A stretch of 64,000 nucleotides of DNA from contig JAYJMM010000038.1 in assembly GCA_037349105.1 (NCBI GenBank), positions 2,826,501 through 2,890,500 on the forward strand, read 5' to 3'. The notes under the pieces were generated by a model. It was not told the origin of the DNA, made no database searches, and saw only the letters and a program-made list of their open reading frames with translations. Positions 1 through 64,000 of the stretch are shown one piece after another. The DNA is from Limnomonas spitsbergensis (lineage: Eukaryota > Chlorophyta > Chlorophyceae > Chlamydomonadales). A program made the translations under genes and the position numbers. How positions within the stretch are numbered: position 1 is the stretch's first letter; each line of letters opens with the position of its first letter.

Positions 1-806
1 TTCTGCCTCATCCCCAGTCCCTCCCCAGCCCACCTGGAAATTGAGCAGCATCTGCCTTTTCTACACCATCAGGTCTAGGGTTTAGGGCATCATCCTTACA
101 GCCCCACCCCCTCCACTGCCCTTCCAGGGGATTTCTGCCATCCTCCCCCTCCCGTACCTGCCCACCTGGAAATTGAGCAGAGCCGGCCTTGTCTCCACCC
201 TCATGTCCAGGGGTTAGGGCTTCCGCCTTGCAGCCCCAGCCCCTCCACTACCCTTCCAGGGCATTTCTGCCATCCTCCCCCTCCCTTACCTGCCCACCTG
301 GAAACTGAGCAGAGCCGGCCTTGTCTCCACCCTCATGTCCAGGGGTTAGGGCTTCTGCCTTGCAGCCCCACCCCCTCCACTGCCCTCCCAGAAACTTTCT
401 GCCATCCCCCCTCTCCCCCTCCCACCTACCTGGAAATTGAGCAGGGCCGGCCTTGTCTCCACTCTCCACCCTCAGGTCCAGGGGTTAGGGCTTCCACCTT
501 GCAGCCCCACCCCCTCCACTGCCATCTCAGGGAATTTCTGCCATCCCCCCTCTCCCCCTCCCACCTACCTGGAAATTGAGCAGGGCCTGTCTGGTCTCCA
601 CCTTCTGATTTAGGGCTTCCACCTTGCAGCCCCAACCCCTCAACTGCACTCCCAGAAACCTTCTGCCATCCTCCCCCTCCCCTACCTGCCCACCTGGAAA
701 GTGAGCAGGGCCGGCCTTGTCTCCACCCTCAGGTCCAGGGTTTAGGGTATCTGCCTTGCAGCCCCAACCCTTCCAGAGAATTTCTGCCATCCCCCCTCCC
801 ACCTAC
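1..806. repeat. Intron array of decayed pyruvate kinase exon 8 donor junctions
   Basis: Six or more copies of about 100-150 bp. Each holds, on the minus strand, a degenerate end of exon 8 (CTGCTCAATTTCCAG followed by GTGGGCAGG or GTAGGTGGG) and a C/T-rich intron tail. Copies end near 46, 175, 306, 439, 578 and 704; the true junction is at 807. The exon part has drifted (GCCGGC in place of CAGACAGG), so these look like old tandem duplicates and not extra exons. Confidence 0.8.
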
Positions 807-885
807 CTGGAAATTGAGCAGAGCCTGTCTGGTCTCCACCTTGGCCAGGATCTTGGTGTTGATCATGCCAATGGAGTCCAGGAAC
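807..885 (-). CDS. PYK: Pyruvate kinase exon 8 (catalytic Lys block; gene continues left)
   Basis: 79 nt: one base plus 26 codons, FLDSIGMINTKILAKVETRQ and then ALLNFQ. TKILAKVE carries the conserved catalytic Lys and the metal-ligand Glu. The donor is CAG|GTAGGT. The next exons, with the ADP and PEP site residues and the C-domain, lie outside the window. Confidence 0.9.
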
Positions 886-1216
886 CTGCAGGGGGTCGAC
901 AGAGCCAACACACTCAACCACTGCATGAGCATGCAAGGGGACAAAAGAGCCAAAACATTCAGCCATTGCATGATAATGCAGGGGCAGGCTCGCAGCCAAC
1001 ACACTCGGTCATTGCATGTGCATAAGGAGGGACGGCATAGCCAACACACGCGGTCATTGCGTGGGCGTGCGGGGGAGAGCACGCAGCTAACACTCAGCCA
1101 TTACTTGTGCATGCAGGGGGATAGCACTCAAATAACATGAGCAAACCATGATCAGTGCTGTATTTGGCGTGCATGGGGGAGTGCACGAGACTTGCATGGA
1201 TGCATGGATGCATGAC

Positions 1217-1305
<89 letters not shown>

Positions 1306-2859
1306 GCGCACACATAGGGAGAGTTTTCGAATAACATGGGCAGTCCATGATCAGTGCTGTGTGGCGTGCATGGCCAGCGCAGCATGAGGGTGTGCATGGA
1401 TGCATGAGCAAGCAAGCGAGCAAGCGCAGCATGAGGGTGTACATGGATGCATGAGCAAGCAAGCGAGCAAGCGCAGCATGAGGGTGTGCATGGATACATG
1501 AGCAAGCAAGCGAGCAAGCGCAGCATGAGGGTGTACATGGATGCATGAGCAAGCAAGCGAGCAAGCGCAGCATGAGGGTGTGCATGGATGCATGAGCAAG
1601 CAAGCGAGCAAGCGCAGCATGTGGGTGTGCATGGATGCACGAGCAAGCAAGCGAGCAAGCGCAGCATGGGGTGTACATGGATGCATGAGCAAGCAAGCGA
1701 GCAAGCGCAGCATGAGGGTGTACATGGATGCATGAGCAAGCAAGCGAGCAAGCGCAGCATGGGGTGTACATGGATGCATGAGCAAGCAAGCGAGCAAGCG
1801 CAGCATGAGGGTGTGCATGGATGCATGAGCAAGCAAGCGAGCAAGCGCAGCATGAGGGTGTGCATGGATGCATGAGCAAGCAAGCGAGCAAGCGCAGCAT
1901 GGGGTGTACATGGATGCATGAGCAAGCAAGCGAGCAAGCGCAGCATGGGGTGTACATGGATGCATGAGCAAGCAAGCGAGCAAGCGCAGCATGGGGTGTA
2001 CATGGATGCATGAGCAAGCAAGCGAGCAAGCGCAGCATGGGGTGTACATGGATGCATGAGCAAGCAAGCGAGCAAGCGCAGCATGGGGTGTACATGGATG
2101 CATGAGCAAGCAAGCGAGCAAGCGCAGCATGAGGGTGTACATGGATGCATGAGCAGGCAAGCGAGCAAGCGCAGCATGAGGGTTTACATGGATGCATGAG
2201 CAAGCATGCGAGCAAGGGCAGCATGAGGGTGTACATGGATGCATGAGCAAGCAAGCGAGCAAGCGCAGCACGAGGTGTACATGGATGCATGAGCAAGCAA
2301 GCGAGCAAGCGCAGCATGAGGGTGTGCATGGATGCATGAGCAAGCAAGCGAGCAAGCGCAGCATGAGGTGTACATGGATGCATGAGCAAGCAAGCGAGCA
2401 AGCGCAGCATGGGGTGTACATGGATGCATGAGCAAGCAAGCGAGCAAGCGCAGCATGAGGGTGTACATGGATGCATGAGCAAGCAAGCGAGCAAACGCAG
2501 CATGAGGTGTACATGGATGCATGAGCAAGCAAGCGAGCAAGCAAGCAAGCAAGCGCAGCATGAGGTGTACATGGATGCATGAGCAAGCAAGCGAGCAAGC
2601 GCAGCATGGGGTGTACATGGATGCATGAGCAAGCAAGCGAGCAAGCACAGCATGAGGTGTACATGGATGCATGAGCAAGCAAGCGAGCAAGCGCAGCATG
2701 AGGTGTACATGGATGCATGAGCAAGCAAGCGAGCAAGCGCAGCATGAGGTGTACATGGATGCATGAGCAAGCAAGCGAGCAAGCGCAGCATGAGGGTGTG
2801 CATGGATGCATGAGCAAGCAAGCGAGCAAGCGCAGCATGAGGGTGTGCATGGATGCATG

Positions 2860-2906
<47 letters not shown>

Positions 2907-3448
2907 GCAGCATGAGGTGTACATGGATGCATGAGCAAGCAAGCGAGCAAGCGCAGCATGAGGTGTACATGGATGCATGAGCAAGCAAGCGAGCAAGCAC
3001 AGCATGAGGTGTACATGGATGCATGAGCAAGCAAGCGAGCAAGCGCAGCATGAGGTGTACATGGATGCATGAGCAAGCAAGCGAGCAAGCGCAGCATGAG
3101 GTGTACATGGATGCATGAGCAAGCAAGCGAGCAAGCGCAGCATGAGGGTGTGCATGGATGCATGAGCAAGCAAGCGAGCAAGCGCAGCATGAGGTGTTCA
3201 TGGATGCATGAGCAAGCAAGCGAGCAAGCGCAGCATGAGGTGTACATGGATGCATGAGCAAGCAAGCGAGCAAGCGCAGCATGGGGTGTACATGGATGCA
3301 TGAGCAAGCAAGCGAGCAAGCGCAGCATGAGGTGTACATGGATGCATGAGCAAGCAAGCGAGCAAGCGCAGCATGAGGTGTACATGGATGCATGAGCAAG
3401 CAAGCGAGCAAGCGCAGCATGAGGTGTACATGGATGCATGGATGCATG

Positions 3449-3487
<39 letters not shown>

Positions 3488-6400
3488 TCGCGCACGTGCA
3501 TGCAGGCCTCAGACTCCCAGCTTGTCATCAGGCCTCCCCTTTCGGGGCGGCTCAGATCTCCAAGGTGAACAATAATTTAGCTGTATGGAATATCATCATA
3601 GGCGAGGCCATGTGTACAGAACTGCTTGATCTCTCGTGTGCTTAGCCTGCAATTCCGCAATATCACAGCCAACGGACGTGAGGGGCTTGGTGCAGCAAGC
3701 TCTGCTGTGCGGGCCTCCAGCTTAACTTGTGTCCCATCAACCCGCTGGTGGCCAAACAATAGCCGGTCTCAGGAAGTGGTCTGGCTCATTTGCACTGAAG
3801 CAAGGGCTGGTGCATGTGTGTGCTTGCATGCAGGCGTCTTCTTGCAGACCTCAGTCTTCCCAGCTTGGTGCAGCAGCCTCTGTTGCAAAGGCCACCGACC
3901 AATGTTGTGCATCCATCGGCCCAGCAGTGGCTGACAGCAGCTAGTCTAAGGCAAATGTCTGGTACATGTGTTTGCTTGTGTGCAGGTGTTATCTTGCAGG
4001 CCTCAGTCTTCCCAGCTTGTCATCAGGCCTCCCCTTTCGGGGCGGCTCAGATCTCCAAGGTGAACAATAATTAGCTGTATGGAATATCATCATAGGCATG
4101 ACCATGAGTGCACGGGTGTGCATTGACAGAGCGCATACATGGAATATCATCATAGACATGACCATGTGTACATAACTGCTCATTCCAGCATGCTTAATCT
4201 GAGGGTCGGTCACAATCGCTCTTTTGGGCGTGACGGTCAGCGTCACACCCTACTGTGAGGCGTATCCTGCGTTTTGAGAGCTGCCTTCTGGATAGTATGC
4301 GTGTCGATGTGAGGGCGTGACACACCAGGACAGGGAAGCCAAGTGATAGATCGGGCGAAATGCAAGTGAAAAATGTGGAAAAGCGTGACGCGTCACGGAC
4401 ACCGTTTCGTGTCTGTGCGTCATTCTACTATTCTGCTTCATCGCGGCTTGGTTCAGCAGGCTCCGTTGCTTAGGCCACCAACCAATGTTGTGTCTCCGTC
4501 GGCCCTGCAGTGGCTGCCAGCAACTGGTCTAAGGAAGTGGTCTGGTGCATGTGTATGCTTGCATGCAAGCGTCGTTTTGCAGGCCTCAGACTCCCAGCTT
4601 GTCATCAGGCCTCCCCTTTCGGGGCGGCTCAGATCTCCAAGGTGAACAATATTTAGCTGTATGGAATATCATCATAGGCGAGGCCATGTGTACAGAACTG
4701 CTTCTTCCAGCGTGCTTCCGCTAACAAATCGCGACATCGCGGCCAACGACGGTGGGTGGGCTTGGTTTCAAGCCAGTCACTGTTGTGCCCTGTCGGCCTA
4801 GTGATAGCCGCCCAGCGGCCGGCTCATGGGTTTATGGTCTAATTTGTACGCCATTAAACACCGGTGCATGCTGGTGCATGCAGGTGCATGCTGGTGCATG
4901 CAGGTGCATGCAGGTGCATGCTGGTGCATGCAGGTGCATGCTGGTGCATGCTGGTGCATGCTGGTGCATGCTGGTGCATGCTGGTGCATGCTGGTGCATG
5001 CTGGTGCATGCAGGTGCATGCAGGTGCATGCAGGTGCATGCTGGTGCATGCTGGTGCATGCTGGTGCATGCTGGTGCATGCTGGTGCATGCTGGTGCATG
5101 CTGGTGCATGCTGGTGCATGCTGGTGCATGCTGGTGCATGCTGGTGCATGCTGGTGTATGCTGGTGCATGCTGGTGCATGCTGGTGCATGCTGGTGCATG
5201 CTGGTGCATGCTGGTGCATGCTGGTGCATGCTGGTGCATGCTGGTGCATGCTGGTGCATGCTGGTGCATGCTGGTGCATGCTGGTGCATGCTGGTGCATG
5301 CTGGTGCATGCTGGTGCATGCTGGTGCATGCTGGTGCATGCTGGTGCACATACATGCATAATCTTGCAGACCTCAGACTCCCAGCTTGTCATCAGGCCTC
5401 CCCTTTCGGGGCGGCTCAGATCTCCAAGGTGAACAATAATTTAGCTGTATGGAATATCATCATAAGCATGACCATGAGTGCACGGGTGTGCATTGACAGA
5501 GCACATATATGCCTGAGATCTTCTTCAGCGCACTTTCAGCTACATTGCGGCTACATTTCAGCTACACCCAGCCTGCGGCAAGGGGAGACTTGGTGCATCG
5601 AGCCTGCTGCATGGGCTATAAACCAGAGGCTCCTCAGCATGTGGTCCCCATTGGGAGGGGGGGATGGCTGGCCAGCGCTCTGCCAAAGAAGGCGGGAAGA
5701 AGAAGGCAAGGAGCAGACAGAACTGGCCGCCGCAAGCGTCACCAACCACTCCGATCCAACCTTGCGTATGTCAGCGGCCACTGGCTCAAGACAGTCAACC
5801 CTCGACCCCTCCTCTCTGTAGACAATCACTCCCACCTGTCCCCAAACCCTGTTCACACTCACTCCCACCTGTTCCTAAAACCCTGTTCACACTCGCCCCC
5901 ACCTGTTCCTAAAACCTGCTCCCAAACCCTGTTCACACTCACCCCCACCTGTTCCCAAAACCTGTTTCCAAACCCTGTTCACACTCGCCCCCACCTGTTC
6001 CTAGAACCTGCTCCCAAACCCAGTTCACACTCGCCCCCACCTGTTCCTAAAACCTGCTCCCAAACCCTGTTCAAACTCGCCCCCACCTGTTCCTAAAACC
6101 TATTCCCAAACAATGTTCACACTCACCCCCACCTGTTCCTAAAACCTGCTCCCAAACCCTGTTGTTCACACCCACTCCCACCTGTTCCTAACCCCTCTTG
6201 TTCACACTCACTCTCGTGCCTCCACCACATCCCCGGCGCAGCGTGCGTAGCTGAGGTTGATGAAGTCGATCTCAAACTCCGCACCCAGCTGCTCAATGCA
6301 GTGCTTGTCCCACTCACATAGGATGGGCAGCTCATTCTGGGCAGGGAAGAGCAGGTCAGGTCAGGTCAGGTCAGGTCAGGTCAATTCAGGTCAGGTCAGG

Positions 6401-9400
6401 TCAGGTCAGGTCAGGTCAGGTCAGGTCAGGCCAGGCCAGGCCAGGTCAGGTCCGGTCAGATTGGGTCAGGTCCGGTCAGGTCGGCGGGAACGCGTTACTT
6501 CATATGGGCAGTTCATTCTGGGCAGAGCAGGTCAGGTCAGGTCAGATCAGGTCAGGGCGGCAGGGTCAAGTCACTTCAGGATAGGTATCTCATTCTGGGC
6601 AGAGCAGGTCAGGTCAGGTCAGGTCAGATCGGGTCAGGGCGGCAGGGTCAAGTCACCTCAGGATGGGCAGCTCATTCTGGGCAGGGCAGGGCAGGGCAGG
6701 TCAGGTCACCGGGAACGCATCACTTCATAAGGGCAGTTCATTCTTGGCAGATCACGTCGGGTCGGGTCAGGTCAGGGCGGCATGGTTGAGTCACTTCAGG
6801 ATGGGCAGCTCATTCTGGGCAGAGCAGAGCAGAGCAGAGCAGGGCCGGATGTCAGGGTCGCGATCCTACGAGGCCGCTTGACTCATTCATGGGCGGGGCG
6901 GGGCATCAGGGTCGATATTATGTCATGCTTATGCATAATGGACGACGACAGGCAAGTGATTTCTCTCACATCACCCTAATCTCCGTTCACACACTCGCGG
7001 ATGACACAACCACAGTCTCAACAGTCTCAGCACACACACAGACCCTGGCCTCACCTGCTCATTGCTGAGCCCGTCACCGCGAGACCTCTCGGCGTGGAAG
7101 ACACAGAGTAGGCCCTCCAGCGTCGAGTTGTTCTGCAGCACAAAGGGATGAAGGGTGTAGGGGTTGAGCACTCAGGGTTCAGGCCCTTGGGAGTCGAGTT
7201 GTTCTGCAGCAAGAAGAGATTCAGGGAATAGGTGGCATCCCTCACGGATCAGACCCTCCAGCGTGGACTTGTTCTGCAGCACAAAGGGATGAAGGGTACA
7301 GGGGTTGAGCACTCAGTGTTCAGGCACTTGTAAGTCGAGTTATTCTGCAGCAAGAAGAGATTCAGGGTATAGGTTGCATCTCTCACGGATCAGACCCTCC
7401 AGCGTCGAATTGTTCATCAGCACAAAGGGATGAAGGGTGTAGGGTTCAGCACTCAGGGTTCAGGCCTTTGGGCGTGGCATTGTTCTGGAGAAGGAAGATA
7501 TTCAGGGTGTAGGGTGAAGCCCTCAGGGTTCAAGCCCTCCAACGTGGTGTCCTTATGAAGCATGAAGGGAGGAAGGGTGTATAGGGTGAAGTGTTCGGGG
7601 TTCAGGACCTCCAGCTTGGTGTTGTTCTCTCTGGGACACACAGGGGGCAGGAACGCCGAAGCTGCTGCCATGCCCTCGATTCTCCCTCTGCCACCACCGC
7701 CGCTTGCCAAGGCGCTTGGGGCCGACAAACAGGCTCCTGCCCCCTACCCCTACTCTTCCATGCCCCCAGTTCTCTTGGGGCCGACAAACAGGCTCCTGCC
7801 CCCTACCCCTACTCTTCCATGCCCCCAGTTCTCTTGGGGCCGACAAACAGGCTCCTGCCCCCTACCCCTACTCTTCCATGCCCCCAGTTCTCTTGGGGCC
7901 GACAAACAGGCTCCTGCCCCCTACCCCTACTCTTCCATGCCCCCAGTTCTCTTGGGGCCGACAAACAGGCTCCTGCCCCCTACCCCTACTCTTCCATGCC
8001 CCCAGTTCTCTTGGGGCCGACAAACAGGCTCCTGCCCCCTACCCCTACTCTTCCATGCCCCCAGTTCTCTTGGGGTCGACAAACAGGCTCCTGCCCCCTA
8101 CCCCTACTCTTCCATGCCCCCAGTTCTCTTGGGGTCGACAAACAGGCTCCTGCCCCCCTACCCCTACTCTTCCATGCCCCCAGTTCTCTTGGGGCCGACA
8201 AACAGGCTCCTGCCCCCTACCCCTACTCTTCCATGCCCCCAGTTCTCTTGGGGCCGACAAACAGGCTCCTGCCCCCTACCACTACTCTTCCATGCCCCCA
8301 GTTCTCTTGGGGCCGACAAACAGGCTCCTGCCCCCTACCCCTACTCTTCCATGCCCCCAGTTCTCTTGGGGCCGACAAACAGGCTCCTGCCCCCTACCCC
8401 TACTCTTCCATGCCCCCAGTTCTCTTGGGGCCGACAAACAGGCTCCTGCCCCCTACCACTACTCTTCCATGCCCCCAGTTCTCTTGGGGCCGACAAACAG
8501 GCTCCTGCCCCCTACCCCTACTCTTCCATGCCCCCAGTTCTCTTGGGGCCGACAAACAGGCTCCTGCCCCCCTACCCCTACTCTTCTATGCCCCCAGTTC
8601 TCTTCCTGCCCTGCCTAGGTTCTCCACTTGTAGCCTTTAGCCCCTTCATAACCACCTTAGCTATCCGCACACAAGCCTAGGCCAGGCAGATGACCACACA
8701 CTCCTGAGCCACACACATGACTCAGTGCTCTCCCACCACCGACACCACGTCCATATATAAGGAGCTGGACTCCCCAACCTCCCCACACACACCTGGGCCA
8801 CACAGATGACCTCACCCACACCTGGGTCACACAAACGAGGTCCATTCATAAGGAGCTGGACTCCCCACCCTCCCCCCACACACACCTGGGCCACACAGTG
8901 GACATCCTCCCCCTCCACGGACACCACGTCCAGGTACAGCGAGCTGGACTCCCCACCCGATGCCAGGTAGCGCGCAATGGACACAATGTCTCCGGGCTTG
9001 GCCATGGATGTGAACTTGGGGTACATGATGGGCAGGGTGCTGCGGGGGGGGGAGGGGGGTAGGAATCGGGGTTGGGGGGGGAGGGTGGGGATAAAAGGGG
9101 GGGGGGGGAGTGGTCCGGGCTGGGGGGGGAGGAGGGGGATGAAAGGGGGGATGGGGGGGGGAGTGGTCGAGGATGGGGGGGGGGGGGGATGAAAGGGGGG
9201 GGGGGCAGTGGTCGGGGATGGGGGGGGAGGTCGGGGATAAAGGGGGGGGGGGTATAGTGGTCGGGGATGGGGTGTAGCAGTGGTCGGGGATGGGATGTAG
9301 CAGTTGTTGGGGATGGGGTGTAGCAGTGGTCGGGGATGGGGTGTAGCAGTGGTCGGGGATGGGGGATAGCAGTGGTCCGGGATGGGGGATAGTAGTGGTC

Positions 9401-12400
9401 GGGGATGGGGGGTCGCAGTGGTCGGGGATGGGGGGTAGCAGTGGTCGAGGATGGGGGGTAGCAGTGGTCCGGGATGGGGGATAGCAGTGGTCGGGGATGG
9501 GGGGTAGCAGTGGTCGGGGATGGGGTGTAGCAGTTGTTTTGGATGGGGGGGAATAGGGAGTGAGGCCAAGGGGGGGATTATGGAGGGGCACGGCATGGTG
9601 GTTAGCTGGTGGCTGAGTCAACATGCTGAGCGATTTTTCTACGCCTTCGCTTTTCTTCTTATTCCAAGGTCCCTGATAGTCTCGAGGCCATGCGGGCAGA
9701 CACCACCCATGCATGCTCCATGCTCGACCCTTGCATGCGCCATGCTCGACGACACCTCAGCTGGGCCACAGGTGGATTTGAAAAGGCTCCTTGCATGCTC
9801 CATGCTCGACCCATGCATGCTCCATGCTCGACCCATGCAAGCGCCATGCTCGACCCATGCATGCTCCATGCTCTATGCTCCACCCATGCATGCGCCATGC
9901 TTGAAGACACCTTGCCGGGCCACAGGTGGATTTAAAAAGGCTTGCCAGTTGACCTGCCTTCGATGGATTGGACACACACACCTGCCAATTGACGATTGGC
10001 CCTCCATGAAAGGATGGACCCATAGGTCATGACTCAGGACCCTTATTAGACAGGCCGCTATCCGCTACTTTGTTCAGGGTTCAGGGTGTTATTTAACTGC
10101 GGAGCGACGCCCCTTGGCAAGACCAGCGGGGGTTTGACCCAAACGTTTTGCAGGAGGTCCCCTGCCGAGGGGGTCCTGCTCTAATCCCTGAATGGATGGG
10201 TTACCACCTTCCTTAGCTTTTACCTTCTCACCTAAATTTCCACTAGGTACGAAAATATAATATTCATATATATTTGCCTATGTGACTCACACTTCCTCTG
10301 CCATTGCATCCTCCCGGGTCGTGATGACCAGCTTCTGCAGGAGGTCCCCTGCCTAGGGGGGTCCTGCCCTAATCCCTGAATGGATGGGTCACCACCTGCA
10401 ACTCACACTTCGTCTGCCACCGCATCCTCCCGGGTCGTGATGACCAGCTTCTGCCCCGCGACGATCTCGTGGCGGCCCAGCACCCAAGGGTAGCCCTGGT
10501 CGTTCGCTTGCCACTGCAGGCCAGGGGGAGGGAGAGGGGGAGACACTCAGGAGAGGGGGGGGGGGCACCCAAGGGTAGCCCTGGTCCTTCGCTTGCCACT
10601 GCAGGCCAGGGGGAGGGACAGGGGGAGACACTCAGGAGAGAGTGGGGGGGGGGGGCAGAACCCTAGGGTAGCCCTGGTCGTTCGCTTGTCACTGCAGGCC
10701 AGGGGGAGGGAGAGGGGGAGACACTCAGGAGAGGGTGGGGGCACCCAAGGGTAGCCCTGGTCCTTCGCTTGCCACTACATGGATGTGGACGGAAAGAGTA
10801 AAACCCTTAACCCTTCAGCTCTCACAATATTTGCTTACTTGTCCTATGTTTGTATGTCTGTATATGTGGACTCGTGTCCCATGTTTATTCGTGTGTTTGT
10901 ATGTTTGTCTATTTTTTATTTTATTATTTTATTAATTTGCCACTCACCTGGCCGCGGATCATCAGCTCGCGGCCCATAGTGTCTACGGCTGTGGCACACA
11001 GGCGGCGTGTGCGCTTCGTAGCTTCCTGCAACATGCCAAAGAAGGGTCCAGGGTTAGGGGGGTCAAGCTAACACATTAACGTGTTCACACAAGCAAGGGG
11101 AGACGTGTGTGCTTCGTAGCTTCCTGCAACATGCCAAGAGGGGTCCAGGGTTAGGGGGGTCAAGCTAACACATTAACGTGTTCACAAGCAAGGGGAGACG
11201 TGTGCGCTTCGTGGCTTCCTGCGACATGCCAAGAAGGGTCCAGGGTTAGGGGGGTCAAGCTAACACATTAACGTGTTCACACAAGCAAGGGGAGACGTGT
11301 CCGCTTCGTGGCTTCCTGCGACATGCCAAGAAGGGTCCAGGGTTAGGGGGGTCAAGCTAACACATTAACGTGTTCACACAAGCAAGGGGAGACGTGTCCG
11401 CTTCGTGGCTTCCTGCGACATGCCAAGAAGGGTCCAGGGTTAGGGGGGTCAAGCTAACACATTCACGTGTTCACACAAGCAAGGGGAGACGTGTGCGCTT
11501 CGTAGCTTCATGCGACATGCCAAGAAGGGTCCAGGGTTAGGGGGGTCAAGCTAACACATTAACGTGTTCATACAAGCAAGGGGAGACGTGTGTGCTTCGT
11601 AGCTTCCTGCGACACGCAAATAAGGGTCCAGGGTTAGGGGGGTCACGCTAACACATTCACTTGTTCACACAAGCATGGGGAGGCTAGTTATTCAGGGTGT
11701 ATCCGTGGACGGTCGGACAAGAGGGGTGAGGTAGGACACGCAGGCACTACTAGCAGCAGGGGTCCAGGGCAGTCACTTGCATCATCACTGGCAACGCATT
11801 TTCTGGTTTGATTCATTTCATGTCCAGTCCCAGGATGGACATTAACTCTGCAGCTTCATAACATGCAATTGCAAAGATCGTGCATTCATACAAGTGAACG
11901 TCTTACTCTACAAAAGCTTTGAACCAGTACCATGAACCTCCACCCTTTGGGCGCTCGTAATTCTTTAGCAACCAGTATAACCAGAAAGAGGACATGAGGC
12001 AGCCCGGAGACAGGGGTTCAGGGATTGTGAAATCCATGCCTCGTGGAATGAGCAGGGAGGACAATCATGACATGTGGTAGGAAAGCACCCCCCCCTCCCA
12101 CTACACACACACACCTCCCACCATACACACACCTTCCACCACACACACCTCCCACCATACACACACCTCCCACCATACACACACCGCCCACCACACACAC
12201 CGCCCACCATACACACACTTCCACCACACACACCTCCTACCATACACACACCTTCCACCACACACACCGCCCACCACACACACACCTTCCACCACACACA
12301 CACACATCTAAGCACACACACACACACACACTGAGGGTCGAGGCATGCACTCCCATGGGTTTCAAATATATCAATAGTCAGAGCCTAGGATACGGCATGG

Positions 12401-15400
12401 CATAGAACCCCAGGTCACAGATCCCATAGCAGGGGCAGCTGCCACTGCCGATTCAAGCTGCTTCAATTCAGCTTCCATTCGGCTAAATCTCGGCCGAAGG
12501 CAGGGCGAACCTGGCACAGCAAGCCCTACAGCTTGGGCCGATTAACGCTTGGTTCCCAGCGGCCCAGTGGTGGCTCGCCACGGTGGTCAGATGCACAATA
12601 TAATAACAACCCGCCAGCCCTGCCCTGCCCCGCCCCGTCCCGCAAGCCACTCTCCCACACCGGCCCCGCAAGCCCCCCTCCCCGCTTGCAGTGTCCAGCA
12701 CCTTCCCCTCCTCTCAACCGCAGGACAGTGAGCGAATTGCAGTGAAAGTCCAGCGGCCCCCAGGTCAGGTCAACGCAGCTGCTGACCATGCCGGCCAAGC
12801 AAGCCCCTCTACCTGCCCCGACCTTGGCCATCCCTCTACCTGCCCTGCCCCGTCCAGCCCCTTCCCCTCCTCTCAACCGCAGGACAGTGAGCGAATTGCA
12901 GTGAAAATCCAGCTACCCCAGGTCAGGTCAACGCAGCTGCTGACCATGCCGGCCAAGCAAGCCCCTCTACCTGCCCCGACCTTGGCCGTCCCTCTACCCG
13001 CTCTGCCCCGTCCAGCACCTTCCCCTCCTCTCAACTGCAGGACAGTGAGCGAATTGCAGTGAAAGTCCAGCGGCCCCCAGGACAGGTCAACGCAGCTGCT
13101 GACCATGCCGGCCAAGCAAGCCCCTCTACCTGCCCCGACCTTGGCCATCCCTCTACCCGCCCCGCCCCGTTCAGCACCTTCCCCTCCTCTCACGACGGTG
13201 AACGAGTTGCATTGAGAGTCCAGCGGACCCCAGGTCAGGTCAACGCGGCTGCTGACCATGCAAGCCATGCAGGCCCCTCTACCTGCCCACACGATTCCCG
13301 CAAGCCCTTGTACCCGCCCCTGCCCGACCTTGCTTGTCCCTCTACCCAACCCAACCCCCTGCCCCCCGCCCTGCCCCCCTCGCCCCATGCCCCTCCCCAC
13401 CCTGTGCCCCTCCCCACCCTGTGCCCCTCCCCACCCTGTGCCCCTCCCCACCCTGTGCCCCTCCCCACCCTGTGCCCCTCCCCACCCTGTGCCCCCCCCC
13501 ACCCTGTGCCCCGCCCCACCCTGTGCCCCGCACCACCCCATGCCCCGCACCACCCCATGCCCCGCCCCACCCCACCCCATGCCCCGCCCCACCCCATGCC
13601 CCACCCATGCCCCGCCCCACCCCATGCCCCGCCCCACCCCATGCCCCACCCCCTGCCCCACCCCCTGCCTCGCCCCGCCCCACGCTGTGCCCCGCCCCCG
13701 CCCCGCCCCGCCCCGTGCCCCGTGCCCCGCCCCGCCCCATGCCCCGCCCCACCCCATGCCCCACCCATGCCCCGCCCCACCCCATGCCCCGCCCCATCCC
13801 ATGCCCCACCCCATGCCCCACCCTGTGCCCCGCCCCACCCCGTGCCCCGCCCCGCCCCGCCCCGTGCCCCGTGCTCCGTGCCCCGCCCCGCCCCGCCCCG
13901 TGCCCCGTGCTCCGTGCCCCGCCCCGCCCCGCCCCGCCCCGTGCCCCGTGCCCCGCCCCACCCTATGCCCGCCCCGCCCCGTGCCCCGCCCCGCCCCGCC
14001 CCGTGCCCCGTGCTCCGTGCCCCGCCCCGCCCCGCCCCGTGCCCCGTGCTCCGTGCCCCGCCCCGCCCCGCCCCGCCCCGTGCCCCGTGCCCCGCCCCAC
14101 CCTATGCCCGCCCCGCCCCGTGCCCCGCCCCGCCCCGTGCCCCGCCCCGTGCTCCGTGCCCCGCCCCGCCCCGCCCCGTGCCCCGTGCTCCGTGCCCCGC
14201 CCCGTTCCCCGCCCCGTTCCCCGCCCCGTTCCCCGCCCCGTTCCCCGCCCCGTTCCCCGCCCCGTTCCCCGCCCCGCCCCGTGCCCCGTGCCCCGCCCCT
14301 TCTGTTCCTTTTACCTGTAGGAGTGTGAGCGAGTTCCGGTGGAAATCCAGCGGCCCCCAAGTAAGGTCCACACGGCTGCTGACCATGCCGGCCTCCAGCA
14401 GCTGCGCCAGGATGTCTGCATCATGGATGCTGGGTCCCATGGTGGTCATCAGCTTGGTGCCTATAACACGCACAGGGTGACGTGTCAAGTGCTTTATTTC
14501 TGAAGGGAGTTTAAGGGGTACAGGACGTCGGCATCATGGATACTGTGTCCCATGGTGGTCATCAGCTAGGTGCCTAAAACACGCACAGGATGGTGTTTTC
14601 AGTGTTTTGCTTCTGAAGGGAGTTTAAGGGGTACAGGATGTCGGCATCATGGATGCTGTGTCCCATGGTTGTCATCAGCTTGGTGCCTAAACACGCACTG
14701 GATGATGTTTTCAGTGTTTTGCTTCTGAAGGGAGTTTGAGGGGTACAAGATATTGGCGTCATGGATACTGTGTCCCATGCTGGTCGTCAGCTTCATGCCT
14801 GCACTCCCTGCAGAATGCACAGGACCACATTCTGACTTTTTGAATTTAGCGCATGGTCCTGGAAAGGGTGTGAGGGGTTGGGCAGGCTGCACAGTGTGCA
14901 TGGGACAAGATACAGGGTTCTTTTATTTTGTGGAGGTTGATCAGCCCAGGGTGGCTGCACAATCCCCCAACCGCAGTCATCGACTAGGTTCCTGCAGTGT
15001 GCATGGAACGGAAAAACGTTATTTTTATTTGGGGGAGGTTGATCGGCCCAGGGTGGCTGCACAATTCCCCCACGGTGGTCATGGACTAGGTGCTTATAGT
15101 GTTGCATGGGATGCCACACTGCATTTTTTTGATGGGGGAGATTAATGGGCCCAGGTTGGCTGTATGCTCCCATGGCGGCCATTGTCATTGTGCCTGCGGT
15201 GTGCAATTGTGCATGGGATGACACGCAGGATATTTTTTGACCAAGGATTCGCATAAGCCCAGGGTGGCTGCACGCTCCCATGGTGGTCACCAGCTCGGTG
15301 CCTGATCTCAATAGCGAGGGAGAGATGGGCGGAGGTTGCAAGGACTGTGTGGGGAGGGGGGGACGCTGCACACAATGCTTGATGGCTTCAGGGGTCTGTA

Positions 15401-16252
15401 AACCTGCCCCTGCAGTATGGCCTTGCATGGAAGTGGATAATACTGAGGCCATGCCAGGCGCGGAGACCAGTCTAAGGCCAGGATGGGGGTGGCAAAGCTG
15501 AGCCGACACTGCTTTGAGCAGGTGGGGGTGGCAGTGCTGAGGTTAGTGCTTAGTAAACAGGTTTGTGGGGGCCTGCTTGGCATGTGGCACTATGGCAGGT
15601 TTCAAGTGGGCCTGAGTGTCACATGCCCTTGGTAAGCAAGCAATAGTTAGCAAGGCGATGAGGGAGCGATAAATCTGGACGAAAATGTACGGGAGGATGC
15701 AGAAGGGAGAGAGATCTCCCTCAAGGCTGGACTGCAATGACCCTGGCACTGCAAAGCGTCGGATCCTCGCGAGCGGTTGCTAAGAGGGCTTTGCTACGCC
15801 TGCGATTACAGGTGCAGCGCATCGTCCAGTGGCGGGGTGCTGTTGCTATGCATTTATGCGGGGTCGGCAAGAAGCGGTGGCGTTTTTTGATATCTTGTAC
15901 ACATAGAAGTGAGAGAGTGAGCTGATTTTCACGTGCGCATATTATGCACCGAGAGAAAACCTTTCGTTGCAGATCAGATGGCGTGAAAACGATTCTCATC
16001 GATCCCCATCGGCTTGCCAGGGACAGATCAGAGAGAAGGGGGCATATTCGTCCCAGTGTAGCCCTTGACCCCTCCATCTCTCCATTGCCTATCACCCCTG
16101 CTCCCCAACGGACCAGTAAAGACGCCATCATCGATCGAAGGCTCCAGCACGGATGTCAGGTCCAGGTTCTTGAACCAGTGAGTCTTGGCCTTGGCAGAGG
16201 ACGTACCGTCGCCGGGCAAAGCAACGTTTTGAAAGCTACCGTTCTTGATCAT
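807..16252 (-). CDS. PYK: Pyruvate kinase, divergent algal type (5' part, 8 exons)
   Basis: Pyruvate kinase converts phosphoenolpyruvate and ADP to pyruvate and ATP, the last step of glycolysis. Exons on the minus strand, in order: 16252-16114, 14460-14315, 11025-10948, 10513-10407, 9039-8886, 7132-7055, 6336-6212 and 885-807. Every junction has AG/GT signals and all phases agree, giving about 302 residues. Recognisable family blocks are TKLMTTMGPS near the N-terminus, DLTWGPLDFH, the B domain around LPIMYPKF and RYLASGGESSSLYLDV, LSYARCAGDVVEARE, and TKILAKVE, which carries the catalytic Lys and metal-binding Glu. Family Asn-Phe-Ser-His is replaced by Asp-Leu-Thr-Trp, and DTKGPE by DTMGRE, so this is a divergent clade. 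ATG at 16250-16252 is the only in-frame ATG of the first exon. The C-terminal half lies beyond position 1. Its introns are almost wholly minisatellite. Confidence 0.9.
886..1135. repeat. About 45-bp tandem repeat at the exon 8 acceptor
   Basis: Six degenerate units starting with TGCAGG and ending ACTGCATGAGCA or similar. The first unit begins at the acceptor of exon 8. The array passes into a bridge at 1136-1215 that is itself repeated, more degenerate, at 1320-1375. Confidence 0.7.
1216..1305. repeat. (CAAG)n microsatellite
   Basis: About 22 copies of CAAG with one CAAA variant. The same tetramer reappears as expansions within the neighbouring minisatellite, near 2526-2555, 2862-2908 and 3448-3487. 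Confidence 0.95.
1379..3490. repeat. 46/47-bp minisatellite, about 44 copies
   Basis: The unit combines GAGCAAGCAAGCGAGCAAGC with GCAGCATGAGGTGTACATGG and ATGCAT. Variants are GAGGTG, GAGGGTG and GGGGTG. It lies in the 5.3-kb intron between pyruvate kinase exons 7 and 8. It holds no stop codon in several frames, which creates long false ORFs on both strands. Confidence 0.95.
3503..5470. repeat. Four-copy segmental tandem repeat
   Basis: A block of about 95 bp (starting CAGACTCCCAGCTTGTCATC, with TTTCGGGGCGGCTCAGATC) recurs at 3508-3605, 4006-4097, 4586-4678 and 5375-5466. It is followed by GAATATCATCATAGGC and preceded by GTGTGCTTGCATGCAGG-like sequence. The segments between copies also match in part, so this is a tandem array of units of roughly 0.5-0.8 kb, one of which gained the 10-bp array at 4862. 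Confidence 0.85.
4862..5350. repeat. 10-bp tandem array (TGCATGCTGG)n
   Basis: About 49 copies of TGCATGCTGG, with TGCATGCAGG variants concentrated in the first third and one TGTATG variant near 5156. TGCATGCA is self-complementary, so alternating purine-pyrimidine and hairpin structure is possible. Confidence 0.97.
5820..6206. repeat. About 46-bp repeats at the exon 7 donor
   Basis: About eight units containing CCCACCTGTTCCTAAAACC and CCCTGTTCACACTCGC. The last unit blends into the true donor of pyruvate kinase exon 7 (TTCACACTCACTCTCG on the plus strand), so the unit derives from the donor-side intron sequence. Confidence 0.85.
6212..6336 (-). CDS. PYK: Pyruvate kinase exon 7
   Basis: 125 nt: 41 codons plus two bases, starting NELPILCEWDKHCIEQLG and ending INLSYARCAGDVVEAR. 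It matches the family block LP.L.EKD...I..G.....D.IA.SF.R...DV. The donor GA|GTGAGT is completed by the G that opens the next exon. Confidence 0.9.
6337..6870. repeat. (GGTCA)n array with exon 7 acceptor copies
   Basis: Runs of GGTCA and GGGCA/GAGCA are interrupted five times by copies of the first 20-25 bp of exon 7 (GGGCAGCTCATTCTGGGCAG), near 6506, 6580, 6661, 6729 and 6801. Each copy preserves an acceptor-like site on the minus strand. Confidence 0.9.
7055..7132 (-). CDS. PYK: Pyruvate kinase exon 6
   Basis: 78 nt, phase 0 at both ends: NNSTLEGLLCVFHAERSRGD and then GLSNEQ. It corresponds to the short region between the B domain and the LP.L..DK block of the family. Its first 25 bp or so are repeated about six times in the intron to the right. 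Confidence 0.85.
7133..7565. repeat. About 70-bp repeats of the exon 6 acceptor junction
   Basis: Six units after the true junction, each with a version of CCCTCCAGCGTCGAGTTGTT, CTGCAGCA and GATGAAGGGTGTAGGG. The exonic part is about 25 bp, the rest is upstream intron. The copies drift progressively with distance. Confidence 0.88.
7711..8606. repeat. 59-bp minisatellite, about 15 near-identical copies
   Basis: The unit starts TTGGGGCCGACAAACAGGCT and holds CCTGCCCCCTACCCCTACTC and TTCCATGCCCCCAGTTCTC. Only a few substitutions (CCGAC/TCGAC, CCCCT/CACT) and single extra C bases separate the copies, so the expansion is recent. It lies in the intron between pyruvate kinase exons 5 and 6. Confidence 0.97.
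8695..8885. repeat. Copies of the exon 5 donor junction
   Basis: Two duplicates of the end of exon 5 and its donor. CACCACGTCCA, GGAGCTGGACTCCCCA and ACACACACCTGGGCCACACA occur at about 8730-8805 and 8818-8900; the real exon has GAGCTGGACTCCCCACC near 8943. Confidence 0.75.
8886..9039 (-). CDS. PYK: Pyruvate kinase exon 5 (B domain)
   Basis: 154 nt: one base plus 51 codons. It contains TLPIMYPKF, KPGDIVSIARYLASGGESSS and LYLDVVSVEGEDV, matching the family B-domain pattern of PGD, RYL.SG..S and SLYL.V. The acceptor sits against the G-rich array that starts near 9040. Confidence 0.9.
9040..9545. repeat. G-rich 22-24-bp array upstream of exon 5
   Basis: The first 200 bp is nearly all G runs of 6-11. 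From 9240 the unit is GGTCGGGGATGGGG(T/G)(G/A)TAGCAGT, about 13 copies. The plus strand is dense in potential G-quadruplex runs. It is read as the C-rich polypyrimidine side of the exon 5 acceptor on the coding strand. Confidence 0.9.
9690..9950. repeat. About 22-bp ATGCTCGACCCATGCATGC array
   Basis: Around ten degenerate copies of CATGCTCCATGCTCGACCCATG, bracketed by two copies of GGGCCACAGGTGGATTT near 9762 and 9918. Confidence 0.85.
10140..10400. repeat. Duplicate of the exon 4 donor region
   Basis: CATCCTCCCGGGTCGTGATG ACCAGCTTCTGC from exon 4 is copied at about 10308-10340. The intron block AATCCCTGAATGGATGGGT occurs at 10183 and 10371, giving a unit of about 120-190 bp. Confidence 0.85.
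10407..10513 (-). CDS. PYK: Pyruvate kinase exon 4 (B domain)
   Basis: 107 nt: 35 codons plus two bases, starting WQANDQGYPW and ending VITTREDAVADE. The donor GT|GTGAGT was chosen over the overlapping GTGTGA because only it keeps phase with exon 5, giving DEVTLPIMYPKF. Exon-edge copies lie on both sides. Confidence 0.85.
10514..10790. repeat. About 90-bp repeats of the exon 4 acceptor junction
   Basis: Three further copies of CCCAAGGGTAGCCCTGGTC and TTCGCTTGCCACTGCAGG follow the true acceptor at 10513, separated by CCAGGGGGAGGGAGAGGGGG-type sequence. Confidence 0.9.
10948..11025 (-). CDS. PYK: Pyruvate kinase exon 3
   Basis: 78 nt, phase 0 at both ends, encoding EATKRTRRLCATAVDTMGRE and then LMIRGQ. 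It covers the family DTKGPE loop in a changed form: the Asp and Glu remain, while Lys-Gly-Pro reads Met-Gly-Arg. The donor is CAG|GTGAGT. Confidence 0.87.
11026..11690. repeat. About 92-bp repeats of the exon 3 acceptor junction
   Basis: About seven further copies. Each starts with a copy of the exon 3 beginning (GCTTCGTAGCTTCCTGC on the plus strand), then ACATGCCAAGAAGGGTCC, AGGGTTAGGGGGGTCAAGC and ACACATTAACGTGTTCAC. AACACATTAACGTGTT is a near-palindrome. Confidence 0.93.
12095..12335. repeat. CA-rich simple repeat
   Basis: Degenerate units of CACACACCTCCCACCATA and CACACACCTTCCACCA. It lies in the intron between pyruvate kinase exons 2 and 3. Confidence 0.95.
12690..13262. repeat. About 165-bp repeats of the exon 2 donor junction (4 copies)
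   Basis: Units hold CTCTCAACCGCAGGACAG, GTGAGCGAATTGCAGTG and AAAGTCCAGCGGCCCCCAGG, then TGCTGACCATGCCGGCC, matching the 3' half of exon 2 and its donor. In reverse, each still resembles VSSCVDLTWGPLD. A weak fifth copy may lie at 12525-12560. Confidence 0.9.
13370..14310. repeat. C-rich GCCCC satellite beside the exon 2 donor
   Basis: Over 900 bp made of CCCCGCCCC, CACCCTGTGCC, CACCCCATGCC, GTGCTCCGTGCC and GTTCCCCGCCCC blocks. Local 19-bp and about 60-bp higher-order duplications are visible, for example 13975-14100. The minus strand could form G-quadruplexes. Confidence 0.95.
14315..14460 (-). CDS. PYK: Pyruvate kinase exon 2 (A domain start)
   Basis: 146 nt: two bases plus 48 codons, TKLMTTMGPS through NSLTLLQ. 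The Arg of SSRVDLTWG aligns with the substrate-binding Arg of the family, while the following Asn and Ser positions are Asp and Thr. Both flanks carry tandem copies of this exon's edges, at 12690-13262 and 14461-14810. Confidence 0.9.
14461..15300. repeat. Exon 2 acceptor duplicates, then a degenerate repeat
   Basis: Three copies of a unit of about 112 bp hold GGTGCCTAAAACACGCAC, TGCTTCTGAAGGGAG and CATCATGGATGCTGTGTCCC, the exon 2 start. From 14870 to 15300 four looser units follow with GATCAGCCCAGGGTGGCTGC and GTGTGCATGG. Confidence 0.9.
15301..16113. other. Non-repetitive part of pyruvate kinase intron 1
   Basis: Nothing coding was recognised. Two near-copies of CCAGTCTAAGGCCAGGATGG-like sequence surround 15470. 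This 800-bp stretch next to exon 1 is the only long part of the gene's introns without obvious tandem structure. Confidence 0.5.
16114..16252 (-). CDS. PYK: Pyruvate kinase exon 1 (start codon)
   Basis: 139 nt: 46 codons plus one base. It starts MIKNGSFQNV and ends DDGVFT plus the first base of a Gly codon. The GC bases at the start of exon 2 complete that Gly, giving FTG-TKLMTTMGP, which is the family's usual junction before the first beta strand. The context GCAGCCATGA is a reasonable start. The residues before TKLM could be a short N-terminal extension; a transit peptide is not evident. Confidence 0.82.
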
Positions 16253-16462
16253 GGCTGCTTGAATCTCTGAAAATCCAGGAGATTGACGAGTGGGGGAGGC
16301 GTCTAGCTATTGAGCGGGGGAGGGGGCCTGGCGTCTGGTTGTACGGCACAGTGCTCGAAACGTGCCTAAAACGCCTCGATACACGGAATGGCTACGTGTT
16401 AGATTATAGAAATATCATAAACCAGTGACATTCTTTGACACCAATTCTGACAATTTGCTGAT
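16253..16462. promoter_or_regulatory. Divergent promoter region shared by PYK and COX17
   Basis: Only 210 bp separates the two start codons, which face away from each other, so both promoters and both 5' UTRs must fit here. The half near pyruvate kinase is G-rich (GCGGGGGAGGGGGCCTGG), and the half near COX17 is AT-rich with TAGATTATAGAAATATCATA at about 16399-16418, a possible core element. No transcription start was mapped. Confidence 0.6.
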
Positions 16463-17347
16463 ATGGGCATATTCGAGCCATCATCCGTGTCGGAAGCTGC
16501 CCCTACTGCTGCAACACCGCCATCGACATCAACGGCATCATCGGCGCCGATAGGGCCAGACGGGAAGCCGAAGAGGATATGTTGCTCATGTCCAGATACA
16601 AAGGCAAGCTCACATCGGAGGCAAACCTGTTCTCGGCGTCTCCCCGCCTCGAATTCCCCCCCCCCCCCGCTGCCTGCATGCTTGGCCTCCGATCCAGCCT
16701 CCCTTCTTGCAGCTGGCTCCATTGAGAAGCATGCATAATAAAAAAGGACGCAAATTTCCCTGGGTGTGTTCATCAGTGCAAGTGCATTCCAGCCACACAG
16801 ATGTCTCTGGTATGCCATGATGGCGGGTGCATCCATGCTACCCTATGGCTGCAGATAGTACCGCATAATCGGCCACGCAGCGACACACTCTCGATAATAT
16901 ATTTAAACTTGCGCGCCTACGCAGAAGCTCCGAGATTCCTGCGTCATTGAAAGAGGTAGGGAAACCTGCTGAAGAATGTTCCTGCTCTCGGATGGGCTGC
17001 ATGAACCTGTTGACAGAATGGTGTTGTACTGTCCGGTTCTGTTTGTTCTCCCTCTAGGGTTCAGCTCTGGGTCTTAATTTTGGTCTGAGCTTGTTGTTTG
17101 CTGCGTTACAGTGTATGTTTAGAGCCTGATTCACAGGTGTAAATACCCCTGTCTGCTACCAGAACTTATGCACTTGCTGCGCCTGGCCTCTGCCAATTGC
17201 TGCACCTTTTTGCTGATTATTGAAACCTATGATTTAAAATTACGACCCTCACTCCCCTTTGTTTCAGGCGAGGAGCATGTGTACTGCCAGGCTCTGATCG
17301 AAGCTCACAAAGCTTGCCTACGAGTGGAGGGATTCAATGTGGGTTAA
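16463..17347 (+). CDS. COX17: COX17 cytochrome c oxidase copper chaperone
   Basis: COX17 carries Cu(I) in the mitochondrial intermembrane space to SCO1 and COX11 for assembly of cytochrome c oxidase. Exons 16463-16603, 16925-16955 and 17268-17347 join in phase to 83 residues, close to plant COX17. The acidic, Ala/Pro/Ser-rich N-terminus leads to KPKRICCSCPDTK, which holds the CC copper site. Twin CX9C pairs follow: CPDTKKLRDSC and CQALIEAHKAC. The protein ends in GFNVG. Intron 1 uses a GC donor (AAG|GCAAGC); intron 2 is GT-AG. The ATG is the only in-frame Met before the motif. It is a complete gene, divergent from pyruvate kinase. Confidence 0.93.
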
Positions 17348-17432
17348 CACTTTAACACTTATCTTTTTAATGCAGGGTGGCTTAGCTGAAGGCTGGAGGG
17401 ATTCATGTGGGTTAACATTAAACAATACTTGT
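17326..17432. repeat. Duplicated COX17 stop-codon region
   Basis: GGAGGGATTCAATGTGGGTT AACA at 17326, spanning the stop, recurs as GGAGGGATTCATGTGGGTTAACA at 17396, about 70 bp on and preceded by its own polypyrimidine-AG. The gene's 3' border thus shows the same edge duplication as the splice junctions elsewhere. Confidence 0.8.
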
Positions 17433-18607
17433 TTTATGCGGGGTAGCTCCACTGCATCCTCGAACATGTTGGCCCTGAAAATGGGCCCTCATGCTGGCCC
17501 TCGAAATGGGCCCTCAAAAAACACGTTGGCAATCACATTATCCTACCAGTGAGGCGAAGTGCTCTCAATCACTTTGATCATTGTCTGAAGCAAGCCGTTC
17601 GTGACGATGAATGGCATGCCCAGTGCATGTGAGAAAGCTGGTCTTGCGGTCAGCACAGTCTATTTTAGTGTGCTTCAGAACACCCTTGGTGGGCTACCGA
17701 GAGGCCACCTCTGGATTTTATGGTAACCAAACTTTTACTGCTGGGGGTTCAAGCACCTGGGTTTGCTGCCCCCAGCCCATTTGGCGATAGGCCGTGATAC
17801 AGCTGAATCGTGGCTAAATTTTCTGGAAATTCACTCTGGTGGTCATACAGGAGTTTAAGCTGAGTCCGCATCAGTAGAGACCCTTTCAAAGGGGAAGTCT
17901 GACTATTGCTTTTAAAGCTTGACATGCACGTATGACCTGAGGCCCGACTTAAACTGCTAAAATATGCAGCATATCTCGAGACCTGTCACATTCAAAAAAA
18001 CTGATGCTCTGTAGCATTATTCAAAAGCTACGCAAAATCCCGGCAAAATTCACATGCTCACATTTGCCCTGCCCCTGCTTCGACAGGTCTGAGGTGCAGG
18101 CTGAGCTTGCGCGAGAAACAATGAGTAGCGAGCTGTAGGGTAGAGGAGTCATCGCTCTCTAGAGATACACACTATAACTTGTGATTCGAGCACGTACGCG
18201 ACTGGAGGGAAGAAAATGGTGACTTAAGCTACGGTACTTCAAGATTCGAAATTGGCATGGCATCTGACGGAGGCCTGGCAGCGAACGCGGCCTTAGTGCT
18301 TTTCCTCGCTCACTACCGTTATCCCTTGCGGCAAAGGCGTTTTTTTTGTGACACATGTTCCACATGCAGTGCACCTACCGGTACGGAATGATGTATGCAT
18401 GTATGATATGGTATGGCTTTATGGAGACGATAACTGACATGACTGTGACATGAGAGCTGTCTCAGATGTCAAAATTATATTACTGGTGTATGACCGTCTT
18501 GTAAGCAACTGGAAACCTTATGATGACTGATGGAGGTATTCAGGTATCGTGTCCATCATGGAGGCAGCTTACAGGAACTCCTTCACTTGCCTTTGTAGTG
18601 CCCTGTC
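17433..18607. other. COX17 downstream region without recognised genes
   Basis: Short local repeats (ATGGGCCCTCA... near 17480-17515) are visible. No exon chain with consistent phase was found. The COX17 3' UTR should end here; TTGTAAG at about 18496 resembles the algal TGTAA poly(A) signal but is far from the stop. Confidence 0.4.
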
Positions 18608-18743
18608 AAGGGTCTGTTACAAGGGGGGTCAAACCCGTCCCTCTAAACAGGGGCTTTCAGTGCCGGGGTAGGCACCTTTGTATTTTATGCCGGGGGGGGT
18701 CGGGGGACGGGTTCGACCCCCCAAGTGACAGGCCCCTTGCTCT
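18608..18743. mobile_element. MITE-like element with about 40-bp imperfect inverted repeats
   Basis: The left arm GGGGGGTCAAACCCGTCCCT is matched by the inverted right arm (GGACGGGTTCGACCCCCCAA), with flanking similarity AAGGGTCTGTTAC versus the reverse of GTGACAGGCCCCTT. The loop holds AGTGCCGGGGTAGGCACC. No coding capacity; target duplication not resolved. Confidence 0.7.
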
Positions 18744-19840
18744 GTCTGATTTGCGGGTGAAGGTTCTGAATATTTTCTGGCTCCATATCGTCCACAAAAT
18801 TCAACTGGGAAACCAAAGAGCTTGGGGGCTGAATACCTGTTGGTCAGCCCATGAGTCTTTTTAGCATGGCCCAGAGGTGTAATATCTACGACCTGCTGGT
18901 CCGGCACTCTGAACTGGTTTGTAAAGAGTGAAGGACTATTCGTTCTTGAGTGTGCGTGCCCTCCCTCAGCAAGATGATTCCCCATCATGTGTTTGAAATT
19001 CAGGTGAAAGCATGTGACCGGCAGTGGAAGGTCGCCAGTATGGTACCGGTACTCATGAAAAACTTTTCTGAAAAACTACAAAATCCAACATAAAAGGACC
19101 CAAAACGGAATACGCTCCGCATTTAGGTCTGACTGTCACGAAGTCTAGGTGCACAGCACGTATGGGTGGCTAGTACCGCCTTTTCGGTTTCGGATCCCAC
19201 TTAAAGTCTGTTACTTCAAATATGCTTAAAAGCCTGGCTCACCCAAGGCATTCCTTTTTTATTAAGTGTAACGAAGCAAAACACTATTTATTCTTGTAAA
19301 ATGCTATGGGATTACCTCCACCTATATATCATCAAGGCCTAAGGACTTTGTGAGTGCCCAGAGCCTGTGAGACTTCACTGTTCAGGACTCCCTCTGGTAA
19401 TACTGCAATCGTTAAGTGTTTGCATCTCTACCACTTGCTGTCGCATCTGTCGCCTTGCTTATCGCTGCCAGATAGTCTCCTGCACACTTGGTAACCCCTT
19501 GCAAAGGGCCACTAGCACCCCATGGCGCCCCAGTGGCTGCCCCAGTGATTCTGCATGGTCACTGTTTCCTCGTGACATGGTACCTACTGACCATCACAGC
19601 TATGGCTGCATCACGGTTGCCAACCTGACGTTTTCGACCACTATTTAAAATGTGAAGGGTTCCTTACTGGATTTCCTTCTAGGGTTCTTTCTGCAACTTC
19701 TCTGCTGGGGCGACCAGCAAAATAAGATTAACGTCGTCGGCTTGATTTTATATACCCAAGAACACCTAATTGCCGGCCTCTCCTTTTGTTCCTGTCCCCA
19801 CTCTTCCTTTCAGTGTCTTCTTTTCTCCCTTCTAAACAGT
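18744..19840. other. Region without recognised genes
   Basis: No coding chain or tandem repeat was recognised. GCCCAGAGGTGTAATATCTACGACC near 18868 looks like a worn fragment of the CGGCCGAG repeat family. Confidence 0.4.
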
Positions 19841-19893
19841 TGGGGCCCACGCGGCCGAGCTTTGAGAGGGCCCAGAGGTGTTACGTTATTGAC
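19841..19893 (+). repeat. CGGCCGAG family repeat, copy 1
   Basis: GCCCACGCGGCCGAGCTTTG, then GAGGGCCCAGAGGTGTTACG and TTATTGAC, preceded by a polypyrimidine tract (TTTCTCCCTTCTAAACAGTT). It belongs to a family with copies at 20751, 33791, 34534, 37446, 37700 and 37807. Confidence 0.85.
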
Positions 19894-20079
19894 TTCATTG
19901 CAAGACAAGCCTTGATCACTGCCCTCATAAAGGCTCCTTGCTTCAGCCTAGGTAGGGCCACCACAACCAGCCTGAAGTCCTGAATACATGAGCCATGTTT
20001 GAATTCCTGGTTTTTGATGGGTCATGCTAACACAGCCCCGAGCCATCACACTTGCAGTAGCCACCTAAAGATTCAGACA

Positions 20080-20600
20080 GCCAAAGCCTAAACCCTAACA
20101 AACACCTGAGGAGCCAACGGGCAGACAGCTACCAGGCGTTCAAAATACTGGGCAAGCTGTGGGCAGACAGACTCTACCAGATAAATACAAAAAAAACTGG
20201 CATGCCCACACATTCAGACAGCCACTTCAAAAAACCTGACAGACCCATGGACTAACATCTCTTCCAAATACCTGACATGCCTATGAGGAGACAGCGACTA
20301 CCAGTACACAAATAAGAAACATCTGGAACTTCTAGACGGAGACAGCTTCGGAACAAATACCTGACACGTCTACAGGCAGTCAGGCAGGGCAGACCAAACG
20401 GGCAGACAGCTACCATACTGATATATGACAGCAGGCGTAAGAAAACAAATACTAATACCTGGAGAGCCAAAAGACACGACAAACAGAAGACACGACAAAT
20501 AAAACCCAGCGGCACTTCCAGAACAGCCGTCACATCCAGCCTGGCAGGCAGTGGCCACCCAGCAAAAACAACAGCAAAACAAATAATGGACCAGCATGCA
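20080..20600. repeat. Degenerate repeat of about 60-75 bp
   Basis: Recurring AGACAGCTACCA, AAATACCTGACA and GGGCAGACAG blocks show an old tandem array. No gene was recognised within it. Confidence 0.6.
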
Positions 20601-20750
20601 GCATGACGGGTACTGTATGCAGTGCCAAGTTGATTATCAAACAGAGCTGCTCTCACATGTGGCATAATTCAGCCGGTCTCGTTTGCCTTTCCGGCCTTCC
20701 CTTTTGGTCCTTTTCTTCCTTTTTTTGCCCCCTTTCATGTTTCTACAGTT

Positions 20751-20804
20751 GGGCGCCCCCGCGGCCGAGCTTTGAGCGGGCCCAGAGGTGTAACGTTATT
20801 GACA
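20751..20804 (+). repeat. CGGCCGAG family repeat, copy 2
   Basis: GGGCGCCCCCGCGGCCGAGC, TTTGAGCGGGCCCAGAGGTG and TAACGTTATTGAC, again after a polypyrimidine tract ending TTTCTACAG. ATGTGGCATAATTCAG occurs on both sides (about 20658 and 20804), so the block may be an insertion with a 16-bp flanking duplication. Confidence 0.85.
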
Positions 20805-21419
20805 TGTGGCATAATTCAGGCGAAACAGAAACATGGCAGCACACCCTCACATGCCTCAAGCAGGCTGTTGATGGTACCGTCTGACCATGCACCTGAGCAA
20901 ACCGCAACCTGCTTGTTGCATTCAGTAAGCTCAAGCTGTGCCACCGTGACCTCCGGCTGTTGATCAGGGCAACAGTTGCGCAGGGCTGGCCAGTCCAGAT
21001 CACGCAATAAAATTGCTGCTCCAGGCTTGACTTTAACCTGAGGGGCCGCCGTGCAGGTAAGTGCTCACTCAGGACTGCTCGTGCCTGGGCTCCTGCATCT
21101 AAAAAGTGTTATGCTGTCCGTCCAATAGGTATGCCACTATCTATGCCCACCGCCCACGTAGGATGGAGGGATGGATAGCTTGCCAATAGGATATAGGATG
21201 GAGTGGTGGAGAGCTTGCTAATAGTAGGTTATACGATGGAGCACGGTTGAGTGCGCCTAGTGCGTGGGGCTTGCCACTAGGGAGCCACGTATGTCTCACC
21301 GCTGGGTCCAAGCTTCCCAGGCAGCCGGCCAGATCTGTGCAGCTTTCTGAACGCCTGGCTGCACGATCTGCATGCCGCTTCCTAAGCGACTCGGTCCACA
21401 GGCCTCAGAGGAAGCGGGC

Positions 21420-21990
21420 CAGAGGAGTTTGGTTTTCATACTGTCACGTCGCCCTGCTGCACGAGATGCTGCTGGCTAAGCAGATAGGCCCTACCAGACA
21501 GCAGGTAAGACCTGCGACCACTGAGTGCGGCTGAGCAAAAGGTTTTCGAGCGTCAAGCCGTCAAGCTCACGGCCTCACTGTTGCATGAGCTGTGTTTCTT
21601 CGGGTCCAGGCCTCGGGTCCAGGCATTCGGCCAAGCAAACCAGTGTGACATTCAGAGTGCCATGCTTGCCTTGCTGCACGAATTGCTGCTGGCCAAGCTG
21701 TTCCGGCCCGAGGCAAAGTCACTCATCTCCATGTCGCCCCCGGCTGCCATGCGGGCGTTTGCCTGCTGCTGCGTGCTCCCTTTCGTTCCAGCAGCTTCCT
21801 GTGGCTTTTTGGCAGGGATGATTGACCTGCCGGCTGTGGTGCTGCCGACGGTCATGGAGGTCCAGGCAGCCTTCAGACCGCTCGCAAACGACTGCATGTC
21901 GCGAGAGTCACGCCGAGTCTCGTTTCGAGGCCGATGACTGCAGGGGCACGGATCCGATCCGAGATTCCGATGACGCAGCAGGTTAGTCAA
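21420..21990 (+). other. Exon-like fragments, possibly the 5' part of the coiled-coil gene
   Basis: Two related stretches encode ALLHEMLLAKQ (about 21452-21484) and ALLHELLLAKLFRPEAK (about 21667-21720). Strong donors CAG|GTAAGA at 21504 and CAG|GTTAGT near 21979 follow; another CAG|GTAAGT is at 21056. The second stretch continues open to a stop at 21937. They fit the pattern of duplicated exon edges, but no unbroken phase chain to 23008 was found. Confidence 0.35.
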
Positions 21991-22314
21991 GAGCGACCAG
22001 TCAGTAAGCCGTGGGAGGCAGCGTTGATTACCAGCAAGCGATTGCCAGGGCTTTGAGTTGTGGCACGAAGATGACAGGAGTTCCGTATTGGATGGATGAC
22101 TAGGATGACACTGCAGTCAGACAGCGGTGGGCAACGATGTCGATCGCATTGTGGCATGGGTGACGACATGCTTGGATCTGTTTCTAGGATTATGACAGCG
22201 GGATGAATGGTGATGAGATCAGTGTCAATGAGCCCAACCGAGACGGTAGCTCCAATGTACTACCGGTATAAGGAAGTTAGCAGTCACTCCGCAAAAGGAC
22301 CACTCGTCCCAGGC

Positions 22315-22372
22315 CGTCCCAGAGGCATCCCACGTCCTACCTGGGACGCCCACCTGGGATGCCTCTGGGACG
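22315..22372. repeat. Perfect 18-bp inverted repeat (hairpin)
   Basis: CGTCCCAGAGGCATCCCA at 22315-22332 pairs perfectly with TGGGATGCCTCTGGGACG at 22355-22372 across a 22-base loop. Confidence 0.9.
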
Positions 22373-23007
22373 TCTCCTATATTTCACTTTGTCCATGGAC
22401 GCGTAGTGTACAGTGTAGCACCTACCGTTTATATAGTCAACACAAGATCAGGGCACACTCTGTGCGCGTTTGTGTGATGCGCGAGATTTTAATGGTGTTA
22501 AACAATATCTTTCAATTTTAATACCGCATCGCAATGGTTTGAACCTCTCGAGTCATCGGTACCTGAGATCTCTGATCCGTACCTCTGATCTCTACATCCA
22601 GCTAAGTGTACAGAAATGTATGCAATGGTCAAAATCCACACATTTCAACTGCTTTCATTTCCTGTGTGGGAGGGTCGCAGGTCTAACAGCTGCCTTTGAA
22701 CAACCCACACTTCATCGTCATCGCAGCCAGCAACTGCGCGATGAGAGGCGCAAGGAACACTATGGCTGACTTAACCGCGGTTCAGGACAAAAACAGGTGT
22801 GGAGGCGTCCAGTGCCCTTTTATCTCGAATGCGATCAGGCCGCCCAAACCTAGCCCGTCTGGACCAAGCTATCTTATCACGAAACTATGCTGTTTAAATT
22901 CAGGAACGCATCGTACGAATACCCGGTATCGAGCGACTGGTCTCTCTCGCACCGGTGAGTCCTGTCCCTGGCTCCCTGCCTATCGAGTAAGGGATTCAAC
23001 GCCCCAG

Positions 23008-26000
23008 GCTCCTCAGCAGCAGTCATGTCCCTTTCAACTGAAAGGGAGGGTGCATGCCAATGCTTTTTGTGAGCACCAGGCCGAATTGGGCAGGTTGCTG
23101 GGTGCCATTGTTGAGTCCATGGGGACCAAGCCTAGACCGGCCGACAGCCGGTGACTCAAGCTACATGGCTTGATGGCTTGCTGCGCCATGCCCCTCCCGC
23201 TGGCCGCTGGCCGTGATGTAGCTGAATTGTAGCCGAAAAAACCTATGCTAGTAGTGTACACAAATGCAGCACAGAATCTTGGAAACAATTATTCATCTAC
23301 TGAGAGGGTCTTCGTGGCTTATGCCATATTGCCATGTGTACTTGTTTGGATCAGTGAATACCCGCTGGGCCGTGCTGAACGCTCAGACGTGTGGGGCTGG
23401 TAGGGGATGAGCAAGCTCAAGTCCAGCTACCATGCACAGCCAGTACCATGGTTCAGCCATGCCACCCTCATGCATGCCATGTGCTGTACCTAAAGCTGTC
23501 ATTCAGATGCCGTCATTCGGACTAGATGCTGGCTAGGAAGCGGCTTGGGGTATTCAGGTTCGATGCCCTCATTGTTTGTACCAGGCAGCGGACATTGCAC
23601 CTCAGTGTCTTGGGGGGGGCCTCATCAAGCAGGCTTACCAGCTGAACCCCTCATGTCAGTGCGACTGATGACTCGCCTATCCCCGCTGCACAGATCCGCT
23701 GGTGGCTGCAGCTCTCAAAAGCAAGCCTGTCCCTCTCACCCCCTCCGCATGCAGGCATGTCTTATTTGCTCATTCTTTCTGCACAGGTCAAGTGGTCGCT
23801 ACAGCTCTCGCAAGCAGGCTTGCCTGAGCCAGAGTGTGGACCTCACGAGCCTGTCACAGGCCCGACGCCATCAGCCACACGTGAGCCTCGCATAGGGCCC
23901 ACAATACAAATGACATGTAGAAAGAGAGAAACTACGCCCTGCAGGGGCGTGAGAGTTAAGGAAACAGTGCAGGGCATGGGCCGAGGCGTTGTCCGCGCCG
24001 TCACCATAAAGGACACATACACATATTTCCTGGTATGCTTTCTATTGCCCTTCCAACCTGCCCCGATTTGCCGAGCCTTTTCTTGTGTGTGCTTCCTTGC
24101 AGGGAATTCAGTCCGCATCGTTGCCGGGCTACCACTCCCCCATGCAGAAGGTACTGAGATCACAGCTGGTGCCCCGGGCAGTTAGTAACTGCTCCATTCC
24201 CATAACATTGACACTGTCGTCATGACATACGTATACTTGCATCATGTCATGCTTAACCTCCCCCGCACTGTTATCAGCTGCCAGTGGTCCCCTCCTAAAT
24301 CCTGAAACTGCCACCTAAATCCTGAAACTGCCGCCGGAATCCTGATGCTGCCTCCACATCCGCCTCATCCCTGTCTGCCTGCATGCCCAACCCCAGAGCC
24401 CCAGCCGTACCCAGCCCCAGCATTTGTATCGCTCCAGAACCGACCCAGTCATCACTCCATGGTGCCTTGTTCAGGTCAACTCCTTCAGCAGCATCCCCGA
24501 CGCCGTCCCTGGGGCAACGGGTCAACCCAACCACAAGCGGGCCGCCCTGGCCTCCCCTCCCTATCCGATGAGCCCCCTGAAGCTGCAGCGGCATCACGCA
24601 GACACCCAAGCTTCAAACACGGCCGCAATTCTGAACGCACCTCTCTCTGAGCTTTCCCGCTCCTGCAAAGAAGCTTCCCAAAATATTGGCGTCCTGCCCC
24701 TCCGCGCCAAGGTAGGCATGCCAGACTGGGATCAGGCTCGATTGTGCATGCCACTGTGCCTGGTGCATGAGCCTATGAGTGCTGGAGGTGTGGCACAGGG
24801 ACGAGCTCGGGGCCGAGCTTTCGGAGCCGGTATGGAGCAAGGTATACACTGCCATGAAACAGCAGTGAATTAGAACAGGACTGATATACCTATATGTGGA
24901 CACATAAACACATGAACACATGAACACATGAACACATAAACACATAAACACATGAACACATGAACACATGAACACATAAACACATGAACACATGAACACA
25001 TAAACACATAAACACATAAACACATGAACACATGAACACATGAACACATAAACACATGAACACATAAACACATAAACACATAAACACATAAACACATGAA
25101 CACATGAACACATAAACACATAAACACATAAACACATAAACACATAAACACATAAACACATAAACACATGAACACATAAACACATAAACACATAAACACA
25201 TAAACACATAAACACATAAACACATAAACACATAAACACATGAACACATAAACACATAAACACATAAACACATGAACACATGAACACATGAACACATAAA
25301 CACATAAACACATAAACACATAAACACATAAACACATAAACACATAAACACGCACCGGCAAGCATAAGCGCAAATGATGGGAGCAAACCTGCACCCTGAC
25401 TACGTCAGAATTTCGTTGAGCATTCCCCAGTTTTGTTTGTTGCCAAGTATACCCGCAAGTATACCCGCAAGTATACCCGCAAATTCGGCTGCGTTTTTTT
25501 AGCCCCATGGCCTACAGGTGTTCCCTCATTGGCCTGTGCATGCTAAATTCTCCTGGCATGGGGTGGGGGGGAAGAGGGGGTAGAAGAGGCACTCCCATGG
25601 ACAGTCATCAGGGTTGTAAGGGGGCATGCACAAGAAACCCTGTGCTCACCTAGATGCCCAGAACCTGCAGAATCTGCTCCTTGTGTGTCGGCACGCCAGC
25701 AGGAGTCCACAAAGGTCAAAGGCCTCATAATGCGAGGCTGGCATATGGGGTGGGGTAGACGAGGCACTCCAAGGGCCAGTTATCAGGGCGGCAGGCGCAA
25801 GTACGATCGCCCTTCAGGTCCACTGATGTACTGTAGATTTGATTTGCCTTCCCTTGGACATAAAAAAATGTATTCTCTTAATGCTGCCCTCAGGGCATAC
25901 TGTCATCAACACCTCTTAATTTCTGACTGAAAACTGGCGTCGACAATCCATAAGGTAGTACATTCATGAATCCCTCAGCCCCAGACAAGGTTAATTATGA

Positions 26001-29000
26001 GGGAAGGCAAAGCAAATCTACGATATATACAAGTTGCTGAACCTATTCCCATTTGCCATCACACCAGCAGGAGTCCACGGAGGCCAGCTGCCAGCTCCTT
26101 GCTGCAAGACAGGAGGCAGGACAACTACGGGCTGTGGTCCTGGAGAGGTGAGACGACGGAGAAACGCGCATCTCATGGCAGAGGTCCTAGCGCCTGGAAT
26201 GTGGCTCTGCTTGAAGGGTAGAGGTTTTGGGGGCATACCCAGTCATGAGACCAACAACGGGTCCTAGACGGTGCATCGCGGCTTTGCATGGTGAAGACTC
26301 TTTTGAGTGGGGAGGGGGTGAGACCAGTTTTTGCTTCAGTGGAACCTTCCTTGTGGTGGGCTAGGGTCTCATCTTCGGTCGGTCGGCAGTGCAGCAGACA
26401 GCCAGACATGCGCCCTTGTGTGGCGGTGCTGCCTCCACAGTCCACCCTCTCATGCTGCAAGGAGGGCAACGGGGCAAACCGTAGATTTGATCTGCCTTCC
26501 CTTGGGTGAAAACAGGATTTGTTTCAATGCTGCCCTCAGGGCTAGTTATCCTCCCAAACTCTTACTTTCTGACTGAAAACTGGCATCGACGATCAATAAA
26601 TAGTATATGCATGGATCCTTCAACCCCAAACAACGTTATTATTTTAATACCGTAGATATGCTTTGCCTTCCCTCATAAAAAGGGAAGGCAAAGCAAATCT
26701 ACGGTATTAAAATAAAAAAGGTTCAGCCGGTCTGGCCCACACTTTGCCGCTCGGCCGTGGTTTATGGCCTCCCACTTGTCCATTCCTGTCCACGTTGAGG
26801 TTTGAAAAAGTGTGGACTGGAAAAGTGTGTGCTGCTGACTCTGCTGACTCTGAATGAAAGAGGGTATGGCATCTGATTCGATTTGAAGGGGATTCCAGCG
26901 TCTTCCCTGCCTCGCGGCCTCTGCTTTGAATCCTGCCCACTGGCTAGTGTGGCGTCTGAAATATGTGTGTGCGCCTTTGGGTGGCTTTGCAGGGAGGCCG
27001 AGGCTAACCGCCTGCGCTCAGAGATGGAGGCGTGGCAGCTCCTCTGCAAGCAGGTGGGCTTGGGCTGTGGGTTCGTGGGGATGTGGGTTCGAATCCCATT
27101 GGAGTCGCCTGAACGATTGGTAAAACCTCTTGGCGTGAAATACCGTGGCTGGTCCGTGGCTGGTCGAGAGGGAAATCGTAAAAGATTACTGAGGTACCGT
27201 CGAGTGATTGATCCACAATCGCAATAACACGGGGAAGGATGCGCGTATCCTGTACGGGAAGGTCTGTCCCTCGGGATCGCCTACACCTAGGGATTCGTTA
27301 ACACGCACGAAGGATTGGAAACCATACGTAGTACTTACTTCTTACTGGGCTTGGGCTCGAAGAGCGCGCCAGCACACAGCTCATCCTGCTATCAAATATA
27401 TATATCCTGTTATTGATATCATGCTTACTATCAATTAATGAATCGTTGACAAGCAGGTTGACCTGGGCTCAACCTTTAAACCCTAAACCCTGACCTCAAA
27501 CCCTAAACCCTAATCCCATGACAAGCAGGTGTACCTGGGCTCAAAGAGCTTCAGCACACAAATGTTCGTATCAAATTGGTAATTATGTTTGCTTCTGATA
27601 TACTGCTTGCTATTGATATCATGCTTGATGTTCATGAAATTCATTATCATCCTGTCAATGATTGAATGCACAGCAAGCAGGTGGACCTGGGCTTCGTGTT
27701 GCATGTCCGCCCTGCCTGGTCCCTCACGCCCTCCTAGGCAACATGGGACTGGCTGTAAGCCTCAACATGGGACTGGCTGTAAGCCTCAACATGGGACTGG
27801 CTGTAAGCCTCAACATGGGACTGGCTGTAAGCCTCAACATGGGACTGGCTGTAAGCCTCAACATGGGACTGGCTGTAAGCCTCAACATGGGACTGGCTGT
27901 AAGCCTCAACATGGGACTGGCTGTAAGCCTCAACAAGGGACTGGCTGTAAGCCTCAACATGGGACTGGCTGTAAGCCTCAACATGGGACTGGCTGTAAGC
28001 CTCAACATGGGACTGGCTGTAAGCCTCAACATGGGACTGGCTGTAAGCCTCAACATGGGACTGGCTGTAAGCCTTAACATGGGACTGGCTGCAAGCCTCA
28101 ACTTGGGACTGGCTGTAAGCCTCAACATGGGACTGGCTGTAAGCCTCAACATGGGACTGGCTGTAAGCCTCAACATGGGACTGGCTGTAAGCCTCAACAT
28201 GGGACTGGCTGTAAGCCTCAACATGGGACTGGCTGTAAGCCTCAACATGGGACTGGCTGTAAGCCTCAACATGGGACTGGCTGTAAGCCTCAACATGGGA
28301 CTGGCTGTAAGCCTCAACATGGGACTGGCTGTAAGCCTCAACATGGGACTGGCTGTAAGCCTCAACATGGGACTGGCTGTAAGCCTCAACGTGGGAATGG
28401 CTGTAAGCCTCAACATGGGACTGGCTGTAAGCCTCAACATGGGACTGGCTGTAAGCCTCAACATGGGACTGGCTGTAAGCCTCAACATGGGACTGGCTGT
28501 AAGCCTTAACATGGGACTGGCTGCAAGCCTCAACTTGGGACTGGCTGTAAGCCTCAACATGGGACTGGCTGTAAGCCTCAACATGGGACTGGCTGTAAGC
28601 CTCAACATGGGACTGGCTGTAAGCCTCAACATGGGACTGGCTGTAAGCCTCAACATGGGACTGGCTGTAAGCCTCAACATGGGACTGGCTGTAAGCCTCA
28701 ACATGGGACTGGCTGTAAGCCTCAACATGGGACTGGCTGTAAGCCTCAACATGGGACTGGCTGTAAGCCTCAACATGGGACTGGCTGTAAGCCTCAACAT
28801 GGGACTGGCTGTAAGCCTCAACGTGGGAATGGCTGTAAGCCTCAACATGGGACTGGCTGTAAGCCTCAACATGGGACTGGCTGTAAGCCTCAACATGGGA
28901 CTGGCTGTAAGCCTCAACAATCGGAACCCAAACCAACGGATAGCGTATGTCTCATCAAATGAACAGCAGTCGCCTACTTGCCCAGCTCCTAAAGGCTATC

Positions 29001-32000
29001 TCTGCTGGCTGATCCAACCCGCCTGTTCGACCTCCATGCAGGGCACATACCAGCATGAATTATTTCCTCCTCATCTGCACACAAATTAGATGTTGTTGCT
29101 TTTGTTACAAAGTTGACGCAACCACCCACAGCCTTTTGCGAAAGGGCCAGGCAGAGCAAACCGGGGAGAAACCAGAAAACGAGGAACGCAACAGGCACCA
29201 GCAGAGATCAAACCAAAGCACAATCAACTATATGTTGACGGTCATGACGTCTGGGGGGATGCAATATTGATGCGATGTGTGCTTGGGCAGGGTGGAGTCA
29301 AATTTGGGATAGCTGTGCCCAACTCAACAGCAATTGTCTTCACGTCCGAGTCAGGTGCATCTCGGCATATAGCCAAGAGGGCCTAGAATAGGGAAGCTCC
29401 GGTGCTCAGGCTACCGGCCTACGTCCAGTCAAGGTTGGGTCGTCCCCATAGGCCTGCACTGCTTGCCACCCGGCGGGCCTCCCAAGCGTGGTCTGGCACA
29501 CACTACATGAACACTGAATCCGTGATATGGTCCCCCAATTCCCGTTGGCATGCCCTGCTGGACACCCAGCAGGCCCCCAAACAGGGTCTAGCACACACTG
29601 AATGAACACTGAATCCCTTATTGGGTCCCCAATCCCCATTGGATCACCCTGCTGGACACCTTTCGGTCCCCCCAACCGGGGTCTGGCACACACTGAATCC
29701 GTGATTTACCCTTTGCCGCTGCCTTGCTGGTTTCCAGGAGGAGGGCCAGCTGTCTGCTGCGGCAGCAAAGGCCAGGGCCTTGCAGACCTGGGGCACCAAG
29801 ATGGAGGCAGAGGCCTTCCAGCTTCGTGAGCAGCTCTATATGGCAGAAGCCGGCACGAAAGCTGCACGTCAGGTGGGTAGTTGAGGATGATAAGAGCAAA
29901 CCTGGACCCTGACTACGTCAAATTGGGGGAAGCATTCCCCAGTTTGGTTTGTTACCATGCCCCCTAAGCACCCGACGAGCCTCCTAGTTAAGAGCCACCT
30001 CATTGCCTGGCTCCTCTCCCCAGTTGCCACCCTCATTACATTACTTTGAGTGAAGCTGGCCTACAGGTGCTCCTTAAATTGAATTTCCGTCAAACTTAGA
30101 TTTCCCCCCATTTGGGGGGCTCAGATTGGCAATAGTCTCCGAGATAGAATCAGTTTGGGACTACAGTATCATCACTGCCCGTTTATAAAGAGTTGGGTGA
30201 AAACGTCCGTCAGAAGAGTCGGCGCTTTAAACTGCAGTCATCCCACTCCTCAAGCTTGCACAAGCAGTTCACCGTTCGGTAGAGAGTCCTGCCCTCAGAA
30301 AGTGTAACCAGTGTCGGGGGGGCCGGTTTCGGAGCAAAACTAAATCTGCTATCACTGAACTGGAGACGACTCGAAAGTCTTCAGAGGGGACAAAACTGAC
30401 GGTTTGGAGCGCATTGAAAAGCCCAATAACCGCTGGCCAAAGGGGTGCTCCAAGGTAACGGGGAGCATGAGAAGCTAAAGCGGAGGTTAGGGTGGGTGGG
30501 TTCGAAAGTAAGAGAAGCTTCAAGCTCAGACGTGGAGGAAACACTTTTCCGACTGAAGGTCTTTCACGAGCTTAGCTCCTATACACCCCATATAGGGGTT
30601 TAGGGTTACGATCGAGTATTTCCACTCTTTTAGCCCCCCAAATCCTTCAGGTTTGTGCATTACTATGCTCTAACCTTGCTCATTTTTTCAGGTAGCCTGC
30701 AAAACAATCCCAGTACCGGTACTCATTAGGAAAACGTAATTATAAAAGATCGTTGCTACAGAAGCCTCCCCCTGATCCCCCCAGCCTGCAATCCACAGGA
30801 GTCGCAGGCCCCCCGGCAAACCTCACGCGCGGCTTCGCCGCGCTGTCCACACTTTGTCACACCTAAGCATTTTTTAGTAATTGCATGTTTAATTAATGCA
30901 TATTTTGAAAAAAGACACTGCATCCCCCGAATCCCCCCGGCCTGCATTCCCCAGGAGTCGCAGGCCGCTGGCCGCGAGGCTGCGTCGGCCCGCGTGGAGG
31001 CGGCCGGGCGCATCGCGGCAGCTGAGGCAGCGCAGCGCCTCGAGCGGTCAACGGAGGGGCGCGAGGCTCGAGCAGCGGCGCTAGTGGCTGAGCTGCAAGC
31101 AGCCCGTGCTGAATGCGAGGCCATCAGGCGCAGCGCAGAGGCCGCGGTACATCTGCAACAGGACAGCAACAGCTGCAACAGGCCATTGGCGGCCGCAACA
31201 GCCGAACCTAAGGTGGCCATGCTACCGGAGACACATGCGGCGGTGCCACTTTTCCCTGTAACCCTAACCTTGGACCAGCAGATCCAGCAGAAAGTAGCTG
31301 ACCTGGCTGAGCTGCAGCAGTACTGTCAGGAGCTGGAGGTCGCTAGGGTGCAGTCTGAGGAACGGAAGGGCATGGCGGAGTCCAAGGCTGCAGTGCTTGA
31401 GGCAGAGGTTGGGAGGCTTACCGCGGCGGTGAAGGCTGCTGAGGCTAGCGCTGCGGAGGCCTTGGCGCAGATAGAGAAGCTGACGGATGCAGTTGCAGCT
31501 GCTGAGGCAAATGCAGCTGCCTCGGACACAGCTGCTGATACAGCCAAAGACATGGCAGCTATGGCTGAGGCGAATGCAGCTGCCTCCGACGCAGCTGCTG
31601 ATACAGCCAAGGCAATGGTTGCTACTGCTGAGGCAAAGGCTACTGCCTCCGACGCAGCTGCTGAGGTAGCCAAGGAGATGGCTGCTGCCTCTGATGCGAC
31701 TGCTGAAACAACCAAGGAAATGGCAGCTGCCTCTTATGCAGCGGCGGAGGCGGCGGCGGAGATTGCGGATGAGGCGGTGGAGGCCACCGCCGCTGCCATG
31801 GCCCTGATGGCCCATGGGAATGCTGAGGTGGCGCGCTTGGAGCTGGCGCTGTCCCGCTGCAACGGGGTCGATTCTGAGGTGGTGCGCGTGCAGCTGGGTC
31901 GATTCCCAGCTGCAGCTGAGGGGGTGCGCATGCAGCTGGGTCTGTCTGGCGGCTCCTCAGATCTGGGGGCCTCGAGCTCCCTCGTTGAGCAACTGGAGGC

Positions 32001-32790
32001 AGAGGCGGCACAGGTGAGGGAGGGAGAGGCTCTACAGAGAATGAAAAGGGGGCACAGGTGTGGGTGGGTGAAGAACCACAGAGGAGAGGGATGGGGGCAC
32101 AGGTGTGGGTGGGTGAAGAACCACACAGAAGAGGGATGGGAGCACAGGTGTGTGGTTGGGTGAAGAACCACACAGAAGAGATATGGGGGCACAGGTGTGT
32201 GGTTGGGTGAAGAACCATACAGAAGAGATATGGGGGCACAGGTGTGTGGCTGGGTGAAGAACCACACAGAAGAGATATGGGGGCACAGGTGTGTGGTTGG
32301 GTGAAGAACCACACAGAAGAGATATGGGGGCACAGGTGTGTGGTTGGGTGAAGCAACCCTCCCTACTCAGGTATCTTTGGTTGGCCCTTTTACACAATGC
32401 TTGTCCTTGGTCTGCATCATATATACATATGGCTTTCAGAACCACAGAGAAGAGGGTGGAGCCAAAACCCAACATCACACCCTGCAGGCCGAGGCTGCCG
32501 AACAAGTCGTGACTGTGCACATCGACGTCCAAGCCGGCGCTGCAAGCAAGGAGCTTCCCTTGGCATCACGTCCGGCGGCGAGAGCTCGACGTGGGCGCTG
32601 TGCCCGTGCTATTGGCCTCATGCTGTCCATGACGCGGCGCACCCTGCTGCTGGGGGGCCTGGGTGCGGCTGCTGTGGCCGCCTCTCGCACGCCGAGGGGT
32701 TTGCGCTGGGTGGCGGCCACAGAGGCCAGGCTGGCGGCTGCTGCTGCACGGGTGCAGCAGAGTCGCGCCGGAGGCGGCGCTGCCGCATAG
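23008..32790 (+). CDS. Alanine-rich coiled-coil protein of unknown function (multi-exon, 5' end unresolved)
   Basis: Ten exons keep one frame: 23008-23150, 23787-23880, 23973-24032, 24103-24150, 24475-24711, 26071-26147, 26993-27053, 29738-29872, 30955-32013 and 32488-32790. They sum to 2217 nt, an exact number of codons, ending in TAG. Early exons are Ser/Pro/Gln-rich (QSASLPGYHSPMQK, SPPYPMSPLKLQ). From 26071 on the product is a Glu/Ala/Leu/Arg heptad-like coiled coil (REAEANRLRSEMEAWQLL, MEAEAFQLREQLYMAEAG). The last exon has a short hydrophobic segment, TLLLGGLGAAAVAAS, between basic residues, perhaps a tail anchor. A structural or cytoskeletal protein is possible, but no family is recognised. 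The last six exons are secure; the first four are less so. Confidence 0.7.
23360..23444 (+). repeat. Dispersed repeat (CCCGCTGGGC family), copy 1
   Basis: CCCGCTGGGCCGTGCTGAAC, then GTGGGGCTGGTAG and CCAGCTACCATGCACAGCC. A second copy lies at 55626-55712 with the same order of blocks. Confidence 0.85.
23690..23760. repeat. Decayed copy of the exon at 23787
   Basis: GCACAGATCCGCTGGTGGCT GCAGCTCTCAAAAGCAAGCCTGTCC mirrors the acceptor and start of the exon at 23787 (GCACAGGTCAAGTGGTCGCT), about 95 bp upstream. Confidence 0.8.
24893..25352. repeat. 8-bp tandem array AACACAT(A/G)
   Basis: About 57 copies, differing only at one A/G site. It lies in the intron between coiled-coil exons 24475-24711 and 26071-26147. 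Confidence 0.97.
25381..25444 (+). repeat. Short dispersed repeat GAGCAAACCTG..., copy 1
   Basis: GAGCAAACCTGCACCCTGAC TACGTCA and CATTCCCCAGTTTTGTTTGT are shared with 29893-29956. The ends AGCAAACC and GTTTGTT are weakly inverted, so it may be a tiny MITE. It is followed by three copies of AAGTATACCCGC (25445-25480). Confidence 0.8.
25545..25780. repeat. Duplicated acceptor region of the exon at 26071
   Basis: CCAGCAGGAGTCCACAAAGG at 25695 copies the true acceptor CCAGCAGGAGTCCACGGAGG at 26064. TGGGGTGGGG... GAGGCACTCC occurs at 25559 and 25748. Confidence 0.75.
25831..26022. mobile_element. MITE copy 1, GTAGATTTG/CAAATCTAC family
   Basis: Terminal inverted repeats TGTAGATTTGATTTGCCTTC and GAAGGCAAAGCAAATCTACG enclose about 190 bp without coding capacity. 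Internal blocks AATGCTGCCCTCAGGGC, TTTCTGACTGAAAACTGGCG and TCGACAATC are shared with the copies at 26478 and 34106. Confidence 0.9.
26478..26704. mobile_element. MITE copy 2 with a terminal palindrome
   Basis: Same internal blocks as copy 1, but its right end holds two converging copies of the terminal repeat. 26640-26673 and 26680-26714 form an almost perfect inverted pair around a short TAAAA loop, flanked symmetrically by TATTTTAATACC and GGTATTAAAATA. This suggests a solo terminal repeat or a second element fused at the end. Confidence 0.88.
27078..27115 (+). repeat. tRNA 3'-half-like sequence (SINE remnant)
   Basis: GTGGGTTCGAATCCCATTGG followed by AGTCGCC has a perfect pol III B box and reads like a T-arm plus acceptor stem. 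No D-arm or anticodon arm precedes it. A worn relative, GAATTCCATTGGGGTCGCC, is at 38594. Confidence 0.55.
27478..27518. repeat. Interstitial telomere-like CCCTAAA motifs
   Basis: AACCCTAAACCCTGACCTC and AAACCCTAAACCCTAATCCC lie within the intron between the exons at 26993 and 29738, next to copies of the exon's donor (AAGCAGGTGTACCTGGGCTC). Confidence 0.85.
27741..28920. repeat. 24-bp minisatellite, about 49 copies, with a 432-bp higher-order duplication
   Basis: Unit AACATGGGACTGGCTGTAAG CCTC. Rare variants recur exactly 432 bp (18 units) apart: GCCTTAACATGG at 28071 and 28503, and AACGTGGGAATGG at 28389 and 28821. The unit length keeps frames open: plus strand NMGLAVSL and minus strand MLRLTASP or HVEAYSQS repeats. 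It is placed in an intron because splicing from 27053 to 29738 keeps phase. Confidence 0.95.
29116..29225 (+). repeat. Dispersed repeat (CAACCACCCACA family), copy 1
   Basis: CAACCACCCACAGCCTTTTG, CGAAAGGGCCAGGCAGAGC and AAACCGGGGAGAAACCAGAAAACG match 38355-38435 at about 75-80% by eye. Confidence 0.75.
29400..29735. repeat. About 105-bp repeats leading into the exon at 29738
   Basis: Three units share GCCCTGCTGGACACC, GGTCTGGCACACACTGAAT and GAATCCGTGATT. The last runs into the true acceptor (GCCTTGCTGGTTTCCAG), so the unit was built from the acceptor side. Confidence 0.8.
29893..29956 (+). repeat. Short dispersed repeat GAGCAAACCTG..., copy 2
   Basis: Matches 25381-25444. It starts 20 bp downstream of the donor of the exon ending at 29872. 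Confidence 0.8.
30764..30805. repeat. Decayed copy of the 30955 acceptor junction
   Basis: CCCCCAGCCTGCAATCCACAGGAGTCGCAGGCC lies about 190 bp before the real acceptor CCGGCCTGCATTCCCCAGGAGTCGCAGGCC, so intron and first exon bases were copied together. Confidence 0.85.
30955..32013 (+). CDS. Large coiled-coil exon with internal in-frame repeats
   Basis: 353 codons, phase 0 at both ends, opening ESQAAGREAASARVEAAGR. Residues encoded at about 31500-31760 form four or five 15-21-residue repeats of the type AEANAAASDTAADTAKDM, AEAKATASDAAAEVAKEM and ASDATAETTKEM, made by tandem duplication of about 45-63 bp. A later pair, VVRVQLGRFP and GVRMQLGLSG, is also duplicated. The donor is CAG|GTGAGG. 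Confidence 0.85.
32020..32355. repeat. About 47-bp repeats of the 32013 donor junction
   Basis: Seven units contain GGGGGCACAGGTGTGTGG, TTGGGTGAAGAACC and ACACAGAAGAG. GGCACAG|GTGAGG at 32007 is the true donor, and the GCACAG|GTGTGG in each unit is a decoy copy of it. Confidence 0.9.
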
Positions 32791-33790
32791 GGGCTGCCTC
32801 AAGCAGGCGACCCGGCGACACCCGCACGTGGCTGCTTGGGATGAGGGAGTCAAGGCTGCGGGGCCGAGGATCTTGAGAGATTCATGTATGATGCTGGCTG
32901 GCTGCAGCGGGGCCGCACGGGAAGCAACCTCTGCCCCCCGTTGTAGTTGTGACACGAGCGAGGGCCTAGTTGGCATGTGCGGTTGGCGATGAGGGAGTTG
33001 CGGCTGCTGCCGTACAGGTGGAAGGGAATGCGACCTGTGAGGGTCGAGAGCACAATGCTGACCTGGCAGCCGCCATGGAGCCCCAACGTGCATGGTGACT
33101 AGAGCCCTGGGACCCCAATAGCAAGCTTGAGGAGAGCTCAGGGTTTGGGGTTCATCCAAAACCATTGAGCTACCGTAGCACATCCCCCCTAGCCGCTTGA
33201 GAGAGGATTAGACGATGTCTTGGTCAGGCGGCTGGGCATGGGGTCTGATCTACAGTTGTTTTGAGGTTCTCTTGCAGATTTACCAAAACGGAAGTTTTTT
33301 TTGATGCTGGAAAGGCTGCAGTGGCGGGTGGTGAGTTAGTTGGATCAGTTGGATACATTGGCCCAGTGTTGGATGTTTCTGCGTTGAACGTTGGAATCCT
33401 CCTCTTAAGTTTTTCCCTCTCTCTCTCCGCCTTAAAAGGAAGTACAACATGAAAAGCTGTTGTGTGCCTTTATTTTGCTTGGCCTTATCAAAGTTTGAGG
33501 CTGGCCACCCTACCATTACCCTACCCCAGAAATCTGAGGTACAATACGATTTAAGCAGCCCAAAAGCCTGTGTAGGCCTCTCCGTCGCCTGCTCAGAGAC
33601 CCCCACACCTGGCATCCATACCATGTCCATAATTCAAATGCTTGATGTACCCTGCCTCCATGCCAGACCACATGGAGCCATGCTGAGCGGGTACAAACCT
33701 CTTTCTTTCTATTAGCAGGCCGACATGAACACCACACCATGTGCGTGTACATATTGACATTTATCGATACAAGATTATCAGCTCTTTAGT
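32791..33790. other. 3' flank of the coiled-coil gene, no recognised gene
   Basis: Presumed 3' UTR and intergenic sequence. CAGCCCCGC... blocks near 32830-32940 retain some codon-like character but hold stops in the coding frame. Short ORFs here (for example 33449-33715) match nothing recognisable. Confidence 0.4.
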
Positions 33791-33849
33791 TAGGCCCCCA
33801 CGCGGCCGAGCCTTATTTGAGCAGGGCCCAGAGTTGTCACGTCATTGAC
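33791..33849 (+). repeat. CGGCCGAG family repeat, copy 3
   Basis: GGCCCCCACGCGGCCGAGCC, GAGCAGGGCCCAGAGTTGTC and ACGTCATTGAC. Confidence 0.85.
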
Positions 33850-34105
33850 AAGGTTATTAGCATGTTGGTGACTAGCGGTGTCCGCGTCGCCGAGTCCCTC
33901 CCTACTCTGGTATCTTTGGTTTGCTCTTTTCGACAGCGTCTCTTCCTTGGTTGCCATCATTTGACTTTTGTAACTCGTTTCCAAGTCTTCTGTCTCCGAT
34001 GTCCCTCTGTCTCAATAGTTTGTATTTATATTTCCTGTGGATGGGAACAACGTGCTTTAAGTGATACCTTGTTTTATGGTGGCCTTTTATGTGTGAAGAA
34101 GCTTG

Positions 34106-34290
34106 CCGTAAATTTGATCTCTCGGATATGAACAAAAGATTCGTTTTCATGCTGCCCTCATAGCAAATAATCGACCAAAACTCTTAATTTCTGACTGAAA
34201 ACTGGCGTCGACAATCGATCATTAGTGAAGTCAAGAATTCCTCGACCCCAAACATCGTTAATTTTGAGGGAAGGCAAAGCAATTCTACAG
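34106..34290. mobile_element. MITE copy 3, GTAGATTTG/CAAATCTAC family
   Basis: Starts CCGTAAATTTGATCT and ends GAGGGAAGGCAAAGCAATTC TACAG. It shares ATGCTGCCCTCA, TTTCTGACTGAAAACTGGCG and TCGACAATC with copies 1 and 2. Confidence 0.88.
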
Positions 34291-34533
34291 TATGCGTCAT
34301 ATAAAATGTTCAGATACCAATATAGGAAGATCTTCATGTCAACTCGAAATTGTCTCTGATCTTGCTGCGTTTGAAAAGCATTTATCAGATCTAAGCAGGA
34401 AAGAAAGTGACAGTCCTCATTGGCAATGCCAGGGGGTGACTGAATTGCTGGACATCTCATCTTCCTATTTTTTAATAATGGCTGGTCTCAACCTTGGCTG
34501 CATTGGCAGGTGTTGAGTTGGATACGTTGGCCC

Positions 34534-34568
34534 AGTCAATGACGTTACACCTCTGGGCCCTGCTCAAC
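34534..34568 (-). repeat. CGGCCGAG family repeat, partial inverted copy
   Basis: GTCAATGACGTTACACCTCT GGGCCCTGCTCAA is the reverse complement of the family's 3' half; the CGGCCGAG half is missing. Confidence 0.8.
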
Positions 34569-34737
34569 TTTTGCAACGAACAACAGGAAGTCCTCAAATA
34601 AATCCAATCTGAATTTAAGCTCCGTCCCATTACCATGTTTGTGGGGTGAGGCAGACACCTATAATAATTTAGGTGTGCATCAGACCAGGCGCTGGGAGTG
34701 CACTATTGGGACCACGGAGAATGGGAGCTAAACCTCG

Positions 34738-34837
34738 ACTGGCCTCACCCACCCCCACGGTGACTGGCCTGTGGCTGGTGCCCGACTGGCCTCACCCACC
34801 CCCACGGTGACTGGCCTGTGGCTGGTGCCCGTACCAG
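34738..34837. repeat. 50-bp perfect tandem duplication
   Basis: GACTGGCCTCACCCACCCCC, ACGGTGACTGGCCTGTGGCT and GGTGCCC occur twice in a row. Confidence 0.92.
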
Positions 34838-35084
34838 CCAGGCTTGCCGCACTGGCCTGTCACGCCATAGGCCGTGATGCTGCTGAAGCGAACCTTAGAT
34901 GTGGAGTTTTACTTGTACAGTCCAGCGGGACTGGACATGTATGCAGGGGACAGGTGCCCAGGAACCAAATTAAACTAGGACAGTGAGCGAAAAACAGTGC
35001 CCTCCTGCTGAAGCACACTATTAGTAACAATTTTGTTTCCGATTGTGAGCCAATAAATAAAGCGGGTGAGACTTCAACCGACAG

Positions 35085-35232
35085 AACCCTGAAGGTACTG
35101 GCAAACGATCCACACCTCTGAAGGTACTAGCAAAAGACTTCAACCACTGAAGGTACTAGCAAAATAGCCACAGACCACTTAAGGCACTAGCAACAGAACC
35201 ACGGACCATTGAAGGTACTAGCGAGAGAACAG
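35085..35232. repeat. About 36-bp degenerate repeat, five copies
   Basis: CTGAAGGTACTAGCAAAA-type blocks alternate with CCACAGACCA-type blocks. Confidence 0.75.
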
Positions 35233-35530
35233 ACACAAATAGCCAGACCTTGAGTTTCCTTAAGCCAGCTTGGCTTCCAGTAACCCACAGAGATTCATCT
35301 TACGCCTTTCTTGCAGAAACCAGCGACGGGGGGGCAAAAAAAATGTCAAACACCCCATCATAAAACAAATGTGAAACGACCCATGGCTACCCCCCCCCCG
35401 CCTCCGGAACCTAATAAGACCTTGATTTCTCAGTCAAAAATCAAAATTTCAGGGAGGGAGCGGGGTCAATTTCAATCAGTTCGTCAGTGCGCTTCTACTG
35501 GTGTAGATAAATGTACATGGTTCACAAATG

Positions 35531-36962
35531 TCAAGTGGTGAAACAAAAGAATATACCATTGCTCTTGCTACCACCTGCCAGATACCTTTCCACGCTAGAG
35601 ACCATGAGGCTCCAGAAACTAGAGGACTCTCGCACGAGTGGCAGCAAACTAGAATCTAACTTGAGCGTGCTGACTTGCTGCTTCAGAAGCTTGGTCTTCT
35701 GCTTCTTGGGGAGCTCCTTGCCCATCACCCCCTCAAACTCCTCAGCACTGATGGCATATCTCGTCACATCTGCCTCCGTCAGCTCCTGACCAGGGTAGGC
35801 TGACTCCATGTGATGTAGGAAGTGATAGCTCCACCCATAAGGGCGGACGGTGCCCGCAACGCTCCTGCAGATGGTTCAAGCCACTGGTCTGTTGGTGCAA
35901 GGATTATTGGCAGAACCCCTCTCAGCAGCTGCATATGAATTCTTGTACGTCATGGGGCAGCGGGACTCGACTGCTAGCGTGCTGCTGGTAGAGCCTTTGC
36001 CCAACTCCGTTTTGCACAGGCCTGATGTTCTGTCGTCACACACAATGCCACAGAAGCCGCATGCCTCAGCACCACTTGGCTCCAAGCTACACGCTGCTCC
36101 ACATTGGCGCAGCAAGATGTGCGCTCCGACGTGCAGTCGCATAGCTGATAGCTTGATTATCTTCCCACAGCCATGCACCTGCCACCTTGCACACAGTCGG
36201 CACATCCCCAGCTATTGGTGGTCCATATTCTTGCTGAAGATCCTCCAACTCTTGGGGGGCGTCATTGCAAAATGGCCAGGGCTTGGCATCATCGCCTCTG
36301 TACGGGAACTCAGCTGACATGCTCAAGCTGTGGCTAGAAGCTGATGGAAGCTGACCAGGGACCCCCACCTGTTGGGCTAGCATGCAGCTGGAGATGACGT
36401 CAAGGGTCGACCCCTCACACGTCGCAATGATACCCGGAGAAGGGGAGGCTGACATTTCAAAGGGGATGGCCCTGTGGGCTGGCACCTTGAGCATAACACC
36501 GACTTTCCCACCCCAAGCCAAGGACGCTGCTGATCCATCAGCCTCACTCCCTCTAGAGTACGTCAAGTGCATTAGCACCCCTGTCACTACAGCTGCCTCC
36601 ATCATCAGCTGCTCCGGTGTCAACTCGCCCACGCTGTACATGCCCCCCTTGGCAGTAGGGGCCTGGAGCATATCTGCTCTGAGCACGGCCAGGGCTGACA
36701 CACCGTTGCATGCTAGAGCGAGAGGCTCTACGGCAGCCGCATGCTCGATAGCAGAAGCAGCAGCCGGAGCAAGAGCTGAAGGAGTAGCAGAGGTAGAAGA
36801 GGGGTATAATGATGTGATTGTGCGCTGTCGCTTCGTCGAGTTCTCCTTGGCCAGCCTCTCAGCTCCTCTCTTGCACTCTTTCCCCTGTTGGTGATTTCTT
36901 AGGGCCACTGGGTTGTATGTGAATTTTAAGACCTTCAAACAATGCTCACAGCAGGTTGTCAT
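35531..36962 (-). pseudogene. Disabled zinc-finger protein gene, probably transposon-derived
   Basis: Starting at ATG 36960-36962, the N-terminus has CEHCLKVLKF...NHQQGKEC, a C2HC/BED-like finger. A long Ala/Ser-rich middle follows, ending near EYGPPIAG. The frame then shifts at a run of four G (plus 36206-36209): the next block, CRLCARW...SAMRLHVGAHIL...ACGFCG, reads in another frame. After NNPCTNRPVA a TGA (35876-35878) stands where a Cys codon is expected, and the frame continues TICRSVAGTVRPYGWSYHF, then GQELTEADVTRYAISAEEFE to a stop near 35531. MR.HV..HIL with CGFCG resembles finger modules of transposon-linked proteins in green algae (from memory). No transposase core is visible. Two disablements make it a pseudogene unless RNA shows splicing around them. 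Confidence 0.6.
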
Positions 36963-37445
36963 TGCTTAATTAATAGTAACTACCAATGCAGGTACATCGT
37001 GCGAGTCCATAATGGGTGTACGCACAACGGTGCATGTGGTTCCGGAGCCATGACACCCCCCCATGTCAAAATTGCATGCCAAGAGGGGTCTGGCATTCTG
37101 TGTGGGATTTTTTATGATGCATATCTGTAACAAATGACAGTGGGAATGCAGCGCTGTAGCTATCGTCTCAATCTGATGTTTAAAAAAAAAGATGAAAACA
37201 AATCCAAAAATGCCTTTTTCTTTTTACCCCCCTCCCCCCCCCACTTTGCCCCTCGGTATCTCCCAGCCCCCTGGGCCAAAAACAATTTGAGACCAGATAT
37301 GGAAAGCTCTCGTCAAGCTCTACAACTTAAGATGATGGGGTGTATTCAGCTTGTTTTTGCCCCCCCCTCGGAAACCAGCACCACAAAAACCATATCGCCC
37401 CCCCCCCTCTTCCTTTTAGTTTCTTCTTTTCTCCCTGCTGAACAG
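36963..37445. other. Region without recognised genes
   Basis: Poly-C and poly-A/T tracts (37228-37245, 37372-37405). The final 40 bp (CTTCCTTTTAGTTTCTTCTT TTCTCCC) is the polypyrimidine part that precedes CGGCCGAG repeats. Confidence 0.45.
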
Positions 37446-37499
37446 TTGGGCGCCTACGCGGCCGAGCTTTGAGCGGGCCCAGAGGTGTAACGTTTTTGA
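37446..37499 (+). repeat. CGGCCGAG family repeat, copy 5
   Basis: GGGCGCCTACGCGGCCGAGC, TTTGAGCGGGCCCAGAGGTG and TAACGTTTTTGAC, followed by an imperfect second GGTGTTACGTTTTTAACCTG. Confidence 0.87.
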
Positions 37500-37699
37500 C
37501 CTGGAGAGCCAGGTGTTACGTTTTTAACCTGAAGAGACGTGGTAGACATCGTTGAGGCGTAGACGTGTTTCTGAGGCTGGAACTTCCTTTACCTTAATTT
37601 GCCAGCCTTTTGTCTGTCCCTTCACTTTATTTCCCACTTGTCCTCCCTTTTCCTGCCCCCTGGTGTTCGTTTTGTTCTTTCCTCCCAACCCTTTAGATA

Positions 37700-37862
37700 G
37701 GCGCTCACGCGGCCGAGCCTTTTCGAGCAGGACCCAGAGATGTCACGGCATTGACCTGGAGAGAGCCAGGAGCTCTGGAGAGAGCCGGACAGCTCCCAAG
37801 AAAACAGTCGATGACATTACACCTCTGGGCCCTGCTCAAAAAGGCTCGGCCGCGTGGGCGCC
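37700..37862. mobile_element. Inverted pair of CGGCCGAG repeats (foldback)
   Basis: A plus copy at 37700-37755 and a minus copy at 37807-37862 face each other across a 51-bp spacer (CTGGAGAGAGCC...CAAGAAAACA). Arms of about 56 bp pair over GGCGCCCACGCGGCCGAGCC-type sequence. The pair may be the two ends of one short element or two insertions. Confidence 0.8.
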
Positions 37863-38217
37863 AAACTGTCTCGTTGAAAGAAGATAAAGTTAAGGGAGGA
37901 GGCCAGGAGCGAAAGAAGGAGAAGAACATTAAGGAGAGAGAAATACCCCCCCAAAAGGAAAAGGCAGCCCGACGAATCCCTACCCCTGTTAAGTCAGTTC
38001 CCCAGGAATCTAAATCAAAGCAACAAAACTAGGCCTCAACAAAGCATACGACGTCCTCAACAAAATTCAGAGCCTCCCAAGAAAACAGTACAAGTTTGAA
38101 AGCATCCGCACTTCTGAATTCAGTGAAGTGACAAGAAGTCAAGAACCCGAGGAAGAAACTCCTGGAGCGCTTATACATGCGGTACACCTTAACATCATGA
38201 CAAACAGATGTCAACAA

Positions 38218-38302
38218 CGGTAACGGTGCGGATGTGGCTTCGGCCCAGGCTGCGCTGTTATCTTAACTCTCACGCCTCCCACGTGGCGTAGCTTATTTTC
38301 TT
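38218..38302 (+). repeat. Dispersed repeat (GGTAACGGYGCGGATGTG family), copy 1
   Basis: GGTAACGGTGCGGATGTGGC, CCCAGGCTGCGCTGT, CTCTCACGCCTCCCACGTGG and CGTAGCTTATTTTCTTTTTT. The other copies are at 59152-59238 and 63175-63262. Confidence 0.88.
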
Positions 38303-38354
38303 TTTTCAAAAGTCAACAGGAACTGTGGTCAAGACCAGTTGTTAAAACGCTAAT

Positions 38355-38435
38355 GCAACCACCCACAACCTATTTCGAAAGGGCCTGGCGTAGCGAACCA
38401 GGGGGAGACCATCAGACCACCAAAACGGAAACCGA
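38355..38435 (+). repeat. Dispersed repeat (CAACCACCCACA family), copy 2
   Basis: CAACCACCCACAACCTATTT, CGAAAGGGCCTGGCGTAGC and GAACCAGGGGGAGACC, matching 29116-29225. Confidence 0.75.
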
Positions 38436-39289
38436 AACAGACCACAGAATCTGCCCATCCTTCAACTCCAGACCTTCAACATCAGTTCTTCCACCCTTGA
38501 CCCGTCTCCGCCCGCCACCTATCCCTCGCCGCCCAGTACTGCGCATCATCGACAAGCGAACTTCCAACCCGTAGGAAGAAGTCCATGGGCATGAATTCCA
38601 TTGGGGTCGCCACATATCTGCACATGCAACTTTGGAGTTGTGCCAAATCCAAGCGTCCGTCTTGTTGGGTGACCTGAGCAGGGGGCGAGGTTCACGAAAT
38701 GACAAAACAATGCAAGCATATGTTTGTGTACCGGTTTCTATTTATTTATTAAAATAACGATGTCCCACCTCAGGTCCCTACTCAGTGCCCCCCCCCCCCC
38801 CCAAACAGGCGTTTGATCCAAGTAAAGAGCAAGATAATGAACGAAATAACGGCCGAACACCCATGAGCGTACGCTGCGGCACGACACGGCACAGGTTTTA
38901 GCCCATCGTACTTGCAAGATAGCAAAACATGCCGCATGATATGGCACAGATTTTGCCGGACTGTCCCATCATGGTCGCACTATGCTGTCCCTCCCCCTGA
39001 CAGGCACTTACATCATCCGGTTGGGAAAGGCAAAAAGGAGAACATAACAGGGGGTGGGAGAGAAGTGCTCCTATTCTATTATTTTTTACTCAATGGGAGG
39101 AAAAAGCTAATTGGCTGACCTCCGGCCCCTTCCTGCCTTCAACTTTGAAACCATAATACTGCCCTCCTTTGGTAGCATACTACGGCTGAACCTGTGCCAA
39201 ACCGTGATGCATCGTGCCGTTTTGTGCCTTAACCCTATACTCTTATCCCCAACCCGTAGGAACCTATCACACACATGATGACACAATTT
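38436..39289. other. Region without recognised genes before the satellite
   Basis: Holds GAATTCCATTGGGGTCGCC (a worn tRNA-tail-like block at 38594), a 14-bp C run at 38790 and TATTCTATTATTTTTTACTC. No coding chain was recognised. Confidence 0.4.
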
Positions 39290-42200
39290 GATGACATGAC
39301 TACATGGGTTTATGCCCGGGCAATGTATGCCATGTTAATGAACAGCTGCAAGAAGCCCTGACATGATGACACAGGTTCATGCCAGCACAACGTAAGACAT
39401 GTAAATGAACAGCTGCAAAAAGCCCTGACATGATGACACAGGTTCATGCCAGCACAACGTAAGACATGTAAATGAACAGCTGCAAGAAGCCCTGACATGA
39501 TGACACAGGTTCATGCCAGCACAACGTAAGACATGTAAATGAACAGCTGCAAGAAGCCCTAACATGATGACACAGGTTCATGCCAGCACAACGTAAGACA
39601 TGTAAATGAACAGCTGCAAGAAGCCCTGACATGATGACACAGGTTCATGCCAGCACAACGTAAGACATGTAAATGAACAGCTGCAAGAAGCCCTGACATG
39701 ATGACACAGGTTCATGCCAGCACAACGTATGACATGTAAATGAACAGCTGCAAGAAGCCCTGACATGATGACACAGGTTCATGCCAGCACAACGTAAGAC
39801 ATGTAAATGAACAGCTGCAAGAAGCCCTGACATGATGACACAGGTTCATGCCAGCACAACGTATGACATGTAAATGAACAGCTGCAAGAAGCCCTGACAT
39901 GATGACACAGGTTCATGCCAGCACAACGTATGACATGTAAATGAACAGCTGCAAGAAGCCCTGACATGATGACACAGGTTCATGCCAGCACAACGTAAGA
40001 CATGTAAATGAACAGCTGCAAGAAGCCCTGACATGATGACACAGGTTCATGCCAGCACAACGTAAGACATGTAAATGAACAGCTGCAAGAAGCCCTGACA
40101 TGATGACACAGGTTCATGCCAGCACAACGTATGACATGTAAATGAACAGCTGCAAGAAGCCCTGACATGATGACACAGGTTCATGCCAGCACAACGTATG
40201 ACATGTAAATGAACAGCTGCAAGAAGCCCTGACATGATGACACAGGTTCATGCCAGCACAACGTAAGACATGTAAATGAACAGCTGCAAGAAGCCCTGAC
40301 ATGATGACACAGGTTCATGCCAGCACAACGTAAGACATGTAAATGAACAGCTGCAAGAAGCCCTGACATGATGACACAGGTTCATGCCAGCACAACGTAA
40401 GACATGTAAATGAACAGCTGCAAGAAGCCCTGACATGATGACACAGGTTCATGCCAGCACAACGTATGACATGTAAATGAACAGCTGCAAGAAGCCCTGA
40501 CATGATGACACAGGTTCATGCCAGCACAACGTAAGACATGTAAATGAACAGCTGCAAGAAGCCCTGACATGATGACACAGGTTCATGCCAGCACAACGTA
40601 AGACATGTAAATGAACAGCTGCAAGAAGCCCTGACATGATGACACAGGTTCATGCCAGCACAACGTAAGACATGTAAATGAACAGCTGCAAGAAGCCCTG
40701 ACATGATGACACAGGTTCATGCCAGCACAACGTATGACATGTAAATGAACAGCTGCAAGAAGCCCTGACATGATGACACAGGTTCATGCCAGCACAACGT
40801 AAGACATGTAAATGAACAGCTGCAAGAAGCCCTGACATGATGACACAGGTTCATGCCAGCACAACGTATGACATGTAAATGAACAGCTGCAAGAAGCCCT
40901 GACATGATGACACAGGTTCATGCCAGCACAACGTAAGACATGTAAATGAACAGCTGCAAGAAGCCCTGACATGATGACACAGGTTCATGCCAGCACAACG
41001 TATGACATGTAAATGAACAGCTGCAAGAAGCCCTGACATGATGACACAGGTTCATGCCAGCACAACGTAAGACATGTAAATGAACAGCTGCAAGAAGCCC
41101 TGACATGATGACACAGGTTCATGCCAGCACAACGTAAGACATGTAAATGAACAGCTGCAAGAAGCCCTGACATGATGACACAGGTTCATGCCAGCACAAC
41201 GTATGACATGTAAATGAACAGCTGCAAGAAGCCCTGACATGATGACACAGGTTCATGCCAGCACAACGTATGACATGTAAATGAACAGCTGCAAGAAGCC
41301 CTGACATGATGACACAGGTTCATGCCAGCACAACGTATGACATGTAAATGAACAGCTGCAAGAAGCCCTGACACTGATGACACAGGTTCATGCCAGCACA
41401 ACGTAAGACATGTAAATGAACAGCTGCAAGAAGCCCTGACATGATGACACAGGTTCATGCCAGCACAACGTAAGACATATAAATGAACAGCTGCAAGAAG
41501 CCCTGACATGATGACACAGGTTCATGCCAGCACAACGTATGACATGTAAATGAACAGCTGCAAGAAGCCCTGACATGATGACACAGGTTCATGCCAGCAC
41601 AACGTAAGACATGTAAATGAACAGCTGCAAGAAGCCCTGACATGATGACACAGGTTCATGCCAGCACAACGTATGACATGTAAATGAACAGCTGCAAGAA
41701 GCCCTGACATGATGACACAGGTTCATGCCAGCACAACGTAAGACATGTAAATGAACAGCTGCAAGAAGCCCTGACATGATGACACAGGTTCATGCCAGCA
41801 CAACGTATGACATGTAAATGAACAGCTGCAAGAAGCCCTGACATGATGACACAGGTTCATGCCAGCACAACGTAAGACATGTAAATGAACAGCTGCAAGA
41901 AGCCCTGACATGATGACACAGGTTCATGCCAGCACAACGTAAGACATGTAAATGAACAGCTGCAAGAAGCCCTGACATGATGACACAGGTTCATGCCAGC
42001 ACAACGTAAGACATGTAAATGAACAGCTGCAAGAAGCCCTGACATGATGACACAGGTTCATGCCAGCACAACGTATGACATGTAAATGAACAGCTGCAAG
42101 AAGCCCTGACATGATGACACAGGTTCATGCCAGCACAACGTATGACATGTAAATGAACAGCTGCAAGAAGCCCTGACATGATGACACAGGTTCATGCCAG

Positions 42201-45200
42201 CACAACGTATGACATGTAAATGAACAGCTGCAAGAAGCCCTGACATGATGACACAGGTTCATGCCAGCACAACGTAAGACATGTAAATGAACAGCTGCAA
42301 GAAGCCCTGACATGATGACACAGGTTCATGCCAGCACAACGTATGACATGTAAATGAACAGCTGCAAGAAGCCCTGACATGATGACACAGGTTCATGCCA
42401 GCACAACGTATAGACATGTAAATGAACAGCTGCAAGAAGCCCTGACATGATGACACAGGTTCATGCCAGCACAACGTAATGACATGTAAATGAACAGCTG
42501 CAAGAAGCCCTGACATGATGACACAGGTTCATGCCAGCACAACGTATGACATGTAAATGAACAGCTGCAAGAAGCCCTGACATGATGACACAGGTTCATG
42601 CCAGCACAACGTAAGACATGTAAATGAACAGCTGCAAGAAGCCCTGACATGATGACACAGGTTCATGCCAGCACAACGTAATGACATGTAAATGAACAGC
42701 TGCAAGAAGCCCTGACATGATGACACAGGTTCATGCCAGCACAACGTAAGACATGTAAATGAACAGCTGCAAGAAGCCCTGACATGATGACACAGGTTCA
42801 TGCCAGCACAACGTATGACATGTAAATGAACAGCTGCAAGAAGCCCTGACATGATGACACAGGTTCATGCCAGCACAACGTAAGACATGTAAATGAACAG
42901 CTGCAAGAAGCCCTGACATGATGACACAGGTTCATGCCAGCACAACGTATGACATGTAAATGAACAGCTGCAAGAAGCCCTGACATGATGACACAGGTTC
43001 ATGCCAGCACAACGTAAGACATGTAAATGAACAGCTGCAAGAAGCCCTGACATGATGACACAGGTTCATGCCAGCACAACGTATGACATGTAATGAACAG
43101 CTGCAAGAAGCCCTGACATGATGACACAGGTTCATGCCAGCACAACGTAAGACATGTAAATGAACAGCTGCAAGAAGCCCTGACATGATGACACAGGTTC
43201 ATGCCAGCACAACGTAAGACATGTAAATGAACAGCTGCAAGAAGCCCTGACATGATGACACAGGGTTCATGCCAGCACAACGTATGACATGTAAATGAAC
43301 AGCTGCAAGAAGCCCTGACATGATGACACAGGTTCATGCCAGCACAACGTAAGACATGTAAATGAACAGCTGCAAGAAGCCCTGACATGATGACACAGGT
43401 TCATGCCAGCACAACGTAATGACATGTAAATGAACAGCTGCAAGAAGCCCTGACATGATGACACAGGTTCATGCCAGCACAACGTAAGACATGTAAATGA
43501 ACAGCTGCAAGAAGCCCTGACATGATGACACAGGTTCATGCCAGCACAACGTATGACATGTAAATGAACAGCTGCAAGAAGCCCTGACATGATGACACAG
43601 GTTCATGCCAGCACAACGTAAGACATGTAAATGAACAGCTGCAAGAAGCCTGACATGATGACACAGGTTCATGCCAGCACAACGTAATGACATGTAAATG
43701 AACAGCTGCAGAAGCCCTGACATGATGACACAGGTTCATGCCAGCACAACGTAAGACATGTAAATGAACAGCTGCAAGAAGCCCTGACATGATGACCACA
43801 GGTTCATGCCAGCACAACGTAATGACATGTAAATGAAACAGCTGCAAGAAGCCCTGACATGATGACACAGGTTCATGCCAGCACAACGTAAGACATGTAA
43901 ATGAACAGCTGCAAGAAGCCCTGACATGATGACACAGGTTCATGCCAGCACAACGTATGACATGTAAATGAACAGCTGCAAGAAGCCCTGACATGATGAC
44001 ACAGGTTCATGCCAGCACAACGTAATGACATGTAAATGAACAGCTGCAAGAAGCCCTGACATGATGACACAGGTTCATGCCAGCACAACGTATAGACATG
44101 TAAATGAACAGCTGCAAGAAGCCCTGACATGATGACACAGGTTCATGCCAGCACAACGTAAGACATGTAAATGAACAGCTGCAAGAAGCCCTGACATGAT
44201 GACACAGGTTCATGCCAGCACAACGTATGACATGTAAATAAACAGCTGCAAGAAGCCCTGACATGATGACACAGGTTCATGCCAGCACAACGTAAGACAT
44301 GTAAATGAACAGCTGCAAGAAGCCCTGACATGATGACACAGGTTCATGCCAGCACAACGTATGACATGTAAATGAACAGCTGCAAGAAGCCCTGACATGA
44401 TGACACAGGTTCATGCCAGCACAACGTATGACATGTAAATGAACAGCTGCACAGAAGCCCTGACATGATGACACAGGTTCATGCCAGCACAACGTATGAC
44501 ATGTAAATGAACAGCTGCAAGAAGCCCTGACATGATGACACAGGTTCATGCCAGCACAACGTAGACATGTAAATGAACAGCTGCAAGAAGCCCTGACATG
44601 ATGACACAGGTTCATGCCAGCACAACGTAAGACATGTAAATGAACAGCTGCAAGAAGCCCTGACATGATGACACAGGTTCATGCCAGCACAACGTAAGAC
44701 ATGTAAATGAACAGCTGCAAGAAGCCCTGACATGATGACACAGGTTCATGCCAGCACAACGTAAGACATGTAAATGAACAGCTGCAAGAAGCCCTGACAT
44801 GATGACACAGGTTCATGCCAGCACAAACGTAAGACATGTAAATGAACAGCTGCAAGAAGCCCTGACATGATGACACAGGTTCATGCCAGCACAACGTAGA
44901 CATGTAAATGAACAGCTGCAAGAAGCCCTGACATGATGACACAGGGTTCATGCCAGCACAACGTATGACATGTAAATGAACAGCTGCAAGAAGCCCTGAC
45001 ATGATGACACAGGTTCATGCCAGCACAACGTAATGACATGTAAATGAACAGCTGCAAGAAGCCCTGACATGATGACACAGGTTTCATGGCCAGCACAACG
45101 TAAGACATGTAAATGACAGCTGCAAGAAGCCCTGACATGATGACACAGGTTCATGCCAGCACAACGTATGACATGTAAATGAACAGCTGCAAGAAGCCCT

Positions 45201-48200
45201 GACATGATGACACAGGTTCATGCCAGCACAACGTAAGACATGTAAATGAACAGCTGCAAGAAGCCCTGACATGATGACACAGGTTCATGCCAGCACAACG
45301 TATGACATGTAAATGAACAGCTGCAAGAAGCCCTGACATGATGACACAGGTTCATGCCAGCACAACGTATGACATGTAAATGAACAGCTGCAGAAGCCCT
45401 GACATGATGACACAGGTTCATGCCAGCACAACGTATGACATGTAAATGAACAGCTGCAAGAAGCCCTGACATGATGACACAGGTTCATGCCAGCACAACG
45501 TATAGACATGTAAATGAACAGCTGCAAGAAGCCCTGACATGATGACACAGGGTTCATGCCAGCACAACGTAAGACATGTAATGAACAGCTGCAAAGAAGC
45601 CCTGACATGATGACACAGGTTCATGCCAGCACAACGTAAGACATGTAAATGAAACAGCTGCAAGAAGCCCTGACATGATGACACAGGTTCATGCCAGCAC
45701 AACGTATGACATGTAAATGAACAGCTGCAAGAAGCCCTGACATGATGACACAGGTTCATGCCAGCACAACGTAAGACATGTAATGAACAGCTGCAAGAAG
45801 CCCTGACATGATGACACAGGTTCATGCCAGCACAACGTATGACATGTAAATGAACAGCTGCAAGAAGCCCTGACATGATGACACAGGTTCATGCCAGCAC
45901 AACGTAAGACATGTAAATGAACAGCTGCAAGAAGCCCTGACATGATGACACAGGTTCATGCCAGCACAACGTATGACATGTAAATGAACAGCTGCAAGAA
46001 GCCCTGACATGATGACACAGGTTCATGCCAGCACAACGTAAGACATGTAAATGAACAGCTGCAAGAAGCCCTGACATGATGACACAGGTTCATGCCAGCA
46101 CAACGTAATGACATGTAAATGAACAGCTGCAAGAAGCCCTGACATGATGACACAGGTTCATGCCAGCACAACGTATGACATGTAAATGAACAGCTGCAAG
46201 AAGCCCTGACATGATGACACAGGTTCATGCCAGCACAACGTATGACATGTAAATGAACAGCTGCAAGAAGCCCTGACATGATGACACAGGTTCATGCCAG
46301 CACAACGTAAGACATGTAAATGAACAGCTGCAAGAAGCCCTGACATGATGACACAGGTTCATGCCAGCAACAAACGTATGACATGTAAATGAACCGCTGC
46401 AAAGAAGCCCTGACATGATGACACAGGTTCATGCCAGCACAACGTATGACATGTAAATGAACAGCTGCAAGAAGCCCTGACATGATGACACAGGTTCATG
46501 CCAGCACAACGTAAGACATGTAAAGTGAACAGCTGCAAGAAAGCCCTGACATGATGACACAGGTTCATGCCAGCACAACGTATGACATGTAAATGAACAG
46601 CTGCAAGAAGCCCTGAATGATGACACAGGTTCATGCCAGCACACGTATGACATGTAAATGAACAGCTGCAAGAAGCCCTGACATGATGAACACAGGTTCA
46701 TGCCAGCACAACGTAGACATGTAAATGAACAGCTGCAAGAAGCCCTGACATGATGACACAGGTTCATGCCAGCACAACGTAATGACATGTAAATGAACAG
46801 CTGCAAGAAGCCCTGACATGATGACACAGGTTCATGCCATGCACAACGTAAGACATGTAAATGAACGACTGCAAGAAGCCCTGACATGATGAACAGGTTC
46901 ATGCCAGCCAACGTATGACATGTAAATGAACAGCTGCAAGAAGCCCTGACATGATGACACAGGTTCATGCTCAGCACAACGTATGACATGTAAATGAACA
47001 GCTGCAAGAAGCCTGACATGATGAACACAGGTTCATGCCAGCACAACGTATGACATGTAAATGAACAGCTGCAAGAAGCCCTGACATGATGACACAGGTT
47101 CATGCAGCACAACGTATGACAGGTAAATGAACAGCTGCAAGAAGCCCTGACCTGATGACACAGGTTCATGGCCAGCACAACGTAAGACATGTAAATGAAC
47201 AGCTGCAAGAAGCCCTGACATGATGACACAGGTTCATGCCAGCACAACGTAAGACATGATAAATGAACAGCTGCAAGAAGCCCTGACATGATGACAACAG
47301 GTAGATGCAAGCACAACGTATGACATGTAAAATGGAACAAAGAAACTTGCAAGAAGCCCTGACATGATTACAACATGTTCATAGGCCATCACACGACGTG
47401 AAGACATGTCAATGAACAGCTGCAAGAGCCCTTGCTGATGACACAGGTTCATGCCAGCACAACGTCTTGACATGTAAATAGTAACAGCTGCAAGAACAGC
47501 CTGACGATAATTCACAAGGTTCAGTTGCCAGCACAACTTAAGACTTAATGAATCAGCTGCAAGAGCCCTGACATGATGACACAGGTTCATGCCAGCACAA
47601 CGTATTACATGTAAATGAACAGCTGCAAGAAGCCCTGACATGATGACACAGGTTCATGCCAGCACAACGTATGACATGTAAATGAACAGCTGCAAGAAGC
47701 CCCTGACATGATGACACAGGTTCATGCCAGCACAACGTAAGACATGTAAATGAACAGCTTCAAGAAGCCCTGACATGATGACACAGGTTCATGCCAGCAC
47801 AACGTATGACATGTAAATGAACAGCTGCAAGAAGCCCTGACATGATGACTACAGGTTCATGCCAGCACAACGTAAGACATGTAAATGAACAGCTGCAAGA
47901 AGCCCTGACATGATGACACAGGTTCATGCCAGCACAACGTAAGACATATAAATGAAACAGCTGCAAGAAGCCCTGACATGATGACACAGGTTCATGCCAG
48001 CACAACGTATGACATGTAAATGAACAGCTGCAAGAAGCCCTGACATGATGACACAGGTTCATGCCAGCACAACGTAAGACATGTAAATGAACAGCTGCAA
48101 GAAGCCCTGACATGATGACACAGGTTCATGCCAGCACAACGTATGACATGTAAATGAACAGCTGCAAGAAGCCCTGACATGATGACACAGGTTCATGCCA

Positions 48201-51200
48201 GCACAACGTAAGACATGTAAATGAACAGCTGCAAGAAGCCCTGACATGATGACACAGGTTCATGCCAGCACAACGTATGACATGTAAATGACAGCTGCAA
48301 GAAGCCCTGACATGAGACACAGGTTCATGCCAGCACAACTTAAGACATGTAATGAACAGCTGCAGAAGCCTGACATGATGACACAGGTTCATGCCAGCAC
48401 AACGTAAGACATGTAAATGAACAGCTGCAAGAAGCCCTGACATGATGACACAGGTTCATGCCAGCACAACGTAAGACATGTAAATGAACAGCTGCAAGAA
48501 GCCCCTGACATGATGACACAGGTTCATGCCAGCACATACCGTATGACATTGTAAATGAACAGCTGCAAGAAGCCCTGACATGATGACACAGGTTCATGCC
48601 AGCACAACGTAGAACATGTAATGAACAGCTGCAAGAAGCCCTGACATGAGACACAGGTTCATGCCAGCACAACGTATGACATGTAAATGAACAGCTGCAA
48701 GAAGCCCTGACATGATGACAACAGGTTCATGCCAGCACAACGTAAGACATGTAAATGAACAGCTGCAAGAAGCCTGACATGATGACACAGGTTCATGCCA
48801 GCACAACGTATGACATGTAAATAAACAGCTGCAAGAAGCCCTGACATGATGACACAGGTTCATGCCAGCACAACGTAAGACATGTAAATGAACAGCTGCA
48901 AGAAGCCCTGACATGATGACACAGGTTCATGCCAGCACAACGTATGACATGTAAATGAACAGCTGCAAGAAGCCCTGACATGATGACACAGGTTCATGCC
49001 AGCACAACGTATGACATGTAAATGAACAGCTGCAAGAAGCCCTGACATGATGACACAGGTTCATGCCAGCACAACGTAAGACATGTAAATGAACAGCTGC
49101 AAGAAGCCCTGACATGATGACACAGGTTCATGCCAGCACAACGTAAGACATGTAAATTGAACAGCTGCAAGAAGCCCTGACTGATGACACAGGTTCATGC
49201 CAGCACAACGTATGACATGTAAATGAACAGCTGCAAGAAGCCCTGACATGATGACACAGGTTCATGCCAGCACAACGTAAGACATGTAAATGAACAGCTG
49301 CAAGAAGCCCTGACATGATGACACAGGTTCATGCCAGCACAACGTAAGACATGTAAATGAACAGCTGCAAGAAGCCCTGACATGATGACACAGGTTCATG
49401 CCAGCACAACGTAAGACATGTAAATGAACAGCTGCAAGAAGCCCTGAAATGATGACACAGGTTCATGCCAGCACAACGTATGACATGTAAATGAACAGCT
49501 GCAAGAAGCCCTGACATGATGACACAGGTTCATGCCAGCACAACGTAAGACATGTAAATGAACAGCTGCAAGAAGCCCTGACATGATGACACAGGTTCAT
49601 GCCAGCACAACGTATTGACATGTAAATGAACAGCTGCAAGAAGCCCTGACATGATGACACAGGTTCATGCCAGCACAACGTATGACATGTAAATGAACAG
49701 CTGCAAGAAGCCCTGACCATGATGACACAGGTTCATGCCAGCACAACGTAAGGACATGTAAATGAACAGCTGCAAGAAGCCCTGACATGATGACACAGGT
49801 TCATGCCAGCACAACCGTATGACATGTAAATGAACAGCTGCCAAGAAGCCCTGACATGATGACACAGGTTCATGCCAGCACAACGTAGGACATGTAAATG
49901 AACAGCTGCAAGAAGCCCTGACATGATGACACAGGTTCATGCCAGCACAACGTATGACATGTAAATGAACAGCTGCAAGAAGCCCTGACATGATGACACA
50001 GGTTCATGCCAGCACAACGTAAGACATGTAAATGAACAGCTGCAAGAAGCCCTGACATGATGACACAGGTTCATGCCAGCACAACGTATGACATGTAAAT
50101 GAACAGCTGCAAGAAGCCCTGACATGATGACACAGGTTCATGCCAGCACAACGTAAGACATGTAAAATGAACAGCTGCAAGAAGCCCTGACATGATGACA
50201 CAGGTTCTGCCAGCACAAACGTATGACATGTAAATGAACAGCTGCAAGAAGCCCTGACATGATGACACAGGTTCATGCCAGCACAACAGTATAGACATGT
50301 AAGATGAACAGCTGCAGAAGCCCTGACATGATGACACAGGTTCATGCCAGCACAACGTATGACATGTAAATAAACAGCTGCAAGAAGCCCTGACATGATG
50401 ACACAGGTTCATGCCAGCACAACGTAAGACATGTAAATGAACAGCTGCAAGAAGCCTGACATGATGACACAGGTTCATGCCAGCACAACGTATGACATGT
50501 AAAATGAACAGCTGCAAGAAGCCCTGACATGTATGACACAGGTTCATGCACGCACAACGTAAGACATGTAATGAACAGCTGCAAGAAGCCCTGACATGAT
50601 GACACAGGTTCATGCCAGCACACGTATGACATGTAAATGAACAGCTGCAAGAAGCCCTGACATGATGACTACAGGTTCATGCCAGCACAACGTAAGACAT
50701 GTAAATGAACAGCTGCAAGAAGCCCTGACATGATGACACAGGTTCATGCCAGCACAACGTATGACATGTAAATGAAACAGCTGCAAGAAGCCCTGACATG
50801 ATGACACAGGTTCATGCCAGCACAACGTAAGACATGTAAATGAACAGCTGCAAGAAGCCCTGACATGATGACACAGGTTCATGCCAGCACAACGTATGAC
50901 ATGTAAATGAACAGCTGCAAGAAGCCCTGACATGATGACACAGGTTCATGCCAGCACAACGTAGACATGTAAATGAACAGCTGCAAGAAGCCCTGACATG
51001 ATGACACAGGTTCATGCCAGCACAACGTAAGACATGTAAATGAACAGCTGCAAGAAGCCCTGACATGATGACACAGGTTCATGCCAGCACAACGTAAGAC
51101 ATGTAAATGAACAGCTGCAAGAAGCCCTGACATGATGACACAGGTTCATGCCAGCACAACGTATGACATGTAAATGAACAGCTGCAAGAAGCCCTGACAT

Positions 51201-54200
51201 GATGACACAGGTTCATGCCAGCACAACGTAAGACATGTAAATGAACAGCTGCAAGAAGCCCTGACATGATGACACAGGTTCATGCCAGCACAACGTATAG
51301 ACATGTAAATGAACAGCTGCAAGAAGCCCTGACATGATGACACAGGTTCATGCCAGCACAACGTAAGACATGTAAATGAAACAGCTGCAAGAAGCCCTGA
51401 CATGATGACACAGGTTTCATGCCAGCACAACGTATGACATGTAAATGAACAGCTGCAAGAAGCCCTGACATGATGACACAGGTTCATGCCAGCACAACGT
51501 AAGACATGTAAATGAACAGCTGCAAGAAGCCCTGACATGATGACACAGGTTCATGCCAGCACAACGTATGACATGTAAATGAACAGCTGCAAGAAGCCCT
51601 GACATGATGACACAGGTTCATGCCAGCACAACGTATGACATGTAAATGAACAGCTGCAAGAAGCCCTGACATGATGACACAGGTTCATGCCAGCACAACG
51701 TATGACATGTAAATGAACAGCTGCAAGAAGCCCTGACATGATGACACAGGTTCATGCCAGCACAACGTATGACATGTAAATGAACAGCTGCAAGAAGCCC
51801 TGACATGATGACACAGGTTCATGCCAGCACAACGTATGACATGTAAATGAACAGCTGCAAGAAGCCCTGACATGATGACAAGGTTCATGCCAGCACAACG
51901 TAAGACATGTAAATGAACAGCTGCAAGAAGCCCTGACGTGATGACACGGTTCATGCCAGCACGAACGTAAGACATGTTAAATAACAGCTGCAAGAAGCAC
52001 CTGACATGATGACACAGGTTCATGCCAGCACAACGTAATGACATGTAAATGAACAGCTGCAAGAAGCCCTGACATGATGACACAGGTTCATGCCAGCACA
52101 ACGTATGACATGTAAATGAACAGCTGCAAGAAGCCCTGACATGATGACACAGGTTCATGCCAGCACAACGTAAGACATGTAAATGAACAGCTGCAAGAAG
52201 CCCTGACATGATGACACAGGTTCATGCCAGCACAACGTATGACATGTAAATGAACAGCTGCAAGAAGCCCTGACATGATGACACAGGTTCATGCCAGCAC
52301 AACGTAAGACATGTAATGAACAGCTGCAAGAAGCCCTGACATGATGACACAGGTTCATGCCAGCACAACGTAATGACATGTAAATGAACAGCTGCAAGAA
52401 GCCCTGACATGATGACACAGGTTCATGCCAGCACAACGTAATGACATGTAAATGAACAGCTGCAAGAAGCCCTGACATGATGACACAGGTTCATGCCAGC
52501 ACAACGTATGACATGTAAATGAACAGCTGCAAGAAGCCCTGACATGATGACACAGGTTCATGCCAGCACAACGTATGACATGTAAATGAACAGCTGCAAG
52601 AAGCCCTGACATGATGACACAGGGTTCATTGCCAGCACAACGTAAGACATGTAAATGAACAGCTGCAAGAAGCCCTGGACATGAGGACACTAGGGTTCAT
52701 GCCAGCACAACGTATGACATGTACATTGAACAGCTGCAAGAATGCCCTGACATGATGACACAGGGTTCCATGCCCAGCACAACGTAAGACATGTAAATGA
52801 ACAGCTGCAAGAAGCCCTGACATGATGACACAGGTTCATGCCAGCACAACGTATGACATGGTAAATGAACAGCTGCAAGAAGCCCTGACATGATGACACA
52901 GGTTTCATTGCCAGCACAAACGTATGACAGGTAAAGTGAACAGCTTGCAAGAAGCCCTGACATGACTGACACAGGTTCATGCCAGCACAACGGAGCATGT
53001 AATGAACAGCTGCAAGAGCCTGACATGATGCACAGGTTCAGCCAGCACAACGTAAGACATGTAATGAACAGCTGCAAGAAGCCCTGACATGATGACAACA
53101 GGTTCATGCCAGCACAACGTAATGACATGTAAATGAACAGCTGCAGAAGCCCTGACATGATGACACAGGTTCATGCCAGCCCTGACATGATGACACAGGT
53201 TCATGCCAGCACAACGTAGACATGTAAAATGAACAGCTGCAAGAAAGCCCTGACATGATGACACAGGTTCATTGCAGCACAACGTAAGACATGTAAATGA
53301 ACAGCTGCAAGAAGCCCTGACATGATGACACAGGTTCATGCAGCACAACGTAGACATGTAAATGAACAGCTGCAAGAAGCCCTGACATGATGACACAGGT
53401 TCATGCCAGCACAACGTATGACATGTAAATGAACAGCTGCAAAGAAGCCCTGACATGATGACACAGGTTCATGCCAGCACAACGTAGACATGTAAATGAC
53501 AGCTGCAAGAAGCCCTGACATGATGACACAGGTTCATGCCAGCACAACGTATGACAATGTAAAATGAACAGCTGCAAGAAGCCTGACATGATGACACAGG
53601 TTCATGCCAGCACAACGTAATGACATGTAAATGAACAGCTGCAGAAGCCCTGACATGATGACACAGGTTCATGCCAGCACAACGTATGACATGTAAATGA
53701 ACAGCTTGCAAGAAGCCCTGACATGATGACACAGGTTCATGCCAGCACAACGTAAGACATGTAAATGAACAGCTGCAAGAAGCCCTGACATGATGACACA
53801 GGTTCATGCCAGCACAAACGTATGACATGTAAATGAACAGCTGCAAGAAGCCCTGACATGATGACACAGGTTCATGCCAGCACAACGTAAGACATGTAAA
53901 TGAACAGCTGCAAGAAGCCCTGACATGATGACACAGTTCATGCCAGCACAACGTATGACATGTAAATGAACAGCTGCAAGAAGCCCTGACATGATGACAC
54001 AGGTTCATGCCAGCACAACGTATGACATGTAAATGAACAGCTGCAAGAAGCCCTGACATGATGACACAGGTTCATGCCAGCACAACGTAAGACATGTAAA
54101 TGAACAGCTGCAAGAAGCCCTGACATGATGACACAGGTTCATGCCAGCACAACGTAAGACATGTAAATGAACAGCTGCAAGAAGCCCTGACATGATGACA

Positions 54201-55495
54201 CAGGTTCATGCCAGCACAACGTATAGACATGTAAATGAACAGCTGCAAGAAGCCCTGACATGATGACACAGGTTCATGCCAGCACAACGTAATGACATGT
54301 AAATGAACAGCTGCAAGAAGCCCTGACATGATGACACAGGTTCATGCCAGCACAACGTAAGACATGTAAATGAACAGCTGCAAGAAGCCCTGACATGATG
54401 ACACAGACATTGTAAATGAACAGCATGCCGCAAGATAGTCCCTGACAATGGATGACACAGGTTCATGCCAGCACAACGTATAGACATGTAAATGAACAGC
54501 TGCAAGAAGCCCTGACATGCATGAAACTAGGTTCATGCAGCACAACGTAATGACATGTAAATGTAACAGCTGCAAAGAAGCCCTGACATGATTGACACAG
54601 GGTCATGCCAGCACACGTAATGACATGTAAATGAACAGCTGCAAGAAGCCCTGACATGATGACTACAGGTTCCATGCCAGCACAACGTAAGACATGTAAA
54701 TGAACAGCTGCAAGAAGCCCCTGACATGATGACACAGGTTCATGCCAGCACAACGTATAGACATGTAAAATGAACAGCTGCAAGAAGCCCTGGACCATGA
54801 TGACACAGGTCATGCCAGCACAACGGAATGACATGTACATGAACAGCTGCAAGAAGCCCTGGACATGATGGCAACAGGGTTCATGCCAGCACAGAACGTA
54901 TGACATGTAAATGAACAGCTGAAAACTGACATTGATGACACAGGTCATGCAGCACAACGTACAGACCATGTAACTGAAAGCCTGCAAGAAGCACTGACAT
55001 GATGAAACAGTTCATGCCAGCACAACGTAAGACATGTAAATGAACAGCTGCAAGAAGCCCTGACATGATGACACAGGTTCATGCCAGCACAACGTAAGAC
55101 ATGTAAATGAACAGCTGCAAGAAGCCCTGACATGATGACACAGGTTCATGCCAGCACAACGTAAGACATGTAAATGAACAGCTGCAAGAAGCCCTGACAT
55201 GATGACACAGGTTCATGCCAGCACAACGTATGACATGTAAATGAACAGCTGCAAGAAGCCCTGACATGATGACACAGGTTCATGCCAGCACAACGTAAGA
55301 CATGTAAATGAACAGCTGCAAGAAGCCCTGACATGATGACACAGGTTCATGCCAGCACAACGTATGACATGTAAATGAACAGCTGCAAGAAGCCCTGACA
55401 TGATGACACAGGTTCATGCCAGCACAACGTATGACATGTAAATGAACAGCTGCAAGAAGCCCTGACATGATGACACAGGTTCATGCCAGCACAAC
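39290..55495. repeat. 67-bp satellite array, about 240 copies
   Basis: The unit joins TGACATGATGACACAGGTTC, ATGCCAGCACAACGTA(AG/TG), ACATGTAAATGAACAGCTGC and AAGAAGCCC. The first unit (39290-39356) is degenerate; the last breaks off inside GCCAGCACAAC at 55495. Most units differ only in AAGACATG versus ATGACATG. From about 42400 on, single-base insertions and deletions become common, with the worst blocks at about 46360-47560, 48280-48640, 50160-50640, 51880-52010, 52610-53230 and 54400-55010. Each unit has stops in every frame combination beyond about 62 residues, so it is not coding. Its function (centromeric, subtelomeric or neutral) cannot be told from sequence. Confidence 0.97.
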
Positions 55496-55545
55496 AGGGT
55501 TTAGGGTTTAGGTTTAGGGTTCACGGTTTGAGGTTCAGGGTTGAA
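55496..55545 (+). repeat. Telomere-like TTTAGGG tract abutting the satellite
   Basis: AGGGTTTAGGGTTTAGGTTT AGGGTTCACGGTTTGAGGTTCAGGGTT: two perfect TTTAGGG units, then worn ones. It begins at the base where the last 67-bp unit breaks off. Confidence 0.9.
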
Positions 55546-56973
55546 GCTGACGTATAGATTGAACACCTTGCATTGCACAGCATTGCAACAGAACACAAAC
55601 AGCTGTCGCAGTTCAGAACGTCGCATACCCGCTGGGCCCTGCTGAACGCTTGGCCACGTGGGGCTGGTAGAGAATGACTAGGCTCAATTCCAGCTGCCAT
55701 GCACAGCCTAGCCTAGCTGTCGCAGTGTAGCAGTGACGTGACTGAATCACTGGGCCAACCTCTGGCAAAGGCTCGAGTGTGGAACCAAATTTACTGAGCA
55801 GCAGGGTATATGCGATCCAGCGTGGCCTCCTTCCAGAAACCTAGGGTGCTCAGGATTTGAATCCAGTAGACTCAAAACTGCCTTCCCACGAAGTGAGCGC
55901 TACTCTATGGCTATGCCCCCAGCATGGAACCACATTTATTGAACATCGGGGCTCTGGGATTCAGCTGCACCTCATCCAGCGTGCCCTCCTTCCAGAATCC
56001 TAGGGTTTTGAGGATTTAGGGTTTGGGGGTTGTGTCTGCGGTAATATATTCAAACTAAAAAACCTAAAAAACATGCAGAAGTTTTGTCCACGCCTAATTG
56101 CAACAATAGTGTGGCAGACGGCAATTCAAATCTCCCGTCAAGCCTCTACCGTCTGGGACCCAAATTGCGCTGGAAGGGCTACATAACCTGCGCCTCCAAG
56201 CAGTGGAGGGGGGGGGGGGTGAGCCAGTCCCACCAGCAGGGATCCCGGACCCAGTCCCACCAGCAGGGATCCCGGATCCCGGATCCAGTCTCACCAGCAG
56301 GGATCCAGGATCCAGATCCAGTCGCACCAGCAGGGATCCGGAAGGAAAAGAAGAAAGGGAATTACATTCCTCAAGGATGTGCGTTTCGTATTTCTTTTAT
56401 ATTTTGCAATTGAAAAACAAAATATTGATGTAAGGAAACATTGTGACACGGGCCGAGGCCGCGCTGCTCCCATCATGACAAGAGGAACAGGAAACCCAGT
56501 GGACATTATTTTGCCGATTGTTCCGCCTCTCTCCTCCCTGAACCCTGTACAAATTGGCAAATAGCCTAGCACTAGAGCAGGCACGCAGCACTAGGGCAGG
56601 CTAGCAGCACTAGAGCAGGCTAGCAGCACTAGAGCAGGCTAGCAGCACTAGAGCAGGCCAGCAGTCTTTGAAGCTGTTTCCTCCCCTTGCCATGCGCCGC
56701 TTTTAGGTTTTGGTTTGAGGGTACAGGGTTTATAGAGTTAAGGGTTAAGGGCTCAGGATTACTTGCGGGACTTAAGTTTCTGTGTAGGCAAGTGGTGATA
56801 TTTCAAGGCTGGGGGGAATCCACCTGAGGGCACTCATGAAGGTGAAAACTGATAATAACAATACCGCATTCATAATAATATTCATAATAATATTCATAAT
56901 ATTATTCATAATATCATTCATAATATTAAAAAAGTCCCTGCAGCCTGCAGCATGCCCACCCTCTGATGCCCAC
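55546..56973. other. Region left of mTERF exon 3, with short repeats
   Basis: Includes the second CCCGCTGGGC-family copy (55626-55712), two loose copies of a GCGTGGCCTCCTTCCAGAAACC TAGGG block (55820, 55980), CACCAGCAGGGATCC repeats (56228-56340) and a 19-bp array (56572-56665). The end of the mTERF gene should be here. An in-phase short terminal exon could start at about 56850, but this is unproven. Confidence 0.45.
56572..56665. repeat. 19-bp tandem repeat, five copies
   Basis: AGCAGCACTAGAGCAGGCT repeated, the first copies slightly altered. Confidence 0.93.
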
Positions 56974-59900
56974 CAGGTATTTTTCTGCAGGTGGCAGGCC
57001 ATTCACGTAGCTGAAAAGGGGTCCCAGCTCGTCGTATACGTTCAAGTCAAAGATGCTGGCAGCGTCCGCCACCTCTGCCGCCGTCGCGTTCATGACCATG
57101 TGGAGAAAGTTCCATCTGGCAGGTACACAGGGTCAATGGATGTTGTCATTTTTTAGGGATCTCCTTCATGGAAGACTGTAAAAAAAGTGTGCCTAGAAAA
57201 AAAAATGACTAAAAAAAAAAAAAAATCGTGGGGATCTTTGGCACCTTTCCCGGGTTTCTTTTGGTGTATTTACTTTTCTTCAACCTTTCGCTCTTTTTCA
57301 GGGTTGTTTTCTTTCGGGTGCGAACAACCATCGGCGTGTCAGTGCGATAACGCACGGTATGCAACAACTTTTTCTGCCACCAGCAGGTATCGAACTCGCG
57401 ACCTCCGCTTGATCAGCATCGACGGTGCTAGGCCGTAAGCGACTGACACGAGTACGGCATTAGTCACGGTCGATTGGGTGGGTGGCGGGCGAGAGGTGTC
57501 ATCGCTGCGCGGCCAAAAAGCTTCACGAATACACATCGCCTACACCCGACGTTGAGTAACATATAACCACATTGCTAATGCGCTGCTTTCAATCGAGGCC
57601 GCACTTGCGGCATAACAGTGCGTTGCCACCCAGGCCGTGCATGCCGAGCGTCGCCACTCGTTTCGGTATGTAGCATGGGTGGTTGGCCGGCGAGAGATGT
57701 CATCGGCCCCCAATTCGCAGCGACTGCAATAACTTTTCGAATACATATCGCCTACACTCGACGTTGAGTGCATTAGAATCACAATGTCAATGCGCATCTT
57801 TTGATAGCCTGCCCGGTGCCTGCTGAGCGTCGTGAGCCGTCCAGGCCGGCATAGTAGGTTCTGCTGCGCGTCTTTTTTTTTTTTTTTTTTTTTTTTAGTC
57901 ACTTTTTTTTTCTTGGCACGCTTTTTTTACAGTCTCCCATGATGGAGATCCCTAAAAAAAAAAAGACGGTCACCAAACCTACTATGCCGAAGCGACGGCT
58001 CACGACGCTCCGCAGGCCAAGCCAGGGGTGGGTTGCGACGTAGTGTTCTGCCGCAAGCGCGGCCTCGATCAAAAGAAGCGCATTAGCAATGCGATTCTAT
58101 TGTACCCAACGTCGGCTGTAGGTGACATGAATTCGAAAAGCTTTTTGGCCGCGCGGCGATGACATTTCTCGCCCGCCACCCACCCAACGTAATCGTCCGT
58201 GACTAATGCCGTACTTGTGTCAGTCGCTTACAGCCTAGCACCGACAATACTGATCAAGCGGAGGTCGCGAGTTCAATACCTGCCGGTGGCAGAAAAAGTT
58301 GTTGCAGACCGTGCGTTATCGCACTGACACGCCGATGGTTGTTCGCACCCGAAAGAAATCAACCCTGAAAAAGAGCGAAGGGTTCAGGAAAAGAAAATAC
58401 ACCAAAAGAAACCCGGGAAAGGTGGCAAAGATCCCCACGATTTTTTCATTTTCAGTTATAATACTTACATCAGTTACAAAAGCTGCGATAGGGATCAGCT
58501 ATATCTTTTGTGTGATTACACCAGTTGTCGGTTGTATCTGCTGTCAGTTAAGGCGGTCAGTTGTAACGCAAAGTAGGTACAGCAATTACAACAGTTTCCG
58601 GAGTGGGGAAGGCAGAGCATGATCCCGCTGAGCTTGTGACCTATCGCACTGTATTGCGCTGTACCGCGCTGTACCGTGCTGTACCGTGCTGTATCGCGCT
58701 GAACCGTGCTGCGTCGTGCTGTATCGTGCTGTATCGCACTGTACCGTGCCGTATCGCACTGTACCGCACTGTATCATGCTGTACCGTGCTGTACCGTGCT
58801 CAAGGCTGTGCAACTGCGCCGTAATTCAGGAATCGTGCAAGTAATTACGGCCCCTGCCTGGTAGATCATTTATAAATTTGCTTAGAAATTACGGTGACTG
58901 AAACTCAGCTACGTAATTCAGCCACCGTAAGGACCGCAATCAGTACAGCACTGATTGAGCTGTCTTGGTTGTACAATCAGGAGAAACCTGTGTGCCATAT
59001 CGTGAGACCATCATGGGGGGATGCAACCCCATGACCTCCTTCCCCCCACCCCCGTATCCCAATATATTCTCCGGCTGCCTCTTCAGGAAAGCTGAAAAAT
59101 AAGCTTAAAGTGAAATTTGAAGTAACTTATAACTGCTTCCACCACCACTATGGTAACGGCGCGGATGTGACTTCTGCCCAGGCTGCGCTGTTTCCTTATC
59201 TCTCACGCCTCCCATGGGGCATAGCTTTCTTCCTTTCCTTCCACGCTCACCACCAGGAGGTTCTTTGGAACCACGTCCGAAGGTGCGTTGGTTTATCTAT
59301 TTCCATTTAGAAATGTCCATTTGTAAATGATTTAATAAATACATCGGTTTAGACGCTAGGCAGAGAGGCAAGACAATCAAACGTTAACCGGGAAGATCCA
59401 GCGCATAAAGTGTGAACCAAACAGCTTGTAGCCTCCCAGAGTGCCCACCTCCTCTCCCAAAGTCAAAAATGTGAACCAACCAACTTGAGGCCTGCCAGTG
59501 TTCCCACCACCTCCTCCTTCAGCATGGAAAGTTTGAACACAACAACTTGAAGCCTGCTAGTGTTCCACCTCATCCCCCAGCGTGGAAAGTGTGAATCAAA
59601 AAACAATTAGCCTGCCAGATTTCCCCCCTCCCTTCCCAGTGTGGAAAGTGTTAACCACCCAACTTTTGGCCTGCCAGAGTGCCCACCTTCTCTCTAGCTG
59701 CTTCTTTGACAGCTTGAGGATGCCGGGGCGCTTTAACAGCAGCTTGTTGAGCAGCCGGCCCTGGAAGCCAGCCTTCATGAGGTACTTGATCTTAGACACC
59801 AAAACCCTGCGCCAGGGGGGGAGGAGGCCAAGTCAGGAGAGGCAGGGCAACTTCTGGGCATTTGAACAGCAGCTTGAAAATCAGCCAGCCTTGGAAGCCA

Positions 59901-60889
59901 GCCTTCATGAGGTACTTGATCTTAGACACCACTACCCTGCGCCAGGGGAGGAGGGAGGCCAAGTGAGGAGAGGCAGGGCAGCCTCTGGGCATTTGAACAG
60001 CAGCTTGAAAATCAGCCAGCCTTGGAAGCCAGCCTTCATGGGGTACTTGATCTTCGACACCACTACCCTGCACCAGGGGGGGCGACGAATCAACGGAATA
60101 AGAAAATATAGGGCAGCTTCTGGGCAGCTTCCGACTCAAATTCAAATCCAAATCAGGGGCGGATAAGTCGCTGTTACAGCGTCCATGCACCCACATGTCG
60201 ACGTTCATAGAAACGTCGAGTGTGCCAAAAATGGCAAAGGGATCCGATCCGATTTATATCCTGAAACCGTATCTGTTACAAACCTTGGAATCCCTAGGGC
60301 TCGACATAAAAGCGGTGATTTCTTCAAGGCATTTCTTTCTGTTCTTCCCTTTTGTGGGATGTGTTCTCACTTTCTCACTTCCTCTGTGGCCTCTACCTTC
60401 CTCAGCCGCCCACCTGCCCTTGGCATCCAGGAGCTTGCTTGGTTGGGCGGACAGTAGCACCATCCAACAGAAGCACAATCACACATGGGGCGTATGGCCA
60501 GCGGCCTGAGTGCAGCTGACATGTAGCTGAGTCACGAAAATACAAAAGAACTGGCGCAATCCACCTAAACGTGCGCCATTTTGTGCTACCATGGCTTTGA
60601 AAGTTCAGTGATCGATTCCAGGGTTTTCACCCTAAACCCTGGACCCCTCCTTTGGCATCCAGATGCTAGGGTTTGGGGTACGATAGCAAAACCCGGCTGA
60701 ACTTTTGCCAAATATTGTGTCGTACCGTGCTACCTTGGTTCCAGGTTCAGGGTTCTAACCCTTAGTTCTAAAACCTGAATCGTTGTACACCACACACCCT
60801 TCCGAGGCATCCAGGAACCTGGGGCATGCCATGACGATTTTGATGATGACGTCCCACTCCAGCTGAGCCTTGTGAGACAGAAAGTCGAA
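56974..60889 (-). CDS. mTERF-family protein (partial, three exons)
   Basis: mTERF proteins are helical-repeat nucleic-acid-binding proteins acting in mitochondria or chloroplasts on transcription, splicing or translation. Minus-strand exons 60889-60798, 59806-59687 and 57115-56974 join with matching phases to about 117 residues. Two mTERF-type repeats are clear: a helix pair ending ACPRFLDASEG, then SKIKYLMKAGFQGRLLNKLL with LKRPGILKLSKKQLERR, and WNFLHMVMNATAAEVADAAS ending LPPAEKYL. The spacing of Pro-x-hydrophobic-Leu and Gly-Phe is typical. Both ends are missing: exon 1 here begins at an acceptor, so upstream exons lie to the right and were not found. No targeting peptide can be assessed. 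Confidence 0.75.
57153..57954. mobile_element. About 800-bp element with terminal inverted repeats in the mTERF intron
   Basis: The left end TAGGGATCTCCTTCATGGAA GACTGTAAAAAAAGTGTGCC is inverted at 57897-57954 (GGCACGCTTTTTTTACAGTC ... GGAGATCCCTA). A/T homopolymers adjoin both ends. It lies 38 bp from mTERF exon 57115. Its inside is SINE-like sequence, and no transposase is visible. Confidence 0.75.
57227..58447. mobile_element. Large inverted repeat of tRNA-related SINE-like sequence
   Basis: 57227-57650 and 58020-58447 are inverted copies (about 80-85% by eye), and 57815-57880 pairs with 57958-58020. Both arms hold a pol III B-box-like block, GGTCGCGAGTTCAATACCTG at 58263 and its inverted partner at 57383, next to GATCAAGCGGAG. 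The outer ends are TTTTTT/AAAAAA runs. A third partial copy (57655-57800) repeats the GGCGAGAGATGTCATCG to GCCTACACTCGACGTTGAG part in the left orientation. Confidence 0.8.
58640..58802. repeat. 10-bp CTGTACCGTG repeat
   Basis: About 16 degenerate copies of CTGTACCGTG and CTGTATCGCA. Confidence 0.93.
58889..58932. repeat. Small hairpin TTACGGTGACTGAA/TTCAGCCACCGTAA
   Basis: 14-bp arms with one mismatch around AACTCAGCTACGTAA. AATTACGGC also occurs 40 bp to the left. It may be the core of a degenerate MITE. Confidence 0.65.
59152..59238 (+). repeat. Dispersed repeat (GGTAACGGYGCGGATGTG family), copy 2
   Basis: GGTAACGGCGCGGATGTGAC, CCCAGGCTGCGCTGTTTCCT and CTCTCACGCCTCCCATGGGG. Confidence 0.88.
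59400..59680. repeat. About 61-bp repeats of the mTERF exon 2 donor side
   Basis: Five copies of GGAAAGTGTGAACCAACCAACTTGAGGCC-type sequence with TGCCAGTGTTCCCACC. The last leads into the true donor of the exon at 59687 (GAGTGCCCACCTTC on the plus strand). Confidence 0.85.
59815..60080 (-). repeat. Two tandem extra copies of mTERF exon 2 with its acceptor
   Basis: Units of about 119-128 bp contain GTGTCTAAGATCAAGTACCT, CATGAAGGCTGGCTTCCA and a copy of the CTGGCGCAG or CTGGTGCAG acceptor. They still read SKIKYLMKAGFQGW, but the later part has diverged (LIFKLLFKCPEVA) and the donor is replaced by intron sequence. They could be used as alternative exon starts. Confidence 0.88.
60415..60680. repeat. 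Decayed copies of the mTERF exon 1 donor junction
   Basis: TTGGCATCCAGGAGCTTGC at 60418 and CCTTTGGCATCCAGATGCTAGG at 60650 resemble the exon end GAGGCATCCAGGAACCTGG at 60804. Confidence 0.7.
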
Positions 60890-61041
60890 CTGCGCGCACC
60901 ACAAGGGGGGGGGGGGGGAGTTCACATCATTAGTTTTTCTAGTGGTTTTTCTAGTGGTATGTCTGGTGATTTTTCTAGGGTTTTTTCTAGTGCGCCATAA
61001 TATCAGGCTTGGGTTAAGGGTTAAGGGTCAAGGATTTTGGT
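60890..61041. other. Intron side of the mTERF exon 1 acceptor, simple repeats
   Basis: A 13-G run at 60906, then TTTTTCTAGTG repeated four times with variants. Confidence 0.6.
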
Positions 61042-61130
61042 GTGTGCCAGACCAGCTTCGGGTTCCCTTTTTTCCCTTTTTTAAGAATTGAAGTTGATAA
61101 CTTAGTCTCTAAACCAAAGATAGTAAGTGC

Positions 61131-61317
61131 GTGCCGTCTCTATTCCGCTGTCCTGGGCGAGGAGAACGCTGGCGATGCGTGTTGCTTCCTTCAATGCAAA
61201 GGCTGTGGGCAGAACTTGTCGCCGTCCAACCCATCTGCTTCAGTCAAGGCGCACTACCACCCAGGCATGTCTGCAGCCTCGATCCCGGATTTTACTCTGA
61301 CAGACTCGAGAACTTAG
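61131..61317 (+). pseudogene. BED-like zinc-finger fragment of a transposon protein
   Basis: An open frame reads CCFLQCKGCGQNLSPSNPSA followed by SVKAHYHPG. The CKGCG, SNPSAS and KAH spacing resembles BED-type fingers of hAT-like elements in volvocine algae (from memory). Nothing else of a transposase is nearby, and the frame stops at 61317. Confidence 0.45.
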
Positions 61318-61415
61318 GAATAGTCACGCTATGAGTCTGAAATGTGTTCCTATTGATCATGTAGTGGTACTATAACTGAACTACCGGACCAGCCCTGCCC
61401 CATATTGCGGGGTGG

Positions 61416-61672
61416 AGGTAAAGGGCCTCGGTTTCAGGGTTATGGGAGGCTGGGAGGGCATAGGTACTGCAGGGGGGGAGGTAAAGGGCCTCGGTAACAG
61501 GGTTATGGGAGGCTGGGAGGGCATAGGTACTGCAGGGGGTGGAGGTAAAGGGCCTCGGTTTCAGGGTTATGGGAGGCTGGGAGGGCATAGGTACTGCAGG
61601 GAGTGGAGGTAAAGGGCCTCGGTTTCAGGGTTATGGGAGGCTGGGAGGGCATAGGTACTGCAGGAGTATAAT
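61416..61672. repeat. 63-bp tandem repeat, four copies
   Basis: GGTAAAGGGCCTCGGTTTCA, GGGTTATGGGAGGCTGGGAG and GGCATAGGTACTGCAGG. In reverse each unit carries a CCTGCAG acceptor-like site, so it may be another junction-derived array of an unseen exon. Confidence 0.93.
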
Positions 61673-62025
61673 TGACAAACTCAACCAGATCCGAGTCCAT
61701 CATGGGTCATTTGCTTTATATATAGGCATCGGCAATATACTTTACATGCCCCGCCAAGGTAAAATATATCATATATATATAGTATATCAAGTCAGGAAAA
61801 AGTGGCCCAAAGTCGGACGAGAACGCATGTGCTTGTCTCACAAGCAGCCCCCAGTAGCTGAAATGCCGTATTTCCACGTTTTCAGTCGCGACATTCAGGA
61901 TTTCACGCGCACCCGCTTCAAAAGAATTCGAATACATCGCGCCACGCCGCAGCAACTCCGCGCACCCCCCAAATAATAACACGTGAGCCGAGTCCTACAG
62001 GATTTACGCATTAGAAGGTACATTT
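61673..62025. other. AT-richer stretch without recognised gene
   Basis: Contains TATATATAG tracts. A minus-strand open stretch of about 60 codons ends at a GTGAGA donor near 61850; it was not accepted as an exon because nothing in it is recognisable. Confidence 0.35.
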
Positions 62026-62459
62026 CCAAGTCACATTTCCAAGTCACATTTCCAAGTCACATTTCCAAGTCACATTTCCAAGTCACATTTCCAAGTCACA
62101 TTTCCAAGTCACATCTTAAGTCACATTTCCAAGTCACATCTCCAAGTCACATCTCCAAGTCACATTTCCAAGTCACATTTCCAAGTCACATTTCCAAGTC
62201 ACATTTCCAAGTCACATTTCCAGGTCACATTTCCAAGTCACATTTCCAAGTCACATTTCCAAGTCACATTTCCAAGTCACATTTCCAAGTCACATTTCCA
62301 AGTCACATTTCCAAGTCACATTTCCAAGTCACATTTCCAAGTCACATTTCCAAGTCACATTTCCAAGTCACATTTCCAAGTCACATTTCCAAGTCACATT
62401 TCCAAGTCACATTTCCAAGTCACATTTCCAAGTCACATTTCCAAGTCACATTTCCAAGT
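62026..62459. repeat. 13-bp satellite ACATTTCCAAGTC, about 33 copies
   Basis: Near-perfect; the exceptions are one shortened ACATCTTAAGTC, two CATCTCC and one CAGGTC variant. Confidence 0.98.
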
Positions 62460-63174
62460 TTTTTACAAGCTATATTTCCTATCTGCAGTTTCAAGCAACA
62501 GCACTATTAATATATATTTTTACCATCGTTTATACCAATAGTACGTCCATGCTTGCGGCCGATATTCCTCGAGTGCATGCAGGAAAACCAATCAAGGTTT
62601 ATAACCTTATATAGAAGGTCTCCACAGCAATAGATGTTCTCCCTCAAGGTTCGGAAGGTACAGCAGCAACAGTTTTCGCGCGCCGTCCTAGCGTATTAAA
62701 CTGCCTGTACCGGTAAAAGGGCTCAAGTCCCATGCATCAGACGGGAGCAGATGCTCTGTTGGACAGGAACAACTTCAAAGAAAAAATCACAGCAGCACCC
62801 GAAGCCATCCGCCATTATTCCTCTCGCCTGCATGGTAGCCTACCTAGTGTGCTATGGCCTCACCGGTGACTTCCTTTATCCAGCCTCAACACACACCAGT
62901 AATCTTTATTCATTGAAGATAGATTCTCTCTCGCATGCAGTTCCCATGTTTCACGGTTCAGGACACAAACGACTCTCTGCTATTCACAAATTAACGACGT
63001 AATGAATTAATTGATTCATTTGCTGTTACCGACAATCTGTTATTAACCAAATCAATATACTGTTCACCTGTTGTTCACCAAATGAATCTGCTTTTAATCG
63101 ACAGATGGACACGCATCCCACCTCTTCATCTGATGGGTACCCTTCTGACGATGGCCGCTTAGTTTGGTAACGGC
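62460..63174. other. Region without recognised genes
   Basis: Open frames are short and unlike known families. Loosely repeated GTTCACC/AACCAAAT blocks occur at 62990-63100. Confidence 0.4.
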
Positions 63175-63262
63175 ACGGATGTTGCTACGGCCCCAAGCTG
63201 CGCTGTTTCCTTAACCTCCACGCCCTAATAGGGCGTAGCTTTCTTTCTTTCTTTCTTTACCA
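63175..63262 (+). repeat. Dispersed repeat (GGTAACGGYGCGGATGTG family), copy 3
   Basis: GGTAACGGCACGGATGTTGC, CAAGCTGCGCTGTTTCCTTA and CACGCCCTAATAGGGCGTAG, ending in (CTTT)n. Confidence 0.88.
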
Positions 63263-63497
63263 AGGTGAACGAAAGGTACGACAGTCTCATCGTGGCCGGC
63301 GTGGCGCCCCCGCAGGGTTTAGGGTTAAGGGTTTAGGGGCGCCACCAGGCCCGTGTAGGATGATTGTTACCTTGGCGCTTGTCCTACCACAGTTCATGCA
63401 GCAATTGTGCCACTCCCCTGGACTGCAAAAACTCAAACTTCATAGCTGCCCATGTCTCGGGCAGCGGCCAAGATGGGAGGCTTGCTAATTCTAATCC

Positions 63498-63700
63498 ATG
63501 GGCAGATCTAAGCGCCATGGGCAGATTTAAGTGCCATGGGCAGATCTAAGCGCCATGGGCAGATCTAAGTGCCATGGGCAGATCTAAGCGCCATGGGCAG
63601 ATCTAAGTGCCATGGGCAGATCTAAGCGCTATGGGCAGATCTAAGCGCCATGGGCAGATCTAAGTGCCATGGGCAGATCTGAACGCCATGGGCAGATTCC
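63498..63700. repeat. 19-bp repeat ATGGGCAGATCTAAGCGCC, about 10 copies
   Basis: Variants are TTTAAG, AGTGCC, AGCGCT and GAACGCC. Confidence 0.97.
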
Positions 63701-64000
63701 ACGGATCGATTTCGGTGTTTGGGGGCTACAGATCAGCTACACGTCAACCTCCGGCCCGAGCTCCCACGCGTGGCCTGTCACTGCTCAGGTGCCAGCCTTG
63801 GGCAGGCCCATGCTTGGTCAGACATCGGACCTGAAACGGCCGCGCTGCAGGCCAGCTGGGGCTGGCCTGATTGATAGCCAAGGGGGGGAAATGTATCTGG
63901 AAAAGAAAAAACAAATTTCCTTGCGGTCTCTTTATTTCAACGTCCCCCCACCTTTTTCTCTGCGCGACCGTTTTTTTAATTACTGTTTTGCTGCGCAAGG
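63701..64000. other. Right edge, no recognised gene
   Basis: GC-rich sequence with CAGGCCAGCTGGGGCTGGCCTG, a near-palindrome at 63850-63871. No coding chain was recognised. Confidence 0.4.

Follow-up and report, generated by a model that had tools for sequence, protein, structure and literature searches.

The pyruvate kinase gene in the window

The 5′ part of a pyruvate kinase (PK) gene lies on the minus strand of the window, the stretch of 64,000 nucleotides of Limnomonas spitsbergensis DNA that was analyzed here (C38:2826501–2890500, in an assembly of 260,226,709 bp and 124 contigs). Exons 1–8 (E1–E8) occupy positions 807..16252, and the gene runs on past the window. These exons all have GT-AG borders. 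The exons are:

16114–16252, minus strand, PK E1
14315–14460, minus strand, PK E2
10948–11025, minus strand, PK E3
10407–10513, minus strand, PK E4
8886–9039, minus strand, PK E5
7055–7132, minus strand, PK E6
6212–6336, minus strand, PK E7
807–885, minus strand, PK E8

When spliced by hand, these eight exons encode 302 residues, and pyruvate kinases in the PDB match the resulting protein. The closest protein was the PK of Chlamydomonas eustigma, with 81% identity and no gaps at any of the 7 junctions of the spliced window protein. A purpose-written spliced aligner returned the same exons 1–8 and extended the gene to exon 12 (exons 9–12 in L010). A PK paralog on contig C39 has a largely matching exon structure, in which one intron lies at residue 137 rather than 121. 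The E2/E3 intron measures 3,289 nt in the window gene and 882 nt in this paralog. No PK relatives were found in viral contigs, and a single 151-base exon query gave no match in a plasmid collection. Elsewhere in the window, Pfam searches of read-through frames at positions 16501–31499 yielded a COX17 match and otherwise only weak or low-complexity matches.

L. spitsbergensis is an Arctic snow alga, for which the genome paper reports 260.248 Mb in 124 contigs, a GC content of 54.15% and a merged mean intron length of 788 bp. According to the same paper, the assembly was made from PacBio long reads (63×) with Illumina polishing, and IsoSeq data exist (PMC11228838).

Copies of exon–intron borders in PK and other genes

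The eight exons of the window gene were compared by blastn with its eight introns, the eighth of which is cut by the window edge. At E ≤ 0.01, 30 matches were obtained. In all 30, the terminal part of an exon matched the intron next to it on that side, in direct orientation, and 0 of 30 fell in non-adjacent introns. A local-alignment scan with 39–45-bp edge probes, for which the thresholds were taken from dinucleotide shuffles, detected 32 copies at 9 of the 15 borders inside the window: both sides of E2 and E4, the acceptors of E3, E6, and E7, and the donors of E5 and E8. No copies were detected by the same scan at the E1, E3, E6, and E7 donors or at the E5 and E8 acceptors. The arrays and their decoys (displaced copies of the exon edge) are:

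14408..15301, minus strand, E2 acceptor array, unit ~113 bp; decoy exon heads at 14531–14573, 14644–14686, and 14756–14798, and a decayed one at 15265–15301
12693..13288, minus strand, E2 donor array, unit ~159 bp; decoy exon ends at 12722–12762, 12881–12919, 13035–13079, and 13198–13232
11006..11682, minus strand, E3 acceptor array, unit ~97 bp including 25 bp of exon head; six decoys and a partial unit, from 11099–11123 to 11582–11606
10480..10776, minus strand, E4 acceptor array, unit ~85–93 bp; decoys at 10565–10598, 10649–10691, and 10741–10774
10291..10335, minus strand, E4 donor, a single decoy of 93% identity at 116 nt from the true border
8704..8830, minus strand, E5 donor decoys at 8793–8830 and 8704–8751
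7113..7628, minus strand, E6 acceptor array, unit ~70/141 bp; decoys at 7163–7203, 7243–7273, 7384–7414, and 7604–7626
6507..6827, minus strand, E7 acceptor array; decoys at 6653–6676 and 6791–6814 within a CAGGT-rich minisatellite
28..775, minus strand, E8 donor array, unit ~132 bp; six decoys at 694–727, 569–604, 430–462, 298–331, 166–199, and 34–67

The E2 donor array starts ~1.0–1.1 kb from its exon, past a GCCCC-type simple repeat. With copies at 9 of 15 borders, each of exons 2–8 therefore has copies on one flank or both, as had been claimed in a preliminary description of the sequence. The claim that both flanks are often affected did not hold, as this was the case only for E2 and E4 (2 of 7 exons). 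The arrays on both sides of E4 and at the E5 and E8 donors, also named in that description, were found by the scan. Other details were right in part. The E3 acceptor array, described as ~7 copies of 92 bp, is present with six copies and a partial unit, at a unit length of 97 bp. The four copies at the E2 donor were confirmed, with a measured unit of 159 bp instead of 165 bp. The E6 acceptor array, described as six copies of 70 bp, exists with four counted copies and a unit of ~70/141 bp, and the E7 acceptor array exists with 2 copies, not five, at the threshold used. The range given for the arrays, 807..15300, was too narrow, since the E8 donor array reaches window position 28.

The units of the E2 acceptor, E2 donor, E3 acceptor, and E8 donor arrays each matched their own locus only (4/4) when searched against the 260-Mb genome by a method that passes over simple repeats and very common words. 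Introners and introner-like elements are dispersed copies of one element that raise genome-wide intron content. The arrays described here would resemble introners in raising intron content. In contrast to introners, which occur as dispersed near-identical copies in many genes, all four units searched were confined to a single locus. The insertion of an introner-like element or transposon that copies the flanking exon edges could account for those units that hold stretches unalignable to the neighboring copy, and for the telomere-like motifs found in several introns. However, the single-locus units, the several contiguous arrays without filler, and the lack of matches in 796 non-adjacent pairs of edges and introns (0/796, six PK loci) make such an insertion scarcely credible, and this reading was rejected on the result for the four units.

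Border copies also occurred beyond the window gene. Among the six PK loci, copies were present at 12/22 borders of the C38 gene (to exon 12), 12/20 of C39, 10/22 of C24, and 15/18 of C20 (49/82 borders of these four affected loci), and absent at C41 (0/6 borders) and C109 (0/16). All six loci together thus had copies at 49/104 borders, compared with the 0/796 non-adjacent pairs, and a rerun with new shuffles gave 48/104. Control probes matched at 0/104 borders as reverse complements, at 5/92 in the opposite-side intron, and at 6/44 for exon centers. Of the aligner rows, the final 4 of 16 were dropped at C38, the initial one and the final 4 of 16 at C39, the final 3 of 15 at C24, 8 of 12 at C41, and 5 of 15 at C20 (two very small and three terminal), whereas all 9 were kept at C109; one C20 exon end was taken from the P0004 alignment. 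The borders at C24, C41, C109, and C20 are perhaps a few bases off, because their exons were derived from distant queries.

The kinesin and TCP1 genes were examined with approximate borders, taken as the ends of profile matches (15 of 139 kinesin matches, from four loci, and 30 of 72 TCP1 matches were used). Copies were present at 19/30 kinesin edges (6, 8, 1, and 4 by locus), of which some may be plain intron repeats, because an edge defined by a profile match may enter the intron; the reverse complement gave 0/30. A kinesin control with the exons of another gene (11/38) was discarded as invalid, because paralogous exons had been compared. For TCP1, copies were found at 5/60 edges, 2 of these 5 being a paralog pair that shares one decoy. 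The opposite flank gave 0/60, the reverse complement 1/60, and probes shifted outwards 6/60. Flanks on other contigs matched in 13 of 1,536 comparisons; these are suspected paralogs. The inference in the preliminary description that such arrays extend to other introns of this genome is therefore borne out for 4/6 PK loci and 4/4 kinesin loci (one with a single edge), with a sparse occurrence in TCP1. Border copying is thus widespread but uneven across genes.

Assembly of tandem repeats is difficult, and copy counts in arrays of near-identical units may be inaccurate. An assembly artefact, or minisatellites that overlap exon ends by chance, is nevertheless highly improbable. The copies range from ~70% to 100% identity and each diverged differently, eight contigs (four PK and four kinesin loci) show the pattern, and the assembly combines long reads with Illumina polishing (PMC11228838). 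Shuffled sequences and non-adjacent introns produced no such overlap.

Unit length, extent, and placement of the arrays

At the four affected PK loci, the median distance between a border and its nearest decoy was 118.5 nt (quartiles 107.5–134), with 32/44 at 100–140 nt, in a list of 44 that excludes borders with the nearest decoy >220 nt away. Repeats in the intron interior mostly had periods of 15–60 bp, with a lesser peak near 105–120. Among windows with a tandem partner, the partner was at 100–140 for 26/36 edge windows vs 69/416 interior windows (KS p ~1e-14, where windows inside one array are not independent). The exon part of the unit was 14–79 bp long in 43 of 44 cases, with one outlier of 3. 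It was skewed toward small values, and a uniform model of its length was rejected (KS p=4e-6). Some arrays are contiguous tandem repeats without filler. In others, unaligned filler separates the copies, or the intron part is too decayed for alignment. The units mostly hold one border; two near-whole-exon copies occur, of C20 E7 and E10. Recurrent telomere-like motifs, CCCTAAA, are present in several of these PK introns.

The extent of the arrays shows that the earlier wording, in which introns are built from copies of their own borders, was too strong. Contiguous border arrays account for 11,733 of 54,448 intron bases (22%) at the four affected PK loci and cover at least half of 9/41 introns there; 12/41 introns contain copies of both flanking exons, and the largest intron of the four loci (PK I7, 5.3 kb) lacks exon-edge copies. 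Border arrays make up 2,990 of 21,314 intron bases in the window gene, counted to exon 12. The wording is fair for a few introns, namely C20 I7, C20 I9, and C24 I9, where 43–60 nt remain after removal of the array, and not for most. Median length was 1,117 nt for introns with border copies (35) and 379 nt for those without (17; p=0.004), a comparison confounded by gene, as 11 of the 17 copy-free introns come from the two array-free loci.

Arrays were also detected from intron sequence alone at ten loci, and their positions were set against random placement. The comparison supported an excess at borders: 32 of 71 arrays with 90–145-bp units touched a border, where 10.0 were expected, and none of 20,000 simulations with random placement in present introns reached 32. 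For units of 146–260 bp, 23/50 arrays touched a border (8.4 expected), and for units of 60–89 bp, 7/32 (3.8 expected, p=0.06). The remaining 39 arrays of the 90–145-bp class lay off borders, 7 of them 64–110 nt away and 32 >110 nt away. On the donor side, tandem coverage was flat, with 0.37 at the exon edge and 0.34–0.51 up to 600 nt away. Acceptor-side coverage decreased from 0.59 next to the exon to 0.1–0.3 at 300–500 nt and climbed again deep in the few long introns.

This excess could mean that breaks or duplications are tied to the border itself, for example by co-transcriptional splicing, nucleosome position, or R-loops, so that growth would be truly anchored at the junction. The enrichment in present introns, the 100–140 spacing that is narrow at borders compared to interior repeats, and the skew of the exon part to 20–60 bp are in line with such a process. 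The 39 of 71 same-class arrays that lie off borders, 32 of them far away, and the donor-side coverage, which stays level between the exon edge and the deep intron, speak against it. In addition, short ancestral introns would yield an equal enrichment without anchoring. By geometry, a blind duplication of 100–140 bp cannot avoid spanning a border in an intron of 70–90 nt, and 61% of the tolerated blind duplications span one at an intron length of 250 nt and 24% at 800 nt. Two predicted proteins of relatives, P0003 and P0006, carry insertions of 25 and 31 residues (75 and 93 nt) precisely where E2 joins E3. We read these residues as retained introns, so that the position of the E2/E3 intron would be shared by the window gene and the two relatives; the estimate of ancestral intron length rests on this pair. 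With this geometry and short ancestral introns, the border excess is explained by the blind model. Because the exon parts skew small, the anchored model keeps some weight, and we regard it as possible but rather unlikely. Similarly doubtful is the broader proposal that junction-directed duplication with a fixed reach (~105–140 bp) is a main engine of intron lengthening in this alga, by which introns of ~80 nt would have become kilobase introns via spliced-over ladders of exon edges.

The preliminary description had inferred that introns lengthen by repeated duplication anchored at splice junctions. Its tandem border copies were confirmed, and its anchoring was not, given the off-border arrays, the variation of the exon part between 14 and 79 bp, and the flat donor-side coverage.

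Decoy splice sites, mirages, and probable intron growth

The arrays form ladders of intact decoy splice sites, as had been proposed earlier. Among 131 decoys at the four affected PK loci, the AG was retained in 44/54 and the GT in 67/73 aligned decoys, and 4 were unaligned at the site. Mean identity of the decoy copies was 87% per base. Decay with distance from the border, another earlier claim, is true on average: in 18 arrays of at least three copies at these loci, the mean rho was −0.35 (permutation p=0.005), with 13 arrays negative and 5 positive. If the nearest intact decoy were used for splicing, a premature stop would be met in 35 of 39 testable cases, and an in-frame, stop-free insert would result in 4/39. 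The exon-proximal site is therefore likely the normal site. Judging from these stops and from the conservation of the protein, splicing likely passes over the decoys.

The retention of GT and AG might suggest that the ladders are functional, that is, that decoys are kept to tune splicing as alternative acceptors or donors, in nested splicing, or as NMD switches. At a mean identity of 87% per base, the retention of both bases in 92% (GT) and 81% (AG) is not below the neutral expectation, in line with this reading. However, the retention counts are inflated by the shared history of copies within an array. Copies decay with distance, decoy use would lead to stops in most cases, and of 17 borders common to two PK paralogs, 9 were discordant for copies. 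A function of the ladders in splicing is therefore improbable.

Contrary to the statement that no named description of such arrays existed, tandem repeats of intron/exon boundaries have been named "mirages" in amphioxus Adh3 and are also present in the amphioxus globins BflGb6 and BflGb9 (PMC3087553, which cites NAR 2002 as the original Adh3 paper). As described there, amphioxus mirages involve 5′ and 3′ boundaries, have AG/GT in many copies and units of 10–160 bp, show length instability, and reportedly leave regular splicing undisturbed (PMC3087553). The arrays described here are similar in that the unit spans the exon–intron boundary (9/15 borders in the window gene, 49/104 at six PK loci), both 5′ and 3′ boundaries are affected (E2 and E4; 12/41 introns), and many, not all, copies keep AG/GT. 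They differ in that 49/82 borders of four PK loci and the kinesins of a green alga are affected, in contrast to a few chordate loci, and in their narrow 100–140-bp spacing. On sequence features, we file them as putative mirages in a new lineage, on a larger scale in the loci sampled and with a narrow unit length.

Tandem duplication is also known to create introns, as in ATP2A1 and in potato RdRp, where a duplication across an intron–exon boundary made a new intron (PMC4974935). Tandem duplication is common to those cases and ours, whereas here a pre-existing intron would have grown, with the copies remaining inside it, a reading checked at E2/E3 only, where P0003 and P0006 share the intron position. 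The internal gene duplications of Gao and Lynch 2009, and segmental duplications of exons or introns, likewise arise by tandem duplication within genes and comprise whole introns with flanking exon sequence (as described in PMC3443670 and PMC4974935); in contrast, the unit here mostly holds one border. In titles and abstract openings of the openly licensed PMC literature, no border-spanning arrays were recognized beyond amphioxus globin and potato RdRp, and the first part of the results of the Limnomonas genome paper makes no mention of such arrays (PMC11228838).

The explanation that we favor, and consider probable, is that the arrays are mirage-type minisatellites that arose by repeated tandem duplication of border-straddling stretches of ~100–140 bp, with the extra copies spliced out. 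It starts from what was directly observed: copies that lie in the adjacent intron in direct orientation, their narrow spacing, the AG/GT retention, the occurrence in several gene families, and the confinement of all four units searched to single loci. Duplications of ~100–140 bp would happen to straddle a splice border, repeatedly (unit ~118 bp). The extra copies would survive because the spliceosome is predicted to keep the exon-adjacent site and remove the copies with the intron. If introns were short at the start (perhaps 75–95 nt), a ~118-bp duplication touching an intron would necessarily take in an exon edge. Duplications lying wholly in exons, or placing a decoy too near the true site, would presumably be purged. 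In later rounds, through slippage or unequal exchange, older copies would end up farther from the border and decay there. The end-joining of staggered breaks is one candidate source of the ~118-bp length. Exon parts skewed toward small values would not be expected from a fully blind process, although this skew is not decisive, because decay makes exon parts look shorter. The lack of arrays at two PK loci and their low number in TCP1 also count against this explanation.

Intron lengthening is usually attributed to transposons. The genome of L. spitsbergensis may offer many locus-specific records of how introns grew through small tandem duplications, whose effect splicing would neutralize. The mirage phenomenon would thereby be extended from a few amphioxus genes to many borders in a green alga, and the sharp unit length asks for a molecular cause. 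The ladders of intact decoys would serve as a test of the choice that the spliceosome makes between copies; if it invariably takes the exon-proximal one, this would imply recognition across the exon in a unicellular alga.

Decoys and intron positions among the pyruvate kinase paralogs

In the C20 pyruvate kinase gene (L022-L023), two decoys, at exons 7 and 10, copy nearly the whole exon rather than its edge (78/79 and 79/79 bp). The AG directly before the first exon base is seemingly missing in both of these copies.

One intron position is not common to the C38 gene in the window and its C39 paralog, lying at residue 121 in C38 and at residue 137 in C39 (window 10407-11025, from exon 4 to exon 3). 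This difference possibly reflects an intron shift, or gain and loss, beside the duplicated borders.

At the C41 pyruvate kinase locus, border arrays were absent at all 6 borders tested. Pyruvate kinase profile matches recur there over 21 kb (C41:486888-507993, L017-L019), as if the locus held several tandem gene copies.

Other features in the window

Outside the pyruvate kinase gene, the following features were recorded:

17267-17341, plus strand, COX17-like exon (Pfam PF05051, E 6e-7)
39292-55495, 16 kb satellite, ~240 copies of a 67-bp unit
55496-55542, telomere-like AGGGTTT run, directly after the satellite

The COX17-like exon lies upstream of short 13/25-bp repeats (17465-17519).

Telomere-like motifs in array-bearing introns

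Several introns that carry arrays, at C39 (L011-L014), C20 (L022-L023), C24 (L015-L016), and the four kinesin loci (L054-L057), show an enrichment of the telomere-like motifs CCCTAAA and AACCCT. Among 41 introns, CCTAAAC occurred in 14 (3.2 expected) and AACCCTA in 15 (3.7 expected). CCCTAAA was not enriched within the C38 gene itself; intron I5 of the C39 gene carries a four-unit CCCTAAA run. In most loci it was the C-rich form of the motifs that lay on the sense strand, with a strand ratio of 41:1 at C39 but 3:3 at C24. These motifs could be branch-point-like CTAAC sequences or, alternatively, telomere repeats put in during break repair.
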